Under the pieces are notes generated by a model. That model made no database searches. It had not been told where the DNA came from and saw nothing but the letters and a program-made list of their open reading frames with translations. A DNA stretch of 64,000 bases from Mesorhizobium sp. M2A.F.Ca.ET.046.03.2.1. Lineage in GTDB: Bacteria > Pseudomonadota > Alphaproteobacteria > Rhizobiales > Rhizobiaceae. Below are positions 1 to 64,000 of this stretch, piece by piece (position 1 is the stretch's first letter; every line of letters starts with the position of its first letter). The stretch covers positions 6,870,001 to 6,934,000 of the forward strand of contig NZ_CP034449.1 of assembly GCF_003952425.1 (NCBI RefSeq), in the 5' to 3' direction. The translations under genes and the position numbers were made by a program.

Positions 1-111
1 AAACCATTGCCCGCACGGAGGTGAATTATATCTCAAACGGGCGGTTTCGCGAGCCGTGTGAGGCGGAACAAGTGTTTAGGCGGCGGGTTGAATCCCAGTA
101 GGAGATTTCCC

Positions 112-264
112 GTGACTGACACGCCCGGCAGACCAGAAAACGCCAGGGCCTATATCATCCAACGCTTAATGGAAGAAACCGGGATTTCGGTAGAGGAAGC
201 GAAAGAGTTGATTGGGGTCTTAGGCTTTGAGTGCCCTCGCTCCTACGCGAGGCCAATATCATAG
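112..264 (+). CDS. Small unknown protein, possibly frameshifted
   Basis: A 50-aa product read from a GTG start six bases after a good AGGAGA ribosome site. The residues after the start form a plausible helical protein (AYIIQRLMEETG, then VEEAKELIGVLGF). In the last 13 residues the reading becomes irregular. Moving by one frame near 232 would give a continuation containing PSLLREAN and IVERK and a stop at 291-293, which looks more protein-like. The gene may therefore have lost or gained a base. Function is unknown. Confidence 0.45.
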   Translation: MTDTPGRPENARAYIIQRLMEETGISVEEAKELIGVLGFECPRSYARPIS

Positions 265-486
265 TTGAAAGGAAGCGGGCTGGCCGGGTCTGATATTGTC
301 ATGGAAGGGCCCGTCGCCATGCTCGGGAGGAAAATGGCCACGGGCTGACCCTGAGACGTCCAGCGGCTATACCCCGAAGGGATCGACCGCTTCGCCTACA
401 ACCAACAAGCGTCCAACGGGTTGCAGACAGTTTTATGTACAGTAGAACAGGCTTGACTAACGGCGTAGCCGCACCAGACTCGCCTT

Positions 487-783
487 ATGGCGATGGGCAG
501 CATCAAGGTCGGGGATACCGTTGCGATCACCGCAACGATCCGCAAGCGCGTAACTGAGGATCGAGTGAGCGTGCTGATCCCCTCATATCATCAGCCCCAT
601 TCGATTGTGGACACCACACCAAACGTTAGCAGCGGGCAGAAGATTGAGCTTACGGGGGAGGTCACCAGGGTAGATGGGGACAGCGTGACCGTCGGCGGCA
701 AAGATCTCGGCATTACGGTCAAGCGCAGCGCAGTGCGACTTGTCACCAGTCATGTGGCGCCGAAGCGGAAGACATCCACCTGA
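487..783 (+). CDS. Hypothetical protein, 98 aa
   Basis: Unrecognised soluble protein rich in Val, Thr and Ser, with alternating hydrophobic stretches that suggest a small beta barrel (for example KVGDTVAITATIRKRV and KIELTGEVTRVDGDSVTV). The C-terminus is basic. No clear Shine-Dalgarno site precedes ATG 487 or the in-frame ATG 493, so the start is uncertain. The 265-486 stretch upstream shows no gene I can support. Confidence 0.45.
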   Translation: MAMGSIKVGDTVAITATIRKRVTEDRVSVLIPSYHQPHSIVDTTPNVSSGQKIELTGEVTRVDGDSVTVGGKDLGITVKRSAVRLVTSHVAPKRKTST

Positions 784-1008
784 TAGAGAAAGCCCGTCGC
801 CGATGTCACAGGCGACGGCACTACCAAGGGTCGAGCGTTTAAAATGCACGTGATTTGGAACCCGCGCTTTCACAAATGTTAAGCCTAGCAACCAGGCGAG
901 TGTGATCGCGCGGCAGTCTCGCCAGGGCGGCGATCACCAGTCCGTCATCGTGGGGCGACACTATCAAATGTATTCGTGCATGCCGCTCGTCCCGACTATT
1001 TTGCTGTC

Positions 1009-1224
1009 ATGGCAACCTCCACAAGGCAAACGCCACAGTCGGTGGTGCAGCTTCTAGGTCCGCTGCGTAGAAAGGCCGCTCGTTACCGCGGCGGGTCCAC
1101 GGAGGCGGGTGATGAGTTGGTGGAGTTGACCTTGCGGGTTGCGCTTTCAGAAGAGTCCAATCGGCCACCGGAAGTCAGCCTCAACAGATGGCTGAACGAC
1201 ATCATGAAGCGGCACCTCAACTGA
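1009..1224 (+). CDS. Small protein, weakly sigma-region-2-like
   Basis: About 71 aa from ATG 1009; an upstream GTG at 976 would add 11 residues. The middle (LLGPLRRKAARY, then GDELVELTLRVAL) resembles the first helices of alphaproteobacterial sigma-factor region 2 or PhyR-like folds, but the rest of such a protein is missing. It may be a small regulatory protein or a fragment. It is the last plus-strand gene before the prophage lysis cassette. The 784-1008 stretch before it holds no gene I can support. Confidence 0.4.
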   Translation: MATSTRQTPQSVVQLLGPLRRKAARYRGGSTEAGDELVELTLRVALSEESNRPPEVSLNRWLNDIMKRHLN

Positions 1225-1252
1225 ATGCCCACCCAGACGGTCTAAGTTGTAT

Positions 1253-1606
1253 CTAGGAGCGCTTTCGCTCGATCTTGTCGCCTTCAATGAAGCGATCCAT
1301 GCGCTCGTGCAAGGTGGATACGCTGCCCTTCAGGTCGCGCACGCCGGTCATCACCTCGTCACGGAATTCTCGCAGGCCGGCCTTTGTGATGTAGGTCTCT
1401 GCAACGTGGAGCTTGTGCGCCGCAAGCTGCTCGGTCAACAAGGAGACCGAGGCCATCGCCGTGTCGGCGCGCAGATGCGCGTCACGCGCATCCTTCTTGA
1501 CCTCGTCCCGCGCCACCTTGATCGCGGCTTCGATGCGCCACCACAGCCCGCCGACTGCGCCGATGACGGCCATCAGAAAAACGATGTTCGAATTGAAGTC
1601 CGCCAT
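1253..1606 (-). CDS. Membrane-anchored coiled-coil protein, last gene of the lysis cassette
   Basis: A 117-aa protein. It has one N-terminal membrane segment (residues about 6-22, NIVFLMAVIGAVGGLWW) followed by a charged, heptad-like region (about 26-115). This layout is common for small proteins at the end of phage lysis modules, including haemolysin XhlA-like and holin-accessory proteins. It follows the outer spanin gene after 21 bp and is the leftmost minus-strand gene of the prophage. A precise role in lysis is inferred from position only. Confidence 0.6.
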   Translation of the reverse strand: MADFNSNIVFLMAVIGAVGGLWWRIEAAIKVARDEVKKDARDAHLRADTAMASVSLLTEQLAAHKLHVAETYITKAGLREFRDEVMTGVRDLKGSVSTLHERMDRFIEGDKIERKRS

Positions 1607-1627
1607 CTGCTGGATGCCTTCTGCCGG

Positions 1628-1897
1628 CTAGGATTTCAGTTCGGCGCGGCGCGCGGCGCTTGCCCTGGTATGCCGGTCGCACTCAGCGCCCGTATAGAGG
1701 CCAACGGCACAGCCGGGCGCCATCGTCCGGTCGATCCTGTTCTGGTCGGCGAGCGTCTTGCCCTGCGCGCCGGCGAGGCTGTTACCGAGGGCCGAGCGCA
1801 GGGCTGGCACACCGCTGATGCCGGAAGTCGTACACGCCGCCAGCGTCGATGCAGTCGTCAAAAGACAGCCGAGCATCAATGCCCTTATCGATCGCAT
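1628..1897 (-). CDS. Outer-membrane spanin-like lipoprotein (Rz1 type)
   Basis: An 89-aa protein starting MRSIRALMLG, with a signal sequence and a lipobox (LAAC, Cys about residue 22). This predicts an outer-membrane lipoprotein. The gene starts inside the preceding inner-spanin gene in another frame (overlap 1782-1897). Overlap of this kind is the classic Rz/Rz1 arrangement. Outer spanins join inner spanins across the periplasm and fuse the two membranes in the last step of lysis. The mature part is longer and less Pro-rich than lambda Rz1, so identity rests on lipobox, overlap and position. Confidence 0.6.
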   Translation of the reverse strand: MRSIRALMLGCLLTTASTLAACTTSGISGVPALRSALGNSLAGAQGKTLADQNRIDRTMAPGCAVGLYTGAECDRHTRASAARRAELKS

Positions 1898-2075
1898 GAT
1901 GGTTCTCCTTTTCGATCCTGGCGCGCAGCTCGTCGGCGCCCTTGTGCTTGATGAGCTCGTAGGCCCAGAGCGCGGCGCCCGACGCGATGAGGACGATCGC
2001 GCCCCATGCGATCGCGCCGGCGGCCAGGCGCGAGACGCCAAGCCGGTCGACAATGAAGGTGACGAGGAAGCTCAC
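1782..2075 (-). CDS. Inner-membrane spanin-like protein (Rz type)
   Basis: A 97-aa protein with a membrane segment at residues about 17-38 (AAGAIAWGAIVLIASGAALW), then a charged helical periplasmic stretch (HKGADELRARIEKEN). This is the usual inner-spanin plan. GTG 2075 is preferred because it overlaps the stop of the upstream small membrane gene (GTGA). The 3' part of the gene contains the start of the lipoprotein gene at 1897. The two C-terminal Cys residues might stabilise the complex; that is a guess. Confidence 0.6.
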   Translation of the reverse strand: MSFLVTFIVDRLGVSRLAAGAIAWGAIVLIASGAALWAYELIKHKGADELRARIEKENHHAIDKGIDARLSFDDCIDAGGVYDFRHQRCASPALGPR

Positions 2076-2188
2076 AGGAACATCCACCAAACCAGCGCCA
2101 TGCCGACAGGCACGCCGACCGCGAAGCCGGCGAGGACCGGCAGCGCTTTCTCGATCGCCTGGGTGAGAACTGCCTTCAGGTTTTCCAT
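2072..2188 (-). CDS. 38-aa membrane peptide, candidate holin or antiholin
   Basis: Very short reading frame, MENLKAVLTQAIEKALP followed by one hydrophobic segment (VLAGFAVGVPVGMALVWWMFL). ATG 2188 lies 3 bases after the endolysin stop, and its TGA overlaps the GTG of the inner-spanin gene. The tight coupling on both sides supports real translation. Its place between endolysin and spanin, and its single membrane helix, fit a small holin or holin partner. No other obvious holin is present. The function is inferred. Confidence 0.55.
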   Translation of the reverse strand: MENLKAVLTQAIEKALPVLAGFAVGVPVGMALVWWMFL

Positions 2189-2191
2189 GGC

Positions 2192-3040
2192 TCAGCCCGC
2201 CTTGCCGATGGCGAGCGCCAGGCGCTCGGCCTTGCGGCGGGCATACCAGCCATAGGCCAGACCGCCGATCGCCAAGATGGCACTGACCAGGGCAAGGATG
2301 AGGACCACCTTGCCGATCCACTCGCTCGTGTAGCTGAAGGGGGAAAGCTGGTTCTGCAGCTCGGCCAGCGTGCCCGACAGGCCGACGCCGGCGACGCCGC
2401 CGCCGGCTGCGGCATCGGCAGGTGCCGTCGAAGGCGCGGGCTTGGCGTCCTCGACGAATGCCTTGGCCTGACCGCCGTCGACGAAGTTCGCCATCTGGGG
2501 CATCGCGCCGGTGGCCCATGCCTGGCCGATCGAGCGGACCTCGGCCACCCGCGAACGCCAGCCGCGGCCGAAGTCCTTCCAGGTCTTCAAATGCTGCAGG
2601 AATGTGAGCCTCTGGTCGCAGATGCGGTCGATCAGTGCATCGTGGTTGTTGCAGCCCTGCACTGCGGCGACGGTGCCGAGACCGATGACGCCGTCCACAC
2701 GGCCCTGATAGAGCGGCCCAAGGGCGCGCTGTAGCCAGATGATCGACTGCTTCGGCCCTGAGTTCACCGCACCATCGAAAACGACATAGTCGACGCCGGC
2801 TGGCAGCTGGTCGCCCTTCACGGCGTCCCAGTATTGCCGGTCGTAAATGTCGAAGAGCTCCTGGCCGGTGATACCCTTAACCGAGCGGGTGGCTAGGCCC
2901 TTGCTACGGCGGTAGGCGTCATAGACCCGCTGGGTGACGCCCTTCATGGTGACGCCGCCAGGGTCCGCCGGATGGTTGCTGTATCCGCCCTCATGCGCGA
3001 GCACGCGGGCGAGCGATTCGTGCTCGCGGGATCCGGTCAT
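2192..3040 (-). CDS. Phage endolysin, glycoside hydrolase family 108, membrane-anchored
   Basis: A 282-aa muramidase-type endolysin. The GH108 signature EGGYSNHPADPGGVT lies at residues about 17-31, with the likely catalytic Glu at 17. The peptidoglycan-binding part follows (QYWDAVKGDQLP, VDYVVFDGAVNSG). A linker rich in Ala and Pro (about 190-220) leads to a C-terminal membrane helix (VVLILALVSAILAIGGLAYGW) and a basic tail. ATG 3040 is chosen for its AAAGGAAA ribosome site. It would cut the glycan strands of peptidoglycan at lysis. C-terminal membrane anchoring is a less usual design. Confidence 0.85.
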   Translation of the reverse strand: MTGSREHESLARVLAHEGGYSNHPADPGGVTMKGVTQRVYDAYRRSKGLATRSVKGITGQELFDIYDRQYWDAVKGDQLPAGVDYVVFDGAVNSGPKQSIIWLQRALGPLYQGRVDGVIGLGTVAAVQGCNNHDALIDRICDQRLTFLQHLKTWKDFGRGWRSRVAEVRSIGQAWATGAMPQMANFVDGGQAKAFVEDAKPAPSTAPADAAAGGGVAGVGLSGTLAELQNQLSPFSYTSEWIGKVVLILALVSAILAIGGLAYGWYARRKAERLALAIGKAG

Positions 3041-3110
3041 TGATTTTCCTTTCGGTTGGGAACTTTCCGGCGCGCCGGCGATTGAGGGCCGCGGCAGGGG
3101 GACTTCAGAA

Positions 3111-3356
3111 TTGGATTGCTTCACGAAGCTTGAGGTGCTGATCGACGCCAGCAGCGCCAACCTCGTCGAAGAGGCGCGCGAGCTACTCGCTCACACAAAA
3201 GGCAAGTCGCACGAACTTGCGGTAGCCGTGGACGAATTCCTGCTCGACATGATGACACTTGAATTCCTGCTCGAAGCCGAGCGGGAAGCATTCCATGGCG
3301 CGGCACGGAGACTCGCACGCATGCGCCTGACGATGGTGAAGCTGCTCTCGGCCTAG
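3111..3356 (+). CDS. Possible small helical protein on the opposite strand
   Basis: About 81 aa from TTG 3111, with a G-rich but distant ribosome site. The sequence is strongly helical and acidic (ARELLAHTK, VDEFLLDMMTLEFLLEAE) and has protein-like composition. It fills the gap between the endolysin start and the gpD stop, on the opposite strand to both. It could be a small cargo gene between the lysis and tail modules. Function is unknown. Confidence 0.45.
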   Translation: MDCFTKLEVLIDASSANLVEEARELLAHTKGKSHELAVAVDEFLLDMMTLEFLLEAEREAFHGAARRLARMRLTMVKLLSA

Positions 3357-4369
3357 CGCCTATCCGCCCCGGCCGAGCCTTGCGGGTTGCCCAGCGAGAT
3401 CTGCGTGGTGTAGCCGCTGCCGCGGTCGAGCGTGTCGGTGATCGAGGCGATGGTGTAGCTGCCGTCGACGCCGGCGCGCAGGTCTATGATGGCCGTGCCT
3501 TCCGGCTCGGCGGTCGGCTCGCCCTCGATCGTGACCGACCCGGAGCCCTTGCTGCGCGCTCCGTCTACGCGATCGGAATCGGCGCGGGTCTTGGCCGAAG
3601 CCTCGTCAGGCTCCATGAAGCGGAGCACGTCATCCGGCTCGACATCGTCGCCGGTCTCGACCTCCTCGATGACCTGCTTGGCCTTCTTGACGTCGTACCA
3701 CCGGCCCTTCTTCTTCTTGAAGCGCGGCCGGTCGGTCACCGGCGTCAGGCCGCTCGCGGATATCACCGTGCCGCGGGTGATCACGATGGTCGGCAGCGGC
3801 TGGCCGGTGGCCGAGACGCCGACGTTGCGCGGCACGAAGCCGGCCTGCGTGCCTTTGATGGCGAAGGTCGCGCCATGCTCGCGCGCGAGCCGGTCTGCGA
3901 AGGCGAGGAAACTCTCATTGTCCTGCGCCTCATAGTCAAGCTCGCGGCTGGCGAGGGAAGGATGCACCTTAATCGACAGGCCCGCGTCGCCGGCAGCATC
4001 CTCGAGGACCTGCCCGAGCTTCTTCTTCTCCCAGTGCCGGTCGGCCGGCTGCTTGACCTTGCCCTTCAGGCTGGCCGAGCGCGCGGTGATGGAGAGCACG
4101 CTGCCGGCCCCTCGATCGGTCGACCAGTCGCAGGTGTCGACCTCGCCCTCGAAGGTGCGCATCGCCCCACCCTGCCAGCCAAGCTCGATCGACACAGGCG
4201 TGCCGGTCTTGGGAAACCGAACGGTCGCGTCCTTGTCGTCCAGCGTGAAGGTCGCCGACTGCGTCGCCTCGGTGCCGCTCTTGGTGATGGACAGCGAGAT
4301 CAGCAACGGCAAGAAGCGAGAGGTGACGTCCTGCCCACCGACAACGACCCGGAGATGGCCCTTCCTCAT
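3353..4369 (-). CDS. Tail protein gpD (late control D family, baseplate hub)
   Basis: A 338-aa protein of the P2 gpD / Mu gp44 family. This forms the hub below the tail tube that carries the spike. Typical features are the N-terminal LRVVVGGQDVT region, DWSTDRGAGSVLSITARS, and the FLAFADRLAREHGATFAIKG stretch at about 150-175. ATG 4369 overlaps the stop of gpX (ATGA), so the two are translationally coupled. X then D directly upstream of the lysis genes is the order seen in P2-like tail modules. Confidence 0.85.
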   Translation of the reverse strand: MRKGHLRVVVGGQDVTSRFLPLLISLSITKSGTEATQSATFTLDDKDATVRFPKTGTPVSIELGWQGGAMRTFEGEVDTCDWSTDRGAGSVLSITARSASLKGKVKQPADRHWEKKKLGQVLEDAAGDAGLSIKVHPSLASRELDYEAQDNESFLAFADRLAREHGATFAIKGTQAGFVPRNVGVSATGQPLPTIVITRGTVISASGLTPVTDRPRFKKKKGRWYDVKKAKQVIEEVETGDDVEPDDVLRFMEPDEASAKTRADSDRVDGARSKGSGSVTIEGEPTAEPEGTAIIDLRAGVDGSYTIASITDTLDRGSGYTTQISLGNPQGSAGADRR

Positions 4370-4596
4370 GAAAAGAGGTCAATCACGGGCTTTGCGGCCG
4401 CGCCTTCGGCCGCCATTTCGGCCGGCGTCATCACGGTGACGACGCGAGCGACGGGCAGATGCGGGCCCGACCCGGCGAGGTCCTGGTTGAGCGCGAAGGT
4501 CTTCGCCACCATGCCGGAAAAGACCTTGCGATAATGCCGCGCCAACAGTGCGGATAGCGTCATGCCTTCCGACTTGACGGTGACAGTTTCTGTCAA
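4366..4596 (-). CDS. Tail protein X (LysM-like)
   Basis: A 76-aa protein of the P2 gpX family, which contributes to the baseplate or tail tube end. It begins with TTG 4596, six bases after an AGGAGA site. The core (LSALLARHYRKVFSGMVAKTFALNQDL, hence SGPHLPVARVV) fits the LysM-like fold of this family. The upstream edge of its ribosome site touches a perfect 19-bp hairpin, which marks the junction with the RelA/SpoT-type gene. Confidence 0.8.
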   Translation of the reverse strand: MTETVTVKSEGMTLSALLARHYRKVFSGMVAKTFALNQDLAGSGPHLPVARVVTVMTPAEMAAEGAAAKPVIDLFS

Positions 4597-4607
4597 GGGA
4601 AATCTCC

Positions 4608-4647
4608 TTCATCATCTGCTTGAGGCGTGCCTCAAGCAGATGATGAA
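4608..4647. repeat. Perfect 19-bp inverted repeat with a 2-nt loop
   Basis: The arms at 4608-4626 and 4629-4647 are exact reverse complements, separated by GT. On the minus strand the hairpin ends directly at the GGAG of the gpX ribosome site. There is no T-run, so it is not a standard terminator. It sits between the stop of the RelA/SpoT-type gene (4683) and gpX. It could block read-through or mask the gpX ribosome site, or it could be a trace of the insertion event. Confidence 0.9.
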
Positions 4648-4682
4648 TCCAAATCTGAGTGAGTTTACGTCGGATAAGAGCG

Positions 4683-5849
4683 CTATCTATACGCTGCCAG
4701 CCACGAAAGATCGTAAGCTTGACTAGATTTATATCCGGGAGACAGAACGGCCTTCAGCTTCTCAGTAAATGCGCTCACGTCTAAGAAGTAGTTCGGAAAC
4801 GCTTTCTTTAGATCGTTGACCTTGTTGACCTCAACCAGAACTGTATTCCGCTTCTGGTTGTTCCTTTCTTCATCAACGTATCGCGCAGCTCCCTTGTCGT
4901 AGCTGTAGAACGGTTGAACGAAGACCTCTCGGGTGCTGTAGTCGAATTGGAGCAGAAAATAGCGGGCGTAGGTATGACCATACCCGTCGGTAAAGTTAAT
5001 TGCCCGATTGTACGTCTCCAAGGTCGAGACCGCCTTAATTCGCTTCGAAAGATCTCGGATTTCCTTTCGAATGTCCGCACGCGGGATGTCTGCAGTCGGC
5101 GCTAGTTCCCGGTCTTCCTCATATGCTAGTTCGGACGACATAAGCTCGAAAAACCGACGCCAGTCCGTATCACCCTCGCCGCCCTTTATGTTCTCGTGGC
5201 GGATCAGCCCAACTGATTCCACCGCAGTCGCCCAAGCGTGCTGCAATCGGGTGCGAAGTTGAACCTCAACGGTCTGTCGGTTGAAAATTTCTTCTTCGCC
5301 ATTCCCGCAAAACTTCAGGATGAAGTGATGGCTTCGATAGCCATCCTTCTTCGGGCGCGAAATGTAGTCGTCTTCCGATTGGATCGAATGCGCGGTGCCT
5401 CCATTGCGATAGACTCCAACGAGCCGATCTACCTCTTTCATCGATCGCAAGATTGCCCTGCATCCGGCAATATCTTGCATTTGGTACAACGTGATCGGCC
5501 GCTGAAGCTTTCGGCGTATCGACGCCATGCGTTTAAGTCTGGCGGCGGCGACGGCGTCCTTTTCGACGTGCTTCAGCTTGCGGGACAGTTCCATCCGCAC
5601 GCGAAGCAGGGGCAACATGTGCGCGTCTCGCCAGCTATGCGCGATTGCAAAAGCCTGCACTATGTGAAGACCGCGCGCCTCTTGAATTGTCGGGATCGCA
5701 TCGCGAGTGAGGTTTTCGCGAAGCACCTTTCCGGCGTTCACAATCTCACTTTTCGAATACATCGGCCTAGGTAACCCCGCCATTCCAGCCGGGCCGACTT
5801 CATCCCGCTCAGGGACGGCCCACGCTACGTTATTGAGCGCTGGAATCAT
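4683..5849 (-). CDS. RelA/SpoT-domain nucleotide pyrophosphokinase (small alarmone synthetase type), prophage cargo
   Basis: A 388-aa protein. Residues about 103-215 carry the RelA/SpoT synthetase signatures: RLKRMASIRRKL, LYQMQDIAGCRAI (121-133), YISRPKKDGYRS (163-173) and VEVQLRTRLQHAWA (194-207). There is no HD hydrolase domain, TGS or ACT. About 100 residues precede the domain and about 170 follow it; neither part is recognised. Family members transfer pyrophosphate from ATP to GTP/GDP, or, in the toxic branch, to tRNA or adenosine nucleotides. The gene lies between tail genes U and X, has its own ribosome site and a possible promoter, and is less GC-rich. A defence role is inferred. Confidence 0.85.
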   Translation of the reverse strand: MIPALNNVAWAVPERDEVGPAGMAGLPRPMYSKSEIVNAGKVLRENLTRDAIPTIQEARGLHIVQAFAIAHSWRDAHMLPLLRVRMELSRKLKHVEKDAVAAARLKRMASIRRKLQRPITLYQMQDIAGCRAILRSMKEVDRLVGVYRNGGTAHSIQSEDDYISRPKKDGYRSHHFILKFCGNGEEEIFNRQTVEVQLRTRLQHAWATAVESVGLIRHENIKGGEGDTDWRRFFELMSSELAYEEDRELAPTADIPRADIRKEIRDLSKRIKAVSTLETYNRAINFTDGYGHTYARYFLLQFDYSTREVFVQPFYSYDKGAARYVDEERNNQKRNTVLVEVNKVNDLKKAFPNYFLDVSAFTEKLKAVLSPGYKSSQAYDLSWLAAYR

Positions 5850-5863
5850 ATTTCTCCCCTCTT

Positions 5864-5892
5864 AAAGTAGCCGTTAGGTAGGAGAGGCACAA
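5864..5892 (-). promoter_or_regulatory. Possible own promoter of the RelA/SpoT-type gene
   Basis: On the minus strand TTGTGC and TACTTT are separated by 17 bases and lie just upstream of the GAGGGGAGA ribosome site and ATG 5849. The spacer holds TTAGGTAGG on the plus strand. This is similar to one half-site of the prophage operator, but without the dyad. This is a pattern match only. Confidence 0.35.
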
Positions 5893-5959
5893 TATCCGGG
5901 ATACCGGGCCTCCCTCGGGGAGCGGCGTCGGTACACACAGGCACTTGGTCTTTTCTCCG

Positions 5960-6379
5960 TTAAGCAATCAGCGAGAACAGCGAGGCGAAGAAATCGGCCG
6001 GTGCTGGCGCCGCCGATTTCTGCATCTTGACGGTGATGTCGACGACCTGGCCGACGCCGTCGTGATCGAGGAAGGTATGCTCGTCATTGACCGACTGCAC
6101 GACGTAGAAGCCGAACACGCTGCCGTCGCCACGGGTCACCAGTTGCGGCGTGCCGGCAAGTTGCGCGTTGCGCAGGATGTTCAATGTGCCCAACCCGCCA
6201 AGCTTCGACGGAATCAGACGGCCGGAGACGGTGAGCGTTTCCGATCCGACGCCGACATCTTCCAGGGGAGGCATCGCGCCGACGACCGGCTTTTCTGCAT
6301 AGTCATGCGTCGTCTCGCGCCCATGCTTGTCGATGTTGAAAGCGAGATCGCACTCGACCAGGCCGATCTTCATCAGCAT
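5960..6379 (-). CDS. Tail protein U (tail completion / baseplate)
   Basis: A 139-aa protein of the P2 gpU family, which acts in tail completion. Features are MKIGLVECDLAF near the start, VGSETLTVSGRLIP (about 47-60), and VVQSVNDEHTFLDHDGVGQVVDITVKM (about 93-119). ATG 6379 overlaps the tape measure stop (TGATG). In P2-like operons X or D follows U; here the RelA/SpoT-type gene has come in between. Confidence 0.8.
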   Translation of the reverse strand: MLMKIGLVECDLAFNIDKHGRETTHDYAEKPVVGAMPPLEDVGVGSETLTVSGRLIPSKLGGLGTLNILRNAQLAGTPQLVTRGDGSVFGFYVVQSVNDEHTFLDHDGVGQVVDITVKMQKSAAPAPADFFASLFSLIA

Positions 6380-8331
6380 CAGCGCGGCCCTCCAAAGTCG
6401 ATTGCCTGCCCGCGCGTGTCGGACTGCACCTGCTGGCCGGTCGTCCTGCCGCCAAGCGAGCCGACCGGGCGCATCAGGTCCGCCTTGGCGGAAGACAGGA
6501 ACCCACTGACGCCGGCGATGAAGGCGGCGGCGGCGCTCTTGCCGAACGACGACCCTGCCCCGGCGACGCCGGAGGTGAAGGTCTGCGCGGCGTTCTGGCC
6601 GGCCTGCGTGCCGCCTTCCGCGATCTTGCTGCCGGCGTCGGCGCCGCCGGACTGCAGCCGGCGCTCGAATTCGTCGGCGTCGAAGCCGGCGACGTTCGGG
6701 CCGATGCCTGCGTTGCCCGGCGACGGCGGAACATAGGCCTGGCCGCCCTTGGCCGGCGCATGCCGCCCCTGGGCGTAAACCTGGTACTGCCGCTCGGCGG
6801 GCGTCATCTCCGCCCAGCTTTTCGGCCGCGGCGTCGGCATGGGGACGGTCGCCGCCGACATACCCGTGTTGGGCTCGCGCGTCTTCCGGTCCTCAAGAAT
6901 CTTCGTCTGCAACGCATCGAAAATGTTCTTGATCTCGCCGCGGCCGAGCTGCGCCAGCGCATCCCGGAAAGCCTTCTCGGCCGAGGCGCCGGTAAAGCGG
7001 TCGAACATGCCGAGCTCAGGATGCTGCTTATTGAAGCGATCCTTGAATTCGGCGGCATAGGATAGCGGATCGCGGCCGCTGCCGCGCAAGGCCTCATAGC
7101 CTTTGTCGACGGCCATCATGTCCGACAATCGGTCGTTCACCTTCTCCAGCGTCGGATTGAGCGCCCTGCCCGACAGGTCGCCAAGCGCGGTCGCCGTCTT
7201 CTGGATGTTGTTAATCAGCTGCTGCCAGTTGCCTTCGGAATCGCCGGTGATCTGGGCAAAGTCCCTCGCCACGGTGCCGGATGCGGAGCCGAGCGCGTCG
7301 AGATGCTTCTTCAGTTCCGGCATCTGCGTCAGCAGCGCGCGCATGCCTTGCTGCATCTGGATGTCGGTGAAGATCAGCGGCAGCTTGGACAGGTCGCCCT
7401 TGAGTGCCTTGTTGGTCTGCTCGACCAGCGTCTCGATGACGTCGCCGCCTTCCTTGCGGGTGCGGTCGAGTTCCCTGCGGATGTCGATATTGTACTTCTT
7501 GAAGTTATTGGCGACCTCGTTGCCGTAGGCCTTCTGCAGGATGTTGGAGAAGTTGGTCGCGGCCTCGGCCGAGGATCCCGTCTGGTTGCGCACGATCTCC
7601 AGCATGGCGGCGAGCCGCTTCAGGCCTTCGGTGCCCTTGTAACCCAGCGCAGCGAAGGCCGGCGCGATGGCCGGCAGCTCGGCGGCCATGTCCTTCAGCT
7701 CGAATTTGCCAGCCTTGCCTTCGAAGGCGAGGATGTCGAAGGCCTCCTGCATCTTGTCGGCGGTGATGCCGAGCGAGTTGGCGAGCGCGTCGGCGGTAAG
7801 CGCGATATCCGACATCTCGGCGCCAGAGGCCTGGGCGGTGCGGGCGACAGTCGGGAGGAAAGCCAGCGCCTCCTCCAGCGACCGGCCTGACGCGATCAGC
7901 GTTTCGAGACCTTGCACCACGTTGTCGAACGGCAGCTTGGACTTGTCGGCCAGCTCCTGCAGCACGGCGATGGTCGGCCTGATGGCCGTCGCCGGCTTGT
8001 CGGCGTTGATGATGATGCGGCCGATCGTGCGCTCGAGCTGCGCATAGTCGCGCGCCGTGCGGATCGCGACATAACCCGCTGCCGCCACCGCCACGCCGGC
8101 GACCCTGCCCGCCGTCGTCCATTGCGCGAGCCGCTTCTGCCGCTCGGCCTCCTGCGCGTCCAGCAGCCGCTCTTCCGCGACCTGCGCGCGTGTCAACCGC
8201 ATATTGTTTCGCGCGAGGTAGACGTCGCGTTCCGCGCGCTGGAGAGCGGTCAGATTTCGCTTGATCGTCTGGGCCCTGCCCGATGCCCGATCGAGCAGGC
8301 TCACGACCAGCTCTGCCGTCATCCTTGCCAT
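6379..8331 (-). CDS. Tail tape measure protein
   Basis: A 650-aa protein. It has an N-terminal coiled coil (about 15-70), a hydrophobic stretch (VAGVAVAAAGYVAIRTA, about 75-91), then the conserved TP901-type core (PFDNVVQGLETLIASGRSLEEALAFLPTVARTA split by short gaps). A Pro/Gly-rich region (about 490-560) and a Gly/Ala-rich tail follow. It sets tail length and is ejected during infection. It is short for the family, in line with a short contractile tail. It is coupled to the assembly protein upstream and to U downstream. Confidence 0.85.
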   Translation of the reverse strand: MARMTAELVVSLLDRASGRAQTIKRNLTALQRAERDVYLARNNMRLTRAQVAEERLLDAQEAERQKRLAQWTTAGRVAGVAVAAAGYVAIRTARDYAQLERTIGRIIINADKPATAIRPTIAVLQELADKSKLPFDNVVQGLETLIASGRSLEEALAFLPTVARTAQASGAEMSDIALTADALANSLGITADKMQEAFDILAFEGKAGKFELKDMAAELPAIAPAFAALGYKGTEGLKRLAAMLEIVRNQTGSSAEAATNFSNILQKAYGNEVANNFKKYNIDIRRELDRTRKEGGDVIETLVEQTNKALKGDLSKLPLIFTDIQMQQGMRALLTQMPELKKHLDALGSASGTVARDFAQITGDSEGNWQQLINNIQKTATALGDLSGRALNPTLEKVNDRLSDMMAVDKGYEALRGSGRDPLSYAAEFKDRFNKQHPELGMFDRFTGASAEKAFRDALAQLGRGEIKNIFDALQTKILEDRKTREPNTGMSAATVPMPTPRPKSWAEMTPAERQYQVYAQGRHAPAKGGQAYVPPSPGNAGIGPNVAGFDADEFERRLQSGGADAGSKIAEGGTQAGQNAAQTFTSGVAGAGSSFGKSAAAAFIAGVSGFLSSAKADLMRPVGSLGGRTTGQQVQSDTRGQAIDFGGPR

Positions 8332-8738
8332 CAGGCATCATCCTTCGGCGTGGCAAACACGAACTCCGGCACGACCTGGTGGAAGATCTCCATCAAGGCC
8401 TCGGCGTCATCCCAGGCGAGTTTCTTCAGCACGGCGGCGGGGAGATCGCAGAGCCGTGCGAGCAGCTCGCGGTTGCTGATCACGGCATTCGACCAGTCGT
8501 CGATATCCTGGAGCATGGCCGGCCGAATCCTAATCCGCGCGATCTTCCCGTCGCCGCGCGTGATCGCGCGCCGCAGCGTCAGATAGCGGTAATCGACATC
8601 GGTCAGGTCGAGGGAGACTTCCCCCTCCTCGGCGGCGGCTTCCGGCGACGTTTCGGCGGCTGTGACGGGCCCCTCGTCGGCGCCCGTCATAAAGTCCTCG
8701 ATCGCGTTCTTCCCCATCTTGGAACTGCTTGCCATCAT
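8331..8738 (-). CDS. Phage tail assembly protein (gpE-like)
   Basis: A 135-aa protein between tube and tape measure, where P2-like phages place the tail assembly chaperone. An acidic N-terminus (about 20-45) precedes the conserved part: YRYLTLRRAITRGDGKIARIRIRPAMLQDI split by a turn, and LCDLPAAVLKKLAWDDAEAL. No overlapping second product by frameshift is evident, because the tape measure starts at its stop. It overlaps the tube stop by 4 bases. Confidence 0.75.
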   Translation of the reverse strand: MMASSSKMGKNAIEDFMTGADEGPVTAAETSPEAAAEEGEVSLDLTDVDYRYLTLRRAITRGDGKIARIRIRPAMLQDIDDWSNAVISNRELLARLCDLPAAVLKKLAWDDAEALMEIFHQVVPEFVFATPKDDA

Positions 8739-9268
8739 TCAATGCCCAGCAGGACGCGTGCCTTGGTCAGTTCGTCGACGCCGAACTGCCGGCGCCTGCT
8801 CGTGAAGTAGTCCCAGTAGAACCATTCCTCGTTGTCGACCGAGAGCTCGTAGTGGGTGACCTCGCCGATCTGGTGATCGTGGCCGAAGGCCGAGGATCGG
8901 TCGAAGGCGTCCGGCGCGATGCGGCTGACGATGCCGCGGATGACCGTCTTCGCTTGGAAGGCGTCGCCGGTCTGCTTGTTCTTCAGCACGCCGTAGCCGG
9001 TGAAGTTGAGCGGCTGATTGGTGCCGACGCCCATGGCGCGATAGCTCGACTTGGCGAAGCCGGCGAACTTGAAGGTCGGCTGCAGCGCCTTGATCGCGTT
9101 CATGCCGAACTCCACCTCGCCCGGCGCGCCGCCGCCGAGATGCGAGACGGTCACCTGCTCCAGCGTCGGCAGCCCGAGCGACTGGAGCTTGATGTGGTTC
9201 GAATCTTCGGGGTCCTGGTCGCCGACGAAGAGGTTGACCTGTTCGAGCAGCAGAAGTTTCTCGGCCAT
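8735..9268 (-). CDS. Major tail tube protein
   Basis: A 177-aa protein of the P2 gpFII family, which forms the inner tube of the contractile tail. ATG 9268 (MAEKLLLLEQVNLFVG) is preferred to the longer frame, whose extra 34 residues come from the repeat in the intergenic region. Typical stretches are PTLEQVTVSHLGGGAPGEVEF and EVTHYELSVDNEEWFYWDYF. It is directly downstream of the sheath gene. Confidence 0.85.
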   Translation of the reverse strand: MAEKLLLLEQVNLFVGDQDPEDSNHIKLQSLGLPTLEQVTVSHLGGGAPGEVEFGMNAIKALQPTFKFAGFAKSSYRAMGVGTNQPLNFTGYGVLKNKQTGDAFQAKTVIRGIVSRIAPDAFDRSSAFGHDHQIGEVTHYELSVDNEEWFYWDYFTSRRRQFGVDELTKARVLLGIE

Positions 9269-9300
9269 GGGAGGCTTCCTTTTGCGAGGGTTTGGTGGTT

Positions 9301-9357
9301 CGGGCGAAGCCCGCAAGCCCGACCGGGCGTCGCGGCCTATGCCGCGCCCCGCCGGAG
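9301..9357. repeat. Intergenic palindromic repeat, copy A
   Basis: About 57 bp lying between the sheath and tube genes. The first 37 bases are identical to copy B at 19215-19251, and the following bases (ATGCCGCGCC and on) nearly so. It contains two potential hairpins (CGGGC-GAA-GCCCG, and CGCGGC-N4-GCCGCG). The product encoded if it were translated is low-complexity, so it is more likely a structured element. Confidence 0.8.
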
Positions 9358-9397
9358 CCGCAGGCGGCAAAGCCGCCGGTGCGCGGCGTGAGGCAGA

Positions 9398-10930
9398 TCA
9401 GGAGATCAGGTTCTGCCTGGCGATCAGTTCGTCGATCGTCGCCTGCAGGGCGGGCGCATAGGGCCGGCTGGTCATGGTCAGGCGGCGGAACACCGGCGCT
9501 TCCTCGAATTGCGCGTCGATATAGATGTGACCGGAGCGCAGATCCTGCGCGTTGTTGAGCTCCAGATCGAAGCGGCATTTGAAGCCAAGGATGTCGCCAT
9601 TGGCTTCCGCCTTGGCGAGGATGTCGTGCACGGTGTTGACGACCGACTGGATGGTTTGGGTCGTCAGGTTGAACTTGCCGAGGAACTGGCGCAGCGTGCG
9701 CAGGCAGGTGAGCTCGATGAAGTCGCGGCCGCGCACCTTGTGATACTGCTGCCAGATCGTCTGGGCCGACAAATTGTCGGTGCCGATATAGACGAAGCCG
9801 CCCTCAGCGATGGCGAAGTCGTCGCCGCTGTCGCCGCGCACGATGATGCCCCCTTGAGCCGCGAGTATCTCCTGCCCTTCGGTCGAGCCGTCGGTGAGCG
9901 AGAAGCGGTAGTTCTGCTCGGGCCCGACGATGCCGTAGAGCGCCTGGTTCGCCCAGGAGCGGAACGGCCGGCCGTCATTCTCATAGTCGCGGCGCACGGC
10001 GACGCCGGCGATGCGCGGCGCGGCCGGCCGGGTGACGACATCGCCATCCTTGTCGATGCGCTTGACGCCGGGCGTGACCGGGATCAGGCGGTCCGACGAC
10101 AGGGTCTCGCGCCATTGGGTGAAGGCGGAAAGGCCGTTCGGCCCGTCGACGATCGCCACGGCCAGGATCTTGTTCAGCACTTCGGGAAGCGCCGCGCAGA
10201 CTGCATTGGCGAGTTCCTCGACCGTTGCGGTCGCGGTCGGCAGCACCTTGCCGGCATCGGCGCCGCCGCCGGTGAAGGTGACGTTGAGCGGCGCCGAGAG
10301 ATAGGCGCCGGGATTGTCGATGACTAGCAAGGCCACCTTCTGCGCGTCGGGCCCGGTGCCCATGACGGCATGGGCGGTCGGCAGGACCTTGTTCGGATCG
10401 GCGCCGCCGCCGGTGAAGGCGACGGCCGGCGCCGCGGTCATGTTGGTCCCTTGCGTGGTGAGCGCAAGGCTGGTCAGCGCGCCAAACTGCTGGGTCGTGT
10501 AACCGGGCGTCATGATGAGGCGCGGGTAGACGCCGAGATCGGCGCCCGCATTGACGAAGGCGTTGATGCCGGTGCCGTTGACCGACGAGCCGACGATGTT
10601 GGCGATCGTCTCGGCGATATAATCGCCCTCGGCGACACGGTTGACGACGAGCTGGGCGGCAACCTGGTAAGGGCCGAGCTGCGCATTGATGCCTTCGACG
10701 GCGTCGATGAAGAGCGAATCAAGATCGCAAAGCGCCAGCTTCGTGCTGTCGTTGGAGTTCATGCGCACCGCGACGCCTTCGGGGAAAGCCGCGTCGAAAG
10801 CTTCCTGCGCGGCGGTGGCGGCCTTGGCGAAGGGCATGCAGATGCCGACGACGCTCATCAGCGCATTCGACGGCACCGCCGCCTCGTTGGCGTCGCGGCG
10901 GATCGTGATCCCGAAGACGGGGTCAGTCAT
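9398..10930 (-). CDS. Contractile tail sheath protein
   Basis: A 510-aa protein of the P2 gpFI / Mu gpL family. The N-terminus (TDPVFGITIRRDANEAAVPS) and the C-terminal part (YHKVRGRDFIELTCLRTLRQFLG; RSGHIYIDAQFEEAPVFRRLTM) are typical. The variable middle (about 165-245) contains a duplicated unit, with FTGGGADPNKVLPTA and FTGGGADAGKVLPTA 53 residues apart. This suggests a surface domain grown by internal duplication. The sheath shortens on infection and drives the tube into the cell. Confidence 0.9.
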   Translation of the reverse strand: MTDPVFGITIRRDANEAAVPSNALMSVVGICMPFAKAATAAQEAFDAAFPEGVAVRMNSNDSTKLALCDLDSLFIDAVEGINAQLGPYQVAAQLVVNRVAEGDYIAETIANIVGSSVNGTGINAFVNAGADLGVYPRLIMTPGYTTQQFGALTSLALTTQGTNMTAAPAVAFTGGGADPNKVLPTAHAVMGTGPDAQKVALLVIDNPGAYLSAPLNVTFTGGGADAGKVLPTATATVEELANAVCAALPEVLNKILAVAIVDGPNGLSAFTQWRETLSSDRLIPVTPGVKRIDKDGDVVTRPAAPRIAGVAVRRDYENDGRPFRSWANQALYGIVGPEQNYRFSLTDGSTEGQEILAAQGGIIVRGDSGDDFAIAEGGFVYIGTDNLSAQTIWQQYHKVRGRDFIELTCLRTLRQFLGKFNLTTQTIQSVVNTVHDILAKAEANGDILGFKCRFDLELNNAQDLRSGHIYIDAQFEEAPVFRRLTMTSRPYAPALQATIDELIARQNLIS

Positions 10931-11121
10931 GACAGTCTCTCCTGTGGTTGAGAAATGCGGGCATAAAATGAACCGCAGAGCGCGGGCAGCGACGCTGGAA
11001 CGCTGTTTCGCTAGAGCGAAAAGGCCGTGACAAAGAATTCGTTATCTGTTGCTTGATCACGTGCCCCTAAGCTTTGAGCCAGGGGCTGTACCGACCTAAC
11101 TGTGTGAGGTATCGACGCAGT

Positions 11122-11691
11122 ATGGCGATGTTCCGAGAATTGCGAACTAAACTAGGCTTGCGAAAGCCGTACCCAGGCAGATACGTGACTGTGGGGCGCA
11201 AGACCTACGGCGTTGATGTCGCCAACGTTTTTCAAGCGACGGCCGAGGCGCCAGTTACGATTGGTAGCTATTGCTCTATCGCTGCCGGCGTATTGTTTAT
11301 CGCTGCCGGCGAACATCCCATGTCGCTGGTGTCTACTTATCCTTTCGCAGGCGCCGACAGGGATCTCACCAAGGGGCCGATCACTGTCGGCAACGATGTG
11401 TGGATAGGCTCGCGCGCCATCGTGCTTTCCGGCGTCACCATCGGTCACGGAGCAATAGTTGGTGCTGGCTCGGTGGTCACGAAGGACGTGCCACCCTACG
11501 GAGTCGTTGCGGGCAACCCGGCGAGGTTGATCAGGCATCGGTTCGAGCCAGAAGTAATAGCCGATCTGCTTGCCATTCGGTGGTGGGACTGGAGCGACGA
11601 CAAGATTGAAGCCGCCATGCCCGACTTCCACAATTCAGTCGCCGATTTCATCGCTAAGCACCAGAACGAGACTTTAACGCGGGTGACTTGA
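11122..11691 (+). CDS. CatB-type O-acetyltransferase (left-handed beta-helix), cargo
   Basis: About 189 aa from ATG 11122. Hexapeptide repeats run from about residue 45 to 145 (IGSYCSIAAGV; PITVGNDVWIGSRAIVLSGVTIGHGAIVGAGSVVTKDVPP in pieces). The end contains the typical GNPARLIRHRF and WWDW motifs. Family members use acetyl-CoA to acetylate sugars or antibiotics. Here it lies on the plus strand between sheath and tail fibre genes and is followed after 9 bp by a glycosyltransferase-like gene. This points to surface polysaccharide modification in the lysogen. The ribosome site is weak. Composition differs from the tail genes. Confidence 0.8.
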   Translation: MAMFRELRTKLGLRKPYPGRYVTVGRKTYGVDVANVFQATAEAPVTIGSYCSIAAGVLFIAAGEHPMSLVSTYPFAGADRDLTKGPITVGNDVWIGSRAIVLSGVTIGHGAIVGAGSVVTKDVPPYGVVAGNPARLIRHRFEPEVIADLLAIRWWDWSDDKIEAAMPDFHNSVADFIAKHQNETLTRVT

Positions 11692-11700
11692 GAATCAGGC

Positions 11701-12594
11701 ATGCCACGCTCTTTGGTGAAGTATTCTGCCCGTGAATGGCTGAGATTGCGGCCGGTCATCGATCGGAAGAATCACCTGCGCTACCAACTCCGCGAAGTGG
11801 CCGCCCTCACCAGGAACGCCCAACCTGTTCCGCTACCCCGCCTGCAAGGCCGAAAGGTGCTGATTACGATCAGCTTTAATGATCCTCAAGTGATCGACTG
11901 GCAAACCAAACTCATTGGGCGCTTTGTGCGTGACGCCATTCATGTCATTGCTGACAATTCATCGAACCTGTCAGCGCGCGACGAGATCCAAGAAATATGT
12001 CTTGCCGCTAACGTCGCGTTCGTCCCGGTACCGGGTAACCCGTGGTTGGGGAGCGAAAAGGAAGGTGGCAAATCACACGGCTACGCATTGAATTGGGCTT
12101 GGCAGAACATCATCCGTGAAAACCGGCCGCTGATGGCGGGCTTCCTGGACCACGACCTATTCCCTGTTGAACGAACAGATCCATTTCGGTTGTTGGAAGG
12201 GGCGGTCGTTGCCGGGTTGGTTCGCACAACTCCGGATCGTAGGTGGTACCTTTGGCCTGGCTTTGCTCTCTTCAACATGGGCAGGCTCGGCACAAGCCGC
12301 CTCAACTTCGGAAGGGATTGGCTCGACGACTTCGACACTGGTGGCCTCAACTGGCATCGTCTCTATCGCCACATCGACAGAAGAGACCTGGGTCAAGCGC
12401 GCCTCGAACGAGTTCCGGTGGCCCCCAACGTTCCTGTAGCCGATGCCCTCTTTGAGAGAATAGACGGATGGCTGCACGAAAGTCGCTTCACAACTGATAT
12501 CAATATGGAGCCGACAAGGCGTCAGTATCTACTTGGCCTAAAGCGTAATCGCGTACTGGATACGTTGAAGGCCCTGCCTGCTCCGCCAACATAG
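11701..12594 (+). CDS. GT-A-like glycosyltransferase candidate, cargo
   Basis: A 297-aa protein with features of a GT-A fold: an N-terminal strand-turn (VLITISFNDPQVIDWQ), a nucleotide-sugar-like middle (YALNWAWQNII) and a candidate metal-binding DxD-type motif FLDHDLFPV (about 149-157). No membrane segment is seen. I cannot assign a family. It is probably co-transcribed with the acetyltransferase, so the pair may alter lipopolysaccharide or exopolysaccharide of the lysogen. The glycosyltransferase call is tentative. Confidence 0.55.
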   Translation: MPRSLVKYSAREWLRLRPVIDRKNHLRYQLREVAALTRNAQPVPLPRLQGRKVLITISFNDPQVIDWQTKLIGRFVRDAIHVIADNSSNLSARDEIQEICLAANVAFVPVPGNPWLGSEKEGGKSHGYALNWAWQNIIRENRPLMAGFLDHDLFPVERTDPFRLLEGAVVAGLVRTTPDRRWYLWPGFALFNMGRLGTSRLNFGRDWLDDFDTGGLNWHRLYRHIDRRDLGQARLERVPVAPNVPVADALFERIDGWLHESRFTTDINMEPTRRQYLLGLKRNRVLDTLKALPAPPT

Positions 12595-12622
12595 AAACCA
12601 TTGCCATCAACGAGAAATCTTG

Positions 12623-13891
12623 TCATGCCCATGCTCTTATGATGAGTTTCCAAGTCGATGAAGGGTTCGATTTATAACTATATCCGCCGGTTGCAGATAA
12701 CATCACAAGACCATTTGCACCCATAACGACCTTGATATTAGTGGCATCAGGTCGCAAGCTCACGCCACGGCCGTCAGCGGCATCAGAAGCCCATGCGGCA
12801 AGCAGTATTTCCTCACCAGCAGAATAGCCACCATCCGCAGAGATACATGTGGCATATGCATGGTAGATATTTGGTCTGACACCCAGTCCATGTGCCAAGG
12901 TCAGGGTGCCACCGTTAGTCCAAGTTTGCGGCGCGCTTTCATAGAACCGCTGAAGCTGCATTGAGGGGGTGAGCAAAGCCGCCGCCCGAGCGGGCGTCAT
13001 CGGCCGAATGTAGTTGTCGGCGCCAGCCCCGAGAGCGTTCTGGCCGCAGAAGTAGCCCGTGGCTCCAGGCGCGGCATATTCCGAGCGGAACAGGCGAGTT
13101 GTGATATCGCCGGACGCGTCACGCTGCGCCAACGTGCTTGCCGTCGCGGCCGTTGCGGCAGCGACCAACCCGAGCAAGGTTCGCATCGCCGCATAGTCGG
13201 CGGCGGTGATCAGGGACCGTCCATTTGCCGACGCGTTGGTAATATCCGCCGCCGTGATGGCAAGCAGCGTCTTCATCGCTGCGTAGTTGGCCGCCTGCGC
13301 CAGCGAGCGGCCGTTCGCACTCATGTCGGTGATGTCAGCGACCTGAAGCGTCACCGCCCCGCTCTTGCCGGCAACGCTCGCCACGGCATCGGTGTTGTCG
13401 ATCTTGACCCATTTGGTGCCGTCAGAGACGGCCCAGTCACCGACCTTCCAATCGGTGATGCCGCCGACGCTCGTGGCGCCGGCAACCGACACCATGTAAT
13501 ACCAGCCCTTGTTCCCGGCTGCCGCCGCCGGGATGGTCGGAGTATTGGTGTTGGCGTTCCAATCGCCTTGATAGTTGAGCGAGCCGAAGAGAGCCGACGG
13601 CAGTTGCGCGGCCGGCACCTTGCCGTCGGGGCCAAGCGACGCGTAGCCGTTGGCGTTGCCTTTCTCGCTCTCGTCCTGCTTGGCGTCGAGCGCCGCCTGT
13701 AAGCCGGTCGTTTCGGAGATGACGTGACTGTGGACCAGCAAAGCGCGCTGGGTGACTGACACGAGCAGGCCGGCAACATCGACGTCGATCGCGTCTAGGG
13801 CCGCGATCAGCCGCAGGACATCGTCCTCGAGGTTGTTGCTCCCGAAGGGCTTTTGGTAGCCCCGGTTCGGCGTCGTGTTTTCAACGGGCAT
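12623..13891 (-). CDS. Tail fibre protein
   Basis: A 422-aa protein. ATG 13891 (MPVENTTPNRGYQKPFGSN) starts 17 bp after the DUF4815 gene. The shaft contains collagen-like or repeat-like segments: LDAKQDESEKGNANGYASL, and two similar units ITDMSANGRSLAQAANYAAMKTLL and ITNASANGRSLITAADYAAMRTLLG split here only by a short spacer. The C-terminal 100 residues (tip) are encoded by DNA with visibly lower GC. This suggests exchange of the receptor-binding tip, next to the surface-modifying cassette. Confidence 0.75.
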   Translation of the reverse strand: MPVENTTPNRGYQKPFGSNNLEDDVLRLIAALDAIDVDVAGLLVSVTQRALLVHSHVISETTGLQAALDAKQDESEKGNANGYASLGPDGKVPAAQLPSALFGSLNYQGDWNANTNTPTIPAAAAGNKGWYYMVSVAGATSVGGITDWKVGDWAVSDGTKWVKIDNTDAVASVAGKSGAVTLQVADITDMSANGRSLAQAANYAAMKTLLAITAADITNASANGRSLITAADYAAMRTLLGLVAAATAATASTLAQRDASGDITTRLFRSEYAAPGATGYFCGQNALGAGADNYIRPMTPARAAALLTPSMQLQRFYESAPQTWTNGGTLTLAHGLGVRPNIYHAYATCISADGGYSAGEEILLAAWASDAADGRGVSLRPDATNIKVVMGANGLVMLSATGGYSYKSNPSSTWKLIIRAWA

Positions 13892-13907
13892 GGCGATCCT
13901 GGCGAGG

Positions 13908-16900
13908 TTACGGGGCGGAGATCGCCCGGAAGTCATAGGCCATCGGGCGCGCCGCCGGCGTGCCGGTGAGCGTGATCCGGATGCGGCCGACCGGATTGGC
14001 GTTGAAGTTGAGGACGTTGTATTTGCGCTCGACCCAGCCGGCATCCTGAAGCGGCGTCTGCGTCACCTGCGCCATCGCCGACCAGGCGTCGTTGGCCGCG
14101 TCGCCATGCATGGCGATGGTCGCCCCGGTCGGTATCTTCGTCTTCAGATAGGACAGGATGTCGACCCCGGAGCCCATGGTGAAGGCGCGCGTCACATAGG
14201 TGCCCGTCGTCTGCAACTCGCCCTCGATTGCAAGGATGACCGGGAACACGACAGGCGAAACCTTCGCCGAGCCGGACAGAACGGCGCGGACCTGCACATT
14301 GCCCGTGTAGAAGGACTGTAGCTCCCAGGCTTGGCCCGGGTTTAGCAGGGTGACGGAGCCGTCGTCGAGTTGCACTTCGAAATGCATGGCGGCGGCCGCG
14401 GTCGGCAGCTCGACCTCGGCGCGGATCAAGAGGTCGCTCATGTTGGCGACCGCGAAGGTGCCGACATTCACGGTCTGGGCCGCCGGAGCGAACCTGGCGG
14501 CGATGAGCTGGAAACAGACGTCCTCGTCCTGATGCGGCGTCCAGGTCACCGCGTTCGACGACGACAGCATGACGCCGACCGAATAAGGCTGCGCTGCGAC
14601 CGGCTGCTGCAGGTCCGCGTCAAAGTCGCCGAGCTTCGCGGTCTTGATCGAATGATTGCCGTCATTGGTCTTGACGACGAAGGCATATTCGACGCCGGCC
14701 GGCAGCCAGATCGGGTAAGGGAAGCGTATCTCGCTCCATTGGCCGATGATCGCCTCGTGCATGTCGTAGAAGGCCTGAGCGATCACGTTGACCGTCGGAA
14801 TGCCGTTGGCCACCTCGACCATTTCGAACACGATCGGGTTGGCCCGGTCGCCGATCAGGCAGACCTTCAGGTTGACGCCGGCGATGTGGCGGCCTTCCGT
14901 CAGCGTGAATGTCTGCGCCAGCGGATCGGACCGGCTGCCGCCATTGCCTCCGCCGCCGCCACCGCCGCCGGTCTCGCGTGGCGCGGTGACCGATGTCTGC
15001 TGCACCGTGGTCGTTATCACCCGGCGCAACGTCTCGATCTCGATCGTGCCCTGCCCGACGAAGATCGCGGCCGCCTTCGATCCGCCCTGCCCTTCGGCGA
15101 CCAGGCCTTTCGAGCCGGCAGGCACGTTGGCAGGGATGGTGAAGTTGCCGACGATCTGCCCGGCGCCGTCGCCATGCAGGCCACCCGGGTTGACGTCGAT
15201 GCCGTCGAATTCGAGCTTGGTCAGGTTCTCGCCGGCGCCGAAGCCATGGATGGTGAACTGCAGCGAAATCTGGCGCAGATAGGCCAGGGTCTCCTCGCGG
15301 GTCGAGCTCTCGATCGTCTCCTTCTTCGTCGTGGTCGTCGTGGTCGTGGTGCGGCCCGTGGTCGACCTCGACGTCGTGATGACGACCGGCGAGGACAGAG
15401 CCGCGGCGCTATCGGAGGCCCATTCCGTTGCGCTCTCGGTCCAGTAATCGACCGGCGGATTGATCGTCATCGACGCCGGCAGCGGCGTGAAGTTCTGGTA
15501 GGGATTGATCTTCGTGCAGCGTGTGGCCAGTGCCTGCTCGACCGCGACCTCTTCCGTCCAGTTGAGCATCGTCACGCCGGGCAGGTTGATCGGGTGGAAC
15601 GTCGGGTCGATCGCCAGGCGCAGCAGCCCGCCGAAGACCGCGCCCGTCTGCGGTTCGCCCTCGTCGCGGTAGCGGTCGGAGGTGAACGGGTCGACGAAGA
15701 CGCCGTTCTTCGAGATCGGCTCCCGGCTGTCGATGTCGCGCTGCAGCCTTTCCAGCGCGATCAGGTCCAGCGCGTCGACCAGGCTGTTATACATCCGGTC
15801 GATCTTGGCCATCGTGTAGGCGCGCACCCGCACATCCGTGACGTTCGGCGTGCTGGTCCAAACGTTCTCGATCAGCGCCAGCGGCAGCACGTCGGCCGGG
15901 ACGGTCGGCGGCAGCGGGTTCGTGCGGCTCGAAACGCCCTTCAGGTAGACCGAATTGCCGTCGCTATCCATGCCGAGCACGTCGACGCGCGGCAGCTTGA
16001 AGTCATAGTCGATCTGGATTTGGCCGCCATTGACACCGCCGGCGACCGTGATCGTGGTGGCAGTGATTTCGGTCGGGACCACAATGCCAAGATAGCGATA
16101 CTTGACGGTGTAGCTCGACCCTGTCGCCGGCTCGGCGCCGCCGGCCGCCCACGACACCAGATCCCCTGATTTCGAATAGTCGGCGGGGAAATTGTAAGTC
16201 GTGGCGCCCTGCTTCACCTCCAGAATTGCTGTGACGCCGGTATTGGGCAGCGCATCGGAGCCGTTTGGCGTTGCGCCGCGGACGATCGTGTCGGTCACTT
16301 CCTTCTCGACCAGGACTTCGCGGATGGTCGCGATCGGCCCGTGGTTGAGGGTCACGACGGTCGGATTGGCCCCGAAGGTGTGCACCTCAGTCGGGATGCG
16401 GAACAGATCGAAAGTCTCAAGCTCGCGATGGCGCAGCGCGGCATAGCGCGTGCGCTTCTGGCCCTTGATGTTGGCCACACCCTCGGCGATCGAGAAGACC
16501 TGGTCGGTCCCGTCCTTGCCGAGCGAGGTGACAAGACAGTCCTTGTCGCCAATGACATAGTTGCCGTTGGCGTCGAAGTCGTAGAGCGCGAGCTGCGCGT
16601 TGATGCCGGTCAGGTTGGGCGGTGGCGTCTGGTCGATCGCGACGCCGTCCTTCAGCAGATAGACCGAATAGAGGTTGCCCTCGCCGGCGTCGCCGGAGAA
16701 GCCCCAGAAGAGCGTCTTGACGATGCGGGCGGCGCCGGCCTCTCCTTCCGATGGAGCACCCGGCTCAAGACCTTTCAGCGCCGGCTCTTCAAGCTCGGTC
16801 ACATAGTCCTCGATCACTCGGACGCCGATATGAACGGAACCTATCATCGGAACGGCGGTGAGCGTCGCGCCAGGCGCATCAAGTACGCGGCCGTCCACAT

Positions 16901-17153
16901 AGAGCTTGCCAGCCGTGAGCGTGACGGTCCCGGCCTCGGCGTCCATGATGATATCCGCGCCTTCGACTCGGTCGCCATCGCGCGCGACCAGGTTGCCGAT
17001 CGAGCCGATCTTCCGCTGCAGAATCTGCTGCGCCTCGAACATCTCGGCCGCCTGGCCGATCTTGCCCTCACGCGTCAGTACGCTGTCCCACAGCGGGAAC
17101 GCGACCGAACGATCGAAAGCGCCGGACAGCCCTGACTTGTGCTCGTAAGCCAT
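13908..17153 (-). CDS. DUF4815-type baseplate/tail fibre-network protein
   Basis: A 1081-aa protein starting MAYEHKSGLSGAFDRSVAFPLWDSV, typical of DUF4815 phage proteins. It has a low-complexity poly-Thr run (about residue 601), an Arg/Glu-rich stretch, and a nine-residue glycine run (about 727-740) that looks like a flexible linker between an N-terminal baseplate part and C-terminal beta-rich domains. It lies between gpI and the tail fibre, so it probably links fibre to baseplate. Enzymatic function is not evident. Confidence 0.75.
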   Translation of the reverse strand: MAYEHKSGLSGAFDRSVAFPLWDSVLTREGKIGQAAEMFEAQQILQRKIGSIGNLVARDGDRVEGADIIMDAEAGTVTLTAGKLYVDGRVLDAPGATLTAVPMIGSVHIGVRVIEDYVTELEEPALKGLEPGAPSEGEAGAARIVKTLFWGFSGDAGEGNLYSVYLLKDGVAIDQTPPPNLTGINAQLALYDFDANGNYVIGDKDCLVTSLGKDGTDQVFSIAEGVANIKGQKRTRYAALRHRELETFDLFRIPTEVHTFGANPTVVTLNHGPIATIREVLVEKEVTDTIVRGATPNGSDALPNTGVTAILEVKQGATTYNFPADYSKSGDLVSWAAGGAEPATGSSYTVKYRYLGIVVPTEITATTITVAGGVNGGQIQIDYDFKLPRVDVLGMDSDGNSVYLKGVSSRTNPLPPTVPADVLPLALIENVWTSTPNVTDVRVRAYTMAKIDRMYNSLVDALDLIALERLQRDIDSREPISKNGVFVDPFTSDRYRDEGEPQTGAVFGGLLRLAIDPTFHPINLPGVTMLNWTEEVAVEQALATRCTKINPYQNFTPLPASMTINPPVDYWTESATEWASDSAAALSSPVVITTSRSTTGRTTTTTTTTKKETIESSTREETLAYLRQISLQFTIHGFGAGENLTKLEFDGIDVNPGGLHGDGAGQIVGNFTIPANVPAGSKGLVAEGQGGSKAAAIFVGQGTIEIETLRRVITTTVQQTSVTAPRETGGGGGGGGNGGSRSDPLAQTFTLTEGRHIAGVNLKVCLIGDRANPIVFEMVEVANGIPTVNVIAQAFYDMHEAIIGQWSEIRFPYPIWLPAGVEYAFVVKTNDGNHSIKTAKLGDFDADLQQPVAAQPYSVGVMLSSSNAVTWTPHQDEDVCFQLIAARFAPAAQTVNVGTFAVANMSDLLIRAEVELPTAAAAMHFEVQLDDGSVTLLNPGQAWELQSFYTGNVQVRAVLSGSAKVSPVVFPVILAIEGELQTTGTYVTRAFTMGSGVDILSYLKTKIPTGATIAMHGDAANDAWSAMAQVTQTPLQDAGWVERKYNVLNFNANPVGRIRITLTGTPAARPMAYDFRAISAP

Positions 17154-17195
17154 TTTGCCTCTGTTTTCAGAAGAAGTGCGCGCGCAAGCCGCGCG

Positions 17196-18323
17196 TCAGG
17201 CGATTTTCAGAATGGCGCGGAAACACTCGCGCGAAGCCTTGCCGAGAAGAGCCGGCGCGATATCGAAGCTGCCGACGATGGTGCCGCCGGCGATGGCGGC
17301 GCCAGGCAACCACATGATGCCCGCCGGATGCGCGTCGACGGGCACGCCGCCGAGCGTGACGCTCCAGGAATGGACGGTCTCGCCATCGCCCTCTGCGAAA
17401 TCCATGAGGGCTTCGACGTAGATGTTCGGGCCGGGAGCAGCGGCCGCGATCCAGCCTTGCCCGCCAGCCTGGTAGTAGCCGCCGAAGAGACTGGTCACCG
17501 GCCGATAAACGCGCGCTTTGCGGAAGCCGATCGGCGAGCCGTCCTGTCGATAGACGCCGACCCAGCAGGTCTTCGCCAAAAGCGCGGTGGCGATGATCTG
17601 CGCGCGCGAGGCGGCGGCATCCGATACCCATTGCAGTCCGGGCGTGTTCCAGGGAAACGGTCCCCAACTGATCGAACCGCCCTCTACCGGCTCGATCCAT
17701 GCACCAAGCGCGGTCAGTTCGGCCTCGGTCAGCTCATGGAAGCCGGCATCGAAGGTGCGGCCGAACGACCATTTGACGCCGCCGGCATGCAGAAAGACTC
17801 CGGAACTGTCGCCCCAGATGCCGTGGCCCCAGCGGGTGTAGCTCCACTCGTGCTCCCGCACGTTGTAGCCGTTCCAGGCGCGGTAGAACTCCGACCTCGC
17901 TGGGTCCGACATGCGAACGACGGCCTCGATCGTGGCAAGGTCGTCTTCGCCATCGCGGAAGCGATCAAGCTCGAGTTCGTAGAGGTGCCAGCGCGTGCGC
18001 CGCAACGGGGCCTCGTAGAAGGTCGAGAAGGCATAGTGGACCCATGTCAGGCTTTCCGCGACGCCTTGCGGCGTCCCCTTCACTCGCTGCCAGCGTAGGC
18101 CATATTCGATGACCGAGGCGAGGTCCGGCAGATATTGCGTGATGCCGCCAAGACCGTACTCGACCACCAGCCAGGGCAGGATCGATTCCTGCACAGGCGC
18201 AGTCTTGAAGCCGCGCAACTCGTCGAAGCCGGGCTGCAGCTCCGGCAGGCGGTCGAGCGATTCCGACAGCGCACACTCGAAACCCGTCGCGTTCTGCGGC
18301 AGGAGGTTCTGCCGATCCGTCAC
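17196..18323 (-). CDS. Baseplate/tail protein I
   Basis: A 375-aa protein in the gpI position after gpJ. The first 200 residues fit the P2 gpI family: LPQNATGFECALSESLDRLPELQ, then ILPWLVVEYGL and the RWQRVKGTPQGVAESL segment. The second half (about 200-375) is an extra domain rich in aromatic residues that I do not recognise. gpI helps to build the baseplate. It overlaps the gpJ stop by 4 bases. Confidence 0.75.
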   Translation of the reverse strand: MTDRQNLLPQNATGFECALSESLDRLPELQPGFDELRGFKTAPVQESILPWLVVEYGLGGITQYLPDLASVIEYGLRWQRVKGTPQGVAESLTWVHYAFSTFYEAPLRRTRWHLYELELDRFRDGEDDLATIEAVVRMSDPARSEFYRAWNGYNVREHEWSYTRWGHGIWGDSSGVFLHAGGVKWSFGRTFDAGFHELTEAELTALGAWIEPVEGGSISWGPFPWNTPGLQWVSDAAASRAQIIATALLAKTCWVGVYRQDGSPIGFRKARVYRPVTSLFGGYYQAGGQGWIAAAAPGPNIYVEALMDFAEGDGETVHSWSVTLGGVPVDAHPAGIMWLPGAAIAGGTIVGSFDIAPALLGKASRECFRAILKIA

Positions 18324-19183
18324 CGGTCGCGGCCCTTGTAGGTCAGAGCGACGGTGCCAAGCTTCACCGCGGCTCCGTCATCCACGATCGTGTCGGGCAT
18401 CGGAGCGGTCAGCGACACCTTCTGGACGCCGGGCACCTGAAGCTTCGAGACCAGCCAGGAGCGGGTCAGATTGAAGCCGAGCCCGCCCTCGTCGGCCAGC
18501 GACTGGCGCAACAGCGCCTCCAGGCTATCGAAGACCGTCATAGGCGTCGTCGGCAGGAGCCAGATATCGGCCGCGACGTTCACCGTCGCGCTCGTGGCCG
18601 AAACGACCGTGATGCGGTCGGAAATCACCCGAACGCTGTTCTTCTGCACCTCGGCGTCGACCGCGGCGAGCAGCGCGGCGTCCGGCTCGCCGAAATTGTC
18701 GGTGGCGAGCACGGCGATGCGAATGTCGGGGCCGGTCCCGATGCGATAGACGGCGACATCCTTGACGCGAATGCTCGCCCGGAACGCCGCGCTCTTGTAC
18801 CAGTCCTCGGAGCCGGCCGTCGACCGGCCGGAGATCGCGACAACGGTGCGGGCGCGAAGCCGGGCATCGGTCTCGCCGTCAAGCCGCACCACGTCGTAGA
18901 AAGCGGCGAGATGGTCGAGGTCCGCGCGGGCCGCGAAGGCCAGCAGGTTTGCCTTGACGGCATCGTTGATGGCCGCCCGGTAGAGGACCTCTCTGAATGC
19001 GCCGACCTGCAACTGGATGTTGCCCGGCTCGCCCTCGAGATCGATGATGCCGGAGACGTCGAGCCCGTAGCTCGTAGCCAGGTCGACGAAGACGGCCTTG
19101 ATGGCGGCGAGAGCGTCGGCCTCCGACGTCACGGAGATCGCCTGCGGCGGCGGCAGGCCCTCGAGCGTGGAAAGGTCGAGCAT
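18320..19183 (-). CDS. Baseplate assembly protein J
   Basis: A 287-aa protein of the gpJ family, forming the wedge of the contractile-tail baseplate. Recognisable are LDVSGIIDLEGEPGNIQLQVGAFREVLYRAAINDAV (in pieces), LLAFAARADLDHLAAFYDV, and the LRARTVVAISGRSTAGSEDWYKSAA region where sheath-like insert typically begins. The C-terminal SWLVSKLQVPGVQKVSL segment is typical. It follows a repeat-containing gap after gpW. Confidence 0.85.
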   Translation of the reverse strand: MLDLSTLEGLPPPQAISVTSEADALAAIKAVFVDLATSYGLDVSGIIDLEGEPGNIQLQVGAFREVLYRAAINDAVKANLLAFAARADLDHLAAFYDVVRLDGETDARLRARTVVAISGRSTAGSEDWYKSAAFRASIRVKDVAVYRIGTGPDIRIAVLATDNFGEPDAALLAAVDAEVQKNSVRVISDRITVVSATSATVNVAADIWLLPTTPMTVFDSLEALLRQSLADEGGLGFNLTRSWLVSKLQVPGVQKVSLTAPMPDTIVDDGAAVKLGTVALTYKGRDR

Positions 19184-19214
19184 CGCAATCCCGTTTGAGA
19201 AATGAGCGCGTTCT

Positions 19215-19271
19215 CGGGCGAAGCCCGCAAGCCCGACCGGGCGTCGCGGCCAATGCCGCGCCCGCCGGAGG
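19215..19271. repeat. Intergenic palindromic repeat, copy B
   Basis: Second copy of the repeat at 9301-9357, same orientation, between the baseplate J and W genes. Bases 19215-19251 match copy A exactly. Divergence begins soon after 19270. Confidence 0.8.
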
Positions 19272-19307
19272 GCCAGCCGCCGGCAGGCGGCGGTTCGGCC
19301 CGTGAGG

Positions 19308-19703
19308 CTAGGAAGAAGTTACGATCAGTTGGCCGCCGGCCTGACCTAGGCGCAGCGAGACGGTGCCGGCCGGAGTCATGTCGCCAAGATGGGCGCGCGG
19401 TCGATAGATGCCTTCGATGACCCAGTCGGAGGAGCCGGTGCGGTCGAGCGTCAGCGGCGAGATGCGCGTCGGCGTAAAGCGCGGCTCGAAGAGCAGGATC
19501 ACGGCCGCGACCGACCACTGGAAACGGATGACGGTCTGCACATTCGCCAGTTCGCCCAGCAAAGCGGGCACCGGGCTGCCGACATATTCCCGCAAGACGC
19601 GCTCGAAATAGCGCGTCGTCAGCAAGATCTCGATCGCCTGGATGACGTTGTCCCAGCCGCTCTGGCGGAGACCGGTCGAGCGATCCATGCCGAACTGGGT
19701 CAC
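19308..19703 (-). CDS. Baseplate assembly protein W (gp25-like)
   Basis: About 131 aa from GTG 19703, which overlaps the upstream stop (GTGA). The gp25/gpW fold is shown by GWDNVIQAIEILLTTRYFERVLREYVGSPVPALLGE in short pieces and by VIRFQWSVAAVILLFEPRF. This protein is part of the baseplate wedge that nucleates sheath assembly. Confidence 0.8.
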   Translation of the reverse strand: MTQFGMDRSTGLRQSGWDNVIQAIEILLTTRYFERVLREYVGSPVPALLGELANVQTVIRFQWSVAAVILLFEPRFTPTRISPLTLDRTGSSDWVIEGIYRPRAHLGDMTPAGTVSLRLGQAGGQLIVTSS

Positions 19704-19918
19704 CCTTCTTCGTCCTTCGGACAACGAAGAGCGGGCCCTTCCTTTGACACCTTGGCCGCACGGGGTTTGCTGGCCTCAGCCTTCGGCGAAGGCGGCGGCG
19801 CGGTCGGCTCGACGACATGCCCGCGAAGGCGCTCGTAGATAGCCTGCGACAGTGTCAAGTCGATCGACGTTCCCGCCGCGCCGAGATGCGGCGCGCGGTG
19901 CGTTATGATGAGCTGCAT
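19700..19918 (-). CDS. Small baseplate-region protein, 72 aa
   Basis: Starts MQLIITHRAPHLGAAG at ATG 19918 after a strong AGGAGG site. The first 40 residues look folded; the rest is Ala/Pro/Lys-rich. It overlaps gpW by 4 bases. It lies at a place where many Mu/P2-type phages have a short connector between gpV and gpW. Function is unknown. Confidence 0.6.
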   Translation of the reverse strand: MQLIITHRAPHLGAAGTSIDLTLSQAIYERLRGHVVEPTAPPPSPKAEASKPRAAKVSKEGPALRCPKDEEG

Positions 19919-19928
19919 GAAAGCCCTC

Positions 19929-20354
19929 CTAGTGGTGAACGCCCAACGCTTGGTACCCCCGAGCGTGAGGCAACTCTGGGCCACAACGCCGACACAACAC
20001 GCTAGGAATTAGACTCTGAGGTGGTCGTGATATGGTTCTCAGCGTTCGTCAGGTTTCGCTCTAACCCGAACGGCGACTACGCCGACCACTCCTAAAAGGA
20101 CGACAAGCAAGGTAACATACCAATATTCGTACATGTAGTAGATGGCCAGAATCGCCACTGCAGCCACAATTTGTAGCAGGGATTCCATTGCGCCTCCAAG
20201 CACCCAGCATATGGGATTATTGTCGCATATCCTTGCCCTGAAGTTGCCCGTCGGACATTACTGCACCATTAACGAGACTCACACCCCAGTTCTCTGCGTT
20301 GGATGTTTTCTGCCATTCCCTGTGGGCATTCACACGCTAGGTTTTCACCACTAG
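19929..20354. repeat. 11-bp inverted repeats bounding a small gene
   Basis: CTAGTGGTGAA at 19929-19939 and its exact reverse complement at 20344-20354 bracket about 426 bp that hold only the 49-aa membrane protein. Weaker matching continues inward (7 of the next 13 positions). The right arm contains the TAG stop of gpV. This looks like the edge of an inserted unit, but chance is not excluded. Confidence 0.55.
20039..20188 (-). CDS. 49-aa membrane protein, cargo gene
   Basis: The sequence starts MESLLQIVAAVAILAIYYMY and continues with EYWYVTLLVVLLGVVGVVAV, giving one or two membrane helices and a basic RVRAKPDER tail. ATG 20188 follows TTGGAGG with a suitable gap. The surrounding DNA is poorer in GC than the tail genes. 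The gene is bounded by inverted repeats and separates gpV from the next baseplate gene. It may be a small superinfection-exclusion or membrane effector protein; nothing shows this directly. The remaining 20189-20350 holds no other gene. Confidence 0.6.
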   Translation of the reverse strand: MESLLQIVAAVAILAIYYMYEYWYVTLLVVLLGVVGVVAVRVRAKPDER

Positions 20355-20896
20355 TCGGCGGCAAAGACCTTCGAGGACCCCTCGACGATTGGCCAAAAGC
20401 CGGTCGAGGACCCTGACATGACGTGAACCTTGTCGCCGACGCGGGCGACCTTCTTCCCTTCGGCCGCGCCGAGGTCGACGCGCGAGGCCGACAGCTCAGC
20501 GCGATCACCGCCGCCGTCGAACAGCATGGCCGCCCCGCCGAACTTCGACAGGATCCTCGTGCCCGGGTCGGATGAAGGCGCGGCGCTCTGGTCCGAAAAG
20601 GTCATCGGTAACAGAACCGCCTGGCGCATGTCGCCATGCGACGCGACCAGCATCATCTGCTGGCCGTCCGTCGGCGGCCGCCATGATTTCTCGTCGCCGG
20701 CGATCTCCGCCCAGGGCCGCAACGGCGACAGGAATTCGCGGCCGTTGGCATCGGACAGCAGGAGCTGCGCCCGCTTAGCCTCGTGGTCGACCTTCTTCAC
20801 CGTGCCGAACCGCAGATTGCCGGCAACCATGCGCTTGATCGCGGCGATATCGGCCTGAAGGCCGAGAATGACCTTCACCAGTTCCGGGTCATGCAT
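20351..20896 (-). CDS. Baseplate spike / assembly protein V
   Basis: A 181-aa protein starting MHDPELVKVILGLQADIAAIKRM. The OB-fold signature is NLRFGTVKKVDHEAKRAQLLLSD (about 27-49). The phage gpV stretch WRPPTDGQQMMLVASHGDMRQAVLLP follows at about 72-97, then a beta-helical end. It forms the membrane-piercing spike under the tail tube. ATG 20896 overlaps the stop of the preceding gene. Confidence 0.85.
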   Translation of the reverse strand: MHDPELVKVILGLQADIAAIKRMVAGNLRFGTVKKVDHEAKRAQLLLSDANGREFLSPLRPWAEIAGDEKSWRPPTDGQQMMLVASHGDMRQAVLLPMTFSDQSAAPSSDPGTRILSKFGGAAMLFDGGGDRAELSASRVDLGAAEGKKVARVGDKVHVMSGSSTGFWPIVEGSSKVFAAD

Positions 20897-21717
20897 CAGC
20901 CGGTACCGCCAAGATCCGGATCGGGCAGGATGTCTTCCGTCAGTTCGGTCTGGGCGCCGTTGATCACGGTGCCGATAGTCTCGAAATCGACGGCCTCGAC
21001 GAAGGCCGGAAGCGCGTCCGGAGGCGCCACGCCCAGCATGCCGGGCACCGCTGCCGTGGTCATCAGGGTCGACTGCACCTTCTGCCAGCTCGTCAGATCG
21101 GCACCCTTGCCGAGCTCGGCGCGCATGATGGTGACCGCCGCTTGATAGTCCGCGACTGTAGAGAGCCCGGTCAGCGCCGCGTCTATGACGGCTGGCAGCG
21201 GCGCGCCGGGCGCGGGATCGCAGACCGGCTCGATCTCGATCTCGACCATGCGGATGGCATGCTTGCGGCCGCCCTCCGGATCGACACCGCGCGCGGCTTT
21301 CACCGGGCCGATCGCCGCAACGAGAGCGCGGAAGCATTCGGCGAAGGCATTGTTCGGGTCCGACAGTACGCGCCGCCATTGGCGGTCGAGCATGTCGAGC
21401 GAGAATTCAAGCCCGGCGTCGGTCGGCGCGATCTCGATCTGGCTGACGGTCTGACCATCGGTCGTCTGATAGGTGACGCTCGAGGCGACGATCAGGTCGA
21501 GCGCGAAGGTCACCGTGCCGGAGGTGACGAAGAAGCCTTCGTTCTGACCCGTGTACCTGGCCTCATCGATCCGCACCAGGACGACCGGCGTCTGCCGGTC
21601 GCTCATGATCGAAGACAAGGCCTCGATCGAGGAATCGGTAACGCCATCGGCGGCGATGGTGTTGCCGCGCAGCGCCTGGACGGCCAGCATGCGCAGCATG
21701 GCGTTCACGAGGCTCAT
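20896..21717 (-). CDS. Phage tail/baseplate-region protein, 273 aa
   Basis: Starts MSLVNAMLRMLAVQALRGNT. The middle resembles proteins acting as tail terminators or completion proteins (RTPVVLVRIDEAR-like stretch QTPVVLVRIDEARY; FALDLIVASSVTY; then LDMLDRQWRRVLSDPNN). It sits between the head-tail connector-like gene and gpV. The exact role is not certain. Confidence 0.55.
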   Translation of the reverse strand: MSLVNAMLRMLAVQALRGNTIAADGVTDSSIEALSSIMSDRQTPVVLVRIDEARYTGQNEGFFVTSGTVTFALDLIVASSVTYQTTDGQTVSQIEIAPTDAGLEFSLDMLDRQWRRVLSDPNNAFAECFRALVAAIGPVKAARGVDPEGGRKHAIRMVEIEIEPVCDPAPGAPLPAVIDAALTGLSTVADYQAAVTIMRAELGKGADLTSWQKVQSTLMTTAAVPGMLGVAPPDALPAFVEAVDFETIGTVINGAQTELTEDILPDPDLGGTG

Positions 21718-21814
21718 TTCAGTTCTGTCCTTCGCTTGCCGCGGCTTCGCCGCTCGCTGCGGACGGCCGGGCAAAAGTGCCCGACGGGCGGTCGCCCTTG
21801 CCGCCTTTGGCGGA

Positions 21815-22207
21815 TCATGCCGCAGCCTTCAAATTCGACAGATAGAACACGATCAACTCGGGAAGGTCGTCGACGACGCGCTCGATAGCGTAGATCGGCT
21901 CGGTCGGGCGGCTGGTGACTTCGCAGTGGTCGCCGGCCTTCGGCAGCCAAGCCATGTCCTCGCGCGGGATCGAGATCGTGCACAGCCGCCCGGCAAAGCG
22001 GATCGGCGCCATGCCGCGATCGTGGCCGCCCAGGAATTCGAGGTCCGGGTTGATGTCGAACCGCCCCTTGACACCGACCATGGCCGGCCGGGACGGATCA
22101 TTGGCAACCGACATCTCGCCCCGAACCTTGGCGCGGATGGTGATCAGGTCACCGAGGCGGGCGCGCGTCTCATGGACAAGGCGCGAGCGGGCTGCACGAA
22201 TGTCCAT
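21815..22207 (-). CDS. Head-tail connector-like protein (lambda FII region)
   Basis: A 130-aa protein starting MDIRAARSRLVHETRARLGD. It has a beta-rich core (FDINPDLEFLGG, APIRFAGRLCTISI, GDHCEVTSR) and fits the place of small head-tail joining proteins between capsid and tail genes. Its first codons are partly duplicated 650 bp upstream beyond the DUF3592 gene. Confidence 0.55.
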   Translation of the reverse strand: MDIRAARSRLVHETRARLGDLITIRAKVRGEMSVANDPSRPAMVGVKGRFDINPDLEFLGGHDRGMAPIRFAGRLCTISIPREDMAWLPKAGDHCEVTSRPTEPIYAIERVVDDLPELIVFYLSNLKAAA

Positions 22208-22220
22208 GAAAGGCTCCGAT
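22191..22220. repeat. Direct repeat, copy 1 (start of connector gene)
   Basis: GCTGCACGAATGTCC followed by a near-identical 15 bases. It matches 22842-22872 with about three differences. It contains the ATG and first codons of the connector gene on the minus strand. Confidence 0.8.
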
Positions 22221-22443
22221 CTCTGGTTCTCCGCCGGCGAATATCATCGGCGAGAGTGGATTGATGAGGACCGCCCATCTCGTTGATAGCGCAGATTTGG
22301 GTGGCAAGGCGGAGGAGTACACGTATATTGACTTACGATCTGAGCGAGGCGTAGCCTGGGTAATCCTTAGGCTGAGACGATAACGTTGCGATGATAAACA
22401 GTTCCTGTAGGGTGGTAGTTTTGCATCGAAAACGCGAGCTACT

Positions 22444-22758
22444 ATGGTATTAACTTTCTTTATAAGTGGTATTTTGATGACGGCTCTTGTCATTGCCGTT
22501 GCCGGTTATGCTCAAAATTCGTATTATAAAAGGAAATCTGCTCGCTGGCCATCTGTCGAAGCCACGGTAATAGATCGACTTTTGCGTGGATCCGATCCTC
22601 CGGATTATAATCTGCAAGTGCGGTACGAATTTAACGGGAGAATATTCCATTCGATACTGCGTGACAATTTTCATACCCTTAGTGACAAATTGAATACAGG
22701 GGACAAGCTATTTATAAAAGTCGATCCTGAGGATAATTCTATCTGCTTTGTAAGCTGA
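22444..22758 (+). CDS. DUF3592-type membrane protein, AT-rich cargo
   Basis: A 104-aa protein. It has an N-terminal membrane segment (about 2-22, VLTFFISGILMTALVIAVAGY), then a DUF3592-like beta domain (WPSVEATVIDRLL, YNLQVRYEFNGRIFHSI, KLFIKVDPEDNS). It lies on the plus strand between capsid and connector genes and is much poorer in GC than both. Direct repeats flank it. DUF3592 proteins have no settled role. As lysogen-expressed cargo, an effect on the envelope or superinfection is a reasonable guess. Confidence 0.75.
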   Translation: MVLTFFISGILMTALVIAVAGYAQNSYYKRKSARWPSVEATVIDRLLRGSDPPDYNLQVRYEFNGRIFHSILRDNFHTLSDKLNTGDKLFIKVDPEDNSICFVS

Positions 22759-22841
22759 TTTCCGGCCTGCCCGGCGTCCTTTGCCGCTTCTCGCGGTTTT
22801 ATCCGCCTTGTAAGAGGCGAAATGGTCGTAGATCAGATGCT

Positions 22842-22872
22842 GCTGCACGAATGTCCTTGAGAGGCTTCCGAT
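22842..22872. repeat. Direct repeat, copy 2 (remnant of connector gene start)
   Basis: Near copy of 22191-22220 on the far side of the DUF3592 gene. On the minus strand it would read on as DIRAA and then diverge and stop, so it is a broken copy of the start of the connector gene. Confidence 0.8.
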
Positions 22873-22887
22873 ACAGCAGACCCGCGC

Positions 22888-23118
22888 CTAGCCGAGATCC
22901 ATCTGGCTGGACTCGTCGGCGCGCACCAAGTCGACCTTGGTGGCCGGGCGGGCGACGCCCCTAGCGACCAAATCGTCAAGCTGCTTCTTGTCGACATCGA
23001 AGATCGTGCCGGGCGCCTTGGCCTCGATTTCGGCGCGCTTGATGGTCTTGCCTTCCGGGCTTCTCTCGCCCGGCGTCTTGCACAGGTGGACGGTGTTCAA
23101 AGCAACTGCCTTGACCAT
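22888..23118 (-). CDS. Small capsid-region protein, 76 aa
   Basis: MVKAVALNTVHLCKTPGERS start, then a short segment typical of phage proteins that read AKAPGTIFDVDKKQLDDLVARG, a pattern of small head proteins after the major capsid gene (lambda FI position). It ends in an acidic tail. Function is inferred from position. Confidence 0.6.
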   Translation of the reverse strand: MVKAVALNTVHLCKTPGERSPEGKTIKRAEIEAKAPGTIFDVDKKQLDDLVARGVARPATKVDLVRADESSQMDLG

Positions 23119-23169
23119 GATGCTTCTCCAATCATTTGGGTGGCGACGGGTGAGACGCTGCCGCCGCGA

Positions 23170-24225
23170 TCAAGCGACGACGGTCGCCTTCAGGGTGGCA
23201 TTCGGGTTGACCGGCACCATGAGCGGCGCCGACTGCGTGACGATCTGCTCGATCGCCACGTCACCTTCCGGGATGTAGTCGCGCGGGAAGATCGGCAGCG
23301 GCTGGAACTGGGCGTGCACGTCGACGATGGCGCTGAAGCAGCGGTAGCCCTGCACGTTCGGTCCGGTGAGGACGATATCCTTGGGCGACATGAACGGCGT
23401 GACGGAGCCGTTTACGGTGTAGTAGTCCCTGTACACCCACACCTCGATCCCGCCGCCGAGCGTGCCGCCATAACGCACCTCGCCGGTTGTCATCAGCCCG
23501 GTCTTGATCGTCAGGTCGGCATTGCCGCGGCGGGTCAGGTCCATTTCGGCGAGGATTTCGGCGTCGCGGCGCATGACGCCCCAGGCGTCGATACCGACGG
23601 TGATGCGGTTCGGCGCGCCGCCAAACTCGGCCGCGTGCATCATGTCCGCCCAGCCCTGGATGTCGTCGAGGATGGACACCCCGGCATCGCCCCACCGCGC
23701 GCCGACGCCGAGCACGACGGTGTGGCCGGCGGCGCGGCCGAAATCGACGAGGCGCTGCGGCATGTCCTTGCCTTCGATGACGACCTTGCCGTCAATGATG
23801 GCCTTGGCGGCCATCCATTCCCACAGCCTCTCAATCGCGACGCGATGATACTGCAGGATGTCGGCCTTGACCGCGTCGTAGCGCGCCTGCGGCGTCTGCG
23901 CGTTCGGTCCGAGCAAGGTGCCGGGCCGGCGGGTGAGCGCCCGCAGCGGGGAGACGGGATCGCTGGGCTTGACATAGCCCGGCTTGAAGCGCTCGACGCG
24001 CGCGCCTTCCTCATAGATGGCGCGCCCCTGCGCCATCGGCGCGACGAAGGGCGCAAGCTTGCGGCCGGCGCGCGGGATCTTCTCCAGGTCGACATATTCG
24101 TCTGTGAACGACATCTCGTTCGGGAAAAGCAGGTCGAGCCAATAGCTCGGCACGATATCCAGCTCGCGGAACACGCCAAGAAGAGTGTGCGTGTCCCAGA
24201 GTTCGTAGTGGTCGAAGTCCGCCAT
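23170..24225 (-). CDS. Major capsid protein (lambda gpE family)
   Basis: A 351-aa protein of the lambda E family. Motifs: WLDLLFPNEMSFTDEYVDLEKI (about 29-50), LAPFVAPMAQGRAI (about 57-71), then the ALTRRPGTLLGPNAQTPQARYD segment. The C-terminal region (PIFPRDYIPEGDVAIEQIVTQSAPLMVP in pieces) is also typical. It follows the decoration protein as in lambda D-E. It is the main structural protein of the head. Confidence 0.9.
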   Translation of the reverse strand: MADFDHYELWDTHTLLGVFRELDIVPSYWLDLLFPNEMSFTDEYVDLEKIPRAGRKLAPFVAPMAQGRAIYEEGARVERFKPGYVKPSDPVSPLRALTRRPGTLLGPNAQTPQARYDAVKADILQYHRVAIERLWEWMAAKAIIDGKVVIEGKDMPQRLVDFGRAAGHTVVLGVGARWGDAGVSILDDIQGWADMMHAAEFGGAPNRITVGIDAWGVMRRDAEILAEMDLTRRGNADLTIKTGLMTTGEVRYGGTLGGGIEVWVYRDYYTVNGSVTPFMSPKDIVLTGPNVQGYRCFSAIVDVHAQFQPLPIFPRDYIPEGDVAIEQIVTQSAPLMVPVNPNATLKATVVA

Positions 24226-24288
24226 GGTCGTGGCCCTTATTGAAAGAGCGGCCGGGGCCGCGATTTGGTTGAATATTCGCGGTTCGCG

Positions 24289-25068
24289 TCAGAGCCGCTT
24301 ACGGATGAGGATGTTGGTGGGCGAAGGCGCGCCCCGGAACGCGGCCTCGCGCTTTGCGTCCGTATCGAACGAGGCATCCCAGTTGAGGGCGTCCGGATTG
24401 AAGTTGCCGGCGCGGAAGATCGCGACGCGTTGCGCGGCGTTCGTGTCGACCACCGGCGCTGTCGTGACGCCGATCGCCTGCACGCCGACCTGATCGACAC
24501 CGCCGACGAGCGTGGCGTTGGCAAAAGCGGTCACCGAGCCCGTCTCCGTGGTGGCGATTGCATTGCCGGCGGCGCCGGTCTGTTTGGCGACGATGCCGAC
24601 GATGCCAGCGGCGTCCGACTGCGCGGTGACATCGGGATGCGGCACCGTCTGCGATCCGTAGGTGGTCCCTGCCCCGGCCCCGCCGTTGATGGCGGCGATC
24701 AGGTTGCTGGCGGTCTCCGCCGCCGTCGCGCCGATCTTGATCTGCCCGGCGACGGTCGTCGGCGCCGCCTTGAGGGTGTAGAGGGTCGCGCCGATGGTGA
24801 TGGTGTCGTCGGCGGTGCCGACGCCCGAAAACACCAGCCGGCCGCTCGCCCTGCTGCCCGGCGCATAGGCAAGCGTGGCCAAGGCGAGGCTGAGCCCGGT
24901 GGCCGCGAGGCCAACGACGGAAAAGGCAGGAAGCGCCACATCAGCCGCGACTGGAAAATCCTCGGTGACCGGATGCGGAATGGCCGAATTGAAGATCTCG
25001 GCGGAAGTGAAGGTCTCGGACACGTCCCGGGCCGCCATGCCCGGCTGTGCAAAAGGAATGCTGGTCAT
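24289..25068 (-). CDS. Head decoration protein (lambda gpD-like) with an inserted beta domain
   Basis: A 259-aa product. The N-terminal end (FTSAEIFNSAIPHPVTEDFPVAADV) and C-terminal end (QRVAIFRAGNFNPDALNWD, then KREAAFRGAPSPTNILIRK) fit lambda-D-like decoration proteins, normally about 110-150 aa. Between them (about 70-190) lies a Gly/Ala/Thr-rich domain with the sequence TIGATLYTLKAAP and IGATAAETASNLIAAIN, seen as an insert in several phage virion proteins. It probably displays this domain on the head surface. Confidence 0.75.
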   Translation of the reverse strand: MTSIPFAQPGMAARDVSETFTSAEIFNSAIPHPVTEDFPVAADVALPAFSVVGLAATGLSLALATLAYAPGSRASGRLVFSGVGTADDTITIGATLYTLKAAPTTVAGQIKIGATAAETASNLIAAINGGAGAGTTYGSQTVPHPDVTAQSDAAGIVGIVAKQTGAAGNAIATTETGSVTAFANATLVGGVDQVGVQAIGVTTAPVVDTNAAQRVAIFRAGNFNPDALNWDASFDTDAKREAAFRGAPSPTNILIRKRL

Positions 25069-25110
25069 TATCAACCCTTTGAGTGACGTTGCGGTTGGAT
25101 GTTTCGGGCG

Positions 25111-25554
25111 TCAGGCCTGCTTGGCGGACGAGCCCGTCGAAGCGCGGTAGTTGGCCAGAATCCGGCTTGCCGCCTGCTGGGACGCCTCGGCGCCCTTTGC
25201 GGCGGGCTGCGCCAGGCCAGCAGCGGCAAGGCGCGACTTCTCATAGGCGGATGCGTCGGCCTCCCCGGCAGGCTTGGAAACCGCAACGTTCGCCGAGACG
25301 AAGGCCGCGACGTCCTCGCCGGACATGCCGGGCGATTTCCGCGCCAGGTCGAGCGCGGCGCTCATACGGGCGGCGTCGCCCTTGACGCCCTCGGCCGAGA
25401 GCGCCGAAACCAGGCGGTCGGTGACCGTCTTGGCGCCGGCTGCCTCGCCTTCGGCGCGACCCTCGGCGCGCGCGGCTTTCACCGCAGCGTCGTGGTCGGC
25501 CTTCGCAATGCCCGCATCGTCTTCGGCGGCGGGCGCGCCGCTTTTCTCGCTCAT
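25111..25554 (-). CDS. Internal-start scaffold protein (Nu3-like)
   Basis: In-frame ATG 25554 (MSEKSGAPAAEDD) inside the protease gene is preceded by AAGGAGAA six bases upstream. It would yield 147 residues of charged, Ala-rich helices, as expected for a scaffold. Lambda makes Nu3 the same way from the end of C. The strong ribosome site within a coding region is the evidence. Confidence 0.65.
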   Translation of the reverse strand: MSEKSGAPAAEDDAGIAKADHDAAVKAARAEGRAEGEAAGAKTVTDRLVSALSAEGVKGDAARMSAALDLARKSPGMSGEDVAAFVSANVAVSKPAGEADASAYEKSRLAAAGLAQPAAKGAEASQQAASRILANYRASTGSSAKQA

Positions 25555-26445
25555 GGACGTTCTCCTTGCTTGCGAGGTGGAGCGCCCAGGGGCGCGGGTC
25601 AGGTCCGCGAGGACCGATTCGAACGAGCCGACGCGGTCGGCAATGCCGGCATCCACGGCCGCCTGGCCGATGAAGGTGCGGGCTTCCGTCTTGCGGGCGG
25701 CGGCAGCGGTGAGCCGGTTGCCGCGTCCCCTGGCGACGGTCGCCAGGAAGCTTTCGTAGAAGGCATCGACCTCGGCCTGCAGGTCCTCGCGCACCGCGTC
25801 GGACAGCGGCTCGAACGGATTGCCGTCGACCTTGTGGGCGCCGGCGTGGATAAGCGTCGGCGTGATGCCTTCCCGGTCCAGTTGCCGGCTGAAATCGGCA
25901 TGCAGCAGCACGACGCCGATCGAGCCGGATATGCCGGTTTCCGTGGTGACGATCTCGGTCGCGCCCGCGCCGATGGCGTACATGGCCGATGCCGCCATCC
26001 CGTTGACGACGGCGACGGTGCGCTTACTTGCGGCCAGATCGCGAACCAGCGCGGCCGTTTCGAAAGCACCGACGGCCTCGCCGCCCGGCGAATGCATGTC
26101 GAGAACGACCGATCTGACGGCCGGATCCGCTGCCGCCGATTTGAGCTGGTAGGCGATGCCTTCATAGGACGTCAGGCCCGAGCTTGAGCCCACCCATGCG
26201 CCGCGGTTCACCAGGGAGCCGGTGATGGTGATGATGCCGACACCTTCGGACGTCACACGATACGGCACGGCACGGCGCGCGCCGTCCTCGTCCTCGACGA
26301 CGGATGAGCCCTCGAAGCGCGAGGCCCCGGGTGCATTGATGCCGATGCGGCCCGCCAGAACCGACAGGATGACCTCGGCCTTGTCGCGCGTGATCAGGAG
26401 CGGCCGGTTCAGCACCCGGTCGGCAATGTGGATCAGCGATGTCAT
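25111..26445 (-). CDS. S49-family head maturation protease (gpC-like)
   Basis: About 444 aa from ATG 26445. The S49 (SppA-like) domain spans about residues 60-275: VRSVVLDMHSPGGEAVGAFE, then the nucleophile region VNGMAASAMYAIGAGA and TGISGSIGVVLLHADFS. The last 147 residues form a separate Ala-rich, charged scaffold part with its own start. As in lambda C/Nu3, it should cut scaffold and portal proteins in the prohead. Order portal-W-protease-decoration-capsid supports this. Confidence 0.85.
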   Translation of the reverse strand: MTSLIHIADRVLNRPLLITRDKAEVILSVLAGRIGINAPGASRFEGSSVVEDEDGARRAVPYRVTSEGVGIITITGSLVNRGAWVGSSSGLTSYEGIAYQLKSAAADPAVRSVVLDMHSPGGEAVGAFETAALVRDLAASKRTVAVVNGMAASAMYAIGAGATEIVTTETGISGSIGVVLLHADFSRQLDREGITPTLIHAGAHKVDGNPFEPLSDAVREDLQAEVDAFYESFLATVARGRGNRLTAAAARKTEARTFIGQAAVDAGIADRVGSFESVLADLTRAPGRSTSQARRTSMSEKSGAPAAEDDAGIAKADHDAAVKAARAEGRAEGEAAGAKTVTDRLVSALSAEGVKGDAARMSAALDLARKSPGMSGEDVAAFVSANVAVSKPAGEADASAYEKSRLAAAGLAQPAAKGAEASQQAASRILANYRASTGSSAKQA

Positions 26446-26452
26446 GACGACC

Positions 26453-26725
26453 TCAGCAGGTGAAGCGGATGCGCTTCGCATAGCGGCTGCGCTGACCGCT
26501 CCTGGCCGAGCAGGCGGCCGCGAGGCGCATCAATTCAGCATCGAGTGCCTTGATGTTCGCGCCGGTGAAGCGAAACTGCTCACGCGTTACCGGGGACTGA
26601 ATCGACAGTTCCTCGACATGCTCTCCGGCGAGCGCGCGCAGTTTGACCGCATAGAGCGCCTGATAGAGCGCGCAAGGATCATCCTGGTCGACCTCGACAC
26701 CATTGATGGTGACCAAGGCCGGCAT
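26453..26725 (-). CDS. Head-tail joining protein gpW-like
   Basis: A 90-aa protein. Like lambda gpW it has a short helical N-terminus (ALYQALYAVKLRALAGE), a beta hairpin (VEELSIQSPVTREQFRFTG) and a C-terminal helix (NIKALDAELMRLAAAC), then a basic tail. It overlaps the portal stop (TGATG). It closes the portal after packaging. Confidence 0.65.
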   Translation of the reverse strand: MPALVTINGVEVDQDDPCALYQALYAVKLRALAGEHVEELSIQSPVTREQFRFTGANIKALDAELMRLAAACSARSGQRSRYAKRIRFTC

Positions 26726-28319
26726 CACGCATCTTCCTTTTTCTTTGGCGCGGCCGGGATGACGTCATCCTTCGGGTCGCCGGCGTTGCGAACGAAGGGC
26801 GACGGCATGCCTTCGGCGAGATAGCGCTTGTGCCAGTAGAGCCGGCGCTCGAAGACCTCCTCGGCGTCGACGCCGATCTCGGCGCATTCCATGTCCGGCG
26901 TCGAGGTGCCGTTGAGCAGCCGCTCGGTCGCGGCCTTGGCGCTCTTCTGGTCGTCGGCGGTGGCCTTGGCCGGCCCCTGCCAGTTGGCCCACAGCACCTT
27001 GTCGCGATTGGCCCTGAAGCCCTCGTAGCCGCCTTTGAACGGCAGGCGGCCGGTGCCGATCAGCTCGTCGACGAGATGCTCGTAAGCAAGCTGGCAGATG
27101 GGTGCTGCGATACGCTCGCGGCGGCGGGTGACCACCGGATGCAGCGAAGCGCCCTCCATTCGGGTCGACGAATAGGTCGCGCCCTCATAGTTCATGGTGT
27201 AGCTGGCGACGCTGATACCGATCGCGCGAGCCATGCCGCGCTGCAGCTCGGTCGACACCGGCAGGAACTGCGGCCCCGGAATGCCGGTCGACATCAATTC
27301 CAGCTTCTCGCCCGGCGCCAGAACAATTTCGGATCGGTGCCGACGGAAATTTCGCTTTCGGCCGCCTTGTCCATGACGGCGAGGAAATAGTCGCGGAACT
27401 CGTCGCGGAGCGCCTTGCCGTCCTGGCTCTCGCCGAGCGCTTCCAGCCCCTCGAAGGCTTCGGCCGACGGCCTCTCGCTGGTCAGGACCTGGGCGAAGAC
27501 GGTCTGCAGGATGCCGGTCTGGATCGTGACATCGACCAGGGTTTCCCATTGCAGATATTCGCGAAACGCCGTCACCAGGCGCGAGATGCCGCGAACGTCG
27601 TTGCTGTCCACCGGATCGAAGACATGGGCGACCATCTGGCGCCCTTCGCCGTCATGGGCCGCATGGTCGCGCTTGACGACGATGCCGGTTTCCTTTTCGG
27701 CGAGGCGATAGGCGATCGGGCGCCCGTTCGGGTCATGGATGACGCCTTGGTAGAGACCCTCGATCTCGCTGGTGTCCTGGACCAGCGCCGTTGGCGTGGT
27801 CAGGCACATCTTGGTTCCGGACGCGATGCCGTAGCGGCGGCGTTCGGGGACGGACATGTAGTCCATCAGCGCCAAGGCTTCGCCGTAGACGACGTCGTGG
27901 CGCAACGCGACATCGACCTTCTGCGGCACGATGAACTTGCCCTTGAGGTCGCACTCGCGCGCGTTCCAGGCCCATTGCTTCCACGCGGCTTTCAGCAGCT
28001 TGATGAACGCGTCCGTCTCCTGCTTGTCGTAGCCGAGCGCCGACAGGTCGGGCGCGGGGCTGAGGATCAGCTCGACACCGACCGTGTCGGCGATGACCTG
28101 ATCGACGGCGCCGCGCAGCCGGCCGGAATTCTGGATGATGTCCATCGCCAGCCCGGCGGCCCGCCGCCAGGCGATACGCACCTCGTCGCGATGGTCGCGC
28201 AGCGCCGTGCCGCGCGTCGACAGAATCCTCGATCGGGTGTCGCGCAGATATCCGGCCTGCGGGGACGGGCGCGAAGCGGACGCGCCTCCCCTGCCGAATA
28301 TCCTGTCCAGCAACTTCAT
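26725..28319 (-). pseudogene. Portal protein (lambda gpB-like), interrupted by a one-base frameshift
   Basis: The N-terminal part from ATG 28319 (MKLLDRIFGRGG) reads in one frame to about 27330 and covers the portal stem and wing (WRRAAGLAMDIIQNSGRLRGAVDQVI in pieces; AAWKQWAWNARECD). It then runs into the tail WRRARSWN and a stop at 27294. The continuation (IVLAPGEKLELMSTGIPGPQF and NYEGATYSSTRME) lies in another frame to 26725. One more A in the AAA run at 27327-27329 (plus-strand TTT) would restore a protein of about 530 aa. Either the prophage is head-defective or the sequence has an error. Confidence 0.8.
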
Positions 28320-30313
28320 CCGCGGTTCTTCCATTTCTGGCGACGGGCTTGCGAGGCCTCGTCATTCCTCGTCTCGACCGGCGCCGTCGATACGGGTCCA
28401 GCCACGCGCAAGCCATTGAGCAGGTCGGGCTCGGGCGTCGGCTGCAGCCGCTGCCGCAAGGCCGACCAGTCGTCCGCCCGCTTGGTGGAGAGCCCGAGCA
28501 TTTCAGCCATGGCCATCGCGTAGACATGGGCGTCGAGGCAGTGATTGTCCGGCCGCAGCCGCTTCCATTCCTCATGGAACTTGCCGCGCACGACCTCGGC
28601 GACAAACGCCTCGGCCGTGAGCTGCAGGAAATATTCCTTCGGCAGGAAATCGCCGAAATGCACATAGCCGGGCGGGTCAGCCGGTTCGCCCGAGCGCATG
28701 CCCAGCTTGTGCAGGTTTGCGAACAGCTCCGCCTTCAGGCCCCAGGTGCCGACAGGCCACAGCATGGCGCTGCCGAAGCGTTTGCGCTTGCCGCGCTTGG
28801 TGACCGACTTCTTCGCCGGAACGCTGATCGCCGGCACGCCGCGGCCGCCGACGCCTTTAACAGCGTAGGCATTGGCGCGGCGGCGGCACCACTCCAGCAC
28901 CTGGTTGGTGCGGCCGCCGTCGCCGCCGTCCACCGCGAGAGCCTCGATCCGACGCCGGCCGCCAAAGGCGTCGTCGAGCGGCTTGGCGAAGAACTCGTCG
29001 AGCTTTGTCCAGGCACCCTCGCCAGGATTGTCGGTCGTGCCTTCGAAGAAGCGCACGCCCAGCATCCAGCTCTGCCGGTCCTCGCCGAAGGCGACGACGA
29101 CGGCCCAGATGCCATTGTGCTGTACGTCGGCGCCGGCGACCAGGATGAGGCCATCCGCCGGAACCCTCATTTCGGCGAAGGGCTCGCGACGCTCCATCAG
29201 CCGCTCATATTCCGGCGCGTTGCCCTTCACCTTGGCGGGAAGGCCGTAAACCAGATTGAAGATGCCCTTTTCGCCGAGCCCGCCGGGCTTGGCCTGATTG
29301 AGAATGTCTTCCGCGATCGCCTCGTAGCTCATCATCAGCGAGATGAAGGCGTCGACGTGGAAGCCGGGATGCCGGTCGGGACCGGTGAGCGTCGCGACGT
29401 AGCGTCCGTTGCGGACGCCGATGACACGCTCCGTCTCGCTGACGATATGTCCGCAATGCGGGCAGACATAGAAGCTCTTGTGCGGATGCTGCCTGTCGAG
29501 GTGGAAACCGTCATGCGACTGGACGAACTCGCCTTTGCATTCGACGCAGGCGATGTTCCAGAAACGCTGGTCGGAGCGCTTGAAAGAGCGGTCGATGCGG
29601 CAGTGCCCCTGCGCGTCGCCGAGCTCGTCGCCTGTGTCGATCTCTGGCGTCGACAATTCGAAGATCTTGTAGGACTTCGTGCGCCGGAAGGCCGTGAAGC
29701 GGCCGAAGAACAGGGTCTCCGGATCGTCGCCCGTGACATGGGTCTGCCACTTCGAGACCTCGTCCTTGACGCCGTAGCGCGTCGTCTTGCCCGAAAGGTC
29801 CGTCGCCACGTTGGCGTTGGCCAGCATCAGCGAACCCCCGGCGAAGCGCTTCTCGTAGATCGTGGACCCCGCGCCGGATCGGCTGACCGCGGGAAAGATG
29901 ACTTGCTTGCCGGTTTCCTTCTGCCAGACCTCGATAAGCGGCTGCAGCTTCTGGCTGTTCATGTCCTGCAGGAAGTCGATCGACGGCAGGCCGTAGATTG
30001 TGTTGTCCGGCGCGGTGTCGGCGATGTAGAGCGCCCAGGCCAGAGCGAGGATCGACACGCCGGTCTGCTGCGACTTGCGCACTGTAACTAGATTGCAGGG
30101 ATGCTCGATGCTGAGGCAGTCGGCGATCTCGCCGAGATATGGCGCGTCGTCGAGCGCCCAGAATTCTCCTTTCTTTGGCCCGTCGACCAGGATGATGTTC
30201 TTCGGCAGCCACTCGCGAAAACGTGCCGGCGGCCGCGGCCTGATCGCATCCGCTAGCGCCGAGCCGGCCAGGCGCAGGGCTCCCGGATGGCCGAGGCCAA
30301 TGTGGATGCTCAA
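28316..30313 (-). CDS. Terminase large subunit (GpA family)
   Basis: A 665-aa packaging ATPase-nuclease. It shows the GpA start (RFREWLPKNIILVDGPKKGEFWALDDAPYL in pieces), the Walker A-like VTVRKSQQTGVSI (about 77-89), a CxxC pair (CVECKG and VCPHCG, about 251-290) and the nuclease part (LVAGADVQHNGIWAVVVAFG, about 390; LAVDGGDGGRT, about 445). It starts at TTG 30313, overlapping the stop of the small subunit, and ends overlapping the portal start. It cuts concatemers and drives DNA into proheads. Confidence 0.9.
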   Translation of the reverse strand: MSIHIGLGHPGALRLAGSALADAIRPRPPARFREWLPKNIILVDGPKKGEFWALDDAPYLGEIADCLSIEHPCNLVTVRKSQQTGVSILALAWALYIADTAPDNTIYGLPSIDFLQDMNSQKLQPLIEVWQKETGKQVIFPAVSRSGAGSTIYEKRFAGGSLMLANANVATDLSGKTTRYGVKDEVSKWQTHVTGDDPETLFFGRFTAFRRTKSYKIFELSTPEIDTGDELGDAQGHCRIDRSFKRSDQRFWNIACVECKGEFVQSHDGFHLDRQHPHKSFYVCPHCGHIVSETERVIGVRNGRYVATLTGPDRHPGFHVDAFISLMMSYEAIAEDILNQAKPGGLGEKGIFNLVYGLPAKVKGNAPEYERLMERREPFAEMRVPADGLILVAGADVQHNGIWAVVVAFGEDRQSWMLGVRFFEGTTDNPGEGAWTKLDEFFAKPLDDAFGGRRRIEALAVDGGDGGRTNQVLEWCRRRANAYAVKGVGGRGVPAISVPAKKSVTKRGKRKRFGSAMLWPVGTWGLKAELFANLHKLGMRSGEPADPPGYVHFGDFLPKEYFLQLTAEAFVAEVVRGKFHEEWKRLRPDNHCLDAHVYAMAMAEMLGLSTKRADDWSALRQRLQPTPEPDLLNGLRVAGPVSTAPVETRNDEASQARRQKWKNRG

Positions 30314-30876
30314 AGCTCTTCGTCCTCGAGCGCCTCGTCGTGCTCGGCCGCTTGCGTAACGATGCCCGCGAGGCGATCCGCGATCTCGGTGTTGAGGTCG
30401 AAAGCGATCTGGCGAAGCAGAACGCGCAGGCCGTGCGAACCCTCGCGTGAAACGGCCAGCGCCATATCATCGGCCTTGTTCTGCAGGCGGGCGATGCTCG
30501 ACTGGATCTCTCGGCCGCAGACCGTCAGGGCCTCACGCATGCGGTCGGCGCGCACGAGTTGGCCGATATGCTCCTGCCGGCGCAGTTTCTCGCGCCCGAC
30601 CTTCAGCCAGGCTTCCTGCCGAAGCGCCTCATCGCGCGACGTGCTGGAATTGACCGGCGGAGCCGATGGCGCATCCTTGCGCGCAGCTGCGATCTTCTCG
30701 GAACTCGCGAACTCGCCGCGGTAATGGTCATAGTGCGCCAAGGAGAAGCGCATGATGCGGTCGCGCGCATCGCGCTCGACAGGAAGGTCGTGCTCCTCAA
30801 CCAGGCGCCGCACGAGCTTGGTGACGGCCTGTTTCGTCACGCCATCCCGCGCCGCCACGTCCGCCGGCGTCGCCAT
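30310..30876 (-). CDS. Terminase small subunit-like DNA-binding protein
   Basis: About 188 aa. An N-terminal winged-helix region reads MATPADVAARDGVTKQAVTKLVRRLVEE (in pieces, about 1-30), like Nu1-type small terminases. A basic helical middle (EAWLKVGREKLRRQEHIGQLV) and an acidic C-terminus follow. It is coupled to the large subunit. It should recognise the packaging site, probably in the gap just upstream. Confidence 0.7.
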   Translation of the reverse strand: MATPADVAARDGVTKQAVTKLVRRLVEEHDLPVERDARDRIMRFSLAHYDHYRGEFASSEKIAAARKDAPSAPPVNSSTSRDEALRQEAWLKVGREKLRRQEHIGQLVRADRMREALTVCGREIQSSIARLQNKADDMALAVSREGSHGLRVLLRQIAFDLNTEIADRLAGIVTQAAEHDEALEDEEL

Positions 30877-30900
30877 CACAGTCTCTTCAGGCGGCATTCA

Positions 30901-30940
30901 GACAACTTCCTTCAAGCCGCTGACAACCCTGACAACCCAA
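30901..30940 (-). promoter_or_regulatory. Candidate packaging-site repeats
   Basis: On the minus strand GGGTTGTCA occurs twice in tandem, with a third GTTGTC just before the small terminase gene (plus-strand GACAAC at 30901, 30922 and 30931). Repeats next to the small terminase gene are usual for terminase binding sites (cos or pac). This is a positional inference. Confidence 0.3.
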
Positions 30941-31051
30941 CTTTTCCACTGGTGCGACTGGCAAAAACCCAGGGGCCGGTCTGCCCGTCTCTGGTCGAGG
31001 GGTGGCGTACGGTCCCTAATGTCTGCGGGTCGGTTCCGGTCGCCGGTCCGG

Positions 31052-31648
31052 TCAGTCGAAGAAGCCGGGGAGCATGAAGGTGATCTCGTGCATCACCCTC
31101 GGCGGCAGCTCGCGATTGGCGAATTCGGTGAATTCCTGGGCGGTGTCGCCTTTGAGCATTTCGGCGGGGATGATCACGCCTGAGTCGACGAACGAGACCG
31201 GCCGGCCCCACCTGGTTGATGATCGGTCAGGCGCATAGACGTGACCGCCCAGGCCTTTGGCAGTAACGCGATTTGGAAAGCGGCCACCCTTCGTGAAATC
31301 ACCGGTGAACAGCCGGCGCTTGCTGAAGGGCGAGGCGCTCACCCCTGCCCGCGTCTCGCGCGGCTTGAAGTATTTGAGCGAGACGTCGCCGCCCTGCGTG
31401 CGCATGACATAGGCGAGCTTGCCGTAGGTGGGGCGCTCGACCTTGATGGCCCTGCGGATGGTGCGATAGGGCAGCCCGGTTTGCTTGGACAGCGCGCGTG
31501 TCAGCCTGGTGCGCAGCCTGTCGCCGACGTGGTTGACGGCGCGGCGCAGGACTTCGCTGCGCTGCAGGTCGCTCAGGCGGCCAAGCGCGTTATCCAGCCG
31601 CTTCAGCCCAGACAAATCGGCCCACCTGATCTCCAGCAGGCCGGCCAC
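31052..31648 (-). CDS. Minor tail protein Z-like (GPZ family)
   Basis: A 198-aa protein from GTG 31648. The GPZ-like stretch is LRRAVNHVGDRLRTRLTRALSKQTGLPYRTIRRAIKV (in pieces, about 35-70), then TGGDVSLKYFKPRETRAG-like sequence and the KGGRFPNRVTAKGLGGHVYAP part. lambda Z acts at the head end of the tail. Here it lies upstream of the terminase genes, away from other tail genes, which is unusual for lambda but seen in other mosaics. An intrinsic terminator lies just before it. Confidence 0.7.
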   Translation of the reverse strand: MAGLLEIRWADLSGLKRLDNALGRLSDLQRSEVLRRAVNHVGDRLRTRLTRALSKQTGLPYRTIRRAIKVERPTYGKLAYVMRTQGGDVSLKYFKPRETRAGVSASPFSKRRLFTGDFTKGGRFPNRVTAKGLGGHVYAPDRSSTRWGRPVSFVDSGVIIPAEMLKGDTAQEFTEFANRELPPRVMHEITFMLPGFFD

Positions 31649-31664
31649 GCTCGCGCTCCGAAAT

Positions 31665-31695
31665 GAAAAGCCCCGGTCGCGAGGAGCGCCGGGGC
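31665..31695 (-). terminator. Intrinsic terminator between replication and head genes
   Basis: The stem GCCCCGG/CCGGGGC (31670-31676 and 31689-31695) with a 12-nt loop is followed on the minus strand by TTTTCATTTC. On the plus strand a T-run also follows (31702-31706). It separates the early replication operon from the late genes, so late transcription would need a new promoter or antitermination. Confidence 0.75.
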
Positions 31696-31741
31696 CAGTT
31701 CTTTTTACCGTGTTCAGGGTAGGTCAAGTTTCTGACGCGCG

Positions 31742-32578
31742 TCAACGGACAGAGGCAGTTTTTTTCACGTGGCCTGCGGCGGCCCTGTCAGCCAGCCAGA
31801 CGCCCGGCCTGTCCGCATCCAGCCAAGGCGTCATCGAGCGATCGGAAAACACCAGCCGATGCGCGGTCAGCTGCGTGTCAAGCTCGCCCTCCAGCCGGCG
31901 CAGCGTCGCGACCCAGATCTGATAATCGAGCCTGCCCATGATGTCGCCGCCCGGGTCGGTGGAGAATTCGTATTTCCGGTAGGCGCCGCTGACCGGCCGC
32001 TTGGCGCGTTCGTCATAGCCATGCACCTCGATGTCGAAAGTCTGGCCGTTCTCGTCGGTCACCCGCTTCATGACGAACCAGGCCGGCCGACCGGCACGTT
32101 CAGCCAATCGGATCTTCGACGGCTCTGCCGTCCAGTCCGGCTCGCGGCCGAGGATCGCGGTGCCGACGACCAGCGAAACAATCCCCTCGCCGCGCTGCTC
32201 GCGTGACCGTCTGCCGTAGCGGTCGACTGCCCTCGCCACATGGAGTTCGGCCAGGCCCTGCGTATCGGGCCAATCGGCCAAAGCATTCCACCCGGCCGGG
32301 ATCACGACCTCGCACCCGGCCAGCGCTGCGACTTCACGGCCCACGGTTACCGCATCCTCATGCGGCTCGCCCTGCTCGAGCCAGAAATTCTCGTAGTCCT
32401 TGCGGCCGCCGTCGATCAGCGCGCCAAGCTCGCCAAAGCCGGTGATCTTGCCCCAGGAAGAGGCCTGCAAGGAACGCCAGGCCGAATGCGGATTGTCCAG
32501 CCCTTCCACACCGCCGCCCTTCGGCAATTCATGCACGAAGGCCCAGGTCAGCAGCTCATCAATCGTTACCGTCTTCAT
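31742..32578 (-). CDS. Hypothetical prophage protein, 278 aa
   Basis: Starts MKTVTIDELLTWAFVHELPKGGG after an AGGAAGAAG-like site. No known domain is recognised. It is Trp-rich and acidic in the middle and mixed beta/alpha at the end. It is the last gene before the terminator of the replication operon. A place next to terminase and replication genes would fit a late regulator, but nothing in the sequence shows DNA binding. Confidence 0.7.
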   Translation of the reverse strand: MKTVTIDELLTWAFVHELPKGGGVEGLDNPHSAWRSLQASSWGKITGFGELGALIDGGRKDYENFWLEQGEPHEDAVTVGREVAALAGCEVVIPAGWNALADWPDTQGLAELHVARAVDRYGRRSREQRGEGIVSLVVGTAILGREPDWTAEPSKIRLAERAGRPAWFVMKRVTDENGQTFDIEVHGYDERAKRPVSGAYRKYEFSTDPGGDIMGRLDYQIWVATLRRLEGELDTQLTAHRLVFSDRSMTPWLDADRPGVWLADRAAAGHVKKTASVR

Positions 32579-32617
32579 GTCTTCTTCCTGCAGCAGTTCG
32601 CGATGGTTTTGAGAGAG

Positions 32618-32896
32618 TCAGGCAGTAGTCAGAGCAAAGCTCGAAGCGAGCGATTCCAGAGGGTTGGGCGTGGACGCGACACCAGCGACAGTTTTTTGGA
32701 GCCATTGCATAATGCTCCGTTGCCCCTCGCCCCGCTCTTCGCCCATTACGTGCGTTGAAACTGGTGCAGACTGCCGCAAGCTTTTGTTTTTGTTTCCCTT
32801 ATCGCCGTTAACCGGGGTATCGCGCCGTGTCGCGAACTCCCGCGACTGCCGCCACCGCGCGGGCTCTCTGTCGTCCCGGAGGGGTACGGGGCTCAT
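32618..32896 (-). CDS. Small hypothetical protein, 92 aa
   Basis: Starts at ATG 32896 after AGGAGGTGCG and overlaps the helicase stop (ATGA), so it is translationally coupled. The sequence is polar and basic (REPARWRQSREFATRRD), probably partly unfolded. Function is unknown. Confidence 0.55.
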   Translation of the reverse strand: MSPVPLRDDREPARWRQSREFATRRDTPVNGDKGNKNKSLRQSAPVSTHVMGEERGEGQRSIMQWLQKTVAGVASTPNPLESLASSFALTTA

Positions 32897-34680
32897 CGCA
32901 CCTCCTGGTCGGGTACGCGCGACGCCGGCACGTCGACCAGGCGCACGCCGCGGTAGACGACGATGCGCCCATCCACCCGCTCGTATTTCTTCTTCATGAT
33001 CAGCCCGAACGCGGTCAGCGAGATCGGCTTGCCGCCCTCGTCGACGGTGAAGTCGACATAGGCCTGGTAGAACTGCTTGGCGGTCAGCTCGGCCGCCGGA
33101 TCGGGCACCACGCAGCGCGCGCAAAAAGCTGATGTGCGGTCCATCTCGTCGCGATACTCCTGCGTCTTCAGCCGCACGGCGTCGGGGATGACAAGCCCCT
33201 CGCGAAGGAAGATCAGCACGCCTTCGATCAGCCAGTTCAGGATGCCCGGATATTCCGGCACGAATTCCGAGACCACCTCCTCGAACTCGCGCTGGTCCGC
33301 CTCGGCGATTATCTTCGACCAGTGGATGACGGCCATGCGCCGCCAGATGCCGTTGTCCGTGCCCGAGATGCGCGGATAGCCGTTGCCCGACATATGGCCG
33401 GTGAAGACCGGCCGGAAATCGAAATAGCCCTCGAACAGGTCGCGCACGGTGAAATGCTCGCCGCCGGTCAGATCCTTGACCAGGTTCTCGCGCAGATCCT
33501 CGCCCTCAGGCAGTTCCTTCACGCGTAGGAAACGCCGGCCATAGAGCCGCGCCATATCGGGATTGGCCGCACCGCCGGCCTTGCCTTCGCCGATGAAGGA
33601 CTCCGAAGGCAGCGTGACCGACACCTCGCCCAGCAGCCGGCAAAGCGTTTCCATGTAGACGGATTTGCCGTTGGCGCCCTTGCCGTAGTGGAAGAACAGC
33701 TTTTGAACCGTCAGCCCGACCAGCCCCAGGCCTGATGCCACCTGCACCATGCGGCGCACGGCGTCGATCGGCAGCTTGTCGCGTACGAACTCGTCCCATT
33801 TCGGGCATGTCGCTTGCGCGTCGTATTCCACCGGCACGCGCTGCGTAATCATGTCCTGGCGTCGATGCCCTTCCACGACTTTCAGCTCGGCATCGGGCAC
33901 TTCGATGAATTCGGGCACGTCCTCGCGATTGTCGTCGGGATCGTCATAGGCAGGATTGCGCACACGCTTGCGGGTACGGCGAAAGCAGAGCGTGTGGCTT
34001 GCCAGCGCAACCTTCAGCGGGTCGGCATTGAACTCGTCGGGGCCGCGCTGGATGTGCGGCGCAGCGCAGGCAAGCATGGCTTCGAGCTTGGCCTTGTTCT
34101 TCGACGACACGGCATGGGTCATTCGCCGGCTGACCCGCCGGGCGACATTCGCCTGCGCGGCTTCCGCCAGCTTCGCCAGCCGCTTCTGCGCGGGCGTCCG
34201 CTCTTCCTCGGCGATCTTGCAGGCCTTCAGCCCGCTCTCGATCGCATGCCGTTCCGCCTCGGTCGGCTCGATGAAATCGACCTCGAGTGCGATGCGGCCG
34301 CCGACATTCTGGGCGATCGCCAAGGCACGGGGCTCGCCAGTCTCGATATCCCAATGCGTACCGGTCCAGACTGCAAAGGCTGCCCGCCTGGCCTTGGATT
34401 GCGCGCGCACTAAAAGGTCCTCGCCGAAATGGGCGAGTAGCCTTTCGGCGTTGTCCGTGTCGGAATGGTCGAGGCCGGCGCAATGGCGCACGATATTGCA
34501 GTCGACCTGGCTCAAATCCTTCGGCGCGGTGCCGGGCTCGCCATCCTCGTCATCACCTGCACCAGTCACGCCATCACCGGAAAGGGGTGCGGGGTCGCCA
34601 TAGGCGGCCGCCTGGCGCTGGGCTTCCTTGAGCACGGCCGCGACCTCGTCGGGCATGCCAGTCTTCTTCTTTTTTGCCAC
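32893..34680 (-). CDS. D5-type / P4-family replicative helicase
   Basis: A 595-aa protein. The D5-N-like region (about 60-280) precedes an SF3-type helicase with Walker A FFHYGKGANGKSVYME (about 328-343), Walker B region RRFLRVKELPEGEDL and a motif C-like stretch (FTGHMSGNGYPRI). A C-terminal part (about 520-595) fits the poxvirus D5-like winged helix. It unwinds the prophage origin and works with the primase directly upstream. The genes are adjacent with no gap. Confidence 0.85.
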   Translation of the reverse strand: MAKKKKTGMPDEVAAVLKEAQRQAAAYGDPAPLSGDGVTGAGDDEDGEPGTAPKDLSQVDCNIVRHCAGLDHSDTDNAERLLAHFGEDLLVRAQSKARRAAFAVWTGTHWDIETGEPRALAIAQNVGGRIALEVDFIEPTEAERHAIESGLKACKIAEEERTPAQKRLAKLAEAAQANVARRVSRRMTHAVSSKNKAKLEAMLACAAPHIQRGPDEFNADPLKVALASHTLCFRRTRKRVRNPAYDDPDDNREDVPEFIEVPDAELKVVEGHRRQDMITQRVPVEYDAQATCPKWDEFVRDKLPIDAVRRMVQVASGLGLVGLTVQKLFFHYGKGANGKSVYMETLCRLLGEVSVTLPSESFIGEGKAGGAANPDMARLYGRRFLRVKELPEGEDLRENLVKDLTGGEHFTVRDLFEGYFDFRPVFTGHMSGNGYPRISGTDNGIWRRMAVIHWSKIIAEADQREFEEVVSEFVPEYPGILNWLIEGVLIFLREGLVIPDAVRLKTQEYRDEMDRTSAFCARCVVPDPAAELTAKQFYQAYVDFTVDEGGKPISLTAFGLIMKKKYERVDGRIVVYRGVRLVDVPASRVPDQEVR

Positions 34681-36015
34681 TCAGGTCCCCGCTTCGGCTT
34701 CCGCCGCCATTTTTGAAAAATCGTAGCCAGAACGCGGCCAGATGATCGGGATCAGCCTCTGCAGCTCACCTTCGGGCCGCTGATGCCGCTTGCGTGCCCG
34801 GGCCATCGCGGCCGCCGTCATCACCCGCTCGGAATCGCCGTCGGCGAGCAGCACGAGCTCGTCGACATGGTCGCCGACCCACATCGCATCGTCCGGCGCT
34901 TGGTCGATCTTTGGTTTCGAGCCCGCGATCATCACCGGGCGCATCACGCCTCTGACGTCGGGTTTCTTCAGCGTCGGGTGCATGAAACGCGACGAGGCCT
35001 CGGCCGGGCCTGACAGGTTGCCGAGATCGCCGGCGGCGAAATAGAAGCTGTCGTCGCGCCAGCCCTCCCATTCGCCGAAGGCGACGCCGTTCTCGATCCC
35101 CTCGCCGCCGACCCAGCGATGCGCTTCCGGATGTCCGGCGATCGGGATCAGCGCGCCCTTCTTCGAGCCGCGCATCTTCTTGGTTGCGAGCTGCTCGTAG
35201 AGGCCGGCGGAGAGATCGTCGGCCGATGGTGCCGGATCGCCGAATGCCCACGGCACGAGCCCGGCTTTCTCCCCTTCCTTGGTCAGCCCATACAGGATCG
35301 GTCGATACTTCGGCGCACGGTCGAGGTCGATCCAGGTGATGTGGCAGCCGATCAGCTCGAAGCCGGGGCCGATGAAGGGCGCTACCATCGCCGGACCGGA
35401 ATAGAGCGCGATCGGAGCGCCGCGCTCGTCCTGGCCGTGCCAGTAGGTGACGTCGGACCCGACGCGCAGCCAGGTGGCATCCGGATAGCCGGCGCAGCGC
35501 CGGCCGAGATAGAAGCGGCCGAACGACAACGATGACGTGCGCAGCGGCGCCAGCGGCCGATAGATGCCGCGCGCCTTGTTGCGTTCCTTCTCGCGGAAAT
35601 CAGCCTGGCTGTCCGCCCGGGTCGCGGCATCGGCTTGGTTCTGCCGCCGGCGCAGCTCGATCCGCGCCAGCCTTTGGTTTCGTTCTTCCGCGCTTTCCTG
35701 TTCCGCCTCGTCGGGTACCGGCTGGCCAAGCACGATCGAGCAGGCTTCGAGGAAATGCGCGCGACGATGCGGATCCAGCCCCTCGCAATGCGCCGCCATG
35801 CCGATGCCGTCATTGCCGCCGACGCCGCCGGCGCGGCAGTTCCATTTGTTCTTGGCGGTGTTGAAGGCGAAGGTGTCGGTGCCGCCACAATGCGGGCATG
35901 GCTGCGGGTGTTCGTGTCGCCTCCCGCTGAACTTCAGACCGAGCCTCTTGGCTGCATCGTCGATCGATACAGCACGGGCGTCTTCGACGAAGAGAGCGAC
36001 TGGATCGTGCATCAT
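34681..36015 (-). CDS. Zinc-finger DNA primase with Toprim domain (P4 type)
   Basis: A 444-aa protein. The zinc finger (CPHCGGTDTFAFNTAKNKWNC split by short gaps, about 40-60) is of the P4/T7 primase type. The Toprim-like domain follows in the second half (LIPIAGHPEAHRWVGGEGIEN; DELVLLADGDSE at about 393-404, with the acidic DGD). A charged coiled coil joins them (about 105-150). It makes primers for prophage replication together with the downstream helicase. Confidence 0.8.
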   Translation of the reverse strand: MMHDPVALFVEDARAVSIDDAAKRLGLKFSGRRHEHPQPCPHCGGTDTFAFNTAKNKWNCRAGGVGGNDGIGMAAHCEGLDPHRRAHFLEACSIVLGQPVPDEAEQESAEERNQRLARIELRRRQNQADAATRADSQADFREKERNKARGIYRPLAPLRTSSLSFGRFYLGRRCAGYPDATWLRVGSDVTYWHGQDERGAPIALYSGPAMVAPFIGPGFELIGCHITWIDLDRAPKYRPILYGLTKEGEKAGLVPWAFGDPAPSADDLSAGLYEQLATKKMRGSKKGALIPIAGHPEAHRWVGGEGIENGVAFGEWEGWRDDSFYFAAGDLGNLSGPAEASSRFMHPTLKKPDVRGVMRPVMIAGSKPKIDQAPDDAMWVGDHVDELVLLADGDSERVMTAAAMARARKRHQRPEGELQRLIPIIWPRSGYDFSKMAAEAEAGT

Positions 36016-36152
36016 TTCCGCCCCCGTTCTGGGAACGTCTTGACGCTATCGGCCGCCATCCCGATATCTTCCTCACAGCGCCGCGGGCGCCCTTCGACAA
36101 CTCGGGAATTTTTGCTCTCTGGCCGCCTTGAAGCGGCCGGGCGGAGGAAGCT

Positions 36153-36434
36153 ATGGCTGACCGCTTTGACCCACCGCTTCTGGTGGACGATGAATTCGGG
36201 CCTAGAGAAATCTGCTGCGCGATGGACGCGATCGAATTTCTTGAGGAATGGCCGATTCAACGCCGTTGCAAGCTGCACCGTTGCGCTACCGAAGCGTGTT
36301 GCGCTGCCTATGACGGACGCACATCTGTTGGTGATGCCAGAGCTGCCTTCGAAAGCTGGGCGAGGATGGCGCATATCGCGGTAACGCGACAACTCGAGGC
36401 CGTCCGGAAAGGTGGGATCTTCGAGATCTGCTGA
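36153..36434 (+). CDS. DUF982 protein, cargo gene
   Basis: A 93-aa protein with the DUF982 pattern FxxPLLV, AIEFLEEWP, H..A..AC.AAYDG and ARAAFESWARMA. DUF982 proteins are small and abundant in rhizobia, with unknown role. It has a good GGAGGAA site six bases before ATG 36153. It lies on the plus strand within the minus-strand early operon, so it probably has its own promoter and is expressed in the lysogen. Confidence 0.75.
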   Translation: MADRFDPPLLVDDEFGPREICCAMDAIEFLEEWPIQRRCKLHRCATEACCAAYDGRTSVGDARAAFESWARMAHIAVTRQLEAVRKGGIFEIC

Positions 36435-36459
36435 GCGGATCAAAGCAGCGTCTCCTCGA

Positions 36460-36693
36460 TCATCTCGGATCCTGACCGATCCCCTCGCCGCCGCGCACGA
36501 ACACCCGTTGATCGCTCAACAACCCTCGCACCTGTTGCGCGGACAGGCCCAGCCGAGCCGTTACCTGGCCCATGCTCTGACCCATCTCGAACAGCAGCCG
36601 AACGCCCTCGGCCTGCATGGGCAGCGCCAGGCGGAACAGCTTGCGCGGGCAGATGCCCTCCGGCCTGCCAAAGATTGCTGGCATCTCAGACAT
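36460..36693 (-). CDS. Small HTH-like early protein
   Basis: A 77-aa protein. The C-terminal part (RLLFEMGQSMGQVTARLGLSAQQVRGLL in pieces) has a helix-turn-helix pattern. It overlaps the preceding gene by 8 bases. It is probably an early regulator or replication accessory. Confidence 0.55.
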   Translation of the reverse strand: MSEMPAIFGRPEGICPRKLFRLALPMQAEGVRLLFEMGQSMGQVTARLGLSAQQVRGLLSDQRVFVRGGEGIGQDPR

Positions 36694-36982
36694 CGACCGA
36701 CCTTTCCGTTTCAGTGCTCTTCCCGTGAAACATTTCGGCAATCTCCGGCCTCGGCACGGCCGGTGGCGGCAGGTAGAAGGCGCGGAAGGAAAGCCTCAGC
36801 CAGTCGCACACGGCGATGACCTTGGGCGCCGAGGCAGTCTGGCCATTGCAGATCCGGGAAAGGTCGGGGGCGCTTACCCCGATGTCGGCCGCGCAGGCAC
36901 GCCAGCCGCGGCCGTCTTCATTGAGTTTCGCCCGCAACAGCTTGCCCAATTCGCGATAGTCATAGGCAGCGAGCCTGACCAT
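36686..36982 (-). CDS. HTH regulator, 98 aa
   Basis: ATG 36982 (MVRLAAYDYRELGKLLRAKL). An XRE-like helix-turn-helix lies at about 27-65 (WRACAADIGVSAPDLSRICNGQ, then APKVIAVCDWLRLSF). It is the third gene after the Cro-like gene and overlaps its neighbour by 23 bases. It may act like a CII- or Cro-type regulator. Confidence 0.65.
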   Translation of the reverse strand: MVRLAAYDYRELGKLLRAKLNEDGRGWRACAADIGVSAPDLSRICNGQTASAPKVIAVCDWLRLSFRAFYLPPPAVPRPEIAEMFHGKSTETERSVDV

Positions 36983-37250
36983 GCCTGACCTCCTTTTTGA
37001 GAAACAGCGCCGGCTCCTCGCCGATCCAGGCGCAGAGCGCGAGAAACTCGTCGGCGCCCGGATCGCGGCCGCGCGCCGCGCGAAACACTGCGTCGACCTC
37101 GACATCGGCTTCCCGCGCCACCCGCGTCGGCGACTTGCCGCGATGGATGCGCCGCGCTTCCAGGAAAAGCGCGAAGAGCGTGAAATCGACTGGCGCATTC
37201 CGGCTTTCCCGGCCATTTGCCGGCACTTTGATCGAGGAGGCGCGGCTCAT
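36960..37250 (-). CDS. HTH-like early protein, 96 aa
   Basis: ATG 37250 overlaps the Cro-like gene stop (ATGA). Helical, XRE-like pattern in FALFLEARRIHRGKSPTRVAREADV and AVFRAARGRDPGADEFLALCAWI (pieces). It is one of three small DNA-binding-like proteins in a row, as in early operons of temperate phages. Confidence 0.6.
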   Translation of the reverse strand: MSRASSIKVPANGRESRNAPVDFTLFALFLEARRIHRGKSPTRVAREADVEVDAVFRAARGRDPGADEFLALCAWIGEEPALFLKKEVRHGQARCL

Positions 37251-37495
37251 CGCGGCGCCTCCTCGCCGCTGCCGGTCCCGGCTTGGGAGGATGCGGGACC
37301 GGCAAGGATATCGGGACCGAACAGGTCGGGCCGCTGTGCATGGCGCGAGATGCCGGTGGCGCGCTCGATGTCGAGCACGCGTTCGGCCGGCACCCGCTTC
37401 CACGAGTAGAAGGCCTGGTGGCGGATACCCAGATGCGAGGCGAGCGCGCCCAATCCGCCAACCTTGGCGGCTGCGATTCTGACGATTTCGATCAT
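37247..37495 (-). CDS. Cro-like / YdaS-type regulator
   Basis: An 82-aa protein: MIEIVRIAAAKVGGLGALASHLGIRHQAFYSW (in pieces) is the YdaS/Cro helix-turn-helix, with a Pro/Gly-rich tail. It is transcribed divergently from the CI-like repressor. The predicted -10 box ends only 6 bases before ATG 37495, so its mRNA would be leaderless. It probably represses cI and starts the lytic programme. Confidence 0.75.
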   Translation of the reverse strand: MIEIVRIAAAKVGGLGALASHLGIRHQAFYSWKRVPAERVLDIERATGISRHAQRPDLFGPDILAGPASSQAGTGSGEEAPR

Positions 37496-37501
37496 GGCAT
37501 C

Positions 37502-37531
37502 ATGGTAGGTATTACCTACCTACTATGTCAA
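37502..37531 (-). promoter_or_regulatory. Early rightward promoter with operator (PR/OR equivalent)
   Basis: Minus strand: TTGACA (37531-37526), an 18-base spacer and TACCAT (37507-37502). The spacer and -10 overlap a perfect dyad GGTAGGT-AAT-ACCTACC, with another GTAGG half-unit in front. The same arrangement occurs at 53040-53069. Confidence 0.8.
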
Positions 37532-37542
37532 CAGGCATTCGC

Positions 37543-37570
37543 TTGCAAAAAAGTAAGCAATAATTACTAT
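37543..37570 (+). promoter_or_regulatory. Repressor promoter (PRM equivalent)
   Basis: TTGCAA (37543-37548), a 16-base spacer and TACTAT (37565-37570). ATG 37579 lies 9 bases after the -10 box, so the repressor mRNA would be leaderless or nearly so, like lambda cI from PRM. Confidence 0.55.
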
Positions 37571-37578
37571 GCTGCGGC

Positions 37579-38283
37579 ATGATCGCGACGACACGCACCG
37601 ACTCGACGTCCCTCGGCCAGCGCCTGCGCCAGGCGCGGGAGGCTGCCGGCCTGACGCAGAACGACATCGCCGGTCACTTTGGCATCAAGCGTGTCTCGGT
37701 CACGCAATGGGAGGCGGACACCACCCGCCCCGATATGGAGCGCCTGCCCGAGCTTGCCGGGCTGCTCAAGACCGATGTCGCCTGGCTTCTCGACGCCTCG
37801 GGCGCGGCACCCGTGCCGATCGTTCGCGAGCCGAAGCCAAGAGCCTCGCGCACGCCGATCATCCCCGGCGACGAGCTGGTCGGCGGCCGCGACCTGCCGA
37901 TCTACGCTGCCGCGATGGGCGGCGAAGGCCATATGATCGTCACCTTCGAGGCGATCGACTGGGTGAAGCGCCCGGCGGTGCTGCAGAATGTTCGCGGCGG
38001 CTACGGCATCCTGGTGCGCGGCGAATCCATGATCCCTGCCTATTGGCCCGGCGACACCGCGCTGGTGAACCCGCATCTGCAGCCTGCGCGGGATTCCGAC
38101 GCCGTGTTTTTCCACACCCCGCCGAAGGAGCGAGGGGACGAGGAAGCGATCATCAAGCGCCTGGTCGGCATGAACGACCGCGAATGGACGCTGGAGCAAT
38201 ATCGGCCGGCGAAGACGTTTACGGAGAGCCGGGTTGATTGGCCGATTTGCCACCGGGTGGTGGGGAAGTATAACGCGCGATAG
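37579..38283 (+). CDS. CI/LexA-like phage repressor (XRE + S24 peptidase)
   Basis: A 234-aa protein. The XRE domain is at about 12-65 (LRQAREAAGLTQNDIAGHFG; RVSVTQWEAD). The S24 self-cleavage domain is at about 105-225, with nucleophile Ser150 in VRGESMIP and Lys193 in AIIKRLVG. The likely cleavage region is near AAAMGGEG (110-117). It should hold the prophage silent by binding GGTAGGT-N3-ACCTACC at PR and at the 53-kb promoter, and respond to DNA damage through RecA. It is convergent with the downstream TrlF-type gene. Confidence 0.85.
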   Translation: MIATTRTDSTSLGQRLRQAREAAGLTQNDIAGHFGIKRVSVTQWEADTTRPDMERLPELAGLLKTDVAWLLDASGAAPVPIVREPKPRASRTPIIPGDELVGGRDLPIYAAAMGGEGHMIVTFEAIDWVKRPAVLQNVRGGYGILVRGESMIPAYWPGDTALVNPHLQPARDSDAVFFHTPPKERGDEEAIIKRLVGMNDREWTLEQYRPAKTFTESRVDWPICHRVVGKYNAR

Positions 38284-38383
38284 CGGCGGATCAGGCCGCC
38301 TGAGCATCCAAACTGAGCTCCTAATCCGGCCGAGGATCAAGTCCGTGGGCTGCTCCGTCGCTGTTGACTTGGATCCTCCTCGG

Positions 38384-41329
38384 CTAACGAGCTAATGTAA
38401 TTCGAAGGCGTTTCGCTCGATCTCTAAAGGCTCGCTCCCCTCCTTCGAGGACGTCAGTGACAAAGCGGCGAGCCTCTTCTTGGTCGAGGCTTCCAGAACG
38501 ATAGGTAATAGGGGGAAGACCTCGTCCATTTGATGTCCCAACCTCTGCCAGAATGACTTGATCTGCATCGGTGTTCACAACGAGGTTGGCGTTGTGCGTC
38601 ACCATAATCACTTGCCTCCTAAGCTTGGCTTTTTGAAATAAAGGTACCAACTCCTGGTAAACCGATTGGGGGTCTAGATTCTCCTCGGGCTGATCGATTA
38701 TCAGCGGGCGAGAGTCCCCGTCGTCGAGGGCGAGATACAGCAGCACCAGAACGATACCTCGGGTGCCCGGCGATAGCTTTTGAATGTCGATGCCATCGTA
38801 CCGAATGGCGTACTCAATTCCTATGTGCTGCGTGCTGTAAAGCCATTGTGCGAAGCGGCGGGACCATGGGCGATAGGCGGCCGGATCCGCACGCGACGGC
38901 CCCCGGTCCAGCAACTCCGTTTCGAATTGCGCTCGGAACTTCGCCATGGCCTGGGCTATGTCTTTTGCGTCGCCAGTCTCCCAGACGGGCTTGAGCTGCC
39001 TGGTGGCTTCCTGCTCAAGAGTGCCGCGACCTCTAAATGGCCCCCCTCGAACGTCAAAGAGGTCCTTCTCACCCTTCGCTGCCCAGCCCGCGGCGTCCGC
39101 CTTGCGCTCGACCACAAACGTTATTTTGCCAAGGCTGCCGCCTTCGCTCTGAAGACGTTTGGTAATCGGAGCATACAAGTCCCGCAGCACTTTCTCCTCG
39201 TTGAGAATTGCTTTGAACACCTGCTCGTAGCCGCCCTCGCGATCCTTGACGAGCTTAGCCGCACGGCCACCAGCTTCCCTGCAGTCAGCAAGTCGTTCCT
39301 TTGACTGAGCCAAGGTGGTTTTCTCTTCGCCGATGCGCTTGTTCAGGGCCTGTAGGCGTTTGGCTACTGCCTCATCCTGCAGGAGAATACCTCCCAGACG
39401 CTCAATTTCAGCTTCCAGCACTGCCAACGGCAACTTTTCTAACTTTGCGTCGGCGCCGATGAAACTCCCGTCGTGTACCGGACTCTGCGGCTTCTTGCCC
39501 TTCCATGCCGCGAGGTTCGTCTCGGCCGTTGCAGTTTGGTCGCGGATTGACTTGTCAACGTCGCCCGAGAAGGTAAGCAGAAAAAGCTGCCATTCGTCCT
39601 CCTTGAATCCTGCCGGGCGGTTCCGCTCCTTTAAGTCACGTAGCCCGTCGGGCGCCTGGTTCTTGCGAATGTCCGCAACCTCCACACCAAGTGCGGCAAT
39701 GGCCGCTAGGCGACTAGAGAAGTGTCTGATGTAGCCGCGCACCGTCTCGGCGGCAGCTGTGAGTTCGTGTAAACGTTCGCCGGTCTTGCTAGCCACCTTT
39801 GGGATTAGCGCATCGCGGTCCCTGACCAATCCGGCGATCAGCTTTTCCTTGCCTGAGATTTGTTCATCCAGCCCCGCTACCTGCCGGGATTTCTCTAGCT
39901 CAATCCCAATTTGATCCGACACGCTGGCCAAGTTTATTTCTTCTTGTCGCCGCGCTTGCCGATACACGCCGGCGCGGAGATCAAGCAGCTCCCGAAAGTC
40001 CGCAGCGCCATCGCGATCGATCGCCGGATGTGCCTCAAAGATCACTCGTTCGATCTCCGAAATTAGGCGCGGCATCCCGCGAATTGAGCATAGATCTTCA
40101 ACGAACTGCTGCGAGAGGTATCTTGCCCGTTCATAGGAATCAGCATCGCGCTTGAACGGGTCAGCAAGGTCCCGCGTCGTGGTCTCGTGTGCATCCTGCC
40201 ATGCGACCGTCACTTTGGCGCCGGAAAGGAGTTCCTGTGCCCGACCTAAGAAGGAGTTATCATCGTAGGCGGTGTAGCAGTCGCAGCCGGTTGCTATCAC
40301 ATCTGCAAGAGCAGTTTTCCCGGAGCCTCTGGCTCCAATGATCGCTACCAGCCCCGGATTCAACCTGACGACGGAAGTCTGAGCCCAGGGAGCGTTGCTG
40401 ATCGTCACGGTATCTATGACCATCGATGGGCTAGCTCCGGACGGCGGCACTTGCCCCACGTATGCCCGCTCAGGATCGATCAGAGCCTGGTGCAGAGTGT
40501 CGAATGATGGCTTGCCCTTGAGCCAGCAAAGGCGGTTGAGGTCAGGCTTCCCCACTCGAGCAATTTCGTGTGCATCGCATCCCCACAGGCATGGCTTCAG
40601 CGCCCCGTAAAATTCGATTATACTTTCCGATGATTCCTTTCCGCGGCCCAGCCAGAATTCTCGGTCGATCGGGTTGGCGGAAAAAATAACATGGGCCGCG
40701 CGCTGAATACCCTCTCGAACGGTCGCGTCGGCCGCTTCTCTTATGCCGGATGAGCCATCGGCTCCCCCAGCCACTGCGACGATCACATTTCGCTGGACCC
40801 AGTCCATGTCGCGGTAGACGTCCATTAGTTGATTGAGGTTCGCCTTGAACTGACCAATTCCGTGCGAGAGCGCGATGCTGTCGTCTTTAATGTTTTGGTC
40901 AACGGCCCGGCCGAGGCGAATGAGATCTTCCGGTGTGCAAGCGTAGGTGTCTTTGCCGGCCCGCCGAAATTCAATGCGTTGCAAAAAGCGATTTAGCTCG
41001 CCGATGTGATTGGGGTCCTCTGGACTGACGAGCAGGTGTAGATTTACGAAGTTACCTCTGACCGTCGCCACGTCCAGCCGCAGTTCGACGTTTGGGAAAA
41101 TCAGGTCCACACCTTTCAAGCGCCCCGCGGCTTTTTCAGCCATTACACGTTGATAGGTAGTTGTTACTCCGTAGTCAGTAATGCCGAGGGCCTGTATCGC
41201 GGGAGTAGCGTTCTCTATCGCCGCAATGTAACCGTCCCAATCGCCCCCGTATCGATCCTCTCTCAGAGTGCCAGGGGCGTGGATATGAGGATCCCATCTG
41301 TGCCATTCGGCGCCGCGATCGAAACTCAT
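38384..41329 (-). CDS. TrlF-type PHP-domain / AAA (SMC-like) ATPase
   Basis: A 981-aa protein. The N-terminal PHP domain has WDPHIHAPG (metal HxH at about 15-17), ITDYG, FPNVELRLD and LWGCDAHEI. The ATPase has Walker A IIGARGSGKT (about 325-335), a long coiled coil (about 430-720), ABC signature LSPGTRG (about 850), Walker B LIIDQPEENLDP (about 875-886) and switch VTHNANLV. The plan is typical of the TrlF family. Similar PHP- or nuclease-coupled ABC ATPases occur in defence islands, so a DNA-targeting defence role is likely but not proven. It lies next to the repressor. Start has an AAAGGAG site. Confidence 0.8.
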   Translation of the reverse strand: MSFDRGAEWHRWDPHIHAPGTLREDRYGGDWDGYIAAIENATPAIQALGITDYGVTTTYQRVMAEKAAGRLKGVDLIFPNVELRLDVATVRGNFVNLHLLVSPEDPNHIGELNRFLQRIEFRRAGKDTYACTPEDLIRLGRAVDQNIKDDSIALSHGIGQFKANLNQLMDVYRDMDWVQRNVIVAVAGGADGSSGIREAADATVREGIQRAAHVIFSANPIDREFWLGRGKESSESIIEFYGALKPCLWGCDAHEIARVGKPDLNRLCWLKGKPSFDTLHQALIDPERAYVGQVPPSGASPSMVIDTVTISNAPWAQTSVVRLNPGLVAIIGARGSGKTALADVIATGCDCYTAYDDNSFLGRAQELLSGAKVTVAWQDAHETTTRDLADPFKRDADSYERARYLSQQFVEDLCSIRGMPRLISEIERVIFEAHPAIDRDGAADFRELLDLRAGVYRQARRQEEINLASVSDQIGIELEKSRQVAGLDEQISGKEKLIAGLVRDRDALIPKVASKTGERLHELTAAAETVRGYIRHFSSRLAAIAALGVEVADIRKNQAPDGLRDLKERNRPAGFKEDEWQLFLLTFSGDVDKSIRDQTATAETNLAAWKGKKPQSPVHDGSFIGADAKLEKLPLAVLEAEIERLGGILLQDEAVAKRLQALNKRIGEEKTTLAQSKERLADCREAGGRAAKLVKDREGGYEQVFKAILNEEKVLRDLYAPITKRLQSEGGSLGKITFVVERKADAAGWAAKGEKDLFDVRGGPFRGRGTLEQEATRQLKPVWETGDAKDIAQAMAKFRAQFETELLDRGPSRADPAAYRPWSRRFAQWLYSTQHIGIEYAIRYDGIDIQKLSPGTRGIVLVLLYLALDDGDSRPLIIDQPEENLDPQSVYQELVPLFQKAKLRRQVIMVTHNANLVVNTDADQVILAEVGTSNGRGLPPITYRSGSLDQEEARRFVTDVLEGGERAFRDRAKRLRITLAR

Positions 41330-41364
41330 ACATTCTCCTTTGTTGAAAATCGAAACGCTGGAAG

Positions 41365-42222
41365 CTAGCGCCTAGAGCGACGCCAACCCGCTGCAACGGC
41401 TTCGGCTTCCGAGCAGAACCATCTTTCGCCCTTGGCCTCGTTGATGATGGTGACGCTGTAATATCTCTGTCCGGAGACGTGGTATATCCGCTCGCCGTCC
41501 GCCGAAATGTTGCCCTTGATGTTGCAGCCGGCATTGCCGCTGCCGAGCGCGAAGGTTGGCGTCGACGGCGCCTGCGCATCATCACTGCGCTGCGCTCGCC
41601 AATCCCAGGGCGCCTGGAAGTTGCCAACCCATAGACCGAGCTTTGCCGCCTGCGCCTTAGCCTGTTGCGCTGCATAAGCGCCGTCGCTGTATTTCGGCCA
41701 GTCCAGCGCCTGCCCCTGCCCGACCATCCAGGCAGCGACGTCGGTTCCGTCGGCGCGTGTGCAGTTGCCGACAAAGCGCCCGTAGCTGTCCCAGGTCACG
41801 AAGGCGCATTGCACCGGCCTGGAGGCGGAGAGGAACTTGCCCAGCGCTTCGGCGGAGCGGCGGCCGCAGGGATATTCGAAGCCCTTTGCGTCGTCGCAAT
41901 ATTGCCGGCTCTCCGGCGCGTCGATGCCGTTGAAGCGCACGCGCTGGCCGTGGATCTCGATCGTGTCGCCGTCGATCACCGAGGCGACGCCGGCGATAGA
42001 TACCGGCCTCGGCTTGATGATGTTCTGCAGGTTGATTTCCGGCAGCGACCCGCTGTTGTGCATGACGAATTGCGTGACCAGGGCCGAGACCGCGGCGACC
42101 GTCACAAGCACAAGACGAAGCGGGACGCTTGCCCATCGCCTGGCGCGTGAACGTCGCGAGCCAGTGCGCCGCCGCCACTGGTCAGAGCGATTGTCGTAAC
42201 GGGACTTGTCGATGCCGATCAC
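41365..42222 (-). CDS. SNase-family thermonuclease, membrane-anchored or secreted
   Basis: About 285 aa from GTG 42222, which overlaps the upstream lipoprotein stop (GTGA). A membrane helix (LRLVLVTVAAVSALVTQFV) comes before the SNase domain: SVIDGDTIEIHGQRVRFNGIDAPE (in pieces), CGRRSAEAL, and DSYGRFVGNC. The C-terminal part (GNISADGERIYHVSGQRYY; GERWFCSEAEAVAAGWR) is found in many rhizobial thermonucleases. It would cut DNA or RNA in the periplasm. It could hinder incoming phage DNA, though it may simply scavenge. Confidence 0.85.
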   Translation of the reverse strand: MIGIDKSRYDNRSDQWRRRTGSRRSRARRWASVPLRLVLVTVAAVSALVTQFVMHNSGSLPEINLQNIIKPRPVSIAGVASVIDGDTIEIHGQRVRFNGIDAPESRQYCDDAKGFEYPCGRRSAEALGKFLSASRPVQCAFVTWDSYGRFVGNCTRADGTDVAAWMVGQGQALDWPKYSDGAYAAQQAKAQAAKLGLWVGNFQAPWDWRAQRSDDAQAPSTPTFALGSGNAGCNIKGNISADGERIYHVSGQRYYSVTIINEAKGERWFCSEAEAVAAGWRRSRR

Positions 42223-42557
42223 GGCGGGCCGCCCGGGCGGCTCTCGGCCGAGCGGCCGCCGCAACGCGATCCGTCCGCCGCCCTGCTTTCATCGGTCGGA
42301 CAGTTGCCGGTGTAGCCGCCCCCGCCCGAAGCGGGCGATCTATAGCGTTGGATCACAGCGACGCTGCGCTGCCCATCCCCTTCAATATGCGTGTTGTTGC
42401 TGTTCGGATTGAACGGATCGACCGTTTGCAGAAGCGCATTGGCATTGTTTGCGTCGCCGGACGCAAGCGTCATCGTATCGTAATTGTTCAAATAGTCGGC
42501 AGCACAGCCCGACAACAGCACCACACTCGCTGCGGCAAAATACGATCCTAAATCCAC
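42219..42557 (-). CDS. Putative lipoprotein, coupled to SNase gene
   Basis: About 112 aa from GTG 42557; a longer reading to ATG 42653 is possible. A signal sequence with lipobox VVLLSGCAAD is followed by DYLNNYDTMTLASGDANNAN and a Gly/Ser-rich end. Its stop overlaps the SNase start, so the two form an operon. This short lipoprotein type is frequent in rhizobia; function is unknown. Confidence 0.6.
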   Translation of the reverse strand: MDLGSYFAAASVVLLSGCAADYLNNYDTMTLASGDANNANALLQTVDPFNPNSNNTHIEGDGQRSVAVIQRYRSPASGGGGYTGNCPTDESRAADGSRCGGRSAESRPGGPP

Positions 42558-42685
42558 AGAGGTAACCCCCGACCCCGGCTGGCATAATGCTTCATTCGAA
42601 TTTTGTTGTCGAATCCGAGTTTGGCCGCTTGCCATCCGTGCGAAGCTAAGCAACGTTGACAGCGGGTTTGGATTTTGGGGGGACT

Positions 42686-42958
42686 ATGAAGCGGTTTGTT
42701 TTAACCGTCGCTGCAATCGTTTGCATTGCAGGCTGCGCAACGCCACCGGACAAAATAGCGGGCGTGCCCAATGCTGGCCCCTGCACCCAGGCCGACAAGG
42801 AGCGCCTGGCGACTCTGACAAACCAGCAGAACAAGGCTGCGAACGGCGACGCGCTTGGCGTCTTCCTCATCGGCGTGCCGGTCGCGTCGATGTCCGGCGG
42901 CGACCACGAGACCGAAATCGCCGTGCTGAAAGGACGCTGCGGCCCGCCGAAGACCTGA
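42686..42958 (+). CDS. Small lipoprotein
   Basis: A 90-aa protein from ATG 42686, four bases after a GGGGGG stretch. It has a signal peptide and lipobox (MKRFVLTVAAIVCIAGCAT), then TQADKERLATLTNQQNKAA and a short hydrophobic VFLIGVPVASM segment, and it ends HETEIAVLKGRCG. This resembles metal- or stress-linked rhizobial lipoproteins; function is unknown. The 42959-43165 gap shows nothing I can name. Confidence 0.7.
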   Translation: MKRFVLTVAAIVCIAGCATPPDKIAGVPNAGPCTQADKERLATLTNQQNKAANGDALGVFLIGVPVASMSGGDHETEIAVLKGRCGPPKT

Positions 42959-43165
42959 TATTGCGGCTCGCATCAGCGCAACAGCCGCACCGATAACGAC
43001 TGACGGTCCTAACTAGCGTCACGGCCCCAAGTCCCTATTGCGAAACTGCGCAAGGCGCATATTGTTTGGTTGATCGGGGTCTGCGGTCCAAGGGCCTGAA
43101 CCCTGGACGCTGTTATTTGGTCGAGGATGGCCGAACTTCAATAGAGCCGTCCGTGGGACAGAGCC

Positions 43166-44683
43166 ATGCAGCACGGGGCCGTGAGTAATGCGGGCATGGG
43201 GCGAGGCCAGCGTGGGCCGGCCGACGGCGATATTGTCCGGGAGCAAGCCGTCCTCTTTCGTCTCACCGACCGACTTTACCGGGCCAACGGCCTTGGCGAG
43301 ATCTACGATGCAGCGCTGGACGCTATATGCGACGCCCTCGGTTCGTCGCGCGCCTCGATCCTGAGATTTGACAGCCACGGCGTCATGAGCTTCGTCGCCT
43401 GGCGCTCTCTCTCCGAAGACTATCGCAGGGCTGTCAACGGCCACACACCGTGGACCTGCAATCAGCACGACGCCGAGCCAATCTTTGTCGAGGATATTCG
43501 TCTCAGCGGTGAATCCCGGCGGCTCATCGACACCGTCCTTGGCGAGGGTATCCAAGCGCTGGCCTTCATCCCGCTTGCCAGCTCCCGCGAGCTCATCGGC
43601 AAGTTCATGGTCTACTATCCAGCACCCCACCGCTTCGGCGATCGTGAACGCGAACTTGCATTGACCATTGCCCGTCAGCTCGGGTTTGCGATCGAACGGG
43701 AGCGGGCGGAAACGACAGCAGCGCGACTGAGTGCACTGGTCGAATCCTCGGATGATGCCATCATCGCGACGGATATGGACGGCATCGTCACGGACTGGAA
43801 TAGCGGCGCCGAGCGCCTCTACGGCTACGGCCGCGAGGAAATGGTCGGACGTCCGCTCATGTTGCTGATACCGCCCGATCGCCAGAACGAGGAGCGGGAG
43901 ATTCTGGCCCGCATTGGCCATGGAGAGCATGTCGAGCATTTCGAGACCGTTCGCCTGCGCAAGGATGGCAGCAGCATTCCGATCTCCTTGACCGCTTCGC
44001 CGATCGCGGACGCGTCCGGCGCAATTGTCGGTGTTTCCAAGATCGGCCGTGACATCTCCGAGCGCCTGCGCGCGCAGGAGCAGCGGGAGCTGCTGCTTCG
44101 CGAGATGGACCACCGCGTGAAGAACCTTTTTGCGATCGCAAGGACCATCGTCAATTTGAGCGCGCCAGCCGCAGAAACGCCGGCCGCGCTCGCCTCCACC
44201 GTGTCCGACCGCCTCGGCGCCCTCGCCCGGGCGCATGCGCTGACGATGCTCCCCTCGACTGGCCCGTCTGTTCAGGCCGCGACGAGCCTACATGCATTGG
44301 TCGCGGCAATCCTCGAGCCATACCGCCATGGAACCGACGAGCATCCCCGCTTCGCGATCAGTGGCATCGATATGCCGGTGCCTTCAGCGATGATCACGCC
44401 GCTTTCTCTCCTGCTACACGAATTCGCCACCAACGCTGCCAAACATGGCAGCCTCTCGGCAGCCGCCGGCTCGATAGAGATCGCCTGCTCGAACACTGAC
44501 GGCAAGGTGACTGTCCAATGGCGAGAGGTCGGAGGACCACCTCCGATCGCAACCGAAGACGAAGGATTCGGCAGCCGCTTGATCCGCGCCGCGGCGAGGG
44601 AGCTTGGCGGAGTCGTGCGAGATTGGGACGCCGCCGGAATTGTGCTCGAGATCACGATCGATAGTGAAAGATTCTCGGCCTGA
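43166..44683 (+). CDS. HWE/HisKA_2-type sensor histidine kinase (GAF-PAS)
   Basis: A 505-aa cytoplasmic kinase with no membrane segment. A GAF domain spans about 25-180, a PAS domain about 190-310 (SSDDAIIATDMDGIVTDWNSGAERLYGY), then the HWE/HisKA_2 phosphoacceptor LLREMDHRVKNLFA (His about 317). The ATPase part includes LLLHEFATNAAKHGSL (N box) and DEGFGSRLI (G box). Such kinases signal general stress or light/redox in rhizobia. No response regulator gene is adjacent. Confidence 0.85.
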   Translation: MQHGAVSNAGMGRGQRGPADGDIVREQAVLFRLTDRLYRANGLGEIYDAALDAICDALGSSRASILRFDSHGVMSFVAWRSLSEDYRRAVNGHTPWTCNQHDAEPIFVEDIRLSGESRRLIDTVLGEGIQALAFIPLASSRELIGKFMVYYPAPHRFGDRERELALTIARQLGFAIERERAETTAARLSALVESSDDAIIATDMDGIVTDWNSGAERLYGYGREEMVGRPLMLLIPPDRQNEEREILARIGHGEHVEHFETVRLRKDGSSIPISLTASPIADASGAIVGVSKIGRDISERLRAQEQRELLLREMDHRVKNLFAIARTIVNLSAPAAETPAALASTVSDRLGALARAHALTMLPSTGPSVQAATSLHALVAAILEPYRHGTDEHPRFAISGIDMPVPSAMITPLSLLLHEFATNAAKHGSLSAAAGSIEIACSNTDGKVTVQWREVGGPPPIATEDEGFGSRLIRAAARELGGVVRDWDAAGIVLEITIDSERFSA

Positions 44684-44818
44684 TGTCCTAGCCGCTTGTC
44701 GGGGCAGCAGCTCCAGCGGGCGCTCAGCGAAATCGAGTTGGCGTTGGAACAAACGCGACAGCCTCTGTTTGCCCTCAGGCACAATTCAGTGCGTTGGAGG
44801 ACATGGGCCGGCATTGCC

Positions 44819-47167
44819 TTAGCGTATTTGCAGCAGCCACTGGAATTGCGCAAACTGTATCGGGAAGTCGCGGGCAAGATACCGAACCACCTTCGGATTT
44901 TCCAGGATCCGGCCCAGATAACCGTGAGCCGCGACGAGGCCGAGAGCCCGAACACCATGGGTGGCTACGGCGTTTAGAAACTCATGGCTCACTTCACCAA
45001 ATTCAGCCTCCATCGATGTGACTTGAGCAGCCTTGATGCCGTGGAACCGCTTCCGCCGCGATGAGGGATCGGCAAGCTGTGATCGCGGCGTTAGTGCGAC
45101 AAGGGTCTTGGCAAAGTCGGCCCTCACACTACCCAAGGCGAGCATGATCTTTGCCATCTCAACCTGCCTTTCGAAGCTAACCTCGCGCAGGTAAGAAAAG
45201 ATGATCGAAGGAACAGGGCAGTTTTCGAGCAAGCCGAGAGCGTCGGCGCAAATTCCTTCAATTTGGCATGCTGCAAGCGGGCGCTCCGCCCTTATCAGCG
45301 CGAGGTGGGACGGTGGGATCGTTTCCATCAGCATGCTCGGCATTGTCTCGATCCCCTCGCTCTTCAGCAACTCTCGAAATGCTTTAACGGTCATCAATTG
45401 GCGCATAGCCTGGGCTGTTCTGTCCCAGTGCTTTCGCAGTTCGTTCGTCGTCGTCACGAAGTGACGCATTCGCATGCGTTCATGGATAAAGTTTCTCAGC
45501 AAAACGTACCCGCGCAGAGGGTTCGACGGCTCAGGTGCATGCTTGAGACCGGCGAAATGGCGACCAGTGCCGGCGATACCGCGATGGAGCTGACGCATCG
45601 TTGGGGGGAGGATTTGATCAGGCGCACGTCTGGCCATGGCCACCAGGATATCCAGTGTCGCAAACACGAAGGAATCTATCGGGCAGCCATTTTCTGCCTT
45701 GAGGACGTGGAAGACATGGTTCGCCTCATGCCCCGGCAAAACGAGGAAGTCGCGTATCGCAGCATCGCCAGGCTGCATCCTGATCAATACCGACAAGTCA
45801 GCACCCGCGAATCTCCTTCTTCTGAACGCCCAGCGCGGGTATCCATGCCGTGAGAGGCGACAGCGCGCGATCCAGATCGCAACCGTGAATTCGCCGTTTA
45901 CTGTGACCAGCTTGCTGTCCGGGTCATATCGAGCCGAACCGCCCGCGTCCTCTATAGCTGCTACTAGCTCTTCGACGACTTCGTGCCTGCGGTCACGAAG
46001 ATCAACATTTACGCTTATATATTCGTAGTTGCGCGGAGGCTTATATCCGATCCGGCGATATACCTCGGCGAGTGTCCGGAAGCGCCGTTTCAATCGGGAG
46101 CTCGAGGGACAACCGCGGGCGGCGTTGATTATCCTCTCCGACAGCGCTCCTTTCCTTTTGAGAAGTTTGGCCAAGGGAACCAGCATCTGATTGTCGGTCA
46201 TACGGAACAGACGCGCCTTTGCCTCAACCTGGGCACGATCGAACAGCTCGGAGCTGACAATTGGCGCGGATGCATTCTCGACGCGGATCCAGGCGCTGGC
46301 GGGATTGCGGATCCGCTGACTTGTCAGCCTGCTGCTAGAGCGGTTCCAGATGACGTTGCCGATGTATTTCTCATGCGTCAGTACCGTCTTCACCGAACGG
46401 ATCGACCAGGGCCGGCCGTGATCCGTCACCATCCCGCGGGCGTTGAGCGCGTTGGCGATCTCCCTCTTCGTCTTTCCCTCGTTTACAAATTGGTCGAATA
46501 TCCATCGGACCGTCTCAAGCTCCTCGGGTGGACCGAGCACTCTGACCACTCGGTCCGAGACAAGGCTTTTCCACTCTTTTCGCTTCAGGATGCCTTTGGG
46601 TTCACCTGACTGGTCCACCAACAGACGCCGGAAACCATAGCCCGGCGGCCCGCCTACGCGGAATCCCATTTGAACGATCCGGCTCTGGCCGATGAAGCAC
46701 CTCTGCGAAAGCATGCGACTGTACTCGGCCGCCATCGTCCTCTTGATAGCTTTGAGCACGTCAGAGCCCATGGTTCCGTCATTTGCGAACTGCTCGGCGC
46801 AAAATTCGATCCGCACTCCGGCCGACTGGCATCTATATTCGTAGGATGCGCTTTCATCGACGTTTTGAAATCGACCCCAGCGACTGACGTCATAGACCAC
46901 TACCGTCTCAAAATCTGCGAACCCGTTTTCCACGTCGAACAGCAGCTTCTGTAAGCCCGGGCGCCCTTGAAGACTGAGCCCGCTGCGGCCCGGATCCTCA
47001 TATGTCGCAACAATGTCGTACCCCATGATGCCCGCGTAACTGCGGATCGCATCCTTTTGGTTCTCAAGTGAGTAGATTTGCTGATCGGTGGACATGCGAA
47101 GATATTGAGCCGCACGGCCTCGTCGCCTCGCTGTTGGAGGATCGTGGGCCGCTGCAGACTTGTCCAT
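44819..47167 (-). CDS. Serine recombinase with RepB-like C-terminal domain
   Basis: A 782-aa protein. The resolvase domain (about 18-160) has the catalytic Ser26 in YLRMSTDQQ, and VVVYDVSRWGRF. The recombinase domain (about 170-320) follows, with GPPGYGFRR and LTHEKYIGNVIWNR. The rhizobial extension (about 360-520) includes RIGYKPPRNYEYI. The last 190 residues (about 590-782) resemble the C-terminal domain of plasmid partition protein RepB: LREVSFERQVEMAKIMLALGSV, FAKTLVALTPRSQL, and the end GYLGRILENPKVVRYL. It probably moves or moved part of the cargo region. The fusion is unusual. Confidence 0.85.
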   Translation of the reverse strand: MDKSAAAHDPPTARRRGRAAQYLRMSTDQQIYSLENQKDAIRSYAGIMGYDIVATYEDPGRSGLSLQGRPGLQKLLFDVENGFADFETVVVYDVSRWGRFQNVDESASYEYRCQSAGVRIEFCAEQFANDGTMGSDVLKAIKRTMAAEYSRMLSQRCFIGQSRIVQMGFRVGGPPGYGFRRLLVDQSGEPKGILKRKEWKSLVSDRVVRVLGPPEELETVRWIFDQFVNEGKTKREIANALNARGMVTDHGRPWSIRSVKTVLTHEKYIGNVIWNRSSSRLTSQRIRNPASAWIRVENASAPIVSSELFDRAQVEAKARLFRMTDNQMLVPLAKLLKRKGALSERIINAARGCPSSSRLKRRFRTLAEVYRRIGYKPPRNYEYISVNVDLRDRRHEVVEELVAAIEDAGGSARYDPDSKLVTVNGEFTVAIWIARCRLSRHGYPRWAFRRRRFAGADLSVLIRMQPGDAAIRDFLVLPGHEANHVFHVLKAENGCPIDSFVFATLDILVAMARRAPDQILPPTMRQLHRGIAGTGRHFAGLKHAPEPSNPLRGYVLLRNFIHERMRMRHFVTTTNELRKHWDRTAQAMRQLMTVKAFRELLKSEGIETMPSMLMETIPPSHLALIRAERPLAACQIEGICADALGLLENCPVPSIIFSYLREVSFERQVEMAKIMLALGSVRADFAKTLVALTPRSQLADPSSRRKRFHGIKAAQVTSMEAEFGEVSHEFLNAVATHGVRALGLVAAHGYLGRILENPKVVRYLARDFPIQFAQFQWLLQIR

Positions 47168-47231
47168 CGCCTTGCACCGTCGTGCTGGTGCTTTAAACTA
47201 GCGGTCGATCACCTAGCGGCAAGGGATCAGA

Positions 47232-47492
47232 ATGCGCCAATACATCGGACTGATCCATAAAGAGGAAGCCAGTGACTACGGGGTGTCTTTCCCCGACCTT
47301 CCCGGTGTCGTTACGGCCGGCGCAAGTTTCGACGAGGCGCGCGAGTTAGCCGAACAGGCTCTCGCCTTTCACATTGAAGGCCTGATAGACGATGGCGAGG
47401 CCGTCCCAGAACCTAGCTCTCTTGAGCAGATTATGGAGGGCGTCGACAATCGGGAGCTCACAACCATCTTGGTCCCATTGAGGACCCCCTGA
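47232..47492 (+). CDS. HicB-like antitoxin (solitary)
   Basis: An 86-aa protein. The HicB fold shows in YGVSFPDLPGVVTAGASFDEARELAEQAL (in pieces, about 15-45) and the following acidic helix. No HicA toxin gene is present on either side: the recombinase ends 65 bp upstream and a lipoprotein follows. It may be a remnant of a toxin-antitoxin pair or a free regulator. Confidence 0.8.
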   Translation: MRQYIGLIHKEEASDYGVSFPDLPGVVTAGASFDEARELAEQALAFHIEGLIDDGEAVPEPSSLEQIMEGVDNRELTTILVPLRTP

Positions 47493-47663
47493 AGGGTTAC
47501 GGCGGCAGTGCCGCCCTTTCCCGTTTGGCAACCATTGCCTTCAACCGCCGAGAAACCCTGATTCAGTTCGTGAGCGGGCTCTGCCGCCGTTCCGCCGCAA
47601 TGCGACCGCACTCGGGCTTTGTTCGCCCCAGCAGACACCCGGGGCTTCAGAGGAGTTCGAGTG

Positions 47664-47981
47664 ATGTTTATCAAGAAGGCCATTCTGGCGGTGCTGATGA
47701 CGGTGGCACTTGCCGGCTGCGAGACGCAGACCGAAGGCCAGCAGCGGGCTACCACCGGCGCATTGGTTGGCGGCGCAGGCGGCGCGCTTGTCGGCCAGGC
47801 GATCGGCGGCAACACCAAGTCGACGGTGATTGGCGCCGCGAGCGGCGCGCTGCTTGGCGCCGTTGTCGGCTCAGCCACCACCCCGCAGCGCCGCGGCGAG
47901 CAGCTCTGCCGCTACCAGGACCGCTACGGCCGCATCTACACCGCCCCGTGCGACGACCGGTATTACAACGGCGATTATTGA
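47664..47981 (+). CDS. Glycine-zipper outer membrane lipoprotein
   Basis: A 105-aa protein. ATG 47664 (MFIKKAILAVLMTVALAGC) after GGAGTTCGAG; the lipobox LAGC is followed by a glycine zipper (TTGALVGGAGGALVGQAIGG; AASGALLGAVVG) and an aromatic C-terminus (CRYQDRYGRIYTAPC). This type (glycine zipper 2TM) is common in alphaproteobacterial outer membranes. It is not specific to phage. Confidence 0.75.
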   Translation: MFIKKAILAVLMTVALAGCETQTEGQQRATTGALVGGAGGALVGQAIGGNTKSTVIGAASGALLGAVVGSATTPQRRGEQLCRYQDRYGRIYTAPCDDRYYNGDY

Positions 47982-48175
47982 TCGTGCCGGTTCTTCCTTC
48001 TCCCCGTTAGCGGACCTCGTTACGGGGAGAAGGTGCCCTCTCGTTCCCGCAGGCCAGGGAAGACTGGTGGACACATTCCACTAGCGTGCGCCGCAAAAAG
48101 TTTCTTGTGCGACGCACAATCAATGCGTAGATGAATTGGGCGACGTTGGCGGGTTCGGGATAACCGGAGAGCGGT

Positions 48176-49273
48176 TTGAGACCTGAGACAACCCACTTCG
48201 ACGCCTTGCACGGCTTAAGAGGCATCGCCGCTGTTCTGGTGATGCTTGGTCATTTCCGCGAGCTGACGGCGCAGCATCTTGATCTGGCCCCGTCAGGCTT
48301 TCTCGCCGTCGACCTGTTCTTTCTGCTGAGCGGCTTCGTGATCGCCCACGCCTATGACGACAAGTTCCGGAAAGGCATGTCTTTCCGGGAATTCGCGGAG
48401 GCCCGCATCGTCAGGCTCTACCCGTTATATTTCGCCGGCATCGGCATTGCCATGGCCGGCGTGGGAGCGACCATCGCGATGCACGGGCTAAGCTCGTATT
48501 CGCGGCTGGATTTGCTTGCGAGCCTTGCGTTTTCCCTGCTTTTCCTGCCGACGCCGCCGTCGCTTTCAGTCGGTCCAGATTTGCTTTTTCCGTTGAACGG
48601 TCCGGCTTGGTCGCTTTTCTATGAACTTGTCGCCAACGCGGTTTTCGCCGCGCTGGCCCTGAGGCTCGCTCGCCGCTCGCTGGCCGCTATCTTCAGCCTT
48701 GCTTTCCTGGTGCTGGCGCTAATGGCCTGGCAGGGCTTCAGCCTGGGCGGCGGCGCTCATTGGGACGGCACGATCGCGGCTCCCGCCCGGATCGCCTTTT
48801 CCTTCTTCCTCGGCGTTTATCTGCGGCGATATGCGACCGGGGTCAGCCGGGATGGCAATCTCTACATGCCCATCCTGCTGGCGCTTTGCGCAGGACTGAT
48901 GATCTTCCGGCCCGCCGGAAACGCGCAATTATACGACCTGGCGATGATAGTGCTGGTCTGGCCCTGGCTTGTTCTCATGGCTTCCCGCTTGCGGCTCTCG
49001 GGCTTCTGGCGCGCGATCGCCCTGTTCTCCGGCAACATCTCCTACGCCATCTATGCGCTTCACACGCCGCTGATCAGGATCGTGAACATCCTAGACGAAT
49101 CCGTCACTGGAACCTTGCGGAACCAGCACGGCCTGCCATTCGTCGTGGGAACATCCATTCTCGTCATCGCGGTCGCTGCATTCGCGCACTACGTTTACGA
49201 CAAGAATGCGCGGACGCTGCTGCGGCATCTGCTTTCACTGCGGCGCGCACGCGAGGAAGTGACGCAATTCTAA
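48176..49273 (+). CDS. Acyltransferase family 3 membrane protein
   Basis: A 365-aa protein from TTG 48176. The N-terminus HFDALHGLRGIAAVLVMLGHF is the typical acyltransferase-3 start with catalytic-type His. SGFLAVDLFFLLSGFVIAH follows, then eight or more further membrane segments. These enzymes move acetyl or other acyl groups to surface sugars (O-antigen, exopolysaccharide, Nod-factor-type molecules). A second, unlike copy lies 75 bp downstream on the other strand. Confidence 0.85.
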   Translation: MRPETTHFDALHGLRGIAAVLVMLGHFRELTAQHLDLAPSGFLAVDLFFLLSGFVIAHAYDDKFRKGMSFREFAEARIVRLYPLYFAGIGIAMAGVGATIAMHGLSSYSRLDLLASLAFSLLFLPTPPSLSVGPDLLFPLNGPAWSLFYELVANAVFAALALRLARRSLAAIFSLAFLVLALMAWQGFSLGGGAHWDGTIAAPARIAFSFFLGVYLRRYATGVSRDGNLYMPILLALCAGLMIFRPAGNAQLYDLAMIVLVWPWLVLMASRLRLSGFWRAIALFSGNISYAIYALHTPLIRIVNILDESVTGTLRNQHGLPFVVGTSILVIAVAAFAHYVYDKNARTLLRHLLSLRRAREEVTQF

Positions 49274-49348
49274 ATTAGCCGAGGTCCTGCCGCATCGGCG
49301 GCGATCGGACAACGCGCCAGATCAGCGATGTGCAGCCGTTTGCTGATG

Positions 49349-50521
49349 CTACTCGGCGGGACTTGGCTCAAGCGCTGGCTCCTTACGTGCGAACCGGCGC
49401 AACACCACGCGTCCGAGTTGCTGCCCGGGCATCTCGATGAGCCTGTAGGTCAAGAAGGACAGAAGACAAACTACCGGCAGCACGACCGCCAGCACGATGG
49501 CGAAGCGCAGCGGCGCGCCGAGGCCGTCGCCATAACGGGTAATCACGAAGGCCGCCACGGGCTGCAGAATGAGAAGGTGGATCAGATAGATGCTGTAGGA
49601 CAGTTCGCCGAGCACATGAAAGATGCCTCCGCCCAATGCGACGGCGACTTTTCGCGCCGCGGCGCCCGCCGCGCCGGGCAGCATCCGATAGAGGACGAGG
49701 GCAAAGAACCCAAGCACCAGCGCTTCGCGTATCAGGAACTTCGAAAGGCCGTGGCCGTCGCCGAAGGGGATCGCCGCGAGCGCCATCGCCAGGGCCAGAT
49801 GCAGCAGCGGTCGCGGTTGGCTCTGCCCCAGAACGCCCGCCAGAAGCATGCCGCACAGGAAAACCTGTATCTTCAGCGGCAGGAAGGACGGCATCGGGAA
49901 ATGAACCGACATCAACTTGAGGGCCACCACCGCCAGGGCGCCGAGCGCCGCAACGACTAGCGCGCTCCAGACCCATCCGAAACGCCGCGCCAAAAGCATG
50001 AGCGCCGGGAAGACCGCGTAGAACTGCATTTCCAGCCCGAGGCTCCAGTCGGGCAGCGGCGTCCGGTAGGCGAAGTTCGGGGAAAGGCCGAACAGGAATG
50101 TCAGGTGGGCGAAAATGTTCTTCAGGCTGCTGTCAAGGTAGCGCTCTGGCGCCTGCGGCACACGGCCCACGAATGCGTCGATGACTGTCCGCGACTCATA
50201 AACATACGGGCCGAACGCCAGTGCGAAGAACAGCATGACGTAGAACAGCGGCGCAATGCGGAAATAACGCCGCGTCCAGAATTTCAGCCAGGTTTCAGGC
50301 CTTTGCCAGGGCTCCTTGTCCTGGCGCAACTGATAGTGGAACACCATCAGGAAGCCCGAAAGCATGATGAAGAGATCGACGCCCAGCGCCGGGTCGCCAA
50401 GCACCGGGAGATGCCAGCCCGTCAGCAGCAGGCAGTGGCCGACCAGCACCCACAATGCTGCGGCGGCGCGAAGGCCATCCAGGCATTCGATGCGCGATGA
50501 CTCTGTAGGGCTATTGTTCAT
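49349..50521 (-). CDS. Acyltransferase family 3 membrane protein
   Basis: A 390-aa protein starting MNNSPTESSRIECLDGLRAAAALWVLVGH, with ALGVDLFIMLSGFLMVFHY and RRYFRIAPLFYVMLFFAL. It has about ten membrane segments and ends in a cytoplasmic tail. It is convergent with the upstream acyltransferase gene, and only distantly like it. The likely role is acylation of a surface polysaccharide. Confidence 0.85.
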   Translation of the reverse strand: MNNSPTESSRIECLDGLRAAAALWVLVGHCLLLTGWHLPVLGDPALGVDLFIMLSGFLMVFHYQLRQDKEPWQRPETWLKFWTRRYFRIAPLFYVMLFFALAFGPYVYESRTVIDAFVGRVPQAPERYLDSSLKNIFAHLTFLFGLSPNFAYRTPLPDWSLGLEMQFYAVFPALMLLARRFGWVWSALVVAALGALAVVALKLMSVHFPMPSFLPLKIQVFLCGMLLAGVLGQSQPRPLLHLALAMALAAIPFGDGHGLSKFLIREALVLGFFALVLYRMLPGAAGAAARKVAVALGGGIFHVLGELSYSIYLIHLLILQPVAAFVITRYGDGLGAPLRFAIVLAVVLPVVCLLSFLTYRLIEMPGQQLGRVVLRRFARKEPALEPSPAE

Positions 50522-50740
50522 GCTGCATTGCACCATGGCGAGCGAGCCCCGAATGTCAACCCGCGATAGCCTATCAGCTGTAGTTTGACGCGGTCACTTG
50601 CCAATCGGCCGGTCCGGCTGGCGGGGATCTGAGCATCTAGGAATAGGACCCATTGGGGGGTGTGGGCATTTGCGAGGCGTGAATCGAGAAATCGCCAGTT
50701 TCGAGCCGCCCCGGCGCAATCGACAAGGATCAAGCTTGAA

Positions 50741-52507
50741 CTATTCAAGGCCCGCTCGGCGCAGGCCCTCGATATACCTGGCACGGTCCTCAGCCCGTAT
50801 CAGTGGGTGGTATTTTTCGACCCAGTCGATGCTGAGATTCCGCTGTAGACGTTTGCATTCGACGAGTCCTTGGCGTGCGATTTCCAGATCACCGGCCAGT
50901 CCTGCGGCTGCTGTGAGCGTGCGCCAGGCGGTTCCAAAGTTTGGTCTCATCAGCACGGCCCGACGTTCAGCTCTTACCGCTTCGGCGTGGCGGCCGGCGA
51001 CCAGATGGCAAAGACCTTCGACCGAAAGATTGGCTGCTTGGGTTTGGTCCAGGGGACTCAATCGTCGCGCAATTTCGAGCTGGCGGAGGCCATCTTCAGC
51101 AAGCCCCGCATAGCCGTACGCTGCTCCCGAGATTATGTGGACGAATACAAAGTTGGGGTTGCGTTGCAGTGCCTCGTTCAGTTCCTCCACCGCCGGCCCA
51201 AATCGTCTCGACATCGCGAATACGTAGCCCGCCGCAAAATGGGCCCATGCGTCGTCGGGATCGAGGTCTATCGCACGCTGAGCGAGCGTGAGGGCATGGG
51301 AAATGCCTGGCTCAAATTCCAAATTGCCTGAGACTACACGGGTGGCGAAGGTCCACGCGAGCAGGCTGTGGGCGCGAGCGTAGTGGGGATCAAGCTCAAT
51401 CGCTCGCGTCAGGAGGTTGATGCCAGTGTCCTCATCTTGAATAGCCCATAACCAGATATAAGGCATTGCTCGGACAACGCAGCCCCATGCATCGAGACTC
51501 TCCGGCGTCCTACTTTGAAGGCGAAGACGTTCAGCCGCGTAAATCTGCGGCTCGATCGCCGCGACAACGCTGTGAGTGATCTCGTCCTGCACGGCGAAAA
51601 TATCAGAGGCGGGGCGGTCGTAGCGCTCTGCCCAGATGTGGTTGCCGCTGGCGGCATCGACGAGCTGCCCAGTTACCCGTACCCGCTCGCCAGCCTTGCG
51701 AACGCTGCCTTCCAGTATGTAGCGAACACCAAGCTCTCGCGCGACCTGACGGATATCCGGCGCCTTGCCTTTGTACGCGAAGGTCGAATTGCGAGCGATA
51801 ACGAAGAAGCCCCGCAGCTTGGACAAGGCGGTAATGATGTCCTCAGCGACGCCGTCGCCAAAGTATTCCTGTTCGGGGTCACCGCTCATGTTCTGGAACG
51901 GCAGGACAGCAATCGACGGCTTGTCGGGCAGCGCCAGTTTTCCACCGGAGAGGTCGGGCACTGTCGGCTCTTTTTCGGCGCCACTGTTTAAGGTCACGCG
52001 ATAGGCTCGCACCGGCCGTGCAATGTTTTTGAGTTCCTGGTCGCCGATATCCTCGAAATTAACTTTGAGCTTGTCGCGTACCTGTTCATATGCCGCACCC
52101 GATAGGCAAATACCATTAGGTTGGGCAATACCTTGCAGACGGGCAGCAATGTTGACACCGTCGCCCATCAGGTCGCCGTCGCTCTCCTCGACTACATCGC
52201 CAACATGTATTCCTATGCGAAACGCGATACGTCGATCAGGCGGCACCCCGGCGTTGCGTTCGAGCATGGCGTTCTGCACCTCGATGGCGCATCGGACAGC
52301 ATCGACCACGCTGCGGAACTCGACAAGGGCTCCGTCACCGGTACGTTTCACCACGCGTCCGATGTGTACCGCGATGGTAGGATCAACCAGGTCGCTGCGG
52401 AGTGCCCGGAGGCGCGCGAGAGTCCGATCTTCGTCCAAACCAGCCAGTCGGCTGTATCCGACGACATCGGCGGCCAGGATCGCCGCAAGCTTGCGGGTCT
52501 CGCTCAT
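50741..52507 (-). CDS. Class III adenylate/guanylate cyclase with TolB-like middle and TPR repeats
   Basis: A 588-aa protein from MSETRKLAAILAADVVGYS. The cyclase domain (about 5-180) keeps metal Asp14 and the KRTGDGALVEF region, plus GDGVNIAARLQGIA. The middle (about 200-320) is TolB/FlgO-like: PSIAVLPFQNMSGDPEQEYF and YILEGSVRKAGERVRVTGQL. The end (about 350-588) holds TPR-type repeats (AIELDPHYARAHSLLAW; AIDLDPDDAWAHFAAGYV). Rhizobia have many such cyclases. It converts ATP to cAMP; its link to the prophage is not shown. Confidence 0.85.
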   Translation of the reverse strand: MSETRKLAAILAADVVGYSRLAGLDEDRTLARLRALRSDLVDPTIAVHIGRVVKRTGDGALVEFRSVVDAVRCAIEVQNAMLERNAGVPPDRRIAFRIGIHVGDVVEESDGDLMGDGVNIAARLQGIAQPNGICLSGAAYEQVRDKLKVNFEDIGDQELKNIARPVRAYRVTLNSGAEKEPTVPDLSGGKLALPDKPSIAVLPFQNMSGDPEQEYFGDGVAEDIITALSKLRGFFVIARNSTFAYKGKAPDIRQVARELGVRYILEGSVRKAGERVRVTGQLVDAASGNHIWAERYDRPASDIFAVQDEITHSVVAAIEPQIYAAERLRLQSRTPESLDAWGCVVRAMPYIWLWAIQDEDTGINLLTRAIELDPHYARAHSLLAWTFATRVVSGNLEFEPGISHALTLAQRAIDLDPDDAWAHFAAGYVFAMSRRFGPAVEELNEALQRNPNFVFVHIISGAAYGYAGLAEDGLRQLEIARRLSPLDQTQAANLSVEGLCHLVAGRHAEAVRAERRAVLMRPNFGTAWRTLTAAAGLAGDLEIARQGLVECKRLQRNLSIDWVEKYHPLIRAEDRARYIEGLRRAGLE

Positions 52508-52671
52508 CTGCCCCTCCTTCACTCTCTGACATAGCACGGACTCAGGAGGGCTGCTTCATTTAGATCGGCTCGACCTGCAGCCGCTTCGGGGGACCGCAGT
52601 GCGACATTGCTGGCGATGATGATAGGAGGGCTGGGCGACGACGAGATGGAGGCGCAGTTTGTTTCGAACCC

Positions 52672-52923
52672 TTAGGATGCCATCGACACTTCCGTCTCAA
52701 GCAGCGGAACAATCCCGTTAGCATAAAGAATAACGGCGTCGTCGAACTCCCCACTTGAAGGGTCACCCTTCCGGCTGAACGCCACCACCCCGGCCGAGCA
52801 GCCCGCCAGTTTCTCAGCGAGTCGCAACGCATGCTCGGCATCTTGCACCTCCACCGCCTTTCCGGCGGTGACGGCTCCCCTCGGCGTGAAGTTGAAACTC
52901 TGGACAACAAAATACGTCAGCAA
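52672..52923 (-). CDS. Conserved small hypothetical protein
   Basis: About 83 aa. TTG 52923, or GTG 52926, lies just after an AGGAGG site. The sequence TYFVVQSFNFTPRGAVTAG, then AEHALRLAEKLAGCSAGVVAFSRKGDP, is like small proteins common in rhizobia with no assigned role. Confidence 0.6.
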   Translation of the reverse strand: MLTYFVVQSFNFTPRGAVTAGKAVEVQDAEHALRLAEKLAGCSAGVVAFSRKGDPSSGEFDDAVILYANGIVPLLETEVSMAS

Positions 52924-53039
52924 CACTGCCTCCTTTGCCGCGGCAGTGTGACTCAGGGTTGAGAACAAAACAAGTACAAACCTGCTCTTGGCCGCCCGTC
53001 ATTCCACAGGGGCGTAGCAGCAACGCTAACCTACTCCGC

Positions 53040-53069
53040 TTGACAAAGTAGGTAGGTGTTACCTACCAT
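53040..53069 (+). promoter_or_regulatory. Early leftward-type promoter with operator (PL/OL equivalent)
   Basis: TTGACA (53040-53045), 18 bases, TACCAT (53064-53069). Overlapping is the perfect dyad GGTAGGT-GTT-ACCTACC (53051-53067), with one more AGTAGGT half-unit in front and another (AGTAGGTAG) at 53081-53089. Layout and sequence match the Cro promoter at 37502-37531. It reads towards the integrase operon. Confidence 0.8.
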
Positions 53070-53095
53070 AAGCGCATCGGAGTAGGTAGATGAAA

Positions 53096-53443
53096 TCAGT
53101 CCTTGATGCGCAGCAATCCTGGAACGTTGGAACCGCTAGGGCCGTAGAGGATGAGCGCCCCTGCACACGCCATGTCTTCCCCCTTTCCGGCCCACGCGCT
53201 GACGGTCTCGTCGACCTTGTTTCGAATAACGGCCGCGACGGTGGGATCGCCGAGGTCGACTTTGTAGGCGGTGATCATCACGGCGACTTCGCCTTCGCTG
53301 ATCTCCAGCTTCGAACAGATCTTTGTCCCGGCAATCGCCTGCCCGAGATGAGACATCACTGCCATCTGCTTGTCGCTGTACGCGAGTGCTTGTCCCGAGA
53401 CGGCGCACCAAAACAGCGCCGCAACCCAAACGAGATTCCTCAT
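53096..53443 (-). CDS. Secreted conserved hypothetical protein
   Basis: A 115-aa protein with signal peptide MRNLVWVAALFWCAVSGQALA. The mature part (SDKQMAVMSHLGQAIAGTKICSKLEI, then ACAGALILYGPSGSNVPGLL) resembles rhizobial periplasmic proteins with two conserved Cys. It runs against the 53-kb promoter, so it may be a lysogen-expressed gene within the leader of the early-left operon. Confidence 0.65.
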   Translation of the reverse strand: MRNLVWVAALFWCAVSGQALAYSDKQMAVMSHLGQAIAGTKICSKLEISEGEVAVMITAYKVDLGDPTVAAVIRNKVDETVSAWAGKGEDMACAGALILYGPSGSNVPGLLRIKD

Positions 53444-53596
53444 CTAGTCCCCCTGCCATCTGCCTCGCGTTCGGCAAGCTATCACAGGGCTGGAGCGCTC
53501 GCGAACAGGCTTCCACACGTTGCCTTCTTGGCCGCTCTCCTGTTCTGCGCCGCTGTCACGCTCGGCGCCTTCTAACGCACCCAAGGAGAATCGACA

Positions 53597-54112
53597 TTGC
53601 AGCAAATCAGCAGACACCCGTCGCACAGCCGGCCGAGCTTCCCGGAAGCTTTTTTTGAAACCCATCCGCGCTGCCTCGAAATGGCCGAGGCCATGCGCGA
53701 CCTATTCGCCGTCTGCGGCGGGGTGAAGATAGAAGACCTAGTCCGCGCCGGCTTCACGAGCGCCGAGATCGTGGAATTCCGCGACGATGCCGCGACGCTC
53801 GCGGCGCTGGCGAGCACAAAGCAGCTGACCGTCCGCCCCGATCTGCTCGAGGACATGATCGATAAGGCCAGGCATGCCGCGCCTAACCGTCTGCCGCTTC
53901 CGGCAGACGCCGAACCGACGCGCGGACTTGTCCAGGCGTGGGGCGAATATTGTGCCGCCAGGGGCGCCCTCCTGCTCGACCCTTGGTCCGGTCAGCGGGA
54001 ACGCTGCATGGCGGTGCTGTCGAGCTATCTGGAGTCCTTGCCGATCTTCCCCGCTATCCGGACCAGCGTCCTGAAAGCGGTGGAGTCCGCCATGCCGCAG
54101 GTGACGCAATGA
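53597..54112 (+). CDS. Hypothetical early-left operon protein, 171 aa
   Basis: Starts at TTG 53597 eight bases after AAGGAGA. It is helical and soluble (CLEMAEAMRDLFAVCGGVKIEDLV; PRGLVQAW-like TRGLVQAWGEYCAARGALLLDPW). No domain is recognised. It overlaps the HD-domain gene by 4 bases (ATGA), so they are coupled. It is the first convincing gene after the 53-kb promoter. Confidence 0.7.
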   Translation: MQQISRHPSHSRPSFPEAFFETHPRCLEMAEAMRDLFAVCGGVKIEDLVRAGFTSAEIVEFRDDAATLAALASTKQLTVRPDLLEDMIDKARHAAPNRLPLPADAEPTRGLVQAWGEYCAARGALLLDPWSGQRERCMAVLSSYLESLPIFPAIRTSVLKAVESAMPQVTQ

Positions 54113-54798
54113 TGCCGGAGCAAGCAAGCCGAGTCCGCACGGCGACGGTGATCCCGACCTTCAAGCCGGACGGATCCGCTTTCGACCTGGTCGATCCCAA
54201 ACCATCCGACATCAGCTTCGCCGACATGGCCAACACGCTGTCCAAGCTCGCGCGGTTCAACGGGCTCTACCGTTGTCCCGCCTATTCGGTGGCCCAGCAT
54301 TCGGTGATGGGTGCCGATGCACTTTACCGGGAGACCGGCGATGGCGTCGCCGCGGGCTATTTCCTCCTGCATGACGGGCACGAATACGCGCTGGGCGACA
54401 TCACCAGGCCGACAGTGGACCTCATCCAGCATCATATTGCCCGGCTGGCCACCGAGGCCGGACTGGAAGCCGCAGACTTCGTCGAACGTCTGGCGCACAG
54501 GGCGCTGGCCTCGGTCAAGCGCAGCATCGACGTCGCGATCTACCAGGCGGCCGGGCTGCCCGACATCAACGCCGTGTCTCAATACGCTCGCCAAATCCGC
54601 GAAATGGACGATCGCATGCTGGTCGCGGAGGCCACTGCCCTGTTCGGCGCCAGCTCCCGCAGCGCCTGCCTGCCGCGCGTGGCGCTGCCTCAGCCAAAGC
54701 TGGTCGGCGCGATTGTGCCCTGGGGCGCGATGAAGGCGGAGCTCGCTTTCGTCGAGCGCCTCCAGCGCTATCTCGGCATTGCCGTGCGAGCTGGTTGA
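54109..54798 (+). CDS. HD-domain nucleotide phosphohydrolase (YfbR-like)
   Basis: A 229-aa protein. HD motif residues: H in YSVAQHSVMGADAL, HD in FLLHDGHEYALGDITRP and the downstream Asp. This is the plan of 5'-deoxynucleotidase/YfbR-type hydrolases. Phages often carry them to adjust nucleotide pools, or to counter nucleotide-based defences. It is the second gene of the early-left operon and is coupled to the first. Confidence 0.8.
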   Translation: MMPEQASRVRTATVIPTFKPDGSAFDLVDPKPSDISFADMANTLSKLARFNGLYRCPAYSVAQHSVMGADALYRETGDGVAAGYFLLHDGHEYALGDITRPTVDLIQHHIARLATEAGLEAADFVERLAHRALASVKRSIDVAIYQAAGLPDINAVSQYARQIREMDDRMLVAEATALFGASSRSACLPRVALPQPKLVGAIVPWGAMKAELAFVERLQRYLGIAVRAG

Positions 54799-54814
54799 AC
54801 GGGGACAGCGCGCA

Positions 54815-55036
54815 GTGCCATTGCCGTCCAAAAGAATGCTCTCACCCGCCGAGGCTGCCGAATATTGCGGCGGCAAATCGGTCGAATGGTTGAAGATGCA
54901 TGTCCAAGTGGCGCCGACCAGGATCGGCGCCCTGGTGCGGTATGACGTGCGCGCGCTTGACAGGTGGCTGGACAGCCGGAACCAATCGGAGCCGGCCACG
55001 GGAGACGAATGGCTGGGGTTGCTCGATGAGGATTAA
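54815..55036 (+). CDS. Excisionase-like MerR-type HTH protein
   Basis: About 73 aa from GTG 54815. The start MLSPAEAAEYCGGKSVEWLKM is the winged-helix (AlpA/Xis) pattern, followed by RYDVRALDRWLDSRN. Overlaps the integrase start by 11 bases. Probable recombination directionality factor for prophage excision. Confidence 0.7.
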   Translation: MPLPSKRMLSPAEAAEYCGGKSVEWLKMHVQVAPTRIGALVRYDVRALDRWLDSRNQSEPATGDEWLGLLDED

Positions 55037-56108
55037 GATCACAGGGCTCAAACGCTACAAGGACCGGCTCGGCATCGAGCGCGTCTATCACCGCAAGAGC
55101 GGGACGCCGATCGACCCGAAACTGACCGGCCAGGCCTTAGCCGCCGAGGTCGATCGTCTGGACAAGCTGCATGCCCCAAAGATGGCGCAGTCCGGAACGC
55201 TCGGGGCGCTGCTCGAAAGCTACAAGAAATCCCCCAAATTTACCGATCTCGCTCCGCGCACGCAGTCCGACTATCAAAAGTACATGGACCATCTGAAGCC
55301 AATCGCGGGGACACCCCTGGCTTTGATCGACACCGCATTCATGGCGAAGCTGCGCGACAAGACCGTCAAGAAGCGCCGCGGCGCGTTCACCAACCACATG
55401 ATGGCCATGCTCTCTTCGGCCTTCAAACACGGCAAGGAGTATGGGCTGGTCACGTCCAATCCTTGCCTCGAGCTCGAAAAGGCAAGGATCGCAAAGGATC
55501 GGCGCAAAGAGAACCGCCCGTGGACGAAGACGGAACGGGTGAACGTGCTGGCTGCCGCCCCGCTCCATTACAAGGTCCCAATCGCGCTTGCGCGCTTCCT
55601 GGCGATGCGACGCGGCGATATCCTGCGGCTGCCGCGAATGGCCTATCGCGACGGCTATATCTCTTTCCGGGCCTCGAAGAACGGCAAGATCATGAAGCTG
55701 CCGGCGTTAGGCGAGTTGCGCAAGATCCTGGACGAGGCGCTGGAGGCATGGCCGGTTTCAGAGATCGACGTCACGATGCTATGCCTCAATTCGCACAGGA
55801 AGCCTTGGACCGAGATGGGCTTCTCCGCTTCGATCGGAAAATTCTTCGACGATTGCGTGGCGCGCGGCCTCGCCGGCAAGGGCCTGACGATGCATGGCCT
55901 TCGGCACTCGGTGGCGACCGACCTGCGCGAACAAGGCTACCGGCTCGAGGACATCAAGAATTTCCTCGGCCAGGAGACGATCGAGATGGCCGAGCATTAT
56001 TCTTCGAGCGCGGACGTATCAGGGGTCTTGATCGACATGGCGAATGTGATACAAGCCGGCTCGAAACGAGAACGGGTTTTGTCTAACTCCCGCAAGAAAA
56101 GTGTCTAA
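55026..56108 (+). CDS. Tyrosine-family phage integrase
   Basis: A 360-aa protein. The N-terminal arm-type DNA-binding part (MRIKITGLKRYKDRLGIERVYH) and SAM-like core-binding domain (about 75-165) lead to the catalytic domain. Catalytic residues: Arg in FLAMRRGDILRL (about 193), HGLRH (about 289-293) and nucleophile Tyr in MAEHYSS (about 323). It lies 45 bp before tRNA-Gln. Together with xis and the operator-bearing promoter it closes the early-left operon of the prophage. Confidence 0.9.
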   Translation: MRIKITGLKRYKDRLGIERVYHRKSGTPIDPKLTGQALAAEVDRLDKLHAPKMAQSGTLGALLESYKKSPKFTDLAPRTQSDYQKYMDHLKPIAGTPLALIDTAFMAKLRDKTVKKRRGAFTNHMMAMLSSAFKHGKEYGLVTSNPCLELEKARIAKDRRKENRPWTKTERVNVLAAAPLHYKVPIALARFLAMRRGDILRLPRMAYRDGYISFRASKNGKIMKLPALGELRKILDEALEAWPVSEIDVTMLCLNSHRKPWTEMGFSASIGKFFDDCVARGLAGKGLTMHGLRHSVATDLREQGYRLEDIKNFLGQETIEMAEHYSSSADVSGVLIDMANVIQAGSKRERVLSNSRKKSV

Positions 56109-56153
56109 CCGCTTTTCTCTCGTTCGGCCAAAGTCTTGAAATCAAAGGCTTTT

Positions 56154-56227
56154 TGGGGAATAGGTTAACGGTAGACCCACGGACTCTGACTCCGTTAGTC
56201 CTGGTTCGAATCCAGGTTCCCCAGCCA
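56154..56227 (+). tRNA. tRNA-Gln (anticodon CTG)
   Basis: The acceptor arms TGGGGAA and TTCCCCA pair fully. The anticodon arm is ACGGA-CTCTGAC-TCCGT with CTG in the loop, and the T-arm CCTGG-TTCGAAT-CCAGG is standard. CCA is encoded at 56225-56227. It lies just after the integrase. tRNA genes are common attachment sites, but here the integrase is at the 5' side of an intact tRNA, so the attachment point is uncertain. Confidence 0.92.
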
Positions 56228-56390
56228 GATACTTTTTTTGCAATAAGAACAATCACTTAGGCAAAGCGAGAAAATCGCAACCGGAACACTTTTCCGGATG
56301 ACATCTCCGGAACACACGCAAAGCCGTAGCCATGGTTTGCGACTCGCCTTGAGACTGCTAAGTTGTCTTTGGGTCAAGGGGGAGAGAAAT

Positions 56391-57376
56391 ATGCCTGAGA
56401 GATTGGTGTTTCACTTTGAAGGTGCGTTGGCCGACGAGCATACGCTGAATTTTTATGAAGCTGCGCGCTTCCAATACGCTGCGGCCCGCCTAATTGTAAA
56501 ATTGTTGCAGTTCCGATCGACGGGCAGTTTCGTTAAAAAGATAACTAATACGAGCAACAGAGACATACTCTTGCAAAGCCAAGAGGATGGTTCTTTTGAC
56601 ATAAGCATTCTTATGCCAGCGTTAATGACAGCTCAGGAGACATTTGTCTCCGTTTCTGTAACTAATCTAATGTCCTATATTTTTGAACGGATCGTTGGGA
56701 AAACTTCAAATAGTGACGTTGCTACCGCCTTAAACGCTCATACCGAAGTTGTTGCTCAGATCGGGCACATAGACGACAACAACACCGAACTTATCAATAG
56801 GGCGCTAGACATCATCCAGAATGACCAGGAGATTAAGGAGAACCTTCATGGGCAGCAAAAGGAACTGCTTGAGAGAAGGATAGCCGAGCTTACGCGTGAA
56901 AAGGAAATGCTATCGTCCTCCGCGCAGCTCGCCCGCATTGATGGCGCCCGCGAACAAAAATTGATCTCGATGTCTGCCCCGCTGGTCAGCGAGATGGCTA
57001 CCGTGCTCCGGCGAAGTGCAAATACTCTAGAAATTGTATCTGATTCTGGCCTTTCTCCCCCAAGGGCATCTTGTTTCTTAATCGGCGAATGGCCGAGGAG
57101 ATCGAGGTGTCCGCAGTGGACCAACAGATTACTCCGATCCTTGGCGACATCATTCAATACAACAAGGAAACGGGATGGGGCAAAGCGCGACTGACCATCA
57201 GCGCTCAGCCATTGAGCTTCAACGTGCCATCGGACATCAAAGGTCGCTTACAGAGCCAGCTCTTGGCAGCAATGGGCCGGGACAAGGTATACCTACAAAC
57301 CTACATCGTGCGCGATAAAGTCGGTGAGCCGGTTCGGTTAATCGTAGTAGGAATTCTTCCGACTCCGCCCGCGTAA
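56391..57376 (+). pseudogene. Unknown protein gene with a frameshift near 57055
   Basis: The first frame starts MPERLVFHFEGALADEH after GGGAGAGAAAT and reads a plausible protein up to about ANTLEIVSDS; then it leaves sense (57194 stop). From about 57050 a different frame gives PFSPKGILFLNRRMAEEIEV and continues well to VVGILPTPPA at 57376. The joined protein would be about 328 aa, with a coiled coil near residues 160-215. Composition is AT-rich. No known family is identified. A homopolymer run (TTTCTCCCCC) sits at the switch, so a sequencing error is possible. Confidence 0.65.
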
Positions 57377-57487
57377 ATCGGTGATTGTGGCCTTCATTGT
57401 CCGCGCCGTTCGCATGTTCGACGATTGGTGAGACCAGCGAGCGCGGCGCAAACCAGGCCGCGGTCACTCAAAACTAGAGGGCGCAAC

Positions 57488-58216
57488 ATGGCGGTGACAC
57501 AAGGACACGGAAATCCGGACTGGACACGCGACGAGACAATCCTGGCGTTGGAGCTATTCTTCGAATCCGACATGGGAAGGCTTCGATCTGCCGACCCCAG
57601 GGTCCAGTTGCTATCCGATGTTCTCAGGGCGCTGCCATATCATGAGGATGCAGCGAGGAACGAGCGTTTCCGCAATGCCGCCGGTGTCGCCTTCAAGGTG
57701 CAAAATCTGCGTAGCGTTGTCACGGGCAAGGGACTTCAAAATGTCTCCGCGATGGACCGCGCTATCTGGGCAGAGTTTGGTGATCGGCGCGAGGAGGTCG
57801 TGCGGCTGGCCGCACTAATCCGTGCGGGTATCAAGGTGCCAGCCAAAGACGTGGTGGTGCCGGCAGAGGACGAGTTCTATGAGGGCCGGGTCTTGACCCG
57901 TCTCCATTACACTCGTGAACGAAATCCGAGAATTCGCGCGAAGCTTTTGCAGGCTCGGTCGTCTGCGGGTCTGAATTGTGAGATATGCGCGATCAGCTAC
58001 CCATCTGTGCTGGCCAACATTCATGATGCTGCTTTCGAAGCGCACCATGTGGTGCCGCTCGCTGAGGCAGGTGTCAGGGTAACCAGACTGGCCGATATGG
58101 CGCTCTTATGTGCGTGCTGTCATCGCTTGATCCACCGCATAATTGCGACCGAACGACGGTGGGTGACTGTCGATGAGGCTCGACGGATAATCTTTGCCGA
58201 AAACAGCGCGGTGTGA
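57488..58216 (+). CDS. HNH endonuclease, type IV restriction-like (SBD-HNH plan)
   Basis: A 242-aa protein. The N-terminus NPDWTRDETILALELFF and the stretch FRNAAGVAFKVQNLRSVVTG, ending GLQNVSAMDRAIWAEF, resemble the modified-DNA-binding (sulfur-binding) half of ScoMcrA-like enzymes. The HNH nuclease follows: CEIC (about 165-168), AHHVVPLAEAG (about 184), LCACCHRLIHR. Such enzymes cut DNA that carries foreign modification. The exact modification read here cannot be told from sequence. It is next to a DpnI-like gene. Confidence 0.75.
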   Translation: MAVTQGHGNPDWTRDETILALELFFESDMGRLRSADPRVQLLSDVLRALPYHEDAARNERFRNAAGVAFKVQNLRSVVTGKGLQNVSAMDRAIWAEFGDRREEVVRLAALIRAGIKVPAKDVVVPAEDEFYEGRVLTRLHYTRERNPRIRAKLLQARSSAGLNCEICAISYPSVLANIHDAAFEAHHVVPLAEAGVRVTRLADMALLCACCHRLIHRIIATERRWVTVDEARRIIFAENSAV

Positions 58217-58337
58217 TCCGCGCCCTTGGCCGTTGTTGTCCGGCGATTGAGCTGACAGGGCTTTAACAGGCGCTGATATGGGTCGGAAAAATGCGACGCG
58301 CGGCGGGTCGGTGTTGCCAGGCTCGATGGAGTGATAG

Positions 58338-58784
58338 TTGGCTACTCTCAAGCAGGATCTTGGACTGTTTGGCGAACAACGAGTGGTCGCCGACTGCACA
58401 TGCCCGAAATGCAAGGGAGCGAAAACGCTGGTCAGGTTGCCATCGAACTTCAAATGCGCCGATATCATATGCGATTTTTGCGGCTATCTCGGGCAGGTCA
58501 AAGCGAGCCGAGTTAAGCGCCTGGATGTCGTTCCGAAAGCCATCCTGGGAGCCGCATGGAGGCCGCAGAACGACCGCATGCAAGCCGCTATCTATTTCCC
58601 ATTGTTCCTGGTGCTCGTCGACGGCGCGTGGCAGTATTCGATCTACTATCTGGCGGCTGATCTTCAAACGCCTGCGATGTTCAAGCCACGTAGTCCCTTA
58701 TCCCAGACTGCTCGTCGGTCTGGCTGGCAAGGTTTCGTCTATGATCTTGACGCCGTGAAGGAGCGGATCGTTCGCATTCGCTAG
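58338..58784 (+). CDS. DpnI-like / Dam-replacing family endonuclease
   Basis: A 148-aa protein from TTG 58338 after GGAG. Zinc-finger pairs CPKC and CDFC flank NFKCADIICDFCGYLGQVK (in pieces), which corresponds to the DpnI catalytic core with D and QxK active-site residues. The C-terminal SPLSQTARRSGWQGFVYD matches the DpnI PLAPTARRAGW region. It lacks the separate DpnI winged helix. It may cut methylated GATC or a related site, as a partner to the adjacent HNH nuclease. Confidence 0.7.
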   Translation: MATLKQDLGLFGEQRVVADCTCPKCKGAKTLVRLPSNFKCADIICDFCGYLGQVKASRVKRLDVVPKAILGAAWRPQNDRMQAAIYFPLFLVLVDGAWQYSIYYLAADLQTPAMFKPRSPLSQTARRSGWQGFVYDLDAVKERIVRIR

Positions 58785-58834
58785 CGGATAGTGAGACAAT
58801 CGGAAGAGCCTAAACAAAATAGCAAGGAGAGAAA

Positions 58835-59161
58835 ATGTTAGCGAAGGACGCATTGATAGTCTGGACGCCAAACAGCGACCTTTACGAGGGACAGGCAAAC
58901 AGGGGGAAGGTAGTTGTCACGACAATGCCAGAGGCCCCTGCTTCGGCTGCCCACCCCATGTCGGCCGGACGTTCTGACCACGACTGGAACGAAGCCGACA
59001 ACGCCGGTCGTTATAATTTGTTGCAACAGTATTTCAGTTCGATGATTCACGATGACGGCATCGATGAACATGTGGCCAGGCAAGCGCTATCTGTCATCGA
59101 AGATATTAACACAGCCACCCTTTCGGCCGAGATCCTGCCGGATCATTCTGGCAACGATTGA
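58835..59161 (+). CDS. Hypothetical protein, 108 aa
   Basis: Starts MLAKDALIVWTPNSDLYEG at ATG 58835 after AAGGAGAG. It is acidic and helical at the C-terminus (DGIDEHVARQALSVIEDIN). It ends at a hairpin (59186-59211). It lies downstream of the two nucleases and may belong with them. Function is unknown. Confidence 0.6.
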   Translation: MLAKDALIVWTPNSDLYEGQANRGKVVVTTMPEAPASAAHPMSAGRSDHDWNEADNAGRYNLLQQYFSSMIHDDGIDEHVARQALSVIEDINTATLSAEILPDHSGND

Positions 59162-59185
59162 GTAGAGCAGTCTAGCGGACCGAGC

Positions 59186-59211
59186 GGGGGGCGAGGTCAC
59201 ATCGCACCCCC
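59186..59211. terminator. Possible bidirectional terminator
   Basis: GGGGGCGA and its partner TCGC-A-CCCCC form a hairpin between the convergent genes ending at 59161 and 59233. No long T-run follows. Confidence 0.4.
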
Positions 59212-59232
59212 TATTCAATGTCAGGCCAAACC

Positions 59233-59580
59233 CTAAGCGGCGGGTCTATTCGCCTCGATATCGGCGCGGATAGCCGCCGGCCAGATGTTCCCTACCTCGC
59301 CCAGGATCGTGATGATCTCGTTGTCTTCGATCTGACCGGAGAAGGCGCACGGCTGAACGGTCGCCAGCGCCTCGACAAGGTCGCGGTAGTGCGCCGACAC
59401 GACCTTGCTGTTTTCCAGGCTGAGTTCGCCCATATTGATGCCGGCTAGGCTCAGATTCGAGAGCGCAGCGTAGGAACGCTCGTCGGGGTGCTTGTATTTG
59501 CGTCTCAACGCCGAGCGCAGGCACCTCACAAGCAAATAGTAGCGGCCATTGCTCAGAAAGATTTCGGTCGGTTCGGTCAT
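59233..59580 (-). CDS. Hypothetical protein, 115 aa
   Basis: ATG 59580 follows AGGAAA. Sequence MTEPTEIFLSNGRYYLLVRCLRSALRRKYKHP, then SLAGINMGELSLENSKVV (in pieces), is compact and probably folded. It is adjacent to the Rep-like gene, with which it may be co-transcribed. Function is not recognised. Confidence 0.6.
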   Translation of the reverse strand: MTEPTEIFLSNGRYYLLVRCLRSALRRKYKHPDERSYAALSNLSLAGINMGELSLENSKVVSAHYRDLVEALATVQPCAFSGQIEDNEIITILGEVGNIWPAAIRADIEANRPAA

Positions 59581-59683
59581 GTCGATTTCCTGTTGGTGAC
59601 GAACTGAATCTGAATCGCTTCGCCTGGCTTGTAAAGCCATAAAATCAAATAAAATCATATATTTAGAGTAAGTCATTGGTGAC

Positions 59684-60634
59684 TTACTCGGAAGGCGCGA
59701 CGGCTGGTGCAGGAGCCGGACTTTTTCGGCGAGGCTTCGAGAATGACAGCCGCTTAGGCAGGCCGTGCTGGTCATAGTGCTTCATGCCCATCTGCTTAAG
59801 CTGCCGGGAAATGAAGACGTGCTGCCCCTTTGGCACCGCCTTCCCCCAGCGGCGCATCTTCGTGATGTAGGAAGTCCAGCCGATAGCGCCCTTAATGGGC
59901 TTCAGGTCGAGCTGGTCATCGACCCACCGGGCCGCCCCCTCGATCTTGCCGCCGGCCCGGATGAGCGCCTTTCGCACAGCGTCAAGATCGACAGCGCCCG
60001 CCGCGATTGCACCGTGAGTATGCAGGCGGCCATCGGGGCAAAGCTCCATTGCGAACGAATAAGGTAGGTCGTGCCCGATCGCCCGGCGAAGCTCTCGGCT
60101 GATATAAGTCGACAATAGGCGGGCGGGGTCATCAGCGTGCAGGAGAGCACCCTCGCGCCCGATCCCGAAATTCAGCGACCAAGCAAAGCCGCCCACTCGT
60201 TCGGCCGCTTCGACGCTGGCCTGTAGCTTGTCGAGTTCGCCCAGGTGACGCCATCTGGGCTTGGTGGTCTTGGCGCGTGTGGTGGCCTTCCTACGGCCGA
60301 CAGGGGCTTTAAGGGTGCTAGAGGTGCTGGCCTTCCTGGGGCTGATAGGGCCCTCAAGAGTGCTGGAGGTGTGGCGAATGGTGCCGGTAACTGGCGGCCG
60401 GACCACCATAGCCCCAGAAGGCCCTTTTTCCATGGGCTCTGGTGTGGAAACGACAGTCGGCGTTGTCGCAAAAGTGTCGGGTTCGATTGACTCGACGATC
60501 GGCGCTTCGCTGCTACCGAAGTCGATTGGAAGACCTGCCACGAAGTCGGCCAGAAAGCGGTCGATCTCGACTTCGCCATTCGACTTTTTCTGCTCGCTCG
60601 CCTGACAAGCGGGCGCGATATTGCTATAATCCAT
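59684..60634 (-). CDS. Possible HUH-type Rep-like protein
   Basis: A 316-aa protein. The first 120 residues are Pro/Ser/Thr-rich and probably disordered. The second half has an HUH-like motif LHTHGAI (about 206) preceded by MELCPDGR, and a candidate Tyr motif WTSYITK (about 254-260), as in rolling-circle initiators. The C-terminus is basic. This would start replication of the second element. I cannot exclude another DNA- or RNA-binding protein. Confidence 0.45.
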   Translation of the reverse strand: MDYSNIAPACQASEQKKSNGEVEIDRFLADFVAGLPIDFGSSEAPIVESIEPDTFATTPTVVSTPEPMEKGPSGAMVVRPPVTGTIRHTSSTLEGPISPRKASTSSTLKAPVGRRKATTRAKTTKPRWRHLGELDKLQASVEAAERVGGFAWSLNFGIGREGALLHADDPARLLSTYISRELRRAIGHDLPYSFAMELCPDGRLHTHGAIAAGAVDLDAVRKALIRAGGKIEGAARWVDDQLDLKPIKGAIGWTSYITKMRRWGKAVPKGQHVFISRQLKQMGMKHYDQHGLPKRLSFSKPRRKSPAPAPAVAPSE

Positions 60635-60649
60635 TCATCACCTACTAAG

Positions 60650-60691
60650 AGACCGGTCGCCGTCGGGAAAATGTCGGCCGGTCTTTTTTTT
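60650..60691 (+). terminator. Intrinsic terminator (plus strand)
   Basis: AGACCGG/CCGGTCT stem (60650-60656 and 60678-60684) directly followed by eight T. It would stop plus-strand transcription heading into the tape measure region from behind. Confidence 0.7.
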
Positions 60692-60730
60692 CGTTATAGC
60701 GAAAAGAGCGCGGGTTATCGGTCCAGCGCG

Positions 60731-63025
60731 TTAAATTCTTCGGGCGCCGGCCATAATTCCACCGGGTCGCGTCTGTCGAACAAGCTCATCCATTACAACG
60801 GCGCGCACCGCATCTTGCGTCTGGCGGGCCGTTTGGCGCGCCAAATCGGCGTTTTGAGCCGCATCCCCGCCCTGGGCGTTCACGGTGACGGTGATCGGCA
60901 AGTTCCACGTGTTGCTCACGTTGTCGTTCGCCGGCCGCTGAACTCTGCCAACGTTGCCGCCGTCGAGTGAGCCGCCGGACGCCAACGCGGGTAAGGTATC
61001 GCTGTTGATTGCCTCAACGAGAGCCCGGTGCTTGGCCGTGGCGCGGGCGTTGACGACAAATTCCCCATCGGACAGCCGGGCCGGGATGCTGTCACTGGTG
61101 GACGTGCCTGGGCCACGCACGTGGCCGCCACCGGCGAACGCTTGCACATAGCCACCATCCTTAAAGCCCAGGAACGAGAAAAGGCCGCCCAGGATGCCGC
61201 CTCCCCCGGTTGCCGGGAACAGGCTGTTGAGCGCCATGTCGATGAGCTTGTCCACTACCTTGTCGAGGGCGTTCGCCAATGCTTCGGCCGCCGTCTTGCC
61301 GTGGCGCAGATCGTTGATGAAGCCGCCAACGGTGTCCCGCTCCAAAGATGCCCAATCGGCGGCGTTCTCGCGAGCCTTGTCCTGCTCGTCGGCGAGCTTG
61401 CGCGCCTCGACGCTGGCGTCAGCGTAAGAGCCGGCAAGCGCGTCGATCTTAGCCGCCACTTCAGGCGTGATCGTCACGCCGGCTTGCTGGGCGGCATTCA
61501 AAAGCTCTTGCTTGATGCGAGCTTCCTCGACGGCCCTGCCATAGTCATCCACCAGCGGATTGACGCCGGCCTGGGCGGCTGTCTCAGCCTGTAGGGCAGC
61601 GATACGCCGTTGCGTCTGGGTGATCTCGCGTTCGAAGTCGTTCGGGCCTTTTGCCTTGGCGCTGCCCTTGCTGTTGCCGCTTCCACCAGTCACCGGATAG
61701 TCGGCAAGCGAAATCGGCTTGACGCTATCGGGCGTCGACACAGGTTCCAGAGGGTTGAACGGCACCATGCCGTTGATGGCGTCGGACACGCCCTTATCGC
61801 TCTGGTCGGCGAGCGGTGCGACGACAACGGCAGCACCGGACTTAATGGCCGCAATCTTCGCGAGCACCTGGTCAAGCTGGGCCTGCACCGTGGTAGTGTC
61901 GATGCCCATTTCCGTGTTGAACTTGATGGCATCCTGAAGGGCTGTGACGGTCCTTTCGAGGTCGGCGAGCTTCGCCTTAACTGGGTCCGTCTCGACGCCG
62001 TTCAAGGCGTTGTTGATGGCCGGCGCCACTTGGTCGAGGCCGGTGAGCGCGCCAATGTTCCTCCCGAGATTCTGGGCCGCTTCGTTGACGCTATTCAGGA
62101 AACGCTCGATTTCCCCGAGAGCGGGTGCAGCCGCCGCCACGTCGTCGCCGAACTGACGGATTGCAACCCCAAGCTCATCAAGGAACTTGCCGAACATCTC
62201 GGTAGCATGAGCATTCGTATCGAACTTGCCGGCTACATCGACCAGCACGTTTTGCAGCCGCACGAAACGGCCCGAGATAGTCGTTTCCGCACCAGCAACC
62301 TTTTGCTGAAGTGTGGCGGCACCAGCGGCGAAGCCGTCGAAGAACGCCTTGCTGGAGAGCTTTCCGTCGACGACAAGCTGTTTCAGGGCAGCAACGGAAC
62401 CGCCGGCCTCTTTGATGCCCGCCGCTGCCGCTTGGGCGATCGTCGGCGCACCTTCAAGCACGGAGTTGAATTCCTCCGCGTGAACCGTGCCGCTGCCAAG
62501 CGCTTGACCTAGCTGAAGCAGCGCGCCGGATGCCTGGCCGGCATCTGTGCCGGCGACGCGGAGGGCGAGCGCCACGTTGTCGGTGAACTGGAGCAGTTGG
62601 CCGGATGAAACTCCAAGCTCACGCTGTTGCTGGGCGGCCCTGCCATAGAGCTGCACCAGCGCCTCAAGCGGCACGGCGTTCTTCTGGGCGGACGCGAACA
62701 GCGCATCGTAGACCTTGGTCAGGTCTTCGCCGGACAGCCCGGCGACCTTCAGCGCGTTCTGAATCTTCGTGGCGGTGTCGATGAGCCTTTGCGCGCCCTG
62801 AAGGCTGACGCCCGCCAGGAAACCCGTGCCGATACCCTTCAGGCCGGCATTGATCCGGGTCGATACGGCAGCGAATGACGTTTCCATGCGTTCGCCGGCC
62901 TTCTTGGCGCGCTGTTCCATCGACCGAAATCGCTGGTCGGTCTGCTGCTGCGCACGTTCGAAGTTGCGCATGTAGCGCTCGAACTTCGCCTCGAACGTGA
63001 TTAAAAGCTGCTGGCCGTCATCCAT
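60731..63025 (-). CDS. Tail tape measure protein of a second phage element
   Basis: A 764-aa protein. It has the tape-measure N-terminal domain: FEAKFERYMRNFERAQQQTD, then LAGVSLQGAQRLIDTATKIQNALK, LYGRAAQQQRELGVSSGQLLQF and EEFNSVLEGAPTIAQAAAAGI (in pieces). Coiled coil, a hydrophobic stretch (LIDMALNSLFPATGGGGILGGLFSFLG) and SDSIPARLSDGEFVVNARATAKH near the end are also typical. It is unrelated to the tape measure at 6.4-8.3 kb. It follows terminase after only 10 bp. Confidence 0.85.
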   Translation of the reverse strand: MDDGQQLLITFEAKFERYMRNFERAQQQTDQRFRSMEQRAKKAGERMETSFAAVSTRINAGLKGIGTGFLAGVSLQGAQRLIDTATKIQNALKVAGLSGEDLTKVYDALFASAQKNAVPLEALVQLYGRAAQQQRELGVSSGQLLQFTDNVALALRVAGTDAGQASGALLQLGQALGSGTVHAEEFNSVLEGAPTIAQAAAAGIKEAGGSVAALKQLVVDGKLSSKAFFDGFAAGAATLQQKVAGAETTISGRFVRLQNVLVDVAGKFDTNAHATEMFGKFLDELGVAIRQFGDDVAAAAPALGEIERFLNSVNEAAQNLGRNIGALTGLDQVAPAINNALNGVETDPVKAKLADLERTVTALQDAIKFNTEMGIDTTTVQAQLDQVLAKIAAIKSGAAVVVAPLADQSDKGVSDAINGMVPFNPLEPVSTPDSVKPISLADYPVTGGSGNSKGSAKAKGPNDFEREITQTQRRIAALQAETAAQAGVNPLVDDYGRAVEEARIKQELLNAAQQAGVTITPEVAAKIDALAGSYADASVEARKLADEQDKARENAADWASLERDTVGGFINDLRHGKTAAEALANALDKVVDKLIDMALNSLFPATGGGGILGGLFSFLGFKDGGYVQAFAGGGHVRGPGTSTSDSIPARLSDGEFVVNARATAKHRALVEAINSDTLPALASGGSLDGGNVGRVQRPANDNVSNTWNLPITVTVNAQGGDAAQNADLARQTARQTQDAVRAVVMDELVRQTRPGGIMAGARRI

Positions 63026-63035
63026 CTGAAAATTC

Positions 63036-64000
63036 CTATGCTGCCTCGGCCATGAGCTGGTCTAGTTCGTCGGGGTCCATGTCGAGGAAGGACTTGCGGT
63101 TGTTGTTCGCGACGGCACGCGCCACGGCCATGACGGCAGCAACAGCGCCGTCAATGCGATCGGTCTTCTTGCCCTTGTGCATACGGACAAGGCCGGTGTC
63201 GTTGCGGGAAGCGACGACGCTATCAAAGTGATGGCGAAGAACCGGGTGCCCGTTGTGGCGAAGCGCCCGGCCATTCACCACGCGCTCGAGCACGCCAATA
63301 GCCGGTCCCATGGTCAGCGGCCCCTGGCGCATTTCGACGGCCGGCAAGCCGTCATCGTAAAGCCGCTGCATGGTCATGCGCGCCAGGTGCGGGTCGAATG
63401 CGATTTCCTGCACGTTGTCATTGGCGGCACAAATCTCGCGAATGTGCTTCTCGACTTCCTCCGGTTCGATCACCGGACCATCGATCACGGTAATCAGGCC
63501 GTCGTCGCGCCATTGCTCATAGGGCACGCCGTCACGTTCGGCCCTGCCTTTCAGGTCATCCCCAGGCACGAAGAACCACGGGTGGACATAGATCGCGCCA
63601 TCATCGCCACGCCACGCCGCTACAACGGCGGTGAGGTCGCCGTTGACGGACATGTCCACGCCGATGAAGCACGGCAGCGCCGCGAGGTCGGCGAGGTCGA
63701 GCGGGATCTTGCCGGCGTCGTAGGTTGCCATGTCGAAAAGGGGGTCGCGCGAATGCGCCTGCCAGATATTGAGATTGAACTGCTTGAACGCGTAGCGGTC
63801 TGCGGGCCGGTGCTCCGCTTCCCTCGCCGCCGTGCGCAGCGCGTCGAGGTTCGGAAAGCTATACTTCAGGCCAGGGTTGACGCGGTGCCATAGGTCTTCG
63901 TCCTGCCACTCATTGTCGTTGGCCGCTTCGAAGATGATCGGCAGATATGCGGGGTTCACGATCTCGCCACGCGCCACGCGCCGGGCATAGTCATACTGCT
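63036..64000 (-). CDS. Terminase large subunit, C-terminal part (5' end off the window)
   Basis: At least 321 residues are open to the right edge. The nuclease domain shows CFIGVDMSVNGDLTAVVAAWRG (catalytic Asp), and IAFDPHLARMTMQRLYDDGL, then DRIDGAVAAVMAVARAVANNN near the end. It is of the TerL type (not the GpA type of the first prophage). The N-terminal ATPase is expected beyond the window. Confidence 0.85.
   Translation of the reverse strand, partial: QYDYARRVARGEIVNPAYLPIIFEAANDNEWQDEDLWHRVNPGLKYSFPNLDALRTAAREAEHRPADRYAFKQFNLNIWQAHSRDPLFDMATYDAGKIPLDLADLAALPCFIGVDMSVNGDLTAVVAAWRGDDGAIYVHPWFFVPGDDLKGRAERDGVPYEQWRDDGLITVIDGPVIEPEEVEKHIREICAANDNVQEIAFDPHLARMTMQRLYDDGLPAVEMRQGPLTMGPAIGVLERVVNGRALRHNGHPVLRHHFDSVVASRNDTGLVRMHKGKKTDRIDGAVAAVMAVARAVANNNRKSFLDMDPDELDQLMAEAA

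Follow-up and report, generated by a model that had tools for sequence, protein, structure and literature searches.

Two near-identical promoter-operators stand 15.5 kb apart in the genome of Mesorhizobium sp. M2A.F.Ca.ET.046.03.2.1, a soil bacterium, raising the question of whether they belong to a single phage immunity region and what the genes between them represent. In phage lambda, the immunity region consists of OR/PR, cI, rexAB and OL/PL. The elements of the present locus are given below, in positions of the window, that is, the whole stretch of 64,000 nucleotides analysed.

37247–37495, minus strand: cro-like gene (YdaS / P22 Cro families)
37502–37531, minus strand: promoter-operator 1 (OR-like, PR-like), TTGACA-N18-TACCAT, ahead of the cro-like gene
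37504–37520: dyad of promoter-operator 1, GGTAGGTATTACCTACC
37579–38283, plus strand: repressor gene, HTH and S24 peptidase (CI/LexA-type)
53040–53069, plus strand: promoter-operator 2 (OL-like, PL-like), hexamers and spacing as in site 1
53051–53067: dyad of promoter-operator 2, inside a cluster of five half-sites (53029–53087)

The two sites are identical at 27 of 30 bases, with three differences, bearing out the near-identity claimed in a preliminary description of this DNA. Exact matches to GGTAGGTNNNACCTACC in the window are sites 1 and 2 alone; when up to three mismatches are allowed there are three matches, versus 0.62 ± 0.72 in shuffled sequences, of which 1 in 100 reached three. The pair is unique in the whole 7.37 Mb genome, where GTAGGTAGGTNNTACCTACC with up to two mismatches found only these two sites, both without mismatch, and its reversed control gave one match. 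Scans of 1.1 kb around each site gave no other sigma-70-like promoter match; both sites agree with the consensus at 10 of 12 bases (shuffle expectation 0.2 and 0.3). The 24 GTAGGT/ACCTAC half-sites of the window form clusters, defined as at least three within 80 bp, at sites 1 and 2 only; these clusters hold three and five half-sites, and three full dyads per operator region were not seen.

All seven genomes with this repressor, among 146 Mesorhizobium genomes, carry the operator pair, as does one viral contig, and in all eight of these phages the same operator stands at two early promoters flanking the repressor gene. Promoter-operator 1 has a counterpart in eight of the eight phages compared, promoter-operator 2 in seven phages and in G188. 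The operators are 15.5 kb apart in G000, 17.7 in G004, 19.6 in G026, 18.9 in G187, 15.1 in G188, 9.5 in G168/G150, 8.9 in G151 and 1.16 kb in G006. TTGACA and TACCAT are kept around the second dyad in the window, G004, G026 and G187. Promoter 2 nevertheless appears less well kept than its dyad, because 23 bases, rather than 18, run from TTGACA to TACCAT in G188, and G150 and G151 have TTGACG at −35 and a poor −10 box.

Blind scans extended the comparison to 15 phages, which are mutually non-independent. With dyads taken from the cro-repressor gap, a dyad-aware scan gave a sole best match 3′ of the repressor in nine of the 15. The second site was not alone in first place in the other six: it tied for second in G151, only tied with weak matches in L095 and L128, was missed by the filter in G093, where the pair is visible with a motif derived from that phage, and was absent in G155 and L133. 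A plain 18-mer scan of the 15 phages placed it first alone in six, in a tie in three, second in one and nowhere in five. Candidates for the scans came from 46 genome and 38 viral integrase loci, with six left out as records already included; of each remaining locus the first 12 kb were used, and fewer than half showed a recognisable repressor-like ORF. Also left out were L136, L139 and L147 (repressor matches the same as in G154, G156 and G099), the second matches in L136 and L143 and, as short or weak, the second ORFs of G154, G099, G156/L139 and L128, together with L132, L137 and L108.

The cargo between the operators

38284–52671: cargo bay of 14.4 kb, bounded by the repressor and p52.7 stop codons, absent in G006
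38384–41329, minus strand: TrlF-family AAA-like ATPase, defence-type (NF045780, 642 bits, cut-off 350)
41365–42264, minus strand: SNase-domain protein, full-length in five of eight phages compared
43166–44683, plus strand: GAF-PAS HWE histidine kinase
44819–47167, minus strand: serine recombinase fused to a RepB-like domain
47232–47492, plus strand: HicB-like antitoxin
48176–49273, plus strand: acyltransferase 3 family
49349–50536, minus strand: acyltransferase 3 family
50741–52537, minus strand: adenylate/guanylate cyclase domain with TPR
52672–52968, minus strand: p52.7, conserved 98-aa gene without a Pfam match

The TrlF, SNase, kinase, recombinase, acyltransferase and cyclase identities proposed earlier all hold; the TrlF profile match covers residues 5–975 of 981 and lies above the NCBIfam cut-off. 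A search for the same prophage without cargo, suggested at the same time, led to G006, which has the operator pair with repressor and p52.7 tail to tail, their stop codons overlapping by 4 nt. The other six genomes and the viral contig hold 7.7–18.5 kb of cargo between these stop codons. The sequences of these seven cargo-bearing phages diverge immediately after the repressor stop codon, and no gene adjoining the repressor is common to any two of them. Homology between the window and G150 ends at 38283 and restarts at 52735, inside p52.7, and the TrlF position is occupied by other genes in other bays.

As in a prophage defence hotspot, related phages differ in the genes at a fixed position, and several of these genes are of defence type. 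The cargo is probably defence-type in part. Among the TIR, AAA_16, ORC-CDC6-like, PADLOC and HTH_17 matches, several fall below the curated cut-off or are partial. Many cargo genes, including acyltransferases, kinases, the recombinase and SNase, are not known as defence genes.

The bay might further be a dedicated cargo-exchange locus, with genes loaded and swapped where repressor and p52.7 meet tail to tail, possibly aided by a recombinase, and the switch left intact. We consider this rather unlikely. Possible helpers are the serine recombinase present in five phages and the RepB-like partner of that enzyme, the two being separate ORFs in G004, G026, G187 and G188. A general role of the recombinase in exchange is unsupported, as no match to it was found in G150 and G151. 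Were the bay such a locus, these phages would change their defence and signalling load with the immunity switch intact on both sides.

The reader of the paired dyads

The repressor recognition helix is KRVSVTQWE in seven GTAGGT-type phages and SRVSVTQWE in G006. In some more distant phages, different recognition helices accompany different paired dyads, and operator type tracks the helix across the phages compared. No cro match was found in G188, which retains the repressor and both dyads, and this points to the repressor as the reader of the pair. We infer that one repressor binds both sites.

It is improbable, in our estimate, that the main reader of the pair is instead the cro-like, YdaS-type protein, acting in lytic-phase shut-off, with the S24 repressor binding elsewhere. 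The cro-like gene adjoins site 1 and is conserved at 96–100% in G004, G026 and G187 and at 71% in G150, and lambda Cro and repressor share operators. One site, or both, could be read chiefly by Cro. The retention of both dyads in G188 and the tracking of operator type with the repressor helix speak for the repressor, however, and a site lying over the −10 box and spacer would suit a repressor's needs. The cro-like transcript is possibly leaderless, since the predicted start of the gene lies only 7 nt beyond the −10 box.

Prophage extent and the left operon

−5713 to −5674 (genome 6864287–6864326, outside the window): left att copy
28316–30313, minus strand: terminase large subunit (gpA), late module
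32893–34680, minus strand: D5-type primase-helicase, early module, downstream of promoter 1
53096–53443, minus strand: p53m, conserved 115-aa gene, signal-peptide-like start by eye
53597–54112, plus strand: conserved left-operon gene, no family match
54109–54798, plus strand: phage deoxyribonucleoside 5′ monophosphate phosphatase family (phrog_318; no Pfam match), presumably of HD type
54779–55036, plus strand: xis-like small HTH ORF (HTH_17 match well below cut-off)
54900–56108, plus strand: tyrosine integrase
56154–56193, plus strand: right att core, the first 40 nt of tRNA-Gln(CTG) (56154–56227)

The prophage is ~61.9 kb long and integrated in tRNA-Gln(CTG), with 40-bp repeats at both ends. 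These are the only two full copies of the repeat in the window and its flanks, and they bracket both operator sites; in all six non-carrier relatives checked, the flank continues straight into an intact tRNA. The repeats and empty sites support the assignment of both operators to one prophage, as the preliminary description had it. Its span of 1.25–56.1 kb stands at the right end, where the repeat begins at 56154; the left end lies ~5.7 kb to the left of the window.

Terminase and integrase modules occur together in G004, G026 and G150. Across 150 genomes, the carrier's own included, a search found terminase and integrase of ≥95% identity in two relatives alone, the same two for both. In G187 and G188 the late module and left operon stay together, with the p52.7, p53m, 53.6 and phosphatase genes adjoining the same repressor, but this integrase did not turn up within the part of the sequence retrieved. 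Three distant integrase relatives, none of them in the operator scans, share less with the window: G016 the integrase only; G052 the integrase and, weakly, D5, and nothing else; and G133 the terminase, phosphatase, integrase and p47, with a weak SNase match.

Two adjoining elements, a prophage from −5.7 to 38 kb and an integrative island from 38 to 56 kb with a borrowed operator, would accommodate the variable 38–52.7 kb part, with its own serine recombinase and lower G+C (0.60 vs 0.64), as well as the repressor and late module without this integrase in G187 and G188. This reading is largely refuted and highly improbable, given att copies that bracket both parts, the six empty sites, the co-occurrence of terminase and integrase, the left-operon genes kept beside the repressor in G187 and G188, and the operator pair without cargo in G006.

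The term lambda-organised fits the immunity layout but not the virion or replication modules: a tail sheath gene is present rather than a siphovirus tail, and a D5 primase-helicase rather than O/P-type replication. A Mu-like, transposing phage at 1–38 kb was rejected, as the places expected for such a phage's genes hold the D5 primase-helicase and gpA terminase. In this genome the reading frame of the portal gene is broken, and this copy may therefore be incapable of making particles.

Promoter 2 lies upstream of xis and int, though not directly ahead of them as had been proposed, since p53m, the 53597–54112 gene and the phosphatase gene come first. The integration genes belong to a set of co-oriented genes (53597–56108) behind it, a predicted operon; p53m lies antisense in between, and transcription from promoter 2 must cross it before reaching the operon. 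A 161-aa plus-strand ORF (53090–53575) was rejected as the first left-operon gene: it overlaps p53m, and codon-position counts favour p53m, codon position 3 accounting for 33–35 of the 43–47 differences across three pairwise comparisons. The ORF has a good start and a Shine-Dalgarno-like sequence, and its last 44 codons are ambiguous. Distant relatives show homology to the integrase only from about residue 45 or beyond, which may place its true start near 55030. That the dyad near 53 kb serves chiefly as a terminator for the converging p53m, its likeness to site 1 a by-product, is scarcely credible: a minus-strand hairpin 3′ of the p53m stop is listed as terminator-like, but no T run forms its tail, promoter hexamers are kept around it in four phages and the same dyad stands ahead of cro.

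A probable lambda-type immunity region as cargo bay

Taken together, the locus is very probably a lambda-type OR/OL immunity region of one temperate phage, enclosing a cargo bay that is defence-type in part. The S24-type repressor most likely binds the same 17–20 bp dyad at two promoters, of which the rightward-equivalent would serve cro together with the replication and late genes, and the leftward-equivalent one the phosphatase-xis-int operon. Both would be shut in the lysogen, and repressor cleavage would open them together, giving coordinated induction. The space between the operators holds only repressor and p52.7 in the compact state of G006, probably the older one, whereas the other seven phages have a bay of exchangeable genes there. 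Since neither lytic operon includes the bay, a lysogen could maintain and express the cargo with the switch undisturbed, probably to the host's benefit through defence and signalling functions.

The likeness to lambda lies in one operator at two early promoters with an S24-type repressor between, genes outside both lytic operons between the operators, and an int operon behind the left promoter. In contrast to lambda, with three separate operators and rexAB, this prophage has a single full dyad on each side, exchangeable cargo (reaching 18.5 kb among the phages compared) and tail-sheath and D5-primase modules, and no N gene was identified in it. Mycobacteriophages of cluster N reportedly carry a central variable region near integrase and repressor that provides lysogen-expressed, prophage-mediated defence. 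The variable, defence-rich genes beside immunity genes are similar here, and lysogen expression is expected; the present bay, however, is bracketed by a matched operator pair, lies between two stop codons and belongs to an alphaproteobacterial phage. P2/P4-type phages and satellites are likewise said to have defence hotspots, where defence genes are swapped at a fixed genome position; here such a position lies inside an operator-bounded immunity region.

The locus offers a clear example of an OR/OL-type immunity region turned into a cargo bay, with a cargo-free relative bearing the same kind of operators available for comparison. It also suggests a search rule for unknown defence genes, directed at the interval from the end of the repressor gene to the distal operator, and indicates how a phage can bear exchangeable lysogenic cargo with its lytic operons untouched.

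Two operators around the immunity region

The preliminary description had proposed two like promoter-operators in this DNA, and both read as claimed, down to the perfect dyad.

37502–37531, minus strand: site 1, TTGACA-N18-TACCAT with GGTAGGT-N3-ACCTACC dyad, ahead of the cro-like gene
37579–38283, plus strand: repressor gene (HTH and S24 peptidase)
52672–52968, minus strand: p52.7, a conserved 98-aa gene
53040–53069, plus strand: site 2, TTGACA-N18-TACCAT with GGTAGGT-N3-ACCTACC dyad, ahead of the left (phosphatase-xis-int) operon

By count, the sites share 27 of 30 bases, and they hold the only exact dyads in the window. A 20-base pattern with up to two mismatches matched nothing else in the 7.37 Mb genome, with one match for the backwards control. 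A scan of the surrounding 1.1 kb gave no sigma-70-like promoter match but the site itself, in either case. Five GTAGGT/ACCTAC half-sites cluster at site 2 and three at site 1; the window's 24 half-sites form no further cluster of three within 80 bp.

The repressor is encoded by seven of 146 Mesorhizobium genomes (E ≤ 1e-60), all seven of which carry the operator pair. A stricter 20-base pattern, allowing one mismatch, was found in three of 150 genomes (G000, the window's own, G004 and G026), with two matches in each and none in the control. The dyad is better preserved than the surrounding promoter: at site 2, the spacing from TTGACA to TACCAT is 23 instead of 18 in G188, and G150 (Mesorhizobium loti CJ3sym) and viral contig G151 combine TTGACG with a poor -10. 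The window integrase had no match in the 40 kb fetched from each of G187, G188 and G006; G188 has another integrase-family gene nearby, and G006 a weaker match that falls below the cut-off. The pair, kept in all three, thus outlasts the choice of integrase.

Cargo between convergent stop codons

A relative without cargo, of the kind that the preliminary description had suggested seeking in related genomes, was found in G006. Here, the repressor and p52.7 genes lie tail to tail with stop codons overlapping by 4 nt, and no other genes were found between the operators. In the remaining seven phages, 7.7–18.5 kb of cargo, the bay, separates these stop codons.

Operator distance, bay length (p52.7 end accurate to ~3 bases in some phages) and genes beside the repressor
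Window (G000): 15.5 kb; 14,388 bases; TrlF
G004: 17.7 kb; 16,577 bases; DNA methylase, plus a protein similar to part of PD-Lambda-5/PDC-M38
G026: 19.6 kb; 18,478 bases; AAA_16-like protein
G187: 18.9 kb; 17,760 bases; small proteins including a TIR-effector-like one
G188: 15.1 kb; 13,908 bases; UvrD-like helicase
G150 (G168, same contig place): 9.5 kb; 8,314 bases; ATPase-like gene, further on CHAT and LCAT-type genes
G151: 8.9 kb; 7,731 bases; two TIR/ThsB-type genes and a caspase-type gene, further on a metallophosphatase gene
G006: 1.16 kb; no cargo

Between the window and G150, homology ends with the final base of the repressor gene (38283) and returns in p52.7; compared with G004 and G026, it ends at 38279–38281 and returns at 52663–52671. 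The insertion point, as read from these alignments, lies where two convergent genes meet. Compact relatives suggest that the cargo-free state preceded the filled one.

Among the seven phages with cargo, no two had a gene adjoining the repressor in common, whether compared as DNA or protein (E 1e-3 and 1e-2). SNase (41365–42264, minus strand, in the window), recombinase/RepB and HicB-like genes are common to the window, G004, G026, G187 and G188. The serine recombinase and RepB-like domain form one ORF in the window (44819–47167) and two in the other four. Towards p52.7, where part of the genes were scanned, family matches include cyclases, histidine kinases, a GGDEF protein, acyltransferases, PAP2 and subtilase. 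Bay DNA without a match in any other bay amounts to 41–54% in each of these five phages, 99% in G150 and 97% in G151. Because several family matches are weak or below cut-off, 'defence-type' describes this cargo and not its function.

One element in tRNA-Gln(CTG)

The 84 kb comprising the window and its flanks hold two copies of a 40-bp repeat from the 5' part of tRNA-Gln(CTG).

56154–56193: right copy
Genome 6864287–6864326 (window -5713): left copy

Copies lie 62.9 and 64.3 kb apart in G004 and G026, with the same phage in between, and in the six best-matching non-carriers (G086, G032, G036, G071, G058 and G007), checked by coordinates, the left flank continues directly into an intact tRNA. 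The bracketing repeats and this empty site define an element of ~61.9 kb. Of the span first proposed, 1.25–56.1 kb, the right border therefore holds and the left moves outside the window. The terminase (95% identity) and integrase (96–97%) recur in the same two relatives among 150 genomes searched, G004 and G026, on one contig in each; by the co-location test put forward earlier, both modules belong to one element.

The first 40 nt of the tRNA gene (56154–56227) are phage-supplied, and the intact tRNA sits behind int after integration. With its native upstream region 62 kb off, its promoter would need to come from the phage or the int operon. Roughly a dozen Mesorhizobium genomes have, on the same contig and some 1–48 kb from the intact gene, an additional partial copy of the 3' part of this tRNA-Gln, so the gene seems host to other elements using a different part of it. 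The portal gene is split across two reading frames in the window (26725–28334) and unbroken in G004, G026 and G150; the split may mark a defective prophage copy or reflect a sequencing error. Among the three closest carriers, the left end (L073:4637–10000) is patchy too: starting at att, homology is unbroken for ~350 bp against G004 and ~1.5 kb against G026. It is a possible second cargo site.

Operator reading and the predicted switch

Outside the genus, pairing recurs with different sequences in alphaproteobacterial phages whose integrases are related. G093 has ACTGATAAATTGGT and ACTAATAAATTAGT 1.16 kb apart (the motif derives from these same sites), G156 has GGTTGTTGGTTGTCAACAACC and a 20/21 match 1.13 kb away, and pairs lie 0.8–1.6 kb apart in G154, L143, L090 and G099. 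To avoid choosing motifs by eye, we scanned 15 phages blind, seeking the best match to dyads of the cro-repressor gap in all DNA fetched per phage. The sole best match lay 3' of the repressor in nine (the window, G150, G156, G004, G026, G099, L143, L090 and, weakly, G154) and did not in G151 (tied second), G093, G155, L095, L128 and L133. A cruder 18-mer scan of the 15, which are not independent (five are of GTAGGT type and two share another), ranked this match sole first in six, tied in three and second in one, with nothing in five. Recognition helices of the repressors differ between operator types; seven GTAGGT phages share KRVSVTQWE, from which the eighth, G006, differs by a single letter.

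G188, which keeps the repressor and both dyads with no cro match found beside operator 1, suggests that the repressor, not Cro, reads both sites. In cro's place, G188 has a piece related to the downstream gene p36 (L212:9050–9280), as after a deletion. By analogy with lambda OR/OL, the switch is predicted to work alike: the repressor would keep both promoters off in the lysogen, and both would be derepressed at once. Promoter 2 would then run antisense through p53m before reaching 53.6, phosphatase, xis-like and int genes.

53096–53443, minus strand: p53m, a conserved 115-aa gene supported by codon counts, with a signal-peptide-like start, lying antisense in the stretch from promoter 2 to the int operon
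53597–54112, plus strand: 53.6, a conserved gene of the left operon

Induction might, speculatively, silence p53m through this antisense transcription.

The label 'lambda-organised' fits the layout of the switch and not the virion and replication genes, in which this phage differs from lambdoid phages. Immunity-region cargo is already known in kind, from rexAB and from the variable regions of some mycobacteriophages. What seems unusual is the size of the bay, its borders at stop codons, how far its genes turn over and the existence of an empty relative whose operators are of the same kind.
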